A stretch of DNA of 42,161 nt from Enterobacterales bacterium (GTDB lineage: Bacteria > Pseudomonadota > Gammaproteobacteria > Enterobacterales > Kangiellaceae). The stretch spans positions 1 through 42,161 of the forward strand of contig JAUZSK010000090.1 in NCBI GenBank assembly GCA_030949565.1, written 5' to 3'. Of the stretch, positions 1-42,161 are shown in pieces; positions within the stretch are counted from its first letter, which is position 1; the number at the start of each line of letters is the position of its first letter. Under the pieces are notes generated by a model, which ran no database searches, had not been told where the DNA came from, and saw only the letters and a program-made list of their open reading frames with translations. Position numbers and translations under genes: made by a program.

Positions 1-942
1 TATAGAGTCGGTAGAGAGGATACTTCGCTAACCTTTTTTGAATACACAACTTTGGCTGCATTGTGGGCTTTTTCAGGCTTTGACTTAGATTTAATTATTT
101 TGGAGGTCGGTTTAGGTGGTCGGCTTGATGCGGTCAATATGATGAAAGCTGATGTTAGCATTGTAACCAGTATTGCAAAAGATCATCAGGATTGGCTCGG
201 TAATGATTTGGTCCAAATAGCTTATGAGAAGTCCGGTATTTTTGACCAATCCTCGATCAATTTGGTGGGAGATAGTCAAAGTCACCAGCTAATTTTACAG
301 GCGCGTCCGGAACTTTCAGGTGAGGTTGAGCGACTAGAATCAATCGTTTTGGATGATTGCACTAGCTCTTGCGAGGCTATCCATCGACTTAGTGGCTATT
401 CAGGCTTTTTATCAGGTTTTAACCTACTAGCACAGAATGTTGATTGTGCTATAGCCGCTTTCTGTCGTTTATTTGTACTAGACCCGTTACTAATTGATTT
501 GGAAGCTTTAACTAACAGTTTTCGCTTAAAGGGCCGTTTTCAAACACTTGTTACCAACCCTTTAACGATTGTTGATGTGGCGCATAACCCACAAGCCATC
601 ACTAATTTGGCAGTTAACCTGTCAAAATTGCCAAAAAATGTACCTCGTTATGCTATTTGCGGACTAATGAAGGACAAAGCAATTCAATCGATTCTTGAAA
701 TACTGGAACCAGAAGTCGAGCATTGGTCTTTTGTTGACTTAGATTATGAACGCGCGGCTTCAAGCAAATATTTACTAAGTATTTGGAAAAATATATCCAA
801 TAGGAAAGCCGAAACAGCCACCAGTGTTGGTGAGGCATATCAAAGGATTATCGACAATAATGGGCAAAATGCACAAATAATAGTCTTTGGTTCTTTTATT
901 ACGGTGGCAGCTATGCTTCAATATGAATCTAAAGTTGACTAG
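1..942 (+). CDS. folC: Folylpolyglutamate synthase / dihydrofolate synthase, 5'-truncated
   Basis: Adds glutamate to (dihydro)folates in the cytoplasm so that they are retained and used by C1 enzymes. The frame is open from base 1 (reading YRVGREDTSLTFFEYTTLAA), so the N-terminus with the P-loop lies outside the window; about 313 C-terminal residues remain of a family that is usually about 420. Seen: EVGLGGRLDAVN, the SIAKDHQDWLG segment of the Mur-ligase-type central domain, and GRFQ...DVAHNPQA of the C-terminal domain. It heads the folC-dedD-cvpA-purF series, a typical gammaproteobacterial order. The TTG at 52 is internal and not a real start. Confidence 0.95.
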   Translation, partial: YRVGREDTSLTFFEYTTLAALWAFSGFDLDLIILEVGLGGRLDAVNMMKADVSIVTSIAKDHQDWLGNDLVQIAYEKSGIFDQSSINLVGDSQSHQLILQARPELSGEVERLESIVLDDCTSSCEAIHRLSGYSGFLSGFNLLAQNVDCAIAAFCRLFVLDPLLIDLEALTNSFRLKGRFQTLVTNPLTIVDVAHNPQAITNLAVNLSKLPKNVPRYAICGLMKDKAIQSILEILEPEVEHWSFVDLDYERAASSKYLLSIWKNISNRKAETATSVGEAYQRIIDNNGQNAQIIVFGSFITVAAMLQYESKVD

Positions 943-973
943 TGGCAATCTTAGCTCTCTTATTTAGGATTAA

Positions 974-1615
974 ATGGTGGAAAATAGTTTAAAGCAGCGC
1001 ATTATTGGAGCTATAGTACTTATTGCTTTGGCCATTATATTTTTACCGGCTATTTTAAAAGAAAAGATAAGTAATGGTGAATTTGAAAGTAAAATTCCAG
1101 ACATGCCACCGATTTTAGAAGAATATCAAGTGGATACTGTCGTTATTAATAAGTTAGCGAATAAGCCGCCGACAGAAATAGAGCAGCAATTGCTACAAAA
1201 AGAATCACAAATCGCTCGAGACGATGCAGCTGAACAAATATTACTTGAAAATTCCATAAAAATGGCCAATCCTTCAAATAAGAAAGCTGACAAGTTACCA
1301 CCGCAAAACGGCATAAAACAAGATAAGGTTAAGCTTGCGCAACAATCCATAAGTCCAGTGTACCAAGATGCGGCTTGGGTGGTTCAGGTAGCAAGTTTTA
1401 GACAATCTTCTAATGCCAAAAATCTCATCGAAAAACTGAAAAAACAAGGTTTTAAAGCCTACCGACGCAGTGTATCGGTTAAAGGGAAACAGCTTTATCG
1501 TGTTTATGTCGGTCCTTTTGTTGAAAAACCAGATGCGAAGAAAACGTTAACAAAGATAGCTAAAATCAGCCAAACTATGGCAATTGTTAAGGCATTTGAT
1601 CCCATTTACCATTAA
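974..1615 (+). CDS. dedD: SPOR-domain cell-division protein, DedD-like
   Basis: Inner-membrane, septum-associated protein; SPOR domains bind denuded peptidoglycan at the division site. The 213-residue product has a short cytoplasmic N-terminus, one membrane helix (about residues 10-27, IIGAIVLIALAIIFLPAIL), a low-complexity Lys/Gln/Glu-rich periplasmic linker, and a C-terminal SPOR domain (about 135-210) with the AAWVVQVASFRQ start and the YRVYVGPF core. Length and layout match E. coli DedD, and it has the expected place between folC and cvpA. Start ATG 974 is preceded by a weak TAGGA. Confidence 0.9.
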   Translation: MVENSLKQRIIGAIVLIALAIIFLPAILKEKISNGEFESKIPDMPPILEEYQVDTVVINKLANKPPTEIEQQLLQKESQIARDDAAEQILLENSIKMANPSNKKADKLPPQNGIKQDKVKLAQQSISPVYQDAAWVVQVASFRQSSNAKNLIEKLKKQGFKAYRRSVSVKGKQLYRVYVGPFVEKPDAKKTLTKIAKISQTMAIVKAFDPIYH

Positions 1616-1737
1616 TTCGATTTTATACTCGGTAAATGCTTTGAATATGTCTCTGCAACTAAGATTGAAGGTTTACCTTGGATAGTCATCTTTGTTAATA
1701 TCCACACCTAACACCAACACTTAAGACTAATTTACTT

Positions 1738-2247
1738 ATGCAATGGATCGATTGGGCTATTCTCATCGTTATTGGGCTTTCAGCAGGCATTAGCCTGTTG
1801 CGCGGATTTGTGCGCGAGGCGCTATCACTTGCAGGCTGGTTTTTAGCCTTTTTTGTGGCTAAGGGCTTTTATCAAGAATTTTCCTCGCTTCTTGAATCAC
1901 AAATTGAAACCACTAGTTTACGTTATGCCGTTTCTTGGGCTGCTTTGTTTATCATTACCCTCACAGTGAGTGGATTAATCAACTATATTTTAAGTCGGCT
2001 CATTGATAAAGCAGGCCTTAGCGGTATGGACCGGATAATGGGTATGGCTTTTGGTGCTCTGCGTGGGGTTTTGATCGTCTCGGTTGCTACTCTGCTACTA
2101 AAAGAGTTAACCCCTGTTCAAAAAGACCGCTGGTGGAAAAATTCTGAATTAATCCCTCATATGGTTCAACTGGGGAGTTGGTTTTATGATCGTGCGGACG
2201 AGGTTGTACCTGATATTACCTCTCGTTTACCCATTAAAAGAAACTAG
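1738..2247 (+). CDS. cvpA: CvpA family membrane protein
   Basis: Small inner-membrane protein named for colicin V production; it also affects envelope integrity, but its biochemical role is not settled. The 169 residues hold about four hydrophobic segments (residues 5-20, 27-44, 63-84, 100-120) and family-typical sequence: WIDWAILIVIGLSAGISLLRGFVREALSL at the N-terminus and DRIMGMAFGALRG before the last helix. It lies directly upstream of purF, the conserved cvpA-purF pair. The 122 bp between dedD and cvpA hold nothing I can assign. Confidence 0.9.
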   Translation: MQWIDWAILIVIGLSAGISLLRGFVREALSLAGWFLAFFVAKGFYQEFSSLLESQIETTSLRYAVSWAALFIITLTVSGLINYILSRLIDKAGLSGMDRIMGMAFGALRGVLIVSVATLLLKELTPVQKDRWWKNSELIPHMVQLGSWFYDRADEVVPDITSRLPIKRN

Positions 2248-2296
2248 CTAGGTTAGCACCTTAGTTTTAATTATTTAAATTAAAGGTCGTAATAAA

Positions 2297-3886
2297 ATGT
2301 GCGGAATTGTTGGGATATATAGTTTGTCAGCGGTAAACCAGGCTCTCTATGATGCGCTAACCGTTTTACAACACCGTGGTCAGGATGCGGCAGGTATTGT
2401 CACTCAAAAAAATGGTAAATTATTTTTACGCAAGGCCAATGGTTTGGTAAAAGATGTCTTTCATACTAGACATATGCGTAGACTCCAAGGCAACATAGGC
2501 GTGGCTCACGTACGTTATCCAACTGCCGGATGCTCAAGTTCTGCAGAAGCTCAACCTCTTTATGTAAATTCACCTTATGGTCTGGTATTAGCCCACAATG
2601 GGAACCTAACTAATAAAGATGAACTTAAACAAGAATTATTTGAAAAGGACCTTCGACATATAAACACCAGTTCTGATTCCGAAATACTACTTAATGTTTT
2701 TGCTCACGCCCTTCAATTGACACCGAGCAAAAAGTTGACGCCTGAACAGGTGTTTACCGCAGTTAAATCGGTATATAGCCGCTGCAAAGGGGCTTTTGCT
2801 GTTGTTGCTTTAATTGCTGGTCACGGAATGATTTGTTTTCGAGATTCTTTTGGTATTCGTCCGGTTGTTTTTGGTAAAAAAAATGTTAATGGTAAAGAGG
2901 AGTATATGGTTGCCTCTGAAAGTGTTGCCCTAGATGCTTTAGGCTTTAGTCTAGTGAGAGATGTTAAACCAGGAGAAGCCATTTACATTAATCAGCAAGG
3001 CGAGCTCTACATGCAGCAAATTACTCAAGTCGAACAGGCGGCACCCTGCATATTTGAGCATGTCTATTTAGCTCGTCCGGATTCTTTTATGGACAACATT
3101 TCCGTTTACCGTGCTCGTTTAAGAATGGGCGAGAAACTTGCTGATAAAATAGAGCGGGAATGGTCCGAACATGACATCGATGTTGTGATCCCGATACCAG
3201 ACACTTCAACCACCAGTGCAATGCAGTTAGCGCATAAATTAAAAATAAAATTGAGACATGGGTTTGTAAAAAATCGCTATATTGGAAGAACTTTTATTAT
3301 GCCTGGTCAAGAGGTCCGAAAAAAATCGGTTCGGCAGAAATTAAACGCCATAGGGATCGAGTTTGAAGGTAAAAATGTTTTGTTAGTTGATGATTCGATT
3401 GTTCGCGGCACGACGAGTCAACAGATTGTCGAAATGGCGCGTGATGCCGGTGCTAAAAAAGTCTACTTTGCTTCCGCAGCTCCACCGGTAAGGTATCCTA
3501 ATGTTTATGGAATCGATATGCCATCGGCTAAAGAACTTATTGCACATAATCGAACAGAACAAGAGGTTGGTGAATTGATAGGCGCAGATAAATTAATTTA
3601 CCAAACATTGGATGATTTAATTGATACCTGTCGAGAAGGTAATCCTAAAATAACACGTTTCGAGACATCTGTATTTGATGGTCAATACGTTACTGGCAAT
3701 ATTAATTCCGATTATTTAAAGAAAATAGATGATGAACGAAATGATGTTGCAAAAATGCCGATGGATAAAGGTGATTTTGTAGAGAACGCTGAACTCAGTG
3801 AGTCAGAACTTAAGGAATCGGATCTAAATGATAGCCATCATGATGATGATACCAATATTGAACTACATAATGTTGGGGATATCTAA
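2297..3886 (+). CDS. purF: Amidophosphoribosyltransferase
   Basis: First committed step of purine synthesis: PRPP plus glutamine gives 5-phosphoribosylamine. The product starts MCGIVGIY, so Cys2 after Met removal is the glutaminase nucleophile. The class II glutaminase domain covers roughly residues 1-240, and the phosphoribosyltransferase domain carries the PRPP-binding motif [14 protein letters not shown] near residue 365. At 529 residues it is about 25 longer than E. coli PurF; the extra part is an acidic, Ser/Asp/His-rich tail after residue 495. The start is fixed by the Cys. The next gene begins on the base after the stop codon. Confidence 0.97.
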
Positions 3887-4450
3887 ATGCTATCAAAAGC
3901 AGCCCTTTGGATTTTAAATTTTTTCGGCTGGAAGCTAATTGGAGAACTACCTAAACTTAATAAATATGTCATTATAATTGCTCCTCACACTTCAAACTGG
4001 GATTTTTTTATTTTCATATTAGTAAAAATGCACTATAGATTGGATGTGGTTTTTATTGGAAAACATACTATTTTTATCGGACCTATTGGATGGGTGTTGA
4101 AAAAGCTAGGCGGTTTGCCGGTAAATAGAAGTAGTTCTCACAAGGTCGTCGATCAAATTGTCGATGAATTTGAGCGTCGTCAACAGATGGTTTTTGGCTT
4201 ATCCCCTGAAGGGACACGTAGTTACTTAGATCATTGGAAAAGTGGGTTTTACCATATTGCAATCAAAGCAAAAGTTCCAGTTCAAACAGCATTTTTAGAC
4301 ATTGACACACACTCTCTGGGTTGGGGACCTTTGTTTCATTTATCTGGAGACAAAGAAAAGGATTTAGGACAGATAGCCGAGTTTTATGCCGATAAGAGAG
4401 GCATTAAACCAGAAAAATTCAGTAAGATAGTTTTTAAAAAGAATAAATAA
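3887..4450 (+). CDS. 1-acyl-glycerol-3-phosphate acyltransferase-like protein
   Basis: Small (187 aa) member of the PlsC/LPLAT acyltransferase family, probably acting on a lysophospholipid or related acyl acceptor at the membrane. It shows the HX4D catalytic motif in PHTSNWDFF (about residues 32-40), GGLPVNRSS (substrate-binding block II-like), and the SPEGTRS block III motif near residue 102. It is shorter than canonical PlsC (about 245 aa) and resembles the stand-alone short acyltransferases of marine gammaproteobacteria. It starts on the base after the purF stop, so it is probably cotranscribed with purF. The exact acceptor cannot be told from sequence. Confidence 0.85.
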   Translation: MLSKAALWILNFFGWKLIGELPKLNKYVIIIAPHTSNWDFFIFILVKMHYRLDVVFIGKHTIFIGPIGWVLKKLGGLPVNRSSSHKVVDQIVDEFERRQQMVFGLSPEGTRSYLDHWKSGFYHIAIKAKVPVQTAFLDIDTHSLGWGPLFHLSGDKEKDLGQIAEFYADKRGIKPEKFSKIVFKKNK

Positions 4451-4488
4451 GGTTTGTTAATCGCTTTACAACAAGGAACAAAATCCGC

Positions 4489-7400
4489 TTGCCAATATAT
4501 ACGCATTTAAAAAACTATTGCTTCACTCTAGTTTGGTGGGTATTACTGTGCATTGTTGGTTCTAGTTTGGTCATTGCAAATGAATTCGATTACCGTTATA
4601 AAAAAACCTTCAAAGTTCAAAGGCTGTCATTAAAGGAAGGTTTGTCACAAAGTACTGTGCAAACTATTATTCAAGATCAAGATGGTTATATTTGGCTTGG
4701 GACGGAGGATGGTCTAAACCGTTTCGATAGTTATGAATTTAAAATATACAGAAACGATTTACGAAATGCTAATTCATTGCATGAAAATTCTGTAATCAGC
4801 CTTCTAGAAGATCCAGAAAAAGGAATTTGGGTGGGAACGGTTTCAGGGCTCAGTCTATTTGATCCTAAAACGGAATCTTTCACCAACTATTCAGAGAATT
4901 ACCCGCGATTAAAAACAAACATAAGAAATTTATTTCGTTCTCAAAATGGAATTATCTGGGTTGCTTCCGATAAGGGATTATTTTATATCGAGAGAGCTAC
5001 CGGAGATATTAAACTCTTTGTTAGTAACAAGGGGTTTAAGTTTGGATTTCCTATTGTAGATATAGTTCAAAAGAGAAATTTATTTACATAACCACTAAAC
5101 GGTGTCTCTATAAAATAAATTTGGTAACTCAAGAAAGTATAAACTTATGTAATCTGGATGGTCTGAAACAGTTAAGAAATAAAGATTTAACGGTTCTGAT
5201 AATTCAAGAAAGCACCCTTTGGGTTGGCAGTAAATATGGTTTATTTAGTTTAGATTTGGATACTTATAGATTGAAAAGTTACTATCATGATAGCGAAGTG
5301 CTAGGCTCGATAAGCGATAATTACATTCAAGATTTTGTGCTTGATAAAAATTCACTTCTTTGGATTGCCACTACTGAAGGAGTCAATCTCTATGACAAGG
5401 ATAAGGAAAAATTCAAACACTATAAACAGCAACCATTTTCGGACAATGGTTTATCTGTTAACGATATTATCTCCTTGTATATCGATAAGGAAAACCTAGT
5501 TTGGTTAGGAACTTATGTCGGAGGCGTAAATATATTAGATCCTAATCAACACCAATTTGAACATTTGTTGACAAAAAGTGATGTTATCAATTTAGGTAAT
5601 AATACAGCAATACACGGTATTGTTAAAGATCAATACGAAGCTCTTTGGTTAGCAAGTTATGGCGGCGGGTTAATACACTACGATTTAATGACTGGAAAAA
5701 TAAGCCGTCCTTTAACGGATCAAAATATTGAATATGATAAATTTGCATGGAACCTAATGATCGATCACCATGACAGACTTTGGCAAGCATCCTTAGATGA
5801 ACTTAATATTATTGATGTCAAATCAAAGAAAAAATATATGACCCAATTTATCGTTGACGGTGATGTTAAACAGAATATGGAGGGTGTTAATCGTATATTT
5901 GAAGACAATTTAGGAGGTATTTGGATAGTTTCAGAATATGGTTTCTTTAGATGCGATAGCGTGACTATGGTTGATAATCAATTAATGGTTTCAATCACTG
6001 ATTTGACTTCTAGTTTACCAAAATCCTACACGAGTTATATTAAAGCGATAGGCTCTATTGTTCAAGATCAAAATGGCAACTTTTTGGTTGGGGGGTAATG
6101 GTGGATTGATTTTTTTATGATGTAAAATCAAATCATTGGTCTCATTTCAAGCATGACAAAGACAATCTTAAAAGTCTAACTAACACCGCAGTACAAGTAT
6201 TATTTGTTGATACCGCCGGCGGAATATGGGTTGGTACCGCTAATGGTCTAAATCGCGTAGTGGTCAATAGCGATAAAAAAAATCAGGTATATTTTGAGAG
6301 GATAACCCGTTACAACGGATTACCCAATGATGGAATTTATGGCATACTCGAAGATAAAAACCACAAAATTTGGTTAAGTACTAATCTAGGAGTTGTAAAG
6401 TATTCTGAAAATCCTAATGAAATAGAGTCCTATCGAAGTAATGACGGATTATCCAGTGATGAGTTTAATCTTGGCGCGTATTACAGCGATGAAAATGGTC
6501 GCCTTTATTTCGGTAGTATTAATGGGATTACAAGCATAAACCCCAAAGCAACGGTCAAGAAAGATGTTCGAAAGAACATTGTGTTCTCTAAAGTAATTAT
6601 TGGAGAAAGAAGCATTGATACCTATCAATTAAATCATAGTGATAAACCAGAGCTATTTCAAAGAAAAGATGAAACTGCAATTGATATTAGCGTGGCGAAC
6701 ATTAGTTTTAGTAAAATTAATACACAGCGTTATCGTTATAGAATTTTAGGGCTAGATGGTAAATGGAACTACCTAGAAACGAGAAGAAGCATAGTGATAG
6801 CTAGTTTACCACAAGGTAACTATACCTTAGAAATTCAGTCTCGCAGTTCCGACCAAGGTTGGCAAGGTGGAATCAAGCGTTTGTATCTACGAGTTGAAAC
6901 AGACTTTTGGAATAGCCGACAAGGTATTTATTTAATTGCTTTTATTATAGTAATGTTCTATTTAATAAGTTCTTTTCTATTGTCTCGTTACCATAGAAAA
7001 CGATTACAGCTAGTAGAAAACAAATCCAATTTAAATGAATTGCGATTAAAGGAAATAAAAATCGATAATGAATTGATGTTGCATGAGCTGGGTGAAAGAG
7101 AAAAACGATTAAGCAGTTTACATCAAAAGCTAGACCTCGCAGGAAAACGGCTCGACTCTCAAAGGTACAAGGATATAACCACTGGTTTTTACCGAGTAAA
7201 CTACCTTTACAAAGTAATCAACGAAAAGATATTGAGTCAAGCCGATAGCAATGATGTTGACAATAAAAAGGATTATTTCTCATTAGCCATTATTGAACTG
7301 AACGATTACACGAGAATCCATCAACAACATGGGTTGCTGATTGTCACTGAGTTTATGTCTAAGCTCTCAGAATTAATTAAACAAAAAATCGATTCAGGCA

Positions 7401-7786
7401 GTCAAGTTTTTACGGTTCAAAATGGTGAGCTTCTTATTTTATCCAAAGAAAAGGATAACATTAAGTTTAAAAATAAATTGCTTAACCTGAGAGAGCAAAT
7501 TCTAGGGAGTTATTTTGATGTTGCGAACGGAATTTCCGAATCAACCAAAGTAGCATTAAGCATCTTTAGTTTGCAAAATACGGAAATAAATAGTACCCGA
7601 AACCTATCTTTATTAATCGATCTATTACTGCAGGCACACCTGCTAAATAACGACCCTGTATCTGGTAAAGTAATTGAAATTGTTGGCGCAGAACAATCTG
7701 TTGATTTTCTTTTTGATCTCAAAAGCGAGAATATTAGTCAATATATTCAAGCCGGCAAGGTTAAATATCATATTTTGGCGCCATAA
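4489..7786 (+). CDS. Periplasmic beta-propeller sensor with degenerate GGDEF output (frameshifted three times)
   Basis: One gene seen as three pieces (4489-5091, 5121-6098, 6260-7786). Restoring one A at the A4 run 5069-5072, removing one G from 6090-6095 and one T from 6110-6116 gives about 1098 continuous residues: signal peptide (TTG start, AAGGA upstream), many Reg_prop blade repeats of the form DxxGxIWIGTxxGLxxY, a Y_Y_Y domain (around 6640-6900), one membrane helix (about 6925-6985), a coiled coil, and a GGDEF-like domain. That domain keeps the entry segment DITTGFYRVNYL, but where GGEEF is expected it reads QNGELLIL, so cyclase activity is unlikely. Possibly a ligand sensor that signals through dimerisation. 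Without the indels the propeller has no gaps, which argues against a pseudogene. Confidence 0.8.
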
Positions 7787-7898
7787 AAAGTAATCGATAA
7801 ATGAAAATGAGCCGATGTATTAACACTAATAAAGGTAAAGTAAGTAGTTTTAGAATTAAATTAAATAGCATTTAAACAATCAATAAAAAGGTATTACA

Positions 7899-9667
7899 AT
7901 GAGTAGTAAGAAGTATATAGAGATAGTGATATTTCTAAAAAGGTTGAGTGTAGTTAGTATTACAAGTTTTAGTCTAGTTTTTTTGTTATTGGCCAGTAGT
8001 GTAACTGGCCAAGAAAATAAGGCGTTACTTAATTTTGACGCTAGAAATTTACCTGTAATTGCAACCAACGGAATGGTTTCGACGCAGGAGGCAAGAGCAA
8101 CGCAGGTGGGTGTTGATATTCTCAATAAAGGCGGCAATGCGGTTGACGCAGCGGTAGCAGTCGGTTTTGCTTTAGCCGTTACCTTGCCGAGAGCCGGAAA
8201 TCTCGGTGGTGGTGGCTTTATGATGATTTATAATCGTAAGAGTGGTGATGTCAGCGCTCTAGACTACCGAGAGAAGGCGCCTAAGGCCGCTTATCGGGAT
8301 ATGTTTTTAGATGCATCTTTAGACGTTGATAATCAAAAGGCTCGGTTTTCTGTGTTGTCAGCCGGTGTTCCCGGTACTGTTGCTGGCTTACTGGCAGCAC
8401 ATAAAAAGTATGGTAGTTTGTCTTTGGAGGAAGTTATTAGCCCAGCCATAAACCTAGCTAAAAGTTTACCTATGACTTTCGCCTTGATGGAATCGTTAAA
8501 TCGCAAAAAGAAATTCATGTCGCGTTCAAAAGAAACTTTAAAGAATTACTATAAAGCTGATGCTAGCGATTGGCAAATAAAAGACAAAATAAAACAGACT
8601 AATTTAGCTAAAGTTTTGACCCAAATAGTGCATACTAATGGTCGCTCATTTTACCAAGGTAAAACTGCTAAACAAATAGTTGACTTTATTCAGTCTGAAC
8701 ATGGGTTGATGACACTTGATGATTTAGCATCCTATAGAGCCATTTGGCGTAAGCCCTTATCCGCTAAGTTTGGAGATTCAGAAATATTCTCAATGCCACC
8801 ACCGAGCTCAGGCGGCATACATTTAGTGCAATTACTGAATATTGTTCAGAATTTCCCTATAAGTAAATCGGGGCCTAATACCGCCTATGAAACTCATATG
8901 ATGGCAGAAGCGATGAAATTTGCCTATGCAGACCGTAGTAAATATTTGGGCGATCCTGACTTTGTTTCGATACCCGTTGAAAAGCTAATTTCTACGGATT
9001 ACGCTAAAAAATTGCAACACATATTTCGTACAAAAAAGTATTGAAGTCAAGCGAGGTTTCGCCCGGTATGTATATGTCCCATGAAAGCCCTCAAACCACT
9101 CATTTCTCAATTATTGATAAAAATGGCAATATGGTCTCCAATACTTTTACTTTAAACTTTAGTTTCGGCTCTGGCATTACTGTACCTAATACCGGTATTA
9201 TTTTGAACAATGAAATGGATGATTTTTCCGCTAAACCGGGTGTGCCAAATGGTTATGGTCTATTGGGAGGTGAGGCTAATTCAATACAACCAGAGAAAAG
9301 ACCACTAAGTTCTATGTCACCAGTTTTGGTATTAAAAAATGGACAGCCTTGGCTGGCGACGGGTAGCCCTGGAGGCAGTCGAATTATTACTATAGTATTT
9401 AATTTCTTGATTAATAAAATGGTCTATGGAATGAATATCGCTAGCGCAACGATGACTCCCAGAATTCATCATCAATGGTATCCAGAAATACTAATGGTGG
9501 AGAAAGGCTTTCCCATAGATACTGTCGATATTTTAAGGGAAAAAGGCCATAATATTAAAATTTATAAACCTTGGGGTAGTTTACATACTGTAGAGTATAA
9601 AGATGGCATGTTTTACGGTTTCGCAGACCCGCGTAGACCGGGTGCCTCAGCAGAAGGTATTAATTAA
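7899..9667 (+). CDS. ggt: Gamma-glutamyltransferase / glutathione hydrolase (one frameshift)
   Basis: Periplasmic N-terminal-nucleophile hydrolase that cleaves or transfers the gamma-glutamyl group of glutathione. The signal peptide lies near residues 14-37. Seen: NGMVSTQEARATQVGVDIL and GGNAVDAAVAVGFALAV of the large subunit, PPPSSGGIHLVQ, and TTHFSIID, whose first Thr is the autocatalytic cleavage site and nucleophile. The second half has GSPGGSRI. The frame breaks at the A6 run 9032-9037; adding one A joins RTKK to VLKSSEVSPG and gives 589 residues, normal for the family. The fragment from 9041 contains the nucleophile and is not an independent gene. AAAGGT lies six bases before the ATG. 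Confidence 0.9.
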
Positions 9668-9895
9668 CCTCAATTCGGGATAAAAAAACCGCCAATCGCC
9701 GTTGTTTTGCGGTTCTCAGCGTTAAGTTCTTTTGCAATAGCTCACTATTACTGCAAAAACTCGCCTTGATAACCACAAAACAACAACCGCTGGGCAAATA
9801 ATGAGCTAAGGCGCAATACTACTGCGGTATATAACGGCACGATCAAGTGAATTTTATGAGCTTTTTCGGCTTCCCTTATCCCGAGTTGAGGTTAA
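9664..9895. mobile_element. MITE-like element with 20-bp terminal inverted repeats
   Basis: Left end 9664-9683 (TTAACCTCAATTCGGGATAA) and right end 9876-9895 are inverted copies matching at 19 of 20 positions; the match extends weakly outwards to about 9659 and 9900. The interior has no ORF but holds a second inverted pair, GTTGTTTTGCGGTT (9701-9714) against AACCACAAAACAAC (9771-9784), and a shorter TTTTGCA hairpin between. This is the layout of a non-autonomous miniature inverted-repeat transposable element. The left repeat overlaps the ggt stop codon. I cannot assign a transposase family. The element fills most of the 302 bp between ggt and the next gene. Confidence 0.7.
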
Positions 9896-9969
9896 CTAAT
9901 AACCTATAACTGACTAGCACTGATTTGCTTGCTAGTCAGTTAAATAGTGCTCCTTAAAGCAGGAGGGGA

Positions 9970-10630
9970 TTAATTATCTTCTTCAGTTTTAATGACGATT
10001 ATTTTGCTATTAATATGCATTTTACTATCGCCCATTTTTATAAGTTTTACTTCTTTGCCATTATCTGAAACCCAATGGTTTTCACCATCTGAATCGCCAA
10101 GTTGTAGGTCAATGTTTTGCCCTTCGCCATCATCAATGCTAAAAAATGCCATTTCTAATCCTTTACTAAACTTAACTTCCTTTTCCACGCCAGCATCGGT
10201 GAACGCTTGTTTGATTATACTGATCTGTTCCTCCGTTAAATCACCAAAAACCTGTATCCCATCAAAATTGTCGGTGTGAAGTGGCATGCCTGCTTTAATG
10301 ATATGTGCACTCATTTCATTTCCTATATTAGGTAATTTTATTTCATTGCCAGCAATTTCAAGGATTATTCCATCTTTATTTTTACTCACTATAACGGTTG
10401 AACCAGAATCGGTAACTAGCGTCTGTGTCTCTCCGATTTCCATTTTTGATAAAGTGAAATTTTCGGTAAGGTCGTTAATAGAAAGCTCAACCTTAGCATC
10501 TTGGTCGTTCTGTTGTTGAATTTGTATACTGATTTTTTTTTCTTCAGCGGCTTGTAGACTGAGTGAGATAATCAAGAAAGATAACAGCCCTGCAGTGATT
10601 ACCAAACAAAGTTGATTTTATCTGTTTCAT
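9970..10630 (-). CDS. Small secreted protein of unknown function, probable sigma-54 target (one frameshift at the start)
   Basis: I do not recognise the family. The mature part is about 195 residues, acidic, beta-rich in appearance, rich in Asp/Glu/Lys and free of cysteine. The true start is probably ATG 10630: AAAGGA sits at the right distance, and MKQIKSTL followed by VITAGLLSFLIISLSLQAA makes a textbook signal peptide once one surplus base near 10602-10606 is removed. Corrected length is 219 residues; without correction only a TTG start at 10605 is in frame. Its upstream region carries a -24/-12 promoter and it follows a sigma-54-type two-component system on the same strand, so it is likely that system's output. 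Confidence 0.6.
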
Positions 10631-10693
10631 ATTTAATTCCTTTATTAAGTAAGTTTCAGAGAGTTCTAATTTAAGTTCTACAGTCTATGTTAT

Positions 10694-10708
10694 ACAATTT
10701 TCATGCCA
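10694..10708 (-). promoter_or_regulatory. Sigma-54 (-24/-12) promoter upstream of the small secreted protein
   Basis: Read on the minus strand: TGGCATG-AAAA-TTGT, against the RpoN consensus TGGCACG-N4-TTGC. The spacing between the GG and the -12 element is exact; the last C is replaced by T. The predicted start near 10683 leaves about 53 bases before ATG 10630. The gene for a GSFTGA-bearing sigma-54 activator lies just upstream on the same strand. Confidence 0.6.
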
Positions 10709-10783
10709 GCTAAAACATATTATTAAATGGCTCTACGCAATAGTAAATAGATTAAATAAATCCCCATTTGAGGATATTGCTCT

Positions 10784-10809
10784 CTATATAGGGATAAAAA
10801 ATCCTATAG
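10784..10809. promoter_or_regulatory. Imperfect palindrome, candidate activator (enhancer) site
   Basis: CTATATAGGGAT, five A, then ATCCTATAG: two half-sites that are inverted copies except for one extra G. It lies about 90 bases upstream of the -24/-12 promoter at 10694-10708, a normal distance for an NtrC-type activator. The 9-mer ATAGGATTT (minus strand, 10799-10807) recurs at 13720-13728, upstream of the other sigma-54 promoter here. The rest of 10631-10897 shows nothing else I can name. Confidence 0.35.
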
Positions 10810-10897
10810 TTTAAAAGGAAGACGTTTGCTCGCCATTCCGGAAATTCTCATAATTTATAGCTTAGCTTTAGTTGGAATAAAATGATTTAGCGGTTAG

Positions 10898-12247
10898 CTA
10901 AACACTAAATTTTTCCAATCGATATAGAAATGCTTTATAGCTAAGGTTAAGCATTTTAGCCGCCTGACTTTTATTGTTATTGGTATATTCTAGAGCTTGT
11001 AACAGGCAATCTTTTTCATGATCTTCCCAGTTTAGTCCTTGTTCAGGCAATTTAAAAAGACTGGGGTTATTGTCGGTCGAAAGTTCTAGGTCCAAGGTGT
11101 CTTCTTTGGTAATTCTATTTGATGAGGATAGCAAAACTAGTCTTTCAATAGAATTACGAAGTTGACGTACATTTCCAGGTCAGGGGTATTCTATTAGTAG
11201 TTTTAAAGCGGCCTTGTCTATTTCTATTTTGCCTTTACCCGTGTTATCAGAAAATTCTTCTAAAAATTGATTTATTAGTAATGGAATATCTTCATTGCGT
11301 TGTCGAAGAGGAGGGATTTTGACCGGAATTACATTTAGTCTATAATAAAGGTCTTCTCTAAAATTGCCATGTTTTATTTCTTCGCTCAAATCTCTATTGG
11401 TTGCCGCTATTACTCTAACATCTAATTTGATTTCTTTATTTGAACCAATTCGCGAGATAGTTCCTTCTTGTAAAAAACGTAATAATTTTGATTGTAAGAG
11501 TAAAGGCAGTTCACCAATTTCATCAAGAAAAATAGTGCCTTGGTGAGAGGCTTCTAGTTTACCTATTCTGCGTTGACTGGCTCCAGTGAAAGAACCTTTT
11601 TCAGCCCCAAATAATTCTGACTCAGCTAGATTCTCGGGAATTGCTGCACAGTTAACGGGCATAAATATTTGTTGTTTACGATTAGATAACTGATAAATTG
11701 CTCTTGCTGCTAATTCTTTACCTGTCCCACTTTCACCACTAATTAATAAATTTGCGTCACTTGGTGCTGCTTTTATTATACGAGTAAAAAGTCGGTTCAT
11801 TACTTCTGATTGGCCTATCATTTCAGCTAGCCGCTGTCGATGGCTATTCTGTTTCTCCAATTCAATATTTCTAGCATTAAGTTTTCGTAAGTGTACTAGC
11901 TTATTAACTGTAAAAAGAAGCGATTGCTGATCGAATGGTTTTGGTAAGTAATCATCGGCTCCCGCTCGCATTAACTTTATGGCATGTGACGGATCACTGT
12001 GAGCGGTTATAAGAATAAATCCGATATCTTTATCCATATCAATTATTTCATTTAACAATTGTTCACCATTCATTTCAGGTAATTTCCAATCGGATAAGAC
12101 TATGTCAAACTTAGCTCGATGGATGCATTTTATGGCTTCTTCCGCGGACGCTACAGAAGTGACTCGATAGCCCGCCTGAGATAAGATGGACTCTATTATA
12201 AGTCTTTGATCTTTCTCATCTTCTACAAGTAGTATAGTTTCAGACAT
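10898..12247 (-). CDS. NtrC-family sigma-54 response regulator (internal TGA)
   Basis: Two-component activator, 449 codons in one frame. Receiver domain (1-120) with phosphoacceptor Asp53 in VLSDWKLPEMNG; AAA+ domain with Walker A GESGTGKE (171-178), the sigma-54 contact loop GSFTGA (218-223) and Walker B TIFLDEIG (238-245); C-terminal Fis-type helix-turn-helix (KSQAAKMLNLSYKAFLYRL). The frame is interrupted by TGA at 11182-11180, exactly where Trp of the conserved WPGNVRQL is expected; the sequence resumes in frame with PGNVRQLRNSIERL. Taken literally the protein stops after residue 355 and lacks DNA binding. The start overlaps the kinase stop by eight bases. The pair resembles ZraSR/AtoSC-like systems; the signal is unknown. 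Confidence 0.88.
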
Positions 12248-13592
12248 TTTGTGCGACTCTATCTTTAAGTGTTAGTAAAATAACCGCGCCATGGTCGATT
12301 TTGTCGGTTGAATTGCTTACTAGACGTAAATCTCCAGCATATTTAATAGTGATAATTCTGTGCGCTAAATACAAACCCATACCGGCTCCGTAAGTTTTAT
12401 TGGTATTGTGAGGATTAAATAGCTTTCCTTCAACTTCAGAGCAAAAACCTTTACCTTGATCTTTAATCTCAATAGCAAAGTATCCATTCTTTTTACTAAG
12501 ATGGATGACGACCTTATAACAAGTATTTGAATTCTCTTTTAGATATGCTTGAGTCGATTCCACTGCATTGCTTAAAAGGCCTAATATAACCCCCTTTAAT
12601 TCCGCTCTAATGGCATTGATTTTAAACTCTTTAGCTTGATGTTTATCGACTTCAAGTATCATTGGTATTTCGCGCTGGGAATTATTAGTTAGTTCTTCCT
12701 TGCAATATTTAATTAATTCAATTAAATTGATATTTTCGAATAGATTAGTGTCATTTCCGAGTAAATCCATTAAGGATTTTACCCAGCGATCTATCCTCTG
12801 TACTTGAAATTTAGAAATCTTACTAAGTTCGTTTCGCGTATCAGAAGGATTATCATTGGATAACTGATCAATCGCTAGATTAAGGGTATTAAGCGGATTG
12901 CGTATGGTATGAGCTAGGCCGCGCGTTATCTCTGTTAATTCGTTTAATTGTGTCTGTTGTTGCAACCTTTGATTTTCCTGTTGAAGCTGTTCTATTTTTA
13001 GGGACATTTGGTTAAATGCCTCAATCGTATTATTGAGTTCAGTGCTTTTTAAGCCCTGCTGTTGAATAACTTGAAACCCAAATTGGCCCTGGCCAACTTT
13101 AAGTGATGCCAGTTGCAAGTCTTTAAGTGGCTTGGATAAACGTCGAGCAAAAGAACCGGACGCAGCGAGTCCTAAAGCTAAAAAAATTAATCCGATAACC
13201 AAAGTTTTATTAGATAAATTTTCAAGAGATTTTTCAATAGGCGTACGAGGGATAGGTATTTTATAATTGGACCCAGACGACTCAATCGTTAAAAACTTAT
13301 CTAACTGCCCATCCTTTAAGCTTATGTTAACCTCTTTACTCATGAGATTAATACTGGATACTAATTCGATATTTTCTGTGGCGGAGAGCGACTTTGAAAT
13401 CGCTATTCTTTTATAATTTTTCTGAGGTCTAAATAATAGTGTTTCTACTGTGGAGCGACTTACTAAGAAAGCAGCTTCTGCGATTTTACTTCTAACGTCT
13501 TTAGTCAAATTTTGTATCAATAATAGCTGTAGAACGAAAAGCATACTTAGCAGCAGAGCGATGAAAGTGAAGGTTATTTTTCTAAAAGTCAT
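12240..13592 (-). CDS. Membrane sensor histidine kinase paired with the sigma-54 regulator
   Basis: 450-residue kinase: N-terminal membrane helix (about 5-27), a periplasmic loop of about 100 residues without recognisable fold, second helix (about 130-147), HAMP-like segment (LSKPLKDLQ...), a Gln-rich coiled coil (195-218), H-box with His228 (RGLAHTIRNPLNTL), and an ATPase domain with N box (LSNAVEST), G1 (KDQGKGF) and G2 (GAGMGLYLAHRI). The HTIRNPL form is typical of kinases that partner NtrC-type regulators. It overlaps the regulator gene by eight bases. GTAGG precedes ATG 13592, and a strong -24/-12 promoter lies about 85 bases upstream of the start codon, suggesting autoregulation. Confidence 0.92.
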   Translation of the reverse strand: MTFRKITFTFIALLLSMLFVLQLLLIQNLTKDVRSKIAEAAFLVSRSTVETLLFRPQKNYKRIAISKSLSATENIELVSSINLMSKEVNISLKDGQLDKFLTIESSGSNYKIPIPRTPIEKSLENLSNKTLVIGLIFLALGLAASGSFARRLSKPLKDLQLASLKVGQGQFGFQVIQQQGLKSTELNNTIEAFNQMSLKIEQLQQENQRLQQQTQLNELTEITRGLAHTIRNPLNTLNLAIDQLSNDNPSDTRNELSKISKFQVQRIDRWVKSLMDLLGNDTNLFENINLIELIKYCKEELTNNSQREIPMILEVDKHQAKEFKINAIRAELKGVILGLLSNAVESTQAYLKENSNTCYKVVIHLSKKNGYFAIEIKDQGKGFCSEVEGKLFNPHNTNKTYGAGMGLYLAHRIITIKYAGDLRLVSNSTDKIDHGAVILLTLKDRVAQNV

Positions 13593-13686
13593 CTTTAATT
13601 TACCTACAGGTTTGGCTGATCGGGTATGGTTTAGTCTACTCGCTTTCAGTGACTATGGAATTTATTAACAAGTATAGCGACTGAAG

Positions 13687-13702
13687 TGCAGAATTTGTGC
13701 CA
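13687..13702 (-). promoter_or_regulatory. Sigma-54 (-24/-12) promoter of the kinase-regulator operon
   Basis: Minus strand reads TGGCACAAATTCTGCA. The -24 element TGGCAC is perfect, the -12 element is CTGCA (consensus TTGCA), and spacing is exact. The predicted start is near 13676, giving an untranslated leader of roughly 84 bases before the kinase ATG. The element ATAGGATTT at 13720-13728, just upstream, is shared with the control region at 10.8 kb. Confidence 0.7.
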
Positions 13703-13732
13703 AAAATTGACTAGAAGTAATAGGATTTAGCT

Positions 13733-14474
13733 TTAGTCTAAAAATAGGTGGATAAGGCTAACGATCAAAAGCCCTGATGCAGCACCAATCCACTCCCATA
13801 AGTTGAATAATAAAATAGTTTTTTTAATGTTTGTTTGATGCGTATGAGAGTGTGAATGGCTGGTATGAAGGCAGCCATCATCGTGTGGTTTATGTAAAAT
13901 TACATGCATTAGGGATCCTGCAATAAAAGCTTGGAGTGACATGAAACCTTGGCTTGAATGAAGCGACTCAATCAGCATACTGGAGAAAATACCCGCCCGA
14001 AGTCGCTAGTGCCATAAATAAAAGCGTCAAAAGTGCCCACCTTTGTCCAATCAAAGGATTAAGTAACCACCAGATAGTTAGTCCGACCGGTAGACGATGT
14101 AAAACGATGGCGAGCGTTAAGCTTTCTGATTGTGTTGTTTCAGAACTAGCCTGAATTGCGGCACCATCAATGCTGGCATGAAGTAGTAAGCCTAATATTC
14201 CCAATGAAATTGTTAATAAATGAGTTTTGTCTGCGGATTTTATAAATAATTTTTCAATTAAAGTAGGTCCGATAAACCCTAAAATAGCCAGTACAAAGGC
14301 TAGATAGCCAATATTATCGAACGTGTGGGGGAGAACCTCAAACAATAGGGTGCTGGAAATAACAACCAAAATAAAGCCACTTGCGAAGCTATCAGTTCGT
14401 TTCATCGGGCCAAAAGATTGGTATATGAGAGGGCCGACGCCTAATGCAAATATGCTAGCGTAAAGGGCGATCAT
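13733..14474 (-). CDS. ZIP-family metal transporter (one frameshift)
   Basis: Predicted inner-membrane divalent-cation (zinc-type) permease. Pieces 13968-14474 and 13733-13978 join after removing one base in 13986-13994 (GGG or T4 run), giving about 246 residues with seven or eight helices. Seen: LLHASIDGAAIQ and LAIVLHRLPVGL, the paired His-containing helices of ZIP proteins (HRLPVG stands where HxxPEG is usual), then FIAGSLMHVILH and a His-rich loop (HTSHSHSHTH). The His-rich loop lies near the C-terminus here, rather than between helices 3 and 4 as in many ZIPs. The start overlaps the end of the upstream flavoenzyme gene (ATGA), so the two are probably translated together. Confidence 0.75.
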
Positions 14475-15856
14475 TTAAATAGCTTTCCAGGGTTTAGAAT
14501 GTTTTTAGGATCGAAAATCCGCTTAATGGATTGCATAAGCTGTATTTCCTGAGGGCTTCGACTATAGCTTAAATAGTCTTTTTTCACTAGACCCACACCA
14601 TGTTCGGCTGAAATGCTGCCATTAAAGGTTTGTAAAATTTTAAATATCGCTGGATTTGCTTGCAGGCACTGTAATTTAAATTGTTCTAAATCCATTGCTT
14701 CTGGTTTTAAAATATTGAGGTGGAGGTTCCCATCACCTATGTGACCAAACCAAATCGTTTCAAAATCAGGATATTGCTGATTCACAAAATCATCGACTTT
14801 CTGTAAAAACTCACCCACTTGAGATGGCTTAACCGCTATATCATTTTTGTAAGGTGGGTAGTGTGCAATGGACTCGGATATTCCCTCTCGAAATTGCCAT
14901 AATTCTTGTGCTTGCTGCCGGCTTTGGCTGATCACACCATCAATTAGCCATTCATTTTCTGCTGCTTTTTCAAAAGCATTTAATGCCTGCTCTAAACTGG
15001 TTTCGCTAATGGCATCAAATTCAAGCAGCACATAAAAATTAGATGGATCATTAAACGGGGGCGTTAACCCTCGATGAGCAACCACCTTGTCCAGAGCTGC
15101 TTGGGAGAAAAACTCAAAGGCCAAAAGATCTAACTCTTTTTGGAAGTGGACAAGTAGATGGGAAATTTGTTGCAAGCTATCTACCGCTAACAAAATAACC
15201 GTAGGTTCAATGGGGGCGCTGGTTAACTGCATCTCTGCTTCTGTAACGATACCGAGCGTACCTTCGCTACCAATGATGAGATGACGCAAATCGTAACCTG
15301 TGGCATTTTTGATTAAGCCGTTATTAAGTTTTATTACTTCTCCATCCGCCATTACTAGCGTGATAGCGTTCACCCAATCTCTGGTAAGGCCGTATTTTAG
15401 AACCTTAATTCCACCGGCATTAGTTGCTATATTACCGCCAATTTGGCTGGACCCAGCGGAAGCAAAATCAACCGGGTAATACATGTCATGGGATTTTGCA
15501 AACTCTTGTAGTTGCTGGGTAATGACGCCTGCGCCGCAGTTTACCGTCTTATCAATTGGATTAAACTGGCTAATCCTATTGAGTCTTTCCAGAGAAATGA
15601 CCCATTCACCTTTTGTAGCGACTGCACCGCCGCTTAAACCGGTTCGCCCACCGGAAGGGACAACAGCGATTGCATGTTGTTCGGCGAGCTGCATAATCTT
15701 AGACACTTGCTCTGTATTGGCCGGTCGCAATATTAAAGATGGCTTAGGGGTATACAGCTTACTCCAGTCTTGACCATATTGATTAAGCGAAGATTGGTCT
15801 GTTAATAAGTAATCCTCGCCGACAATTTCGGTAAGTTTCTGAGTTAATTGTTGCAC
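14471..15856 (-). CDS. FAD-linked oxidase, D-2-hydroxyglutarate / D-lactate dehydrogenase-like
   Basis: 461-residue VAO/GlcD-type flavoprotein oxidising a D-2-hydroxyacid, probably passing electrons to a quinone or flavoprotein acceptor. The N-terminal PP-loop domain has PSGGRTGLSGGAVA and SAGSSQIGGNIATNAGG; the C-terminal domain has the FGHIGDGNLHLNI metal/substrate motif and SAEHGVGLVKKDYL near the end, and closes with FDPKNILNPGKLF. The opening YGQDWSKLYTPKP is closest to bacterial D-2-hydroxyglutarate dehydrogenases, which recycle the by-product of SerA; D-lactate or glycolate remain possible. It is transcribed divergently from folD. Confidence 0.8.
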   Translation of the reverse strand: MQQLTQKLTEIVGEDYLLTDQSSLNQYGQDWSKLYTPKPSLILRPANTEQVSKIMQLAEQHAIAVVPSGGRTGLSGGAVATKGEWVISLERLNRISQFNPIDKTVNCGAGVITQQLQEFAKSHDMYYPVDFASAGSSQIGGNIATNAGGIKVLKYGLTRDWVNAITLVMADGEVIKLNNGLIKNATGYDLRHLIIGSEGTLGIVTEAEMQLTSAPIEPTVILLAVDSLQQISHLLVHFQKELDLLAFEFFSQAALDKVVAHRGLTPPFNDPSNFYVLLEFDAISETSLEQALNAFEKAAENEWLIDGVISQSRQQAQELWQFREGISESIAHYPPYKNDIAVKPSQVGEFLQKVDDFVNQQYPDFETIWFGHIGDGNLHLNILKPEAMDLEQFKLQCLQANPAIFKILQTFNGSISAEHGVGLVKKDYLSYSRSPQEIQLMQSIKRIFDPKNILNPGKLFK

Positions 15857-16008
15857 GATATTTCCAAAAGCTAATGATTAAACGAATTCAAACAAGGGTA
15901 TTGTTCATTGTAACAGATTGGAATTAGTTTGTTCGAGCTCTGTGAATATGATTTTTAAAAAGAATGGTGTTTGTCGTTTTTGTAGAATAATATAAGCAAC
16001 CCAGCGAG

Positions 16009-16014
16009 TATAAT
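16009..16014 (+). promoter_or_regulatory. -10 element upstream of folD
   Basis: TATAAT, a perfect -10 hexamer; the -35 region (around 15986-15991) is poor. Transcription would begin near 16020, only six or seven bases before ATG 16027 but about 27 before TTG 16048, which is one reason to prefer the TTG start for folD. Confidence 0.4.
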
Positions 16015-16047
16015 GCTTGTTTTTAGATGATTAAGAGGAAAATAACA

Positions 16048-16926
16048 TTGGCAACCATAATAAGCGGCTTAGACTATTCTCAGATTCAGCGCGATTCGAT
16101 TAAAGCTAGGGTTACTAAACTTAGGCAAAAACACTCGGTTATTCCCGGATTAGCGGTTATTCTAGTAGGAGAAGATCCGGCTAGTCAGGTCTATGTGAGA
16201 AATAAAGCTAAACAAACCCTGGAAGTAGGCATGAAATCAGTTGAACATCTTCTGCCAAAGGATACCGATGAAGCAACGCTTGTTGCTCTCATAGAGGATT
16301 TGAATCAGGATCAATCTATTCATGGTATTTTGGTTCAACTACCTTTACCTGATCATATTGATGAAGCCTTGATTATCAATTCCATCCAAGTAAAGAAAGA
16401 TGTTGACGGATTTCATTTAACCAATATTGGACTGCTTTCGACTGGCTCCAAAAAAGCCATTATTCCGTGTACCCCCTTAGGTTGTATGATGATGCTAAAG
16501 GATCAAATGGGATCGCTTAGCGGTAAAAAAGCGGTTGTGGTTGGACGCTCAAATATTGTTGGAAAACCCATGGCGGCACTTTTAGTTAAAGAAAGCTGTA
16601 CTGTTACAATCACACACTCACGGACCAAGAATCTTGAACAAGAATGTCGACAGGCGGATATATTAGTTGCTGCGGTAGGGCGACCCGAAATGATAAAAGG
16701 TGATTGGATTAAACCGGGTGCAACGGTAATTGATGTGGGTATTAATCGAATCGATAAAGAGGGCGGTGGAACCAAGCTAGTTGGTGATGTTGAATTTGCA
16801 TCGGCATCAAAAGTTGCAGCTGCTATAACGCCGGTACCCGGAGGTGTCGGTCCCATGACCATTGCTTGTTTACTAGAAAATACCTATCAACAAGCGTGTC
16901 GGATCAATGGGATTGCCGAATTTTAA
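16048..16926 (+). CDS. folD: Methylene-THF dehydrogenase / methenyl-THF cyclohydrolase
   Basis: Bifunctional cytoplasmic enzyme converting 5,10-methylene-THF to 10-formyl-THF with NADP. Seen: YVRNKAKQ with the catalytic Lys region, [17 protein letters not shown], the nucleotide loop [13 protein letters not shown], and the C-terminal [19 protein letters not shown] chose TTG 16048 because AAGAGGA lies eight bases before it and the N-terminus [10 protein letters not shown] then fits the family; ATG 16027 is in frame but has no ribosome site and would add seven residues. It faces the formate dehydrogenase gene and shares a TTAA with it. In this neighbourhood it probably serves oxidation of methyl groups toward formate. 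Confidence 0.93.
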
Positions 16927-19636
16927 GCCCCGACTTTTTCAATATCCACTGCCACAAGCTTATACTCTGGACAGAGTGTTTCCGCATCCGTTTCGGCACT
17001 GGTGACCATATTGACCAGTGCTTCTGGGAAATGAAAGGTGGTTCTCAAAACGCCCGGTTTCACTTTTTTGGTTAATTCAATGGCTAAAGTCACTTCCCCT
17101 CTGTCTGAAGTGATTTTTGCATATTCTCCTTGATTAAGATTTTTAGCCTTGGCATCTTTCGGGTTGATCATAATGACATCTGATTTTAGTAGTTCACTAT
17201 TAGCAGTACGCCTTGTCATTGTTGCCGCATTGTAGTGCTGCAATTCTCTTCCCGTGGTTAAAATAAAGGGATATTTATGTTGGTGTTTTTCAATTTCTTT
17301 AGATTCTACAAAATCAAAATAATGGAATTTTCCTTTACCGCGAGTGAATCCATCTTGATGTAGAATTTTGGTTTCTTGACCATTTTCTTTAACCGGCCAT
17401 TGTAATCCTTGAGTGCCCAAATTTTCCCAAGTGACACCCTTAAAAAATGGAACTACATCAGCAACTTCTTGTAGCACTTCGGCGGCATCATAGTCATTTT
17501 GTTGATAGCCTAATTTACGCATCATTTCGACAATAATTTGGCCGTCAGTTTTGCATCCCTTTAAAGGTTTTACGGCCGCGTTGACTTTTTGGATTCTTCT
17601 TTCGCCATTGGTAAAAGTACCTGACTTTTCTAAAAAGGATGATCCGGGTAATACTACATCCGCCATTTTAGCCGTTTCGGAAAAGAATATTTCTTGCACA
17701 ACCAGTAAATCTAGATTGTCTAAGCTTTTTATAACATGATGGGTATTCGGATCGGTTTGTACCACATCTTCGCCTAAAATCCATAGCGCTTTTAATTCGC
17801 CCGCCACTGCGGCATCGAACATTTCGGGTATTTTTTTGCCGGTTGTGATCGGAGAGGGCGTTTTATATTTAGCTGAATAATAGGCCTGATTTTCATCGTT
17901 ATCCATGGCTAGATAACCCGCGCCTTGATGAGGTTGACATCCCATATCAGCCGCACCTTGGACATTGTTTTGTCCCCTAAGCGGATTAACCCCAACACCA
18001 ATACGACCAATATTACCGGTCAGCATGGCGATGTTCGCTATCTGCATGACCGTTTTGCTACCCTGAGAATGCTCGGTAACCCCTAGACCATGAAATGACA
18101 TGGCGTTATTGGCAGAAGCATATGCGAGCGCGGCATTTTTAACTAATTCTCTATCTAAACCGGAAACTTTAGCCATTTGATTGATATCAAGCTGATTAAT
18201 TTTTTCTAAAAATAAATCAAAGTCCTCACAGCGTTGTTCAACAATGTTTTGTCGACTAAACCCGCTTGCACAATGAAATATTGCATCATATTTAAAACAG
18301 CTAAATTTGTGCCTGGTTTTAGTGCTAAATGATAGTCAGCTAATTTGGCTAACTCGGTTTCTACCGGGTCAAGTACAATCAGCGTTTTACCAGAGAGTGC
18401 CGCTTGCCGAATCTTAGCGCCAGTCACAGGATGGGCGGCGGTTGGATTGGCGCCTATTAACAAAATGGCATTAGTAAATAGTAAATCTTCAATAGAATTA
18501 GTTGCCGCGCCCGTTCCAAAACTTTGTTGCATGCCGTACGCGGTTGGTGAATGACAGACTCTAGCACAACAGTCAATATTATTAGTCCCAACCGCGGCAC
18601 GGATCATTTTTTGAAATAAATAGTTCTCTTCATTAGTACATCGGGCAGACGAAATGCCAGCAATGGCATCAGCGCCATGTTTGAGTTTAATATTTGAAAT
18701 TTTATTCGCAATAAAATCAAAAGCTTCATCCCAATCGCAAGCCACTAACTGTCCCTTCTTTCTAATTAAAGGTGATGTTAATCGATCAGGATGATTATAA
18801 AATTTAAACGCGTAGCGACCTTTTAAACAGGTATGCCCAGCATTGACTTTTGCATCCTCTGGCGCTTGAATCGAAAGCACTTGATTATCTTTTACCGCAA
18901 CCTCTAGATTGCAACCAACACCGCAGTAGGAGCAGATGGTTCTTACTTTCTTTTCGGCTTCAATCGATTTCGCTTGGAAAACATCTGAGATAGCGGAGGT
19001 CGGGCAAATCTGAGCACAAGCGCCGCAAGACACGCAGGATGAATCGCCAAAGCTACCATCATCATCGACGGCAATTTTTGCATCAAAGCCACGTCCTATC
19101 ATGGTTAAGGTAAAGTTGCCCTGTATTTCATCACAGGCCCTTACGCAGCGTGAACAATTGATACATTTGGACAAATCCATTCTCATATAGGGATGAGTGG
19201 TGTCTTTTTTTCTATCCAGATGATTTTTGCCTTTTTGATATCTAACCTGTCTAATGCCAACCGCTGCAGCAACATCTTGTAGCTCACAGGCACCATTCGC
19301 TTCACAGGTTAAACAATCTAAAGGATGGTCGGTTAGTACCAGTTCAATTATATTTTTTCTTAATTTTTGAATCGGTTTTGAATTGGTGGAAATATGCATT
19401 CCCGCTGCAATAGGCGTGTGACAAGACGCCATTGCTTTTGATGGACCCTGTTCGGAGAGTTTTACATCAACGGCACATACTCGGCAAGCTCCATAGGCTT
19501 TGACTCGGGGTTCTGCACACAGTGTAGGAACAACTTTTTGACCTATATTTTGTTTGATAAATTTCAAAATACTTGTATCGCTAGTCAGTGGGTAGGCGAC
19601 GCCGTCAATAAAAACCTGTTTTGTTTTATCTAGCAT
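16923..19636 (-). CDS. fdsA: NAD-type formate dehydrogenase alpha subunit (one frameshift)
   Basis: Catalytic molybdopterin (Mo or W bis-PGD) subunit oxidising formate to CO2. Order: N-terminal [2Fe-2S] ferredoxin (Cys40, 51, 54, 72), NuoG-like HxxxC segment ([14 protein letters not shown]), two [4Fe-4S] clusters ([22 protein letters not shown]), cofactor-proximal cluster CSYCGVGC, and active-site Cys361 in [11 protein letters not shown] (a cysteine, not selenocysteine, enzyme). Pieces 18206-19636 and 16923-18176 join when one base is restored near 18243, reading [19 protein letters not shown]; corrected length is 904 residues, slightly shorter than Ralstonia or Rhodobacter FdsA. It starts one base after the stop of the beta subunit gene. 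Confidence 0.92.
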
Positions 19637-19637
19637 A

Positions 19638-21315
19638 TTAAAGTACCTTTAGCGAAATATTTTCAGACCTAGCGCCGGCAAACTCATCTGGAAAATATTG
19701 AATTAAATTCTTGATTGCTAGTGGAAGGCCGCCTCCCAAAGCACAGAGAGACCCATGCTGCATAGTGTCTAATAGGTCATCTAATAACTCTGGATTATAA
19801 TTTTTATTGATCAGCATTTCAGAGCCGCGAACGGAACCAATTCGGCAGGGAAAACACTTGCCACACGACTCATCTGCAACAAATTCGAATAGGTGTCGAG
19901 CGTAGTCTAATGAAGAGAATTTTTTTGGTATACAAACAAAGCTGGCATGACCCAATAGAAATCCAGCATCACTAAAACTTTCATAATCCAACAATAGGTC
20001 TCTCAAAATAGCGACCGGCACCACTCCACCTAATGGGCCACCAATTTGAACCGCTTTTATTTCAGTCGAAAACCCACCGCCTATTTTATCGATGATGAAT
20101 GCTAAGGGAGTAGACATGTCGACTTCATACAGGCCGGGATTATTAAATAAACCATCCAAACAAATTAATTTAGTTCCGGTTGACTTACTATTTCCGATGG
20201 TTGCATATTTTTCACCGCTCATTAGAAAGATGGCACATGCTGCAGCTAAAGTTTCAACATTATTGACGATGGTTGGTTTTTTGTATAATCCTTGTTGGGT
20301 TGGAAAAGGCGGTCTGACATCAACTTCGGCTCGACGACCTTCGATGGAAGCAATTAATGCGGTTTCTTCGCCACAAATGTATGCGCCTTGCCCAACCACC
20401 ACTTGCAGTTCAAAACTAAATGCTGAACCCAAGATATTCTGACCTAACAGGTTGTTCTCTTCAAGTGCCTGAATTGCATCTTTGATAATTCTAATGGACT
20501 CAGGGTATTCACCTCGAATATAAATAAATCCGCTATCGGAAGCGACTATTTTTGCACAAAATAACATGCCAAAAATGAGCTTAAGCGGCTGTTCCTCCAT
20601 TAAATAACGGTCGGAAAAAGCCCCTGGATCGCCTTCGTCTGCATTACAAATAATGTATTTTTGAGGCTCAGATTGTTCAGCGCAAGATCTCCATTTGATG
20701 GCGGTAGGAAAGCCAGCTCCACCGCGACCGCGCAATCCAGATGACAGTAAGTTCTCAAGCTGCTGACTGCTGGATGAATTAAATAATTTTTTAGTAGCCA
20801 CCTGAAAACTTGAAATGTCGGGCATAAGCTGGTTTTCAATTAAATAGGATTCTGTGGCAAATGATTGCTGTTTATAATGCCGCGCTGTTACTTGAGTTGA
20901 TGTTACTTCAATCGATGTTTTTAACTCATCAACGATCGAGTCTAGTTGTTCAATATCCTCGCCGGAATAATTATGACCCAGTGAATCTTGGCCAATTTTT
21001 GTGCAGAAGATGAAAAGCTTTATTCTCATAACAGCGACCTAGACATTTCATTTCGCCTACATCTTTAAAATATTTTTTGAGTTGGCTTTTAACATTCTCT
21101 TGGCCACCTTTACACAGGCAGGCGCTTCCGCTGCAAACGAAAGCTTCTGGTTGATGGGTTTTTAGAAAATCGTAAAAACTACGGGTGCCAGGAATGGTCG
21201 AGGCGCCTAGATTGTATTGCTCGGCTAGATCTTGGTCTGATTCGGCTGCTTCAACAAGTTTGTTGAGTAGGCTACCTTTATGCTTGCCGGATAATAAGCT
21301 GATGTTTCTGGACAC
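19638..21315 (-). CDS. fdsB: Formate dehydrogenase diaphorase subunit, NuoE-NuoF fusion (one frameshift)
   Basis: NAD-reducing subunit carrying electrons from FdsA to NAD. Pieces 20971-21315 and 19638-21029 join by dropping one base from the T5 run 20996-21000 (LLHKIGQDSLGHNYSG), giving 558 residues. The N-terminal part is a short thioredoxin-like [2Fe-2S] domain with all four ligands (CSGSAC, CLGRC); the rest is NuoF-like with the FMN/NADH motif GLRGRGGAGFPT and [4Fe-4S] ligands SCGKCFPCR...CALGG. No separate fdsG or fdsD occurs, so the fused domain probably replaces FdsG. GTG start with AAGAGA upstream. Divergent from fdhD; the roughly 209 bp between must hold both promoters, but I cannot place them. 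Confidence 0.85.
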
Positions 21316-21524
21316 GTTGATTCTCTTTAGTTTTATGACCTACTCAAAGTTTAGATTATGTTAGAATATTTCATAATTACTAGGCATTAAAATCACCGAC
21401 ATATCCTGTTAATTAATCGACATAATCCCAATTTGTGTGAAAATATAATATAAATTTAGGTTTACAGCTCCTGCAAATACGAATAATCTGCGCTATCCAT
21501 CGCTTGATAGAGTTATCAATAAAT

Positions 21525-22367
21525 ATGCAATCTTCGACAATTAAGGTCAATCGTAAGCTTGTTAATCAACAAGGAATCGCTTCAAAACAGGATTTAATCG
21601 CGGTCGAGGAGCCACTGCAAGTTGATCTCATTCATTTGGGTAAAGACATTACTTTTACCATTACTATGCGCACACCAGGGCAGGATAAATATTTAACCTA
21701 CGGTATTTTATTCAACGAAAATGTCATTTTAAATGCTTCGGATATTTTGGCGTTAAATACATTAGAAGTTAATGAGGTTGTAAAGGCCAATGTGGTTCAA
21801 GTAGGTTTAACGGCGGCCTGTGAAAAGAATTTAAAATCAGTTCTCAAAATTAATCATCGCCGACTTGTCAGTCATTCTGGTTGTGGTATATGCGGTAAAA
21901 CCAGCTTAACGGCACTGACCTTAAAAGTCAGCCGAGAGAACAAGAATTTAATGGTTGATATTTCATTGGAGCAGATTAAAAAGGTTCGTCAACTACTTTC
22001 CATCCAACCCTTATTTAGTCAAACCGGTGGTTCTCATGTCGCGGGAATTATATATCAGCGGCAGCAAAAGGGTACTTTTAGTCTAGATTTCGACAATGCT
22101 AAATTTTTTGAAGATGTGGGACGACATAACGCTTTAGACAAACTCATCGGTTATGAGCTTTTGCAGCATAATCTTGATAAAACGGGGGTTATTGTTTTGT
22201 CCGGTCGAATTGGCTTTGAGTTGGTTCAAAAGGTTGTAATGACTGGTTTTAGCACCATTATTGCACTTGGTGCGCCAACTAGTTTAGCCGTGGAGACTGC
22301 TAATCAATTCGGTTTAACGCTAATCGGGTTTGCCAAAGATAATCGGTTCAATATTTATACAATTTAA
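21525..22367 (+). CDS. fdhD: Formate dehydrogenase accessory sulfurtransferase
   Basis: Transfers sulfur from a cysteine desulfurase to the molybdenum cofactor of formate dehydrogenase, which is needed for activity. The 280-residue protein has the CxxC pair Cys120/Cys123 (SGCGICGKTS), the TGGSHVAGI segment, EDVGRHNALDKLIG, and the C-terminal LSGRIGFELVQKV and LGAPTSLAVE motifs. ATG 21525 is preferred over an upstream TTG (21504). Divergent from fdsBA; fdhD next to a formate dehydrogenase is the normal arrangement. Confidence 0.95.
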   Translation: MQSSTIKVNRKLVNQQGIASKQDLIAVEEPLQVDLIHLGKDITFTITMRTPGQDKYLTYGILFNENVILNASDILALNTLEVNEVVKANVVQVGLTAACEKNLKSVLKINHRRLVSHSGCGICGKTSLTALTLKVSRENKNLMVDISLEQIKKVRQLLSIQPLFSQTGGSHVAGIIYQRQQKGTFSLDFDNAKFFEDVGRHNALDKLIGYELLQHNLDKTGVIVLSGRIGFELVQKVVMTGFSTIIALGAPTSLAVETANQFGLTLIGFAKDNRFNIYTI

Positions 22368-22370
22368 ACA

Positions 22371-22391
22371 AGGCGCTAACTTGCCGCGCCT
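22371..22391 (+). terminator. Hairpin after fdhD, possible terminator
   Basis: AGGCGC (22371-22376) pairs with GCGCCT (22386-22391) over a nine-base loop, starting four bases after the fdhD stop. No T run follows, so factor-independent termination is doubtful. The remaining roughly 220 bp before soxB show no other feature I can name. Confidence 0.3.
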
Positions 22392-22613
22392 CAACTCTGC
22401 TCAGTTCAGATCGGTAACTTCCTACCCCATTTTTAATACACCTGACTTGCAATGGAAAGAGTATGTCGCTTTGAGGATATGCAAACATTCGCTTCCTCAA
22501 GTAAAATAGCAAAAGAAAGTGTCGTTAGTCGCTAATGGTTTTAATTAGTTCGCTTTGTTGGGGCTTTTATTGTTCTAAACCAAAAAACTGTTTAATCAAT
22601 GTGAATATGTTCG

Positions 22614-23867
22614 ATGAAAAAATACTCAGCCTTTAGTCTATTTAAGCATGGTTTAAACCATCATCAGGATTGGCAGCGCGTTTGGCGCAACCCTACCCCT
22701 AAAAAACACTATGACATTATCATCGTTGGTGGTGGTGGTCATGGTCTAGCGACAGCCTATTATTTAGCCAAAGAATTTGGTATAACCAATGTGGCGGTGA
22801 TCGAGAAAGGCTATCTTGGCGGCGGCAATACAGCAAGAAATACGACCATTGTTCGTTCAAACTATCTTTGGGATGAGTCGTCTCATTTGTATGAACATTC
22901 GCTTAAGTTATGGGAAAGCCTATCTCAGGAATTGAATTATAATGTGATGTTTTCCCAGCGTGGGGTGCTAAATTTAGGTCATACATTGCAGGATATGCGG
23001 GATATTCAAAGACGAGTCAATGCGAATCGACTGAACGGTATTGATGGTGAAATCCTCGACCCACAACAAATCAAAGAAATTGTGCCTTATATGGATTGTA
23101 GCGCCAATCGTCGTTATCCGGTGTTAGGTGCTTCGTGGCAACCGAGAGGCGGTGTTGCTCGTCATGACGCAGTGGCTTGGGGCTTTGCTCGAGGCGCTAG
23201 TGAGTTAGGCGTTGATTTAATTCAGCAGTGTCAAGTGACAGGATTTGAAATTAAAAATGGCATGGTAACGGGGGTCAAAACAGATTCTTATGGTCTTATT
23301 AGTGCGGCAAAGGTCGGTTGTGTTGTTGCTGGCAATTCAGGTGTTGTGGCCTCCATGGCTGGGCTTCGATTACCCATAGAGTCTCACCCTTTGCAGGCGT
23401 TTGTTTCTGAACCTATTAAGCCAATATTAGATACCGTCGTCATGTCTAATCATGTGCATGGATATATTAGTCAATCAGACAAAGGGGATTTAGTGATCGG
23501 ATCTGGTATCGATCACTATAATGGCTATGGTCAGCGTGGTTCTTATCCGATCATTGAACACGCTGTTGCCGCTATTTTAGAATTATTCCCTAATTTTAGT
23601 CGTGTCCGCATGAATCGTCAGTGGGGTGGTATCGTCGATACCTGCCCTGATGCTTGTCCTATTATCAGTAAAACGCCAATCAAAAATCTATATTTTAATT
23701 GTGGATGGGGCACTGGTGGTTTTAAGGCGACGCCCGGATCCGGCCATGTTTTTGCCGCCTCACTTGCTAAAGATGAGATGCATGAATTAGCTAAGCCCTT
23801 TTCACTGGACCGTTTTTACCATGGTTCCCTTATTGATGAGCACGGCGCAGCAGGAGTGGCACACTAA
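22614..23867 (+). CDS. soxB: Sarcosine oxidase subunit beta
   Basis: Flavin subunit of heterotetrameric sarcosine oxidase, which converts sarcosine to glycine with release of H2O2 and transfer of the C1 unit to THF as methylene-THF (or formaldehyde). 417 residues; FAD-binding GxGxxG in [19 protein letters not shown], the [10 protein letters not shown] segment, and His184 in [12 protein letters not shown], the region that carries covalent FMN in this family (from memory). First gene of soxBDAG: its stop overlaps the next start as TAATG. Confidence 0.96.
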
Positions 23868-24193
23868 TGTTTCTGATCCACTGTCCAATTTGCAACGAAC
23901 CGCGTAGCGAAGACGAATTCCATTGCGCCGGCGAAGGTCATATTCAACGCCCACTCGACCCGATGGCAACCAGTGATAAAGAGTGGGGGGATTACCTGTT
24001 TTTCCGCTCAAACCCTAGAGGCACTTATCGAGAATTATGGCAACACACGATTGGTTGTCGTAAGTATTTTTATATTAAGCGTAATACCGAAACCTATCAA
24101 ATCTATAAGACTTATAAACTCGATGACAAATCAGAAAGGGTAGCACTTGATAAAGAACATTCAAATAAAAATAAATTTGGTGATTTGTTATGA
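23867..24193 (+). CDS. soxD: Sarcosine oxidase subunit delta
   Basis: Small zinc-binding subunit of the heterotetramer. 108 residues with CPICNEPR at the N-terminus (Cys6, Cys9), a His, and the late Cys in HTIGCRKYF as ligands; DYLFFRSNPRG and RELWQHT are family hallmarks. It overlaps soxB by one base (TAATG) and soxA by four (ATGA). Confidence 0.95.
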   Translation: MFLIHCPICNEPRSEDEFHCAGEGHIQRPLDPMATSDKEWGDYLFFRSNPRGTYRELWQHTIGCRKYFYIKRNTETYQIYKTYKLDDKSERVALDKEHSNKNKFGDLL

Positions 24194-27100
24194 AGCAGAT
24201 TAACCGAGTGCGTCAGAATCGAAGTTCGAAAGACTTTGCCTGCAGCAGAATTGATTTTTCTCAACCGATTCACTTTAGTTTTAACGGCAAAGAATATACA
24301 GGCGTGTTGGGTGATACCATCGCGTCAGCATTGTTAGCAAATGGTATTGATGTGGTTGGCAGAAGTTTCAAGTACGGAAGACCAAGAGGGATAGTAACCG
24401 CGGGTTCCGATGAGCCGAATGCCATCTTACAATTAGGCAATTGTGAAGCAACTCAGGTACCTAATGTTCGCGCCACCCAACAATTAATTTTTGAAGGTCT
24501 GGAGTGTCATTCCACAAGCGGTTGGCCAAGCACTAGATTTCATCTAATGGGTATCTTTGGCGCTTTATTTGCAAGATTTCTCCCGCCGGGCTTTTATTAT
24601 AAAACATTTATGGCCCCCGCAAAGTGGTGGAAATATTATGAGAAATGGATCCGTAAAGGCGCTGGCTTAGGTCGTTCACCTAATCGTGCTGATGAAGATA
24701 TTTATGAAGTTATTAATCAACATGCCGATGTGCTAATTGTTGGCGCTGGAGCGGCGGGTTTATCAGCAGCATTAGGCGCTTCTCGTATGGGTGCGAGAGT
24801 AATTTTGGCAGATGAGCAAAATGAATTTGGTGGAAGTCTACTGAGTTCGAATATTAAGATTAATGACCGGTGCACAAGAGATTGGATAGATGCAGTTGTA
24901 GCTGAGTTAATAAACTATGAATCGCAAGGACAGCTCTTATTATTAAAGCATGCCACGGTGAATGGCTATCATGATCATAATTTTCTGACAATTCATGAAA
25001 GATGCACTGATCATTTAAAAGATAAAGCGGCCCAAAATGAAGTGAGACAGCGCTATCACCGGGTTCGCGCCAAGCAAGTGATATTAGCAACAGGCGCACT
25101 TGAACGCCCACTAGTGTTTGCTAATAATGATTTACCCGGTTGCATGTTGGCATCAGCCATTTCAACCTATATTAATCGATATCAGGTGATTCCCGGTAAT
25201 ACTCTAGTCGTTATGACGGCTAATGATAGTGGTTACATCGCGGCAATCGATTGGCATAATGCGGGTCGTCGAGTGGCTGCAGTGGTGGATACTAGAAAGT
25301 CGCATGCTTCCGAATTGAGCAAACAAGTTAAAGCATTAGGTATCACTATTATTTATCAAAGTGCAGTGATAGAGGCTCGGCGAAAACGGCTAAATAGTCG
25401 GGTTTGCTCAGCGGTTATTATGTCGATGGATTCAACTGGAGATGCTGTTAAGGGCGTTAAAAAGTTATTTTGTGTGACACTATAGCGACTTCAGGTGGCT
25501 GGAACCCGGTGCTACATTTGTCTTGTCATACTGGCGGCAGACCCATCTGGAGTGATGCACTATGCGCCTTTTTAGCGGATGATTTTAATAAAGAAATGCA
25601 GTGTGTAGGTGCAGCAAACGGTCAATATGCTTTAGATAAAATTATAGAAGAGTCGGTGATTGCTGGAATTAACGCTGCTAAGTTGTCAGGCAATGAAAAC
25701 CATGATTTCTCCTCGAATGTAAATAAAGAGCTAGATATACTGAAACCCAAAGTAGAAACTTATCTCGCATCAAAAGCGCAAGCAATTTTTCATATTCCAC
25801 ACGCTAAAGCAACTTTTATGGCGCCTAAACAGTTTGTTGATTTCCAGCTTGATGTAACTGCTGCCGGAATTGAATTGGCTGTGGCGGAAGGATTTGAATC
25901 CATAGAACATGTCAAGCGTTATACTGCCTTAGGTTTTGGTACAGACCAAGGGAAAATAAGCAATATAAACGGTATGGCGATTGTGGCAAAAAAACTTAAA
26001 CAAAGCATTGCTGAAACGGGAACAACGATCTTTAGACCCAATTATACACCGGTAACCTTTGACGCAATTGCTGGTCGCAATGTAAACAGTTTTTTCGATG
26101 TTGAAAGATACACACCGCTTCACAGGGAGCACATCAAACTAGGCGCATTATTTGAAGATGTCGGACAATGGAAACGACCTTGGTATTATCCTGATGATAA
26201 TGAAACGATGAATGAGGCAGTTGCGCGCGAATGTTTGGCGGTAAGAAGCGGCGTTGGTTTGCTTGATGCATCGACATTGGGGAAAATTGATATTCAAGGT
26301 AAAGATGCACGTGAATTTTTGAATCGAGTTTATACTAATGCGTGGAGTAAATTGCCCGTTGGTCGATGTCGTTATGGTTTAATGTGTGGCGAAGACGGTA
26401 TGGTGTTTGACGATGGCGTTACCGCTTGTCTAGCTGAAAATCATTTTATAATGACAACTACAACAGGCGGTGCCGCCCATGTTTATCAATGGCTTGAAAT
26501 ATGGCATCAAACCGAATGGCCTGAGTTAGATGTCTATTTTACTACGGTGACTGATCAATGGGCAACAATGACCATTTCTGGTCCTAAAGCCCGATTTTTA
26601 CTGGCCAAAATGACCGATATTGATCTCAATCCAGAATCTTTTAAATTTATGGATTGGCGTGAAGCTGATGTTGTCGGAGTGCCGTCAAGAATTTTCCGAA
26701 TATCATTTACTGGCGAACAGTCTTACGAAATTAATGTGCCCGCCAATTATGCGGTTGTTGTTTGGGAGAAACTTCTTGAATACGGTCAGGAGTTCGAACT
26801 AACACCTTATGGAACTGGAACGATGCATGTTCTAAGAGCTGAGAAAGGGTTTATCATTGTTGGGCAAGACACTGACGGCTCGGTTACACCGGCTGATCTT
26901 AATATGGGTTGGGCGGTTGCAAAAAACAAGCCTTTTAGCTTTATAGGTCAACGCGGCATGAATCGTGAAGATTGTTTACGAGAAGATCGAAAACAATTAG
27001 TTGGGTTAAAAACAAAACATCCAAATCAAGTTTTACCAGAAGGTGCACAAATCATTTTACAACCAAATCAACCCATTCCGATGAAAATGGTAGGTCACGT

Positions 27101-27278
27101 TACTTCTAGTTATTTTAGCGCGGCACTTGGCCATTCTATTGCTATGGCGGTTGTTAAAAATGGCATAAACAAACTAGGTGATAGCGTTTATTTGCCACTG
27201 GATAATGGAGAAACTGTAGAGGCAAACATCTGTAGTCCAATCTTTTATGATCCAGAAGGAGCGAAGCAAAATGTATAA
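24190..27278 (+). CDS. soxA: Sarcosine oxidase subunit alpha (one frameshift)
   Basis: Large subunit with NAD- and THF-binding parts. Pieces 24190-25485 and 25470-27278 join by adding one A to the run 25459-25463, reading KKVILCDTIATSGGWNPVLHL; corrected length is 1029 residues, near the usual 1000. Order: N-terminal ferredoxin-like domain (RSFKYGRPRGIVTAGSDEPN), dinucleotide-binding domain (VLIVGAGAAGLSAALGASRMGA), and C-terminal GcvT-like folate domain (VGLLDASTLGKIDIQGKDA ... GTMHVLRAEKGFIIVGQDTDG). The GcvT part implies the methyl carbon is captured as methylene-THF, feeding FolD. Its stop overlaps the soxG start. Confidence 0.95.
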
Positions 27279-27909
27279 TTGCTACCAACAAACGCCCAGC
27301 GATTTATCGATCAAAAAGCAACTATCAATGTATCATATATCGACCGAAATAAAAGCTTCAAATGCACATTACTTACTTGAAGAAGTTGAGTATGGCCATC
27401 TAAATATCCGAGTTGGTCGTGAGAACCGGTGTTTTACCCAAGCGCTCCACGACGTTACCGGATTACAGTTACCTAAAACATCATTACAAGTAGTACAGAA
27501 TGACGAGTTTAGGCTTTATTGGATTTCGCCGGATGAATTTCTGTTGTTGGTTGCTGTTGGCCGTGAGTTTGAAATTGAGAAGAAAATCAGAGCCAACATC
27601 AAAAATACTGACTCAGCAAATCATTATGCCATTTTAAATGTATCGTCTGCACAAGCTTTTCTCAAATTATCAGGCTCACGAGCGCAGTCGATCATAAAGA
27701 AGTCAACAGCCTACGATATACATCCCTCAAATCTACCAGTAGGGAAGGCTGTGACCACTACTTTTGCTAAAACACAGGTCATTTTGTGTCGCACTAAAGA
27801 AAAGGATTTGAATACGACTAGCAACAGCGAAGAATACTCTATCATCGTTCGGCGAAGTTTTAGCGATTATGTTTGGCGATGGATTGTTGATGCCGGTAAA
27901 AGAGAATAA
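27271..27909 (+). CDS. soxG: Sarcosine oxidase subunit gamma
   Basis: 212 residues, fourth subunit of the heterotetramer, with GcvT-like fold elements: VGRENRCFTQALHDVTGLQLP, FRLYWISPDEFLLL, and the C-terminal SFSDYVWRWIVDAG. ATG 27271 is chosen because AGAAGGAGCG lies before it and the start overlaps the soxA stop (ATGTATAA). The 284 bp to the next gene contain no recognisable element beyond AT-rich sequence. Confidence 0.9.
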   Translation: MYNCYQQTPSDLSIKKQLSMYHISTEIKASNAHYLLEEVEYGHLNIRVGRENRCFTQALHDVTGLQLPKTSLQVVQNDEFRLYWISPDEFLLLVAVGREFEIEKKIRANIKNTDSANHYAILNVSSAQAFLKLSGSRAQSIIKKSTAYDIHPSNLPVGKAVTTTFAKTQVILCRTKEKDLNTTSNSEEYSIIVRRSFSDYVWRWIVDAGKRE

Positions 27910-28193
27910 AAAAGCTGTTTTTGCTAAGAGATACTTTAGTTGTCGTTTATATAGAACAATTTCAATCCGATCACACAAATAACTAACTTTTTCACTGTGT
28001 TGCAAGCAATCTAGATTATCAATTAGAATGTTCACTAACATTATAATCTGTTTTTTTGTGAGGCTGCACTCTCTCTAATGATATTAACAAGGCGCGAGTG
28101 TGATATCATTTATTTTTAGCGATTTCCCCTAGTTAACTGTATAACGAGAAAAATGTTTTGCCAAATAATTTAGAAAAAAATGAGAATAAAGAA

Positions 28194-29581
28194 ATGACAA
28201 CCAATCTCAGTTTGATTCTGTTGTTAGGACTGGCCGGATTTGTCAGCTTTTCCATGTTGTATTTACAGTTACCAACTCGGCTTACTCTGCTACTGTCCAT
28301 TGTTTTAATCAGTATCGTTTGTCTATTTTTAGGGCACAAAGCAAAAGAGGTAGAAAGCTATATAGTAATAGGCATTAAGAAATGTGGTTTTGTTATCGCA
28401 ATTTTAATGATTATTGGGTGCGTAATTGGTTCATGGATTATATCGGGTATAATTCCAAGCATTGTCTACTATGGTCTTGACGTTCTCACACCAACGACTT
28501 TTCTAATTGGCGGTTTAGTCAGTTGTTCTTTGGTATCTTATTTCACGGGTAGCTCCTATGCTTGCATAGGTACCATTGGCGTTGCATTAATGGGTATCGG
28601 TCAAGGTCTAGGCTTACCGTTACCCTTAACCGCAGGGTTAGTACTATCGGGTGCGGTTTTTGGCGATAAAATGTCTCCTTTTTCTGATACCACTAATTTA
28701 GCAGCGGCAAGTGCTGGAACGCCATTGTTTTCACATATTCACTCGATGCTGTATTCAACAGTTCCAGCCTGGATAATCGCGGCAGTGCTTTTCCTTTATT
28801 TTGGCAGCACAAATATTGATACCAGTGTTAATACTAATTCGGTAACAGAATTGCAATTGGTGATTAAAGCCCATTTTAATGTTTCACCATACTTATTATT
28901 GGTTCCTATTTTTACCATTTTCCTTGCCATTAAAAAGGTGCCATCGTTGATTGCGATGGCATTTGGCGCAATGCTAGGCATCATTACGGCATTTATTTTC
29001 CAAGAAAATTTTAGCGCCAACACCATTTTAATAAGTCTGATTAGTGGATTAAATATCGATCTAGGCAGTGAAGAAGCTAACCAGCTTTTTGCTAATAGAG
29101 GCGGACTCAGCAGTATGTTATATGCTATGACCATTGCCATTATGGCGTTAATACTAGGTGAAATATTGATGCGATTAGGAATGTTATCAGCACTAATTAG
29201 AGGTGCTGAAAAATTTATTATTAGTTCAGCGTCACTAGTTATTTGTTCAATAGTTACCTGTATAGCGACAGTTATGATAAGCGCAAGTGAATATTTGTCC
29301 ATTGTGATGCCAGGTGAAGCATTAAGGTTATTGTATAAAAACGTGGGATCTCTAGGAAGGTGCTCTCGCGTAGTCTTGAAGATGGCGGTACAATATTCTC
29401 AACCCTTATTCCTTGGAGCGCGAATGCAGTATTTGTTGCGAGTACATTGGGTGTCGCAACCCTTGATTACTTACCCCTATGCTTTTTCTCTCTTCTCTGT
29501 CCAATCATTTCAATATTGTATGCGGTGTTCGGCTACGCTATCTGGGATGATAGCAATGATGAAGTTATCGAAACTAACTAA
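28194..29581 (+). CDS. nhaC: NhaC-family Na+/H+ antiporter-like transporter (one frameshift)
   Basis: Polytopic inner-membrane protein with about eleven hydrophobic segments and the NhaC signature GAVFGDKMSPFSDTTNLA, followed by AGTPLFSHIHSMLYST. The frame breaks near 29345-29348; adding one base gives VGISRKVLSRSLEDGGTIFSTLIPWSANAVF, the expected NhaC C-terminus, ending at 29581. Uncorrected, the tail is nonsense to 29588. ATG 28194 gives about 462 residues; a TTG at 28158 with GAG upstream is the alternative. Placed between sarcosine oxidase and the betaine cluster, it could support Na+-coupled uptake or salt tolerance, or carry another substrate; the sequence does not decide. Confidence 0.82.
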
Positions 29582-29599
29582 TCTATAGGCATCAAACCT

Positions 29600-29622
29600 C
29601 ACATTTTACACATAAAATTGTG
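29600..29622. terminator. AT-rich hairpin between converging nhaC and dgcA
   Basis: CACATTTTA (29600-29608) and TAAAATTGTG (29613-29622) can pair with one bulge. It sits in the 80 bp between the two converging genes, where a two-way terminator is expected. The stem is weak and the call tentative. Confidence 0.3.
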
Positions 29623-29661
29623 TTTGTCGTATCGAATAAAGAAAAGAAAACGTCGATTTTG

Positions 29662-31695
29662 TTATAGAAATACTGTCAATCTATAAGCTTCTAATAGAGC
29701 TGAATGAATAGAGCGAGAGGTCACAGCATCACCTAAACGATGTAAATAATAACCTTCAGCAGAAATTGATGGTTGAGCCGACCATTCCGCCATGGCATCA
29801 ACATCAGTTATTCCTTTATTTAAAGAGTGTTCCCGGAGCTCAAAGAAAACTTCGGCTAGCGGTTCTGTACCGGCTTCAAGAATAACTTGATCTGTGACAA
29901 ACTGCTGTAGTTGCCCCGTTAGTTCGTGTGTTAAAGTAGCGACAAGCTGGTTATTTTGTTTTATCAGATTAGTGAGTTTCAGGTAGGGATGAGTATTAAT
30001 GCCATGAGCTGCTAATTTCTTATGATAAATTATTCGATCGGTATAACCCATCTCGGTGGCAGAATGTGAGTCAATCGTGGTAAATGTGACACTACAACCA
30101 CTAGCAGCTAGGTGATCGGCAGTTGAAACAGCCTCCTGCCGTCCAGTATGATCACATATTAGAACATTCTTAGCAGCTTGTATCGATCCTGATAGAATAT
30201 CCCAACTGGTCACTGACAGTTGTGCACCAGGGAAAAACTGTTCTGCTGGCATCCCACCTGATGCAATAAAAACATGATGTGGTTTTTCGGCTAAAACATC
30301 TGATGCATCTGCGTAGATATTACAGCGAACGACTACACCAAGTTTCTCAAGTTCCGCTTCACGCCAGTCAACGATTGAGATTAAGTCTTTTCGCCAACTG
30401 GTCTTAGCGGCTAATTGGATTTGGCCACCAAGTCTTGGAGAGGCTTCAAATAAAATCACCTTATGACCGCGTTCAGCGGAGACACGTGCAGCTTCCATGC
30501 CGGCAGGTCCACCGCCGACAATAACAACTGTCTTTCCGGGGACATTGCTTGGTGATACAACCATTGGCAATAACGTTTCTCTTCCTGAGGCCGGATTGTG
30601 GATGCAATGAGGTTTTTTGTAGATACAATGAGATGCTCCAATACAGGGTCGAATTCTGTCTTCTTCACCTTGAATTATCTTGTTAACAATTTGTGGATCG
30701 GCTATGTGAGCCCGTGTCATGGCAACCATATCCAAAAGACCGTCGCGAATGGCATAACGTGCGTTGGCGACATCGGTGACACGTGCAGCGTGAAATACTG
30801 GTACACCGATTGCTTTGCGAAATTGGCCGACAAGCTCAAGATAAGGCACTAGAGGGCGGCTCATACCAGGCATGTTTTCTTCGACAAGCGTCAGCTCAGT
30901 ATCCATTCTGCCTACGTTACAGTTAATAAAATCCACACCTCCGTGAGAGGTCAATATTTGAGCGGTTTCAAGCGCTTCATCAAAGCGCAGACCTCCTTCT
31001 CCTTCATCAAGGGTCATGCGTATCCCCATAATAAAGTCATCACCAACTTGGCGCCGCATTTCTTCGTGTACCATCAGTGCAAATCGCGCTCTATTTTTAA
31101 CACTTCCGCCATAGCTATCACGACGTTGGTTGGTCATTGGGGACAAGAATTGGCCTATCAAATGAGCACCAGCGAGTGTTTCAATGCCGTCAAGTCCACC
31201 GTCTTTGCATCTTAGTGCCGCTTGTCCAAAAGCCTTTATTACACGATCAATATCATATTGATCCATCTCTCGTGGAAAGTTTCTATGCAGGTTTTCGCGC
31301 ACGGCGGATGGTGCTATTGTTGGAAGCCAATTTTCAGCCTGCGCATCTCCACGGCGCCCCAAATGAGTTATCTGACACATCAAAGCCGCACCGTGCTGAT
31401 GGATACGTTCTGAAAATTCTTGAAAGTATGGAATGATCTTATCGCTAGCGACGTTGAGCTGATTAAAAAGAGAAGGCGAATCTGGGGCAACATTTGAACT
31501 GCCACCAAACATAGTCAGGGCTAATCCGCCTTTCACTTTTTCCTCATGATAACGCTGATAGCGTATATCTGGCATATTCAGATCGTCCATCGCGGAGGCA
31601 TGTGAGGTGCTCATCACTCGGTTCTTTAATGTTAATTTCTTAATCGTGAGTGGAAGTAGAAGAGGGTCTTTTGATATGATATTACTTTCGTTCAT
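29662..31695 (-). CDS. dgcA: Dimethylglycine demethylase, DgcA-like (TMADH/2,4-dienoyl-CoA reductase family)
   Basis: Old-yellow-enzyme-type flavoprotein fused to a pyridine-nucleotide-disulfide-like domain, about 677 residues. N-terminal FMN barrel (LPLTIKKLTLKNRVMSTSHAS; QITHLGRRGD; DGIETLAGAHLIGQFLSP), [4Fe-4S] segment CIGASHCIYKKPHC, then VVIVGGGPAGMEAARVSAERG. It matches the pattern of Pseudomonas DgcA, which removes a methyl from dimethylglycine to give sarcosine. Its usual electron-transfer partner DgcB is not in this window. ATG 31695 preferred; a TTG lies five codons upstream. Divergent from the corrinoid cluster, facing it across about 260 bp that must hold both promoters. Confidence 0.85.
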   Translation of the reverse strand: MNESNIISKDPLLLPLTIKKLTLKNRVMSTSHASAMDDLNMPDIRYQRYHEEKVKGGLALTMFGGSSNVAPDSPSLFNQLNVASDKIIPYFQEFSERIHQHGAALMCQITHLGRRGDAQAENWLPTIAPSAVRENLHRNFPREMDQYDIDRVIKAFGQAALRCKDGGLDGIETLAGAHLIGQFLSPMTNQRRDSYGGSVKNRARFALMVHEEMRRQVGDDFIMGIRMTLDEGEGGLRFDEALETAQILTSHGGVDFINCNVGRMDTELTLVEENMPGMSRPLVPYLELVGQFRKAIGVPVFHAARVTDVANARYAIRDGLLDMVAMTRAHIADPQIVNKIIQGEEDRIRPCIGASHCIYKKPHCIHNPASGRETLLPMVVSPSNVPGKTVVIVGGGPAGMEAARVSAERGHKVILFEASPRLGGQIQLAAKTSWRKDLISIVDWREAELEKLGVVVRCNIYADASDVLAEKPHHVFIASGGMPAEQFFPGAQLSVTSWDILSGSIQAAKNVLICDHTGRQEAVSTADHLAASGCSVTFTTIDSHSATEMGYTDRIIYHKKLAAHGINTHPYLKLTNLIKQNNQLVATLTHELTGQLQQFVTDQVILEAGTEPLAEVFFELREHSLNKGITDVDAMAEWSAQPSISAEGYYLHRLGDAVTSRSIHSALLEAYRLTVFL

Positions 31696-31955
31696 GTTGT
31701 TCTTGTTCAACCTCTAAAAAACGGAATTGAATAAAGACGAATGTATCGATTAAAACTTATTCAGCTAGTCTTTTGTGGAACTCTGTAGACCATAGTAATT
31801 GAGCAAAGCTTAAAGTATCTTTTAGCGATAGTATATCATTAATAACTAGTTTGTCGTCAGAAGATAACTGCGAGTCGTTACTAAGTAGAGCGTCCAGCCT
31901 TATTTCTACTAAAATCACTGTACTAGAATTTCCTAAATTTCACAGAGGTACCTTC

Positions 31956-32669
31956 ATGTCCGATGATATTGAAAATGACGAATATGATGATGAAGAAATT
32001 GATCTAAATGCATTGCCGGATGATGAATTGGTCGAGCAAATACAAAACGATCTCTATGATGGTTTAAAAGAAGAAGTCGTTGAAGGTACCGAAATATTAC
32101 TACAAAGGAAATGGAAGCCAGCCAAAATACTGAGTGAAGCTTTAGTTGGTGGTATGACCATTGTTGGTATTGATTTTAGAGATGGGATACTTTTCGTCCC
32201 TGAGGTCTTATTGTCAGCTAATGCTATGAAAGGCGGTATGGAGATCTTAAAACCATTATTATCTGCTTCGGACTCAGTATCTGCAGGTAAAATGGTCATC
32301 GGTACGGTAAAAGGTGACATTCATGACATTGGAAAAAACCTAGTAAAGATGATGATGGAAGGCGCTGGTTTTGAGGTTATCGATCTAGGTATTAACCAAT
32401 CGGTGGATGACTATTTTGCAGCCTTAGAAGAACATAAACCGGATATTTTAGGTATGTCTGCATTACTAACTACAACCATGCCTTATATGAAAGTTGTGAT
32501 TGATGAGATGGTCGCGAAAGGCATACGAGATGATTATATTGTCCTAGTAGGCGGTGCACCATTAAATGAAGAGTTTGGTGAAGCGGTAGGTGCCGATGGC
32601 TATTGTCGTGATGCAGCTTCCACCGTTGATATCGCCAAACAGCATTTAGCGTTGCGTAAAGCCGGTTAA
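31956..32669 (+). CDS. Corrinoid (B12-binding) methyl-carrier protein
   Basis: Carries the methyl group between the betaine methyltransferase and the THF methyltransferase. The 237 residues have a helical MetH-like cap (about 35-105) and a Rossmann B12 domain with DxHxxG in GDIHDIGKNLV (His123 is the lower cobalt ligand), the SxL motif in GMSALLTTTM, and GGAPLNEEF. The N-terminus is very acidic (14 Asp/Glu in the first 24 residues). ATG 31956 is preferred because CAGAGG precedes it and the acidic start matches family practice; a longer frame opens at 31851. First gene of a compact + strand run reaching at least the ASKHA gene. Confidence 0.95.
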   Translation: MSDDIENDEYDDEEIDLNALPDDELVEQIQNDLYDGLKEEVVEGTEILLQRKWKPAKILSEALVGGMTIVGIDFRDGILFVPEVLLSANAMKGGMEILKPLLSASDSVSAGKMVIGTVKGDIHDIGKNLVKMMMEGAGFEVIDLGINQSVDDYFAALEEHKPDILGMSALLTTTMPYMKVVIDEMVAKGIRDDYIVLVGGAPLNEEFGEAVGADGYCRDAASTVDIAKQHLALRKAG

Positions 32670-32672
32670 ATC

Positions 32673-33305
32673 ATGAACCAACCGCTACCGCCAATTAATA
32701 TTATTGCCTGTGGCGCTCTTGCAAAAGAGTTAATGGCATTAAAATCGATCAATCACTGGCAGAACTTGAGTATCAGTTGTTTGCCTGCAAAATATCATAA
32801 TACGCCAGCTTTAATTCCTGCCGCGGTAGAGAAAAAAATCCTTCAAATTAAAGCAAACAACGACGCACAGATATTGGTCGCATATGGTGATTGTGGAACC
32901 GCCGGTGTATTAGATAAAGTATTGCAAAAATATGACATCGAGCGATTACCTGGTGCGCATTGTTACCAATTTTTTGTCGGACAAAATGCATTCGATAACC
33001 TACAGGAAGAAGAGATAGGAACCTTTTACCTAACTGATTTTCTAGTGAAGCAGTTTGATAGTTATGTTTGGAAAAACTTGGGATTAGATAGGCACCCCGA
33101 ATTACTCAATTTATATTTTGGAAATTACAAGCGCCTAGTTTATTTAGCTCAAACGACAAATGATTCGTTAACCGATTTAGCAAAAAGCTGTGCTGCCCGA
33201 ATGGGATTAAAGTTTGAGAGAATTTTTACCGGCTATGGCGACATGGCTAATAGTTTAGAACGTTTTAAACAAAATAAAATTCCTTTTTTAAGTTTGGCAT
33301 CTTAA
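32673..33305 (+). CDS. DUF1638 family protein of the corrinoid cluster
   Basis: 210 residues with NIIACGALAKELMAL, a Cys-containing AYGDCGTAGVLDKVL segment, LPGAHCYQFFVG, and FYLTDFLVKQFD. I recognise it as the DUF1638 type, which recurs beside corrinoid methyltransferase genes but has no established function as far as I know. The conserved Cys and His residues (CG, DCG, HCY) suggest a metal- or cofactor-related job such as cobalamin handling. It starts three bases after the corrinoid gene, implying cotranslation and shared purpose. Confidence 0.7.
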   Translation: MNQPLPPINIIACGALAKELMALKSINHWQNLSISCLPAKYHNTPALIPAAVEKKILQIKANNDAQILVAYGDCGTAGVLDKVLQKYDIERLPGAHCYQFFVGQNAFDNLQEEEIGTFYLTDFLVKQFDSYVWKNLGLDRHPELLNLYFGNYKRLVYLAQTTNDSLTDLAKSCAARMGLKFERIFTGYGDMANSLERFKQNKIPFLSLAS

Positions 33306-33317
33306 AGGGGGATAGTC

Positions 33318-33794
33318 ATGTATATCATGCGAAAAATAATGGTGACTAGCGCCAAACCTGCGAACTATATCTATCATCTACTTGAGAGTGCTCTAGTCAA
33401 ACTAGATCCACTTTGGAAAAGACTAGGTTATCAGCGTTCTGAAAAAACAATCGCTTTTTTTGAAAAAAATATAAAGGCTTTTCTATTTGATTGCAAAATG
33501 TGTGGTGACTGTGTTTTAGATAAAACTGGAATGTCGTGCCCGATGAATTGCCCAAAGCAAATAAGAAACGGTCCATGCGGCGGTGTGCGTGATAATGGAA
33601 ATTGTGAAGTAAAACCAGAAATGCGCTGTGTATGGATAGAAGCATGGCGTGGTGCTAAAAAATTAACACCAGATTCCCGAATAACTCCTGATCTAGAAAT
33701 ATTAGCTCCTGTCAACCATAGACATAAAGATCGTTCGTCCTGGTTTATAAAAATTAGAGAAATAACTGACACCAGCGGCGATCGGAATGTCTGA
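33318..33794 (+). CDS. MetV-like methylene-THF reductase C-terminal zinc/iron-sulfur protein
   Basis: 158 residues whose central part holds nine cysteines (CKMCGDC, SCPMNC, GPCGG, NC, RC), as in MetV proteins that pair with a MetF flavoprotein in acetogens. The conserved core reads MNCPKQIRNGPCGGVRDNG. Strong ribosome site (AAGGGGGAT) before ATG 33318. Its last eight bases overlap the metF start, the usual metV-metF coupling. In this family MetV is thought to hold metal sites and to modulate or feed the MetF flavin. Confidence 0.85.
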   Translation: MYIMRKIMVTSAKPANYIYHLLESALVKLDPLWKRLGYQRSEKTIAFFEKNIKAFLFDCKMCGDCVLDKTGMSCPMNCPKQIRNGPCGGVRDNGNCEVKPEMRCVWIEAWRGAKKLTPDSRITPDLEILAPVNHRHKDRSSWFIKIREITDTSGDRNV

Positions 33795-34782
33795 ACAACA
33801 TAGGATGGCTAGTGCGGATTCTGCAGGCGAGAATTTACCTTCTCTAGCAGGACATTTTTCAAACGGTCGACTCGAACGCGTATTACGAAATGGTGACTTT
33901 GCGGTAACAGCCGAAATTGCTCCCCCTGATTCAGCCGATGCTGAAGATGTTTATCGGCGAGCGGCTCTATTTGATGGTGTGGTTGATGCGATTAACGCAA
34001 CCGATGGTTCTGGTGCAAATTGTCATATGTCAAGTATGGGTGTTTGTTCATTGTTGACTAGAAAAGGTTATTCGATGATTATGCAGATATCCTGTCGAGA
34101 CAAAAATCGAATAGCCATCCAAGGTGATGTACTTGGCGCTTCGGCAATGAATGTTGCCAATATGCTTTGTCTTAGCGGTGATGGCGTTGACACTGGCGAT
34201 CACCCTGAAGCAAAACCTGTTTTCGATTTGGATTCAATGACCCTACTACAAATTATTAGAAAGATGAGAGATGAAAGTGAGTTTTTAAGTGGCAGAAAAT
34301 TGACTAAGGCACCTCCGGTATTTTTAGGTGCTGCTGCAAATCCATTTGCAGAACCACTAAACTACCGAGTTCATCGACTGGCTAAAAAAGTCGTTGCAGG
34401 CGCGCAATTTATACAAACTCAATATTGTTTTGATTTACCTTTATTTAGTGAGTATATGAAAAGAGCTGTAGATTTAGGTTTAACCGAAAAAGTATTTATT
34501 TTGGCTGGAGTAGGTACCATGCCATCAGCTGCATCTGCTTTATGGATACGAAAAAATATTCCCGGCATTAATATTCCAGAATGGGTGATTAAGCGACTTA
34601 AAGGTTCGGATAATCCTAAAAAGGAAGGGCAAGATATCTGCGTTGAATTGATGCAACAGTTAAAAGAAATTGAAGGCGTGTCTGGTATTCATATCATGGC
34701 ATTTAAGCAGGAAGAAAGCGTAAAAAATATTGTTAATCGATCGGGCGTTTTAGATGGTCGGGTGCCGTGGATGCCTGGCTAG
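33787..34782 (+). CDS. metF: 5,10-methylene-THF reductase
   Basis: FAD-containing TIM-barrel enzyme interconverting methylene-THF and methyl-THF. 331 residues; motifs FAVTAEIAPPDSADAEDVYRRA, NATDG, MQISCRDKNRIAIQGDVLGA, LCLSGDGVDTGDHPEAKPVFDLDS, and the FIQTQYCFD strand. It is about 35 residues longer than E. coli MetF. In this cluster the reaction is inferred to run toward methylene-THF, oxidising methyl groups from betaine. It overlaps metV by eight bases. The roughly 115 bp after it hold a short GTGATTGG direct repeat and no clear promoter. Confidence 0.92.
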   Translation: MSEQHRMASADSAGENLPSLAGHFSNGRLERVLRNGDFAVTAEIAPPDSADAEDVYRRAALFDGVVDAINATDGSGANCHMSSMGVCSLLTRKGYSMIMQISCRDKNRIAIQGDVLGASAMNVANMLCLSGDGVDTGDHPEAKPVFDLDSMTLLQIIRKMRDESEFLSGRKLTKAPPVFLGAAANPFAEPLNYRVHRLAKKVVAGAQFIQTQYCFDLPLFSEYMKRAVDLGLTEKVFILAGVGTMPSAASALWIRKNIPGINIPEWVIKRLKGSDNPKKEGQDICVELMQQLKEIEGVSGIHIMAFKQEESVKNIVNRSGVLDGRVPWMPG

Positions 34783-34899
34783 TGATTGGTGATTGGTCGT
34801 AATAATAAATACAACTCGCCCGTTAGATCTGACTTAGATTAAATACAGGTTAAAATACCATAAACAGAATAACCCTAGAAATATAATGAGAATTGAAAT

Positions 34900-35802
34900 A
34901 TGACAACACAAACAAAATTAAGCTCGCACGGTAAAGAAATCATCATTGGTTTTGATAAGCCCTTTACTATGATTGGCGAAAGAATTAATCCAACCGGCAG
35001 GAAGCTTCTTGCGGAGGAAATGAAAAATGGTGACTTTAGTCGTGTTAAAGCTGATACTTTAGCACAGGTTGCAGCTGGCGCTCAAATGCTAGATGTTAAC
35101 GCGGGGATCCCACTGGCAGACGAGCCAAAGATTTTAGCGCAAACAATCCAACTAGTTCAGTCAATTACCGATCTGCCATTATGTATAGATTCATCAATTA
35201 TTGCTGCTCTTGAGTCTGGGTTAGCGGTTTATCAAGGTAGGGCGTTAGTCAATTCAGTAACCGGTGAAGATGAAAGTTTAGACAGAGTTTTGCCACTAGT
35301 AAAAAAATATGATGCTGCGGTAGTTGCTATTTCTAATGATGAAACAGGGATTTCTCAAGATCCGAATGTTCGTTATGAAGTCGCTAAAAAAATTGTACAA
35401 CGCGCTCAAGATTATGGCATTAGTCCAAACGACGTGATTGTTGATCCTTTAGTGATGCCGGTTGGAGCCATTAATGACGCAGGTCGACAGGTTCTTCAAT
35501 TGATCACTCGACTTAGAAACGAACTAAAAGTGAATACCACATGCGGGGCATCTAATTTTAGTTTTGGAATTCCAAATAGAAATGGAATGAACGCGGCTTT
35601 TATTAGTATGGCGATTGGCGCGGGAATGACATCAGCGATTGTCAACCCCTTGCATAGTGAGGTAGTTCAAGCCGTTCGAGCATCTGATGTCGTCATGGGG
35701 CATGATAAGGATTGTAGCAATTGGCTAGCCAACTACCGTGAAGCTACCGCAGAGGGCGTTGGCGCCAGAGGCGGGCGCAAGTCCCGTCGTCGCAAAGCAT
35801 AG
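34900..35802 (+). CDS. Methyl-THF:corrinoid methyltransferase (MtgA/MetH pterin-binding type)
   Basis: 300-residue pterin-binding TIM barrel: FTMIGERINPTGRKLLAEEM, AQMLDVNAGIPLADEP, DLPLCIDSS, LVNSVTGEDES, and GASNFSFGIPNRNGMN, as in MetH, AcsE and MtgA. It would move the methyl group from the corrinoid protein to THF (or the reverse). The C-terminus ends in a strongly basic tail (GGRKSRRRKA) not needed for the barrel. The gene lies in line with the corrinoid-metV-metF run, after a 117 bp gap. Confidence 0.92.
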   Translation: MTTQTKLSSHGKEIIIGFDKPFTMIGERINPTGRKLLAEEMKNGDFSRVKADTLAQVAAGAQMLDVNAGIPLADEPKILAQTIQLVQSITDLPLCIDSSIIAALESGLAVYQGRALVNSVTGEDESLDRVLPLVKKYDAAVVAISNDETGISQDPNVRYEVAKKIVQRAQDYGISPNDVIVDPLVMPVGAINDAGRQVLQLITRLRNELKVNTTCGASNFSFGIPNRNGMNAAFISMAIGAGMTSAIVNPLHSEVVQAVRASDVVMGHDKDCSNWLANYREATAEGVGARGGRKSRRRKA

Positions 35803-35810
35803 TTGATTAA

Positions 35811-36230
35811 ATGGGAATGAGTGGCCATAGAACAATTAGCAAAAAAAATAAAAAGCTATCTAACTTGAAAGGTAGCTGCCTTTGCGGGCAAGTTTGCTAT
35901 CGAATCAAGGGTGTTGTACGTGATGTTGTTAATTGTTTTTGCGAGCAGTGTAGAAAGACTAGCGGTCACTATGTCGCTGCTACTCGAGTTAATAAAAATA
36001 ATTTGGTGCTTAGTAAGCAGGCAACTTTAAACTGGTATGAATCATCGGAAGGTGTTTTTCGTGGCTTTTGTTCACAATGTGGTGCAAATTTATTCTGGGA
36101 TGATGGCTACGACGAACAAATTAGTATCATGGCTGGGACTCTGGATAGTCCTACCGGACTAACAACGATTGCAAATATTTTCACTCAAGATGCCAGCGAT
36201 TATTTTGAAATTCCAAGGGTTGATAGCTAG
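35811..36230 (+). CDS. GFA (glutathione-dependent formaldehyde-activating / CENP-V) family protein
   Basis: 139-residue zinc-binding protein with the family cysteine pattern: CLCGQV, CFCEQCRKTSGHYV, and FCSQCGANLFWDDG. The family is named for an S-(hydroxymethyl)glutathione synthase, but most members have no proven activity, so a role in formaldehyde handling is inferred from context. Formaldehyde or methylene-THF is the by-product of dimethylglycine and sarcosine demethylation by the neighbours. Starts nine bases after the methyltransferase gene; ATG 35811 and ATG 35817 are both possible. Confidence 0.75.
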   Translation: MGMSGHRTISKKNKKLSNLKGSCLCGQVCYRIKGVVRDVVNCFCEQCRKTSGHYVAATRVNKNNLVLSKQATLNWYESSEGVFRGFCSQCGANLFWDDGYDEQISIMAGTLDSPTGLTTIANIFTQDASDYFEIPRVDS

Positions 36231-36333
36231 CACTGAGCGAGGTTAGCAAAACCAATTTTACTGCGTTAAGATAGCTACTATTAATAGAATAGAACATATT
36301 TCCCTACAAAATAGAGAAACAAAACGAGATATT

Positions 36334-38368
36334 ATGAGCAAAGTTAAAGTCGTTTTCACTCCGTCAGGCATTCAAGGTGAAGTCGAAAGAAATACTGACA
36401 TTATGAGTGCTGCGATTCAACTGGGCGCTGATATTGCGACCCTTTGTGGCGGTAACGGACAATGTGCTCGATGCAAAGTACAAATTTCCGAAGGAAGTTT
36501 TGCCAAACATAACATTCACTCCACTGTCGATAATCTTTCAGATGCCAGCCAAACAGAACACCGAAAGCTTTCAGTAGGTTCATTGAAAAATGGATATCGT
36601 TTGGCATGCCGAGCCAAAATATTAAACGATATTGTGGTTGATGTGCCAGCAGAAAGTCAGGTACATCATCAGCTGATTCGAAAAACCGCCGGTAATTTGG
36701 ATAGCCAATTTTTGAGCGGTGCGCTATCCGCAATCCAACTCATTCAAGTGCAAGTTGAACAGCCGCAACTTGATAATCCAAGTGGTGATTTAGAAAGGTT
36801 TATTAAGGCGACGGAATCAATTAGTGGTTTAGCCAAGCTAGCGATAGAACCCTGTCTATTAGGCTCTATTCAAAATACGCTGCGTCAGGGTAACTGGAAG
36901 GTAACAGTTGCAATATACGAGCTAAATAAAATTATTGCAATTTGGCCGGGCAAGCAAACGGAATTCTACGGGTTAGCGGTGGATATTGGTTCCACAACGA
37001 TTGCAACCCATCTCTGTGATTTAAATACTGGTAAAGTCATTGCATCTCAAGGATTAATGAACCCGCAAATAAAATATGGTGAAGATTTAATGAGTCGAGT
37101 TTCTTATATAATGATGAACCCAGGCGGCGATCAATCAATGACTGCAGTGGTTAGAGAAGCCATTTGCGATATGGTTAATTTAATGCTGAGGGAAACCAAG
37201 GTTGATCGGGAGACATTGCTGGATGCCGTTTTTGTCGCTAACCCAGTAATGCATCATTTATTTTTAGGGATTAATCCTATTGAACTTGGTGGAGCACCCT
37301 TTGCCTTAGCAACGCAGTCTTCAGTCTCGCTGGCGGCTAGTGCACTCAACTTAAATTTAGCAAAAGGTGCACAAGTTTACTTACCTCCTTGTATTGCTGG
37401 TCATGTTGGTGCGGATGCTGCTGCTGTGGTTTTAGCCGAAGCACCCTACCAAAGTGAATTAATGACCTTGATCATTGACGTGGGTACTAACGCAGAAATT
37501 ATACTTGGCAACAAAGAAAAACTTGTAGCCGCATCTTCTCCGACGGGACCTGCTTTTGAAGGTGCACAAATTGAAAATGGTCAAAGAGCAGCACCTGGCG
37601 CGATAGAGCGAGTCAGGATCGATCCAGAGAACATTAGAGCCCAAGATAAAAATTATTGGTTGTGATTATTGGTCAGATGAAGAAGGATTTTTGGCGGCTA
37701 TAAATAAAACCCGAATAACGGGTATCTGTGGATCTGGCATAATTGAAGTCATGGCCGAATTATTTCTAGCCGGCGTGATTCAGTCAGATGGCGTTATAAA
37801 TGGCGATAAATCTAAACTATCTTCGAGAATAGTTAAAAATGGAAAAACATGGTCTTATCAATTAGTGGATGTTCAATTAGCAAAATTAAACTCCCAGAAT
37901 GTTCCCCGTAAAAATAATCTTAACGAGAGCGCAACCGTTGTTATTACTCAAAATGATGTTAGAGCAATACAGTTGGCCAAAGCCACTCTATATGCTAGCG
38001 TAAAATTATTAATGGATAAACTCAAAACTGATCGTCTTGATCGAATTTGTTTTGCCGGGGCTTTTGGTTCACATATTGATCCCTTTTATGCAATGCTACT
38101 TGGTTTAATTCCCGATTGTCCATTGGAGGAGGTTGTATCGGTAGGAAATGCCGCAGGTACCGGCGCAAGGATCGCACTTTCTTGTATTAATGCGAGGCGC
38201 GAAATTGAGGCTGAAGTAGTTAAAATGGAAAAAATTGAAACAGCGACGGAAAGCAACTTCCAAGAATATTTCATCAATGCGATGGCGATACCCCACGCTT
38301 TGGATAAGTTTGAAAATTTAGAAAAGAAAATAACGCTCCCCATTAAAAAAACGGGGAGCCAGATCTGA
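36334..38368 (+). CDS. Corrinoid-activating ferredoxin-ASKHA protein, RamA/DUF4445-like (one frameshift)
   Basis: Reductive activator of corrinoid proteins: ATP-driven return of Co(II) to Co(I). Pieces 36334-37665 and 37691-38368 join by dropping one A from the run 37648-37652 (QDKIIGCDYWSDEEGFLAAINKTR split across it), giving 677 residues. N-terminal [2Fe-2S] ferredoxin (CGGNGQCARC ... LACRAK), linker, then the ASKHA-type domain with VDIGSTTIATHL, IDVGTNAEIILG, PTGPAFEGAQ and GICGSGIIEV. Such activators allow methyl transfer when cobalamin is oxidised, a frequent problem in an aerobic cell. Same strand as the upstream run. Confidence 0.9.
38335..38359. other. Perfect 7-bp hairpin in the 3' end of the activator gene
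   Basis: GCTCCCC (38335-38341) and GGGGAGC (38353-38359) pair exactly around an A-rich loop, within the last codons of the activator gene. No T run follows on the + strand. It may shape the mRNA end or termination between this gene and the converging regulator gene, which stops at 38461. Nothing else is visible in 38369-38460. Confidence 0.3.
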
Positions 38369-38460
38369 TGGCAGGTTATCACGAGGTGCAAGGCGTTCAC
38401 GAACTGCTAAAAATCGGTTAAAAAATCCCTCGGCCTCCAGTACAGTTTAGACCAATCAAT

Positions 38461-39468
38461 TTATTCAGATTCAATGGGGTCCTGTCGGCGTTCTTCGCTA
38501 GGCGAGCAGTTAAATAGATCACGATAACATTTGCTAAAATGTGGAGCGGATGAGAAACCACAAGCAATCGATACTTCGATGATAGGTAAACTTGTTTGAA
38601 GTAATAATCGACGAGCATTTTGGAGGCGCAACTCTAAGTAATAGCGGGTCGGCGTACTACTTAAATGGCTGCTAAATAATCGTTCCAGTTGTCTACGTGA
38701 AATATTGACTAGTCCAGCAATATCACCAGGGGTTAATGGTTCTTCAATATTAGTTTCCATTAGTTTTACCGCACTCTCCAATTTAGGCTGATTGGTTCCT
38801 ATTTTTGTCTGAGAGGGATGACTTGTGTGTCTGTCATGTTTCGTACACGTTCTATCAAAATTGTTTCAATGACTGCTGCTGCCAGTTCTTGACCCTGCTG
38901 CATGGTTAAAAGGCGTAACATTAGATCGATGGAGGTAATTCCTCCAGCACAAGTAAAACGGTCGCGATCAACTTCATATACATCGTCTGTTAGGTTAGCG
39001 AGTGGAAATTTTTCTCTGGTTGAACTTAAATTTTGCCAATGAATGGTGCAGCGATATCCATCGAGCAAGCCAGCTTTCGCTAAAATATAGCTGCCGGTAC
39101 ACATTGCACCTAAATTGATATTATTAGACGCCATATTTTGTATTTTATCACCAATTGAACTGGTCCAGCATTGATCGATTTTAGTTCCTCCGCAGACAAA
39201 AAACACATCACATTTTTCTAAACCGGTAAAAATATATTCTGGGTAGATCGCAAGTTTGCTACTCGAATATACAACCTCATCCGTCGGTGACACCGTTTGC
39301 CAAGTATAAAGTGTTTGTCCGGATAGACGATTGGCTAATCTTAAAATATCGATAGCTACAGCGTAGGGAACTAGAGAAAAACCGAGGCAAAACTAAAAAT
39401 ATAAATTTCTTCTGATGACTAGAAATACTGCCAAACTGCTTTTCTGAAAGTTGGTTTATTTTGTTCAA
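38461..39468 (-). CDS. GbdR-like GlxA/AraC family regulator (two frameshifts)
   Basis: Likely activator of the betaine genes. Pieces 39277-39468, 38799-39293 and 38461-38781 join by dropping one base from the A5 run 39377-39381 and adding one at 38802-38806, giving about 335 residues. N-terminal DJ-1/PfpI-like domain (LPRFSLVPYAVAIDILRLANRLSG; FFVCGGTKID; GAMCTGSYILAKAGLLDG; TCAGGITSIDLML) and C-terminal AraC double HTH (NISRRQLERLF; IIEVSIACGFSSAPHFSKCYRDLF). This is the layout of GbdR, which senses glycine betaine or dimethylglycine. The start is uncertain: TTG 39468 is in frame, while an ATG near 39487 would need a further indel. Confidence 0.85.
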
Positions 39469-39573
39469 AAGGTCGGTTACTCATAATGAAAATAGGTTTT
39501 GGTTATAGTTGAATGTTAGCGTTAATTATGATGTTTGTCTAGCGATAGACAGGTTAATAAAATATCAGCGCGG

Positions 39574-39588
39574 GCTTAAAGTTTAAGC
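39574..39588. promoter_or_regulatory. Perfect 15-bp palindrome upstream of the AraC-type regulator
   Basis: GCTTAAA-G-TTTAAGC, about 105 bases upstream of the regulator start. A symmetric site here could be an operator for the regulator itself or another factor. The half-site GCTTAAAGT recurs in the dgcA/corrinoid intergenic region at 31808-31816, and GCTTAAA at 41760-41766. Confidence 0.3.
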
Positions 39589-39611
39589 AAAGATAAATAG
39601 CAAAGGTTTGA

Positions 39612-39639
39612 GCGCTAAGCTAAGAAATTAGCCTAGCGC
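39612..39639. terminator. Strong hairpin downstream of mttB
   Basis: GCGCTAAGCTAA, loop GAAA, TTAGCCTAGCGC: eleven of twelve pairs. It lies between the mttB stop (40011) and the regulator start on the minus strand, where it could end or protect the mttB transcript. There is no clear T run on either side, so it may instead be an mRNA-stabilising stem or a protein site. Confidence 0.35.
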
Positions 39640-39821
39640 AGATCCAATCAACTTATGTGTCCTCTTAAATTTAATGTGCTGTAAACATCAGACTAATATT
39701 GATTAGTTAAGCAAAGGTAATCTATTTGTGGTATTAGTTTTTTTGGATGCTGAAAGTGTTGCATAAAATATTTTTCTAAAATCTTTGCTGGCTGCTATAA
39801 ACTCAAACAACAATATCTAAT

Positions 39822-39860
39822 CTGTGACTGTGACTGTGACTGTGACTGTGACTGTGACTG
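39822..39860. repeat. Hexanucleotide tandem repeat (CTGTGA, 6.5 copies)
   Basis: Six perfect copies of CTGTGA followed by CTG. It lies in the 542 bp gap between mttB and the regulator gene, outside any ORF. Such repeats change length by slippage and could alter spacing or expression in the gap. Apart from this, the palindrome and the hairpin listed separately, I see nothing else in 39469-40010. Confidence 0.9.
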
Positions 39861-40010
39861 AACAGAGTGACGGATCAGCATAAAAACAGGTCGAGTCGCA
39901 GTGGATTAATTTAAATGGATTGAAAACAACAGGATATTCCGTTCATGATTTATAGAAAATGAAACATCCTATTGAAGATATACAACCACTTGCTTTAATC
40001 AAACCTTATT

Positions 40011-41561
40011 TTAAGCAACATTTGAATCAGGAAAGGATTCTTTGCGTTGTTTAATAAAGTCGAGCAACGCTTTATCAATTTCTGGATCTAACTCTGGCGC
40101 TTGATATTCTGCTAATTGTTTTTTATAAAACTCATTGGCCAATTGGGTTAAATCTTTCGCGCCATCTTCTTGCCATTGTTCAAAGTTATTGTTATCAACA
40201 ACCTTTGACATATAAAAAGCATTTCTAAAATTATCCTGGGTATGTTGACAACCCAAATAATGGCTGCCCGGCCCAACTTCTCTTATAGCACTTAAGGCTT
40301 GTCCATTTTCTGAGAGATCAACACCTTTTGCATAAACGGCCATCATTCCCGCTTGATCGCAGTCCATCACAAATTTTTCGTAACTCATGACGAGGCCACC
40401 TTCAAGCCAACCTGCGGTATGTAGCATAAAATTAACCCCTGCATTAATTGCTGGCGATAATGAATTGGCGGATTCATAGCCTGCGTGAGCATCGGTTATT
40501 TTTGCGTTATTAAATCCGCCACCAGATCGAAAAGGTACACCAACTCTTCTAGCAAGTGACGCCATGACATTTAGTACCAACGCTGGTTCTGGAGTGCCAA
40601 AAGTAGGCGCGCCGGTGGCCATCGATAAAGAGCTGGCAAAGGTGCCAAATATTACAGGCGCACCGGGATTAACCAATTGTGCATAGGCCATACCTGCCAG
40701 TGCTTCTGCCAATGCCTGAGCGGCAGTTCCGGCCACTGAAACCGGTGACATTGCTCCAGCTAGGATAAACGGCGAAACAATGCATGCCTGATTGTTTTTA
40801 GCGTAAACGGTAAGCGCGCCAAGCATTGTAGCATCATAGGTTAAGGGTGAATTTGCGTTAATCAGGCTTGTAGTAATGGTTTTAGGTTTGCCGCTTTGCT
40901 CATCAATATACTGCTCGCCAAATAATATTTTACACATATCAACGGTATCTTGGGCACGTTCTGGAGCAGTCACTGACCCCATAAAAGGCTTGTCAGAGTA
41001 TTTTATATGGCTGTAAATCATATCAAAATGACGTTTATTAACCGGAATATCCACTGGTTCACATAGGGTTCCTCCAGAATGGTGTAAATGAGGTGTCATA
41101 TAAGCCAGTTTAACGAAATTTTTAAAGTCTTCAATGGTTGCGTAACGTCTACCATTATCTAAATCACGAACGAATGGGCTACCGTAAGCGGGCACTAAAA
41201 CCGTATGTTTTCCACCAATTTGCACGCTCTTTTTAGGATTTCTTGCATGTTGAGTAAACTGTTTGGGGGCACTGTCTTGTATAAGCTTACGGCATAAGCC
41301 CTTTGGAAACCTCACTCGATTGCCTTCAACCTGTGCACCGGCCTGTTTCCACAGGTCTAGTGCAGAATCATAGTCGCTAAAAACAACCCCTATTTCATGT
41401 AATATAATTTCTGCATTGTCTTCTATTAGCGCTAGCTCACTATCATTTAATATCTCGTATTCTGGTATTTTACGGGTTATATAAGCCTGCGTGGCGACTT
41501 CTTGTTCTTTATTTTTGTCTGCATTGCGACGCGAACGGCGATTTCTGCGTGGACTAGGCAT
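40011..41561 (-). CDS. MttB-family (non-pyrrolysine) methyltransferase, likely glycine betaine:corrinoid methyltransferase
   Basis: 516 residues of the trimethylamine methyltransferase family. The frame contains no in-frame TAG, so this is the non-pyrrolysine type, which in studied cases (MtgB) demethylates glycine betaine or other quaternary amines. Seen: YITRKIPEYEILNDSELALIEDNAEIILHEIGV, NSPLTYDATMLGALTVYA, GTFASSLSMATGAPTFGTPEPAL, GGGFNNAKITDAHAGYESANSL, GWLEGGLVMSYEKFVMD and GPGSHYLGCQHTQ. The N-terminus is strongly basic (PRRNRRSRRNADK). GGAG precedes ATG 41561. Divergent from the FAD/GcvT demethylase. Substrate is inferred from neighbours that act on dimethylglycine and sarcosine; proline betaine or carnitine are alternatives. 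Confidence 0.9.
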   Translation of the reverse strand: MPSPRRNRRSRRNADKNKEQEVATQAYITRKIPEYEILNDSELALIEDNAEIILHEIGVVFSDYDSALDLWKQAGAQVEGNRVRFPKGLCRKLIQDSAPKQFTQHARNPKKSVQIGGKHTVLVPAYGSPFVRDLDNGRRYATIEDFKNFVKLAYMTPHLHHSGGTLCEPVDIPVNKRHFDMIYSHIKYSDKPFMGSVTAPERAQDTVDMCKILFGEQYIDEQSGKPKTITTSLINANSPLTYDATMLGALTVYAKNNQACIVSPFILAGAMSPVSVAGTAAQALAEALAGMAYAQLVNPGAPVIFGTFASSLSMATGAPTFGTPEPALVLNVMASLARRVGVPFRSGGGFNNAKITDAHAGYESANSLSPAINAGVNFMLHTAGWLEGGLVMSYEKFVMDCDQAGMMAVYAKGVDLSENGQALSAIREVGPGSHYLGCQHTQDNFRNAFYMSKVVDNNNFEQWQEDGAKDLTQLANEFYKKQLAEYQAPELDPEIDKALLDFIKQRKESFPDSNVA

Positions 41562-41808
41562 GGTTATTTCTCCAGGGATAATGAAGCTTATTATTCAATA
41601 TTAGAACTGATAGTAATTATTAATCATTTGCCATTAAAGTATGACAATGGATACGACCTTATTCGATATTTGAGCGTCATGGCGCGGTAGAAACATCGCC
41701 TGTCGCTTTGTTTGATTGAGAGATCGATTGCTTTGTGTAGAATTGCCCGATATTGGTAAGCTTAAATTAATCATTCAGATCATAAAAGCAAATCTGGAGT
41801 AGTCAAAC

Positions 41809-42161
41809 ATGGCAAAATTTCCAAACAAAGCAAAAGTTGTAATCATCGGACTCGGTGGAATTACCGGTTCATCGGTTGCTCATCACTTAATTGAGCGTGG
41901 TTGGGATGATATCGTCGGTATCGACAAGTCTGCTATTCCGACAGATATAGGTTCGACCGCTCATGCCTCTGATTTCTGTTTTAATACGATGCATGACCAA
42001 ATGACTATGCATACCACTCAATATAGTATCGACTTTTTTGAAAAAATGGGACGATATCAAAGAATTGGCGGCATTGAAGTGGCGCGGGTGGGTGATGATG
42101 AACGCATGGTGGAATTAAAGCGCCGTGTCACATCCGGTAAAGCCTTCGGCAATCGAGTTAA
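41809..42161 (+). CDS. FAD-dependent demethylase of the dimethylglycine/sarcosine dehydrogenase type, 3'-truncated
   Basis: Open to the window edge, 117 residues seen. N-terminal FAD motif KVVIIGLGGITGSSVAHHLIERGWDDIVGIDK, then IPTDIGSTAHASDF, whose His matches the covalent-FAD site of dimethylglycine and sarcosine dehydrogenases, then RIGGIEVARVGDDERMVELKRR. The full family member is about 800 residues with a C-terminal GcvT folate domain; that part is out of view. ATG 41809 with TGGAG nine bases before it. Divergent from the MttB gene across 247 bp, which probably holds the promoters for both. Confidence 0.85.
   Translation, partial: MAKFPNKAKVVIIGLGGITGSSVAHHLIERGWDDIVGIDKSAIPTDIGSTAHASDFCFNTMHDQMTMHTTQYSIDFFEKMGRYQRIGGIEVARVGDDERMVELKRRVTSGKAFGNRV

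Follow-up and report, generated by a model that had tools for sequence, protein, structure and literature searches.

Does a cluster around an MttB-family gene in a member of the Kangiellaceae (Enterobacterales bacterium; GCA_030949565.1, contig JAUZSK010000090.1) encode oxygenase-free demethylation of glycine betaine, and if so, is the system new? The initial annotation of this DNA proposed that the first methyl group is removed by corrinoid chemistry and the other two by flavoenzymes, in a combination uncharacterized in the group. We analyzed the whole 42,161-nt stretch (the window), identifying its parts by Pfam and NCBIfam profile matches, scores against solved structures (PDB), and identities to named relatives. 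As predicted from these sequence comparisons, the locus likely encodes an MtgBCD corrinoid system for the oxygenase-free conversion of glycine betaine to dimethylglycine. The proposed order of demethylations is still the best reading, but the claim of novelty falls because Mausz et al. (PNAS 2025; PMC12478193), cited here from excerpts as are PMC5764234, PMC8604678, and PMC3691474, already report that aerobic marine bacteria demethylate betaine with MtgBCD and that marine Gammaproteobacteria carry such clusters. The locus is therefore a further example of a published system, seldom seen in its bacterial family, rather than a system of a new type.

A corrinoid methyltransferase cluster

The mtgB-like gene (40011-41561, minus strand) encodes an MttB-superfamily methyltransferase matching PF06253 with 751 bits over residues 1 to 500 of 500, and its frame is uninterrupted throughout; it therefore contains no pyrrolysine codon. 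Among solved structures, the product scored 714 bits against 4yyc (a putative trimethylamine methyltransferase), 436 bits against 2qne (named MtgB in PMC9842639), 434 bits against 9yce (a glycine betaine methyltransferase), and 131 bits against the trimethylamine methyltransferase 7xcl. It is predicted to be a betaine:corrinoid methyltransferase, although substrate specificity within the superfamily is not readable from the present sequence data. Its identity is 64% to the Sinorhizobium (S. meliloti) homolog, 67% to that of Azoarcus sp. KH32C, and 71% to that of Leucothrix. The Azoarcus gene lies between folD and genes for choline transport, betA, and betB, a setting that points to betaine as the substrate.

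Most of the remaining core lies on the plus strand. The mtgC-like gene (31956-32669) encodes a corrinoid protein with B12-binding (PF02310) and cap (PF02607) domains and a DxHxxG signature at residue 121; its two best NCBIfam models are both MtgC, with scores below their cut-offs (209 bits against 370 and 166 bits against 310). It is followed by a gene for a DUF1638 protein (32673-33305; PF07796, 100 bits), proposed from the excerpts of PMC12478193 and PMC5764234 to help in cobalamin reactivation, and by genes for a MetV-type protein resembling the C-terminal domain of methylenetetrahydrofolate reductase (DUF5981; 33318-33794; PF12225, 93 bits) and a metF2-like methylenetetrahydrofolate reductase (33787-34782; PF02219, 111 bits). 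The next product (34900-35802; PF00809) is a pterin-type methyltetrahydrofolate (methyl-THF):corrinoid methyltransferase of the MtgD type (NF005719, 358 bits; cut-off, 259). A Gfa-family protein (35811-36230; PF04828, 75 bits), which may handle formaldehyde, precedes a RamA/RACo-type corrinoid reductive activase (36334-38368; PF00111, PF17650, PF17651, and PF14574), split over two frames (36334-37665 and 37691-38368). A GbdR-like AraC/GlxA regulator (38461-39293, minus strand) is likewise split (39293-38799 and 38781-38461), its pieces scoring 152 and 142 bits against NF052371, whose cut-off of 480 applies to whole GbdR and not to pieces. No two-half-site pattern that might serve as a shared operator occurred in at least three of the ten intergenic stretches.

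Profile matches thus bear out the MttB-family protein, corrinoid protein, MetV-MetF pair, activase, and GbdR-like regulator reported within 12.5 kb. The locus holds the genes expected of an aerobic MtgBCD demethylase: an MtgB without pyrrolysine, MtgC (PF02310) and MtgD (PF00809), the reactivation proteins RamA (split in the assembly) and DUF1638, and MetF2 colocated with dimethylglycine and sarcosine enzymes, the dimethylglycine dehydrogenase (DMGDH) being judged by its relatives.

Predicted genes for later demethylation and C1 steps

Of the DMGDH-type gene, only a 117-residue start is present (41809-42161, plus strand; PF01266, 38 bits), as the contig end cuts the gene. This start is 65% identical to that of an 855-aa relative, the one full-length relative searched, which had its best matches among dimethylglycine oxidase/dehydrogenase structures, with dimethylglycine oxidase first. 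The cluster also extends upstream beyond the 12.5 kb first assigned to it, with SoxB, SoxA, SoxG, formate dehydrogenase, FdhD, and FolD at 16027-27909. A sarcosine oxidase island, SoxBDAG (22614-27909, plus strand), comprises SoxB (22614-23867; TIGR01373, 718 bits; cut-off, 529), a likely SoxD (about 23870-24187, assigned by eye), SoxA in two frames (24190-27278; TIGR01372, 510 and 847 bits for the pieces; cut-off for the whole, 1164), and SoxG (27247-27909; TIGR01375, 108 bits, below the cut-off of 144). An NhaC-family antiporter gene follows (28158-29588, plus strand; TIGR00931, 308 bits, below the cut-off of 370); its last part is unmatched by the model, which is probably another frame break. 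On the minus strand are genes for an NAD-type formate dehydrogenase (16923-21315), with the alpha subunit split over two frames (TIGR01591, 424 and 311 bits; cut-off for the whole, 666) and the beta and gamma subunits named by reading. Plus-strand genes for an FdhD-type accessory protein (21504-22367, named by reading) and FolD, a methylene-THF dehydrogenase/cyclohydrolase (16027-16926; 49% identical to an annotated folD product), complete the set.

From the identities and order of these genes and their conservation in relatives, as described here, we infer the substrate, direction, and regulation of the following route. MtgB would transfer one betaine methyl group to cob(I)alamin on MtgC, and MtgD would pass it on to tetrahydrofolate; MetF2 with MetV would oxidize methyl-THF to methylene-THF, from which FolD and formate dehydrogenase would take the carbon on to formate and then CO2. 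Cobalamin that falls to the Co(II) state would be reactivated by RamA, aided by DUF1638, a function that matters in an oxygen-respiring cell. DMGDH and SoxBDAG would then convert dimethylglycine to sarcosine and glycine, and the GbdR-like activator may control the betaine genes. In Ruegeria pomeroyi, MtgC and MtgD are both needed for aerobic betaine use, mutants in either being unable to grow on it (PMC12478193, in excerpts).

One further gene, divergent from mtgC, encodes an old-yellow-enzyme/trimethylamine dehydrogenase (TMADH)-type demethylase (29662-31710, minus strand; PF00724). The label "DgcA-like" holds for it at the superfamily level but not as DgcA identity, which was rejected on the basis of a tree placing the protein apart from two dgcAB-operon proteins and of the failure to find DgcB: PF11982 (DUF3483) had no match in the genome and was equally silent in 14 control genomes, while the model works on proteins from three other records (L145, L146, and L149). 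In the tree, the flavoenzyme instead groups with proteins named N-methylproline demethylase, the names being database annotations; it is 71% identical to one named putative N-methylproline demethylase (P0047) and 55.7% identical to another protein, H29. Its closest relative found in a class-wide search (61%) has no betaine genes among its neighbors. Such an enzyme is not needed by the glycine betaine route and counts against the main reading.

Genome context

A search of the 93%-complete genome for gbcAB, suggested by the initial annotation, found no gbcA or gbcB at the NCBIfam cut-offs and no DgcA with an adjacent DgcB. The sole Rieske oxygenase gene (PF00848; contig C22, 370 aa) scored 153 bits against the GbcA model (cut-off, 670), and a GbcB-like reductase gene on contig C8, in a region identified by reading as parAB/mnmG, scored 203 bits for its best stretch and about 324 summed over three frame pieces (cut-off, 500), the shortfall being due in part to its broken frame. 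With both scores below cut-off and the genes on separate contigs, we rejected this pair as GbcAB. The genome also encodes one BCCT transporter and three COX1-family proteins.

A MetH with all domains is encoded, although frame-broken in the assembly. Its first piece is the genome's sole PF02574 match, the pterin, B12, and activation domains making up the rest, and no separate MtgE (PF02574), as in a dual-function MtgBCDE system, was found in the 93%-complete genome. MtgC and MtgD are therefore probably purely catabolic here, without a second use in methionine synthesis.

Relatives and possible horizontal gain

Among the best 80 of 264 named relatives, MtgC, MtgD, RamA, and DUF1638 were all encoded near MtgB in 49, and in 28 of the 39 with about 10 kb on either side; the core was incomplete in the stretch examined in the other 31 (11 of the 39). 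GbdR-like genes were nearby in 22 of these best 80, SoxB at 60% identity or more in 9, and DMGDH in 11. MttB was present in 1 of 40 genomes of the family, which suggests that the locus was horizontally gained. An empty insertion site was sought via FolD in congeners, and none was found in 16.7 kb of one genome (G204) and 40 kb of another (G205); of all window proteins, only FolD and FdhD matched in these stretches. FolD was 77% identical in two of seven genomes asked, both of the genus, and 48 to 51% identical in four more, of which two belong to the genus and two to the family, with no match in the seventh; FdhD relatives 50 and 53% identical adjoin FolD in two congeners. SoxA of a further congener (G207) exceeded the model cut-off and yet was just 41 to 46% identical to that of the window.

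Alternative explanations

The flavoenzyme raises the question of whether MttB acts on a quaternary amine other than glycine betaine, with proline betaine (stachydrine) as the foremost candidate, and whether the flavoenzyme then demethylates N-methylproline. Its affinity to named N-methylproline demethylases is in keeping with this, as are another gammaproteobacterium (L148), in which 18 bases separate an MttB gene from the gene for an HpbA-clade N-methylproline demethylase, and E. limosum MtpB, a proline betaine methyltransferase according to excerpts of PMC8604678. However, the DMGDH, SoxBAG, and GbdR-like genes point to glycine betaine, and so does the presence of betA and betB next to the Azoarcus gene; the L148 MttB is just 51% identical to that of the window, less than the three homologs above; the demethylase names are annotations; and no flavoenzyme relative at 50% identity or more was encoded near mtgB in the best 80 of 264 relatives, the closest reaching 42% (L035). 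We regard this reading as unlikely. It is very unlikely, too, that the betaine step falls to a Rieske oxygenase encoded at another locus, which would leave MttB a different job: an oxygenase gene and a GbcB-like reductase gene do exist, but the former matches only part of the GbcA model (positions 28 to 231 of 420), has carnitine monooxygenase as its best solved match (113 bits), and lies ahead of a gene read as dimethylargininase-like, with the reductase on another contig.

The broken frames could also mean that the cluster is decaying and the pathway dead in this organism, given that both halves of RamA, GbdR, SoxA, and FdhA are recognizable in differing frames. We consider real frameshifts of this kind quite unlikely and the breaks perhaps to be sequencing errors, as MetH and MnmG on other contigs and a gamma-glutamyltransferase in the window (the last two named by reading) are broken likewise outside the pathway, whereas MtgB, MtgC, MtgD, and MetF have full-length open frames. 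Runs of at least five A or T occur in six of the nine break stretches, a weak pointer to sequencing error, because the chance of such a run, or of one of four G or C, is 0.30 to 0.70 in random stretches of 46 to 141 bases. Counting named relatives with both halves matched at 30% identity or more within 5 kb and dropping others, the activase was a single open frame in 50 of 50, GbdR in 22 of 22, and SoxA in 5 of 5; Leucothrix pacifica (L009) is one relative whose activase is intact. It is highly improbable that MtgC and MtgD serve methionine synthesis, as in Phaeobacter inhibens, which has a split methionine synthase. MtgC and MtgD of R. pomeroyi do both jobs (PMC12478193, in excerpts), and a genuine break in MetH would leave its first piece as a homocysteine-binding domain standing on its own, but that piece is the only PF02574 match and no separate MtgE was found. 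Beside the preferred glycine betaine route, we also entertain, with low confidence, a gained oxygen-tolerant B12 betaine island, free of methionine synthesis, in which one MttB might feed both glycine betaine (via DMGDH and SoxBDAG) and proline betaine (via the N-methylproline demethylase) degradation.

Comparison with known systems

The locus shares MtgB, MtgC, MtgD, RamA, DUF1638, MetF2, and downstream demethylases with the MtgBCDE system of R. pomeroyi and other aerobic marine bacteria (PMC12478193, in excerpts) and differs from it in the MetH with activation domain, the lack of a separate MtgE among the genes found, and the added N-methylproline demethylase-like gene. In S. meliloti, for which the same excerpts report an mtgBCDE region, a named record (CP090106, L103) holds seven parts together at 43 to 70% identity (MtgB 64, MtgC 70, DUF1638 43, MetV 47, MetF 67, MtgD 62, and RamA 50 to 54%); unlike our locus, it has bmt (MtgE) nearby and no SoxBDAG, DMGDH, or GbdR-like match in 25 kb. 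The anaerobe D. hafniense shares an MttB-superfamily betaine methyltransferase (the 2qne match) and a corrinoid protein in its MtgBAC system, whereas its methyl acceptor enzyme is MtgA (PMC12478193, in excerpts) and that of our locus is of the MtgD type.

In our literature search, no paper mentioned Aliikangiella together with glycine betaine, and none combined Kangiella with both glycine betaine and demethylation. The locus extends to a further lineage a major pathway of marine betaine turnover that was described recently. The excerpts of PMC12478193 report metH and mtgBCD together in 28 of 239 metH genomes, typically of Hyphomicrobiales, SAR324, and certain Alphaproteobacteria; having both thus makes this gammaproteobacterium an exception. 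As a natural case of a catabolic Mtg system beside a full-domain MetH, apparently without MtgE, it could allow the two roles proposed for MtgC and MtgD to be told apart. A last parallel is the set of betaine-catabolism genes around a sarcosine oxidase island in Colwellia psychrerythraea, which, in excerpts of PMC3691474, comprises horizontally gained SoxBDAG with formate dehydrogenase genes and shares with our window an NhaC-family antiporter gene, located there near compatible-solute genes; the first two steps in Colwellia belong to GbcAB and DgcAB rather than to MtgBCD and DMGDH.

Predicted betaine demethylation core

The source genome comprises 3.58 Mb in 94 contigs and is 93% complete, and the window is one entire 42,161-base contig. 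Pfam and NCBIfam profile matches located in the window the parts that the initial annotation had listed for oxygenase-free demethylation of glycine betaine. The MtgB-like MttB protein matched PF06253 at 751 bits with all 500 positions covered, and because this stretch has no internal stop, it is a non-pyrrolysine member. Its best PDB match was 4yyc (714 bits; named only as a putative trimethylamine methyltransferase), followed by 2qne, the MtgB of PMC9842639 (436 bits), and 9yce, named glycine betaine methyltransferase (434 bits); a trimethylamine methyltransferase structure scored 131 bits, far below these three. MtgC has cap and B12 domains with the DxHxxG signature. The gene described as a MetH-like methyltransferase encodes a methyltransferase of the stand-alone methylTHF:corrinoid type (MtgD, above its NCBIfam cut-off). 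A corrinoid demethylation mechanism is likely in the source organism.

We weighed this mechanism against the Rieske oxygenase route (GbcAB). The single PF00848 gene in the genome scored 153 bits against the GbcA model (cut-off, 670), and its nearest PDB match was carnitine monooxygenase (113 bits). A GbcB-like reductase gene lies on another contig than the window, near parAB and mnmG; it is divided into three frame pieces, which scored 203, 71, and 50 bits against a cut-off of 500. As neither protein reached its family cut-off in the genome search proposed with the initial annotation, GbcAB is likely absent from this 93% complete genome. The PF00848 gene is a lone CntA-like Rieske oxygenase gene (370 aa) on contig C22 (L003/L094) and precedes a gene that was named dimethylargininase-like by reading.

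The system itself is known. As described in part of PMC12478193, the aerobe R. pomeroyi did not grow on betaine and needed methionine when either mtgC or mtgD was mutated, RamA and DUF1638 are predicted reactivation proteins, MetF2 is a suggested methyl-THF oxidizer, and mtg genes occur in marine Alpha-, Gamma-, and Deltaproteobacteria, often near genes for later demethylations. The suggestion that such a system was uncharacterized in this group falls, because that account already covers MtgBCD in marine bacteria, including its aerobic role in betaine use and its gammaproteobacterial occurrence. The window cluster is a further example of it, and its novelty is low. Genetic evidence from 2018, in part of PMC5764234, indicates that the split B12 methionine synthase requires RamA-like and DUF1638 proteins.

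The sole PF02574 match in the source genome falls in a MetH gene that is split in two: the first piece gives this match, and the second carries pterin, B12, and activation domains. No separate MtgE was found by PF02574 search of the 93% complete genome. Sharing of MtgCD with methionine synthesis is therefore unlikely here, unless the MetH break is real. This MetH-positive, MtgE-negative setting and the extra N-methylproline demethylase-like gene are worth following.

Predicted later steps of the pathway

SoxB scored above its family cut-off, and SoxA (two pieces) and SoxG were below theirs yet clear matches; a SoxD-like frame is visible by eye between SoxB and SoxA. Of the last gene, which is of the dimethylglycine dehydrogenase (DMGDH) type, only the first 117 residues are encoded in the window. 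They share 65% identity with the beginning of an 855-aa protein in a relative (L038); that protein has DAO, FAO_M, and GCV_T domains and scored best against structures of dimethylglycine oxidase, at 381 bits, and of dimethylglycine dehydrogenase, at 214 bits. Formate dehydrogenase and FolD would take the carbon of methylene-THF the rest of the way to CO2. In Colwellia, according to part of PMC3691474, horizontally gained sarcosine oxidase genes are next to gbcAB and dgcAB.

Identity of the flavoenzyme

The product of 29662-31710 is an old-yellow-enzyme/TMADH-type protein. Most of the 120 listed flavoenzyme relatives are unnamed or bear a generic label (NADH:flavin oxidoreductase, Old Yellow Enzyme family reductase, or FAD-dependent oxidoreductase), and two, P0047 (71%) and P0050 (72%), carry the source name N-methylproline demethylase. 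The same name is given to plasmid-record protein H29 (55.7% identical), and two plasmid-record HpbA proteins (43%) are named N-methyl-L-proline N-demethylase. As these names are annotations, N-methylproline is a putative substrate. Two proteins from DUF3483 (DgcB) operons are 39 to 40% identical to the flavoenzyme. In a 21-row tree, these form a separate long branch with full support, and the flavoenzyme clusters with P0047 and a Mesorhizobium protein. A profile search for DUF3483 gave no match in the source genome, although control genomes were silent as well. The tree and the lack of a DUF3483 match speak against the earlier "DgcA-like" designation.

A C-x5-C-x5/6-C pattern is present in all 120 listed family proteins (the window protein and 119 relatives), and C-x2-C-x3-C-x11-C, which we take to be the pattern of TMADH and FadH, in none. 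In V. natriegens, the DgcA gene adjoins dgcB with DUF3483 (part of PMC12093977). In the gammaproteobacterial genome G296 (L148, 6508-10104), an MttB-family gene and an HpbA-clade N-methylproline demethylase gene are separated by 18 bases, and a LysR regulator is encoded divergently; we predict that the two genes form a B12-dependent pair for proline betaine.

Distribution and origin

In a single scan of named genomes, the MtgB query matched 264 relatives, and the analysis continued with the best 80 of them; neighboring genes were called by tblastn at set identity thresholds. MtgC, MtgD, RamA, and DUF1638 were all near MtgB in 49 of these best 80, and in 28 of the 39 relatives with about 10 kb on each side. 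Of the 49, 18 have MetV and MetF, 21 have a GbdR-like gene, 9 have SoxB, and 9 have DMGDH; the set includes Gammaproteobacteria (Leucothrix pacifica, Porticoccaceae, and Halieaceae) and Alphaproteobacteria (Aurantimonas and Novosphingobium). A named S. meliloti record has seven of the parts and bmt, and an Azoarcus MttB (67% identical) neighbors folD, a choline-transport gene, betA, and betB. No flavoenzyme gene of at least 50% identity was near mtgB in the best 80 of 264.

Counting the source genome, the MttB family occurs in 1 of 40 genomes of the bacterial family (34 of them at least 90% complete) and 3 of 197 of the order; none of the five other genomes of the genus has it. The best named relatives of PurF on the window contig include Kangiellaceae and Aliikangiella (77 to 79%), and that of MtgB is Cocleimonas (77%; very near genomes may be missing from the scan). 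Two congeners have a FolD of 77% identity adjoining FdhD; in the window, formate dehydrogenase sits between the two. The simplest reading is horizontal gain of the cluster into a native neighborhood. A wrongly joined contig is a conceivable alternative; GC content is level across the contig (0.34 to 0.44) and marks no boundary.

Frame breaks

Four pathway genes of the window, those for the activase, the regulator, SoxA, and FdhA, are each divided between frames. Break stretches of split genes were noted in the window at 9000-9047, 18177-18235, 25440-25485, 37600-37668, and 38782-38860, and outside it at 10744-10937 (L093) and 6150-6300 (L095). Among nine breaks inspected, six frame-change stretches hold an A or T run of at least 5, that of MnmG has a GGGG run only, and those of a sensor gene and MetH have neither; in random stretches of 46 to 141 bases, the probability of finding a run is 0.30 to 0.70. 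Split genes are numerous and include MetH and MnmG, suggesting that the assembly contains many indel errors. Because the breaks also affect genes that do not belong to the pathway, we tentatively favor sequencing error. Contig C8 (L095) also encodes, at 10878-17366, a protein of 2162 aa that has FG-GAP-like and RHS-like repeats, as judged by reading, and a short QQPTANS repeat run near its start.
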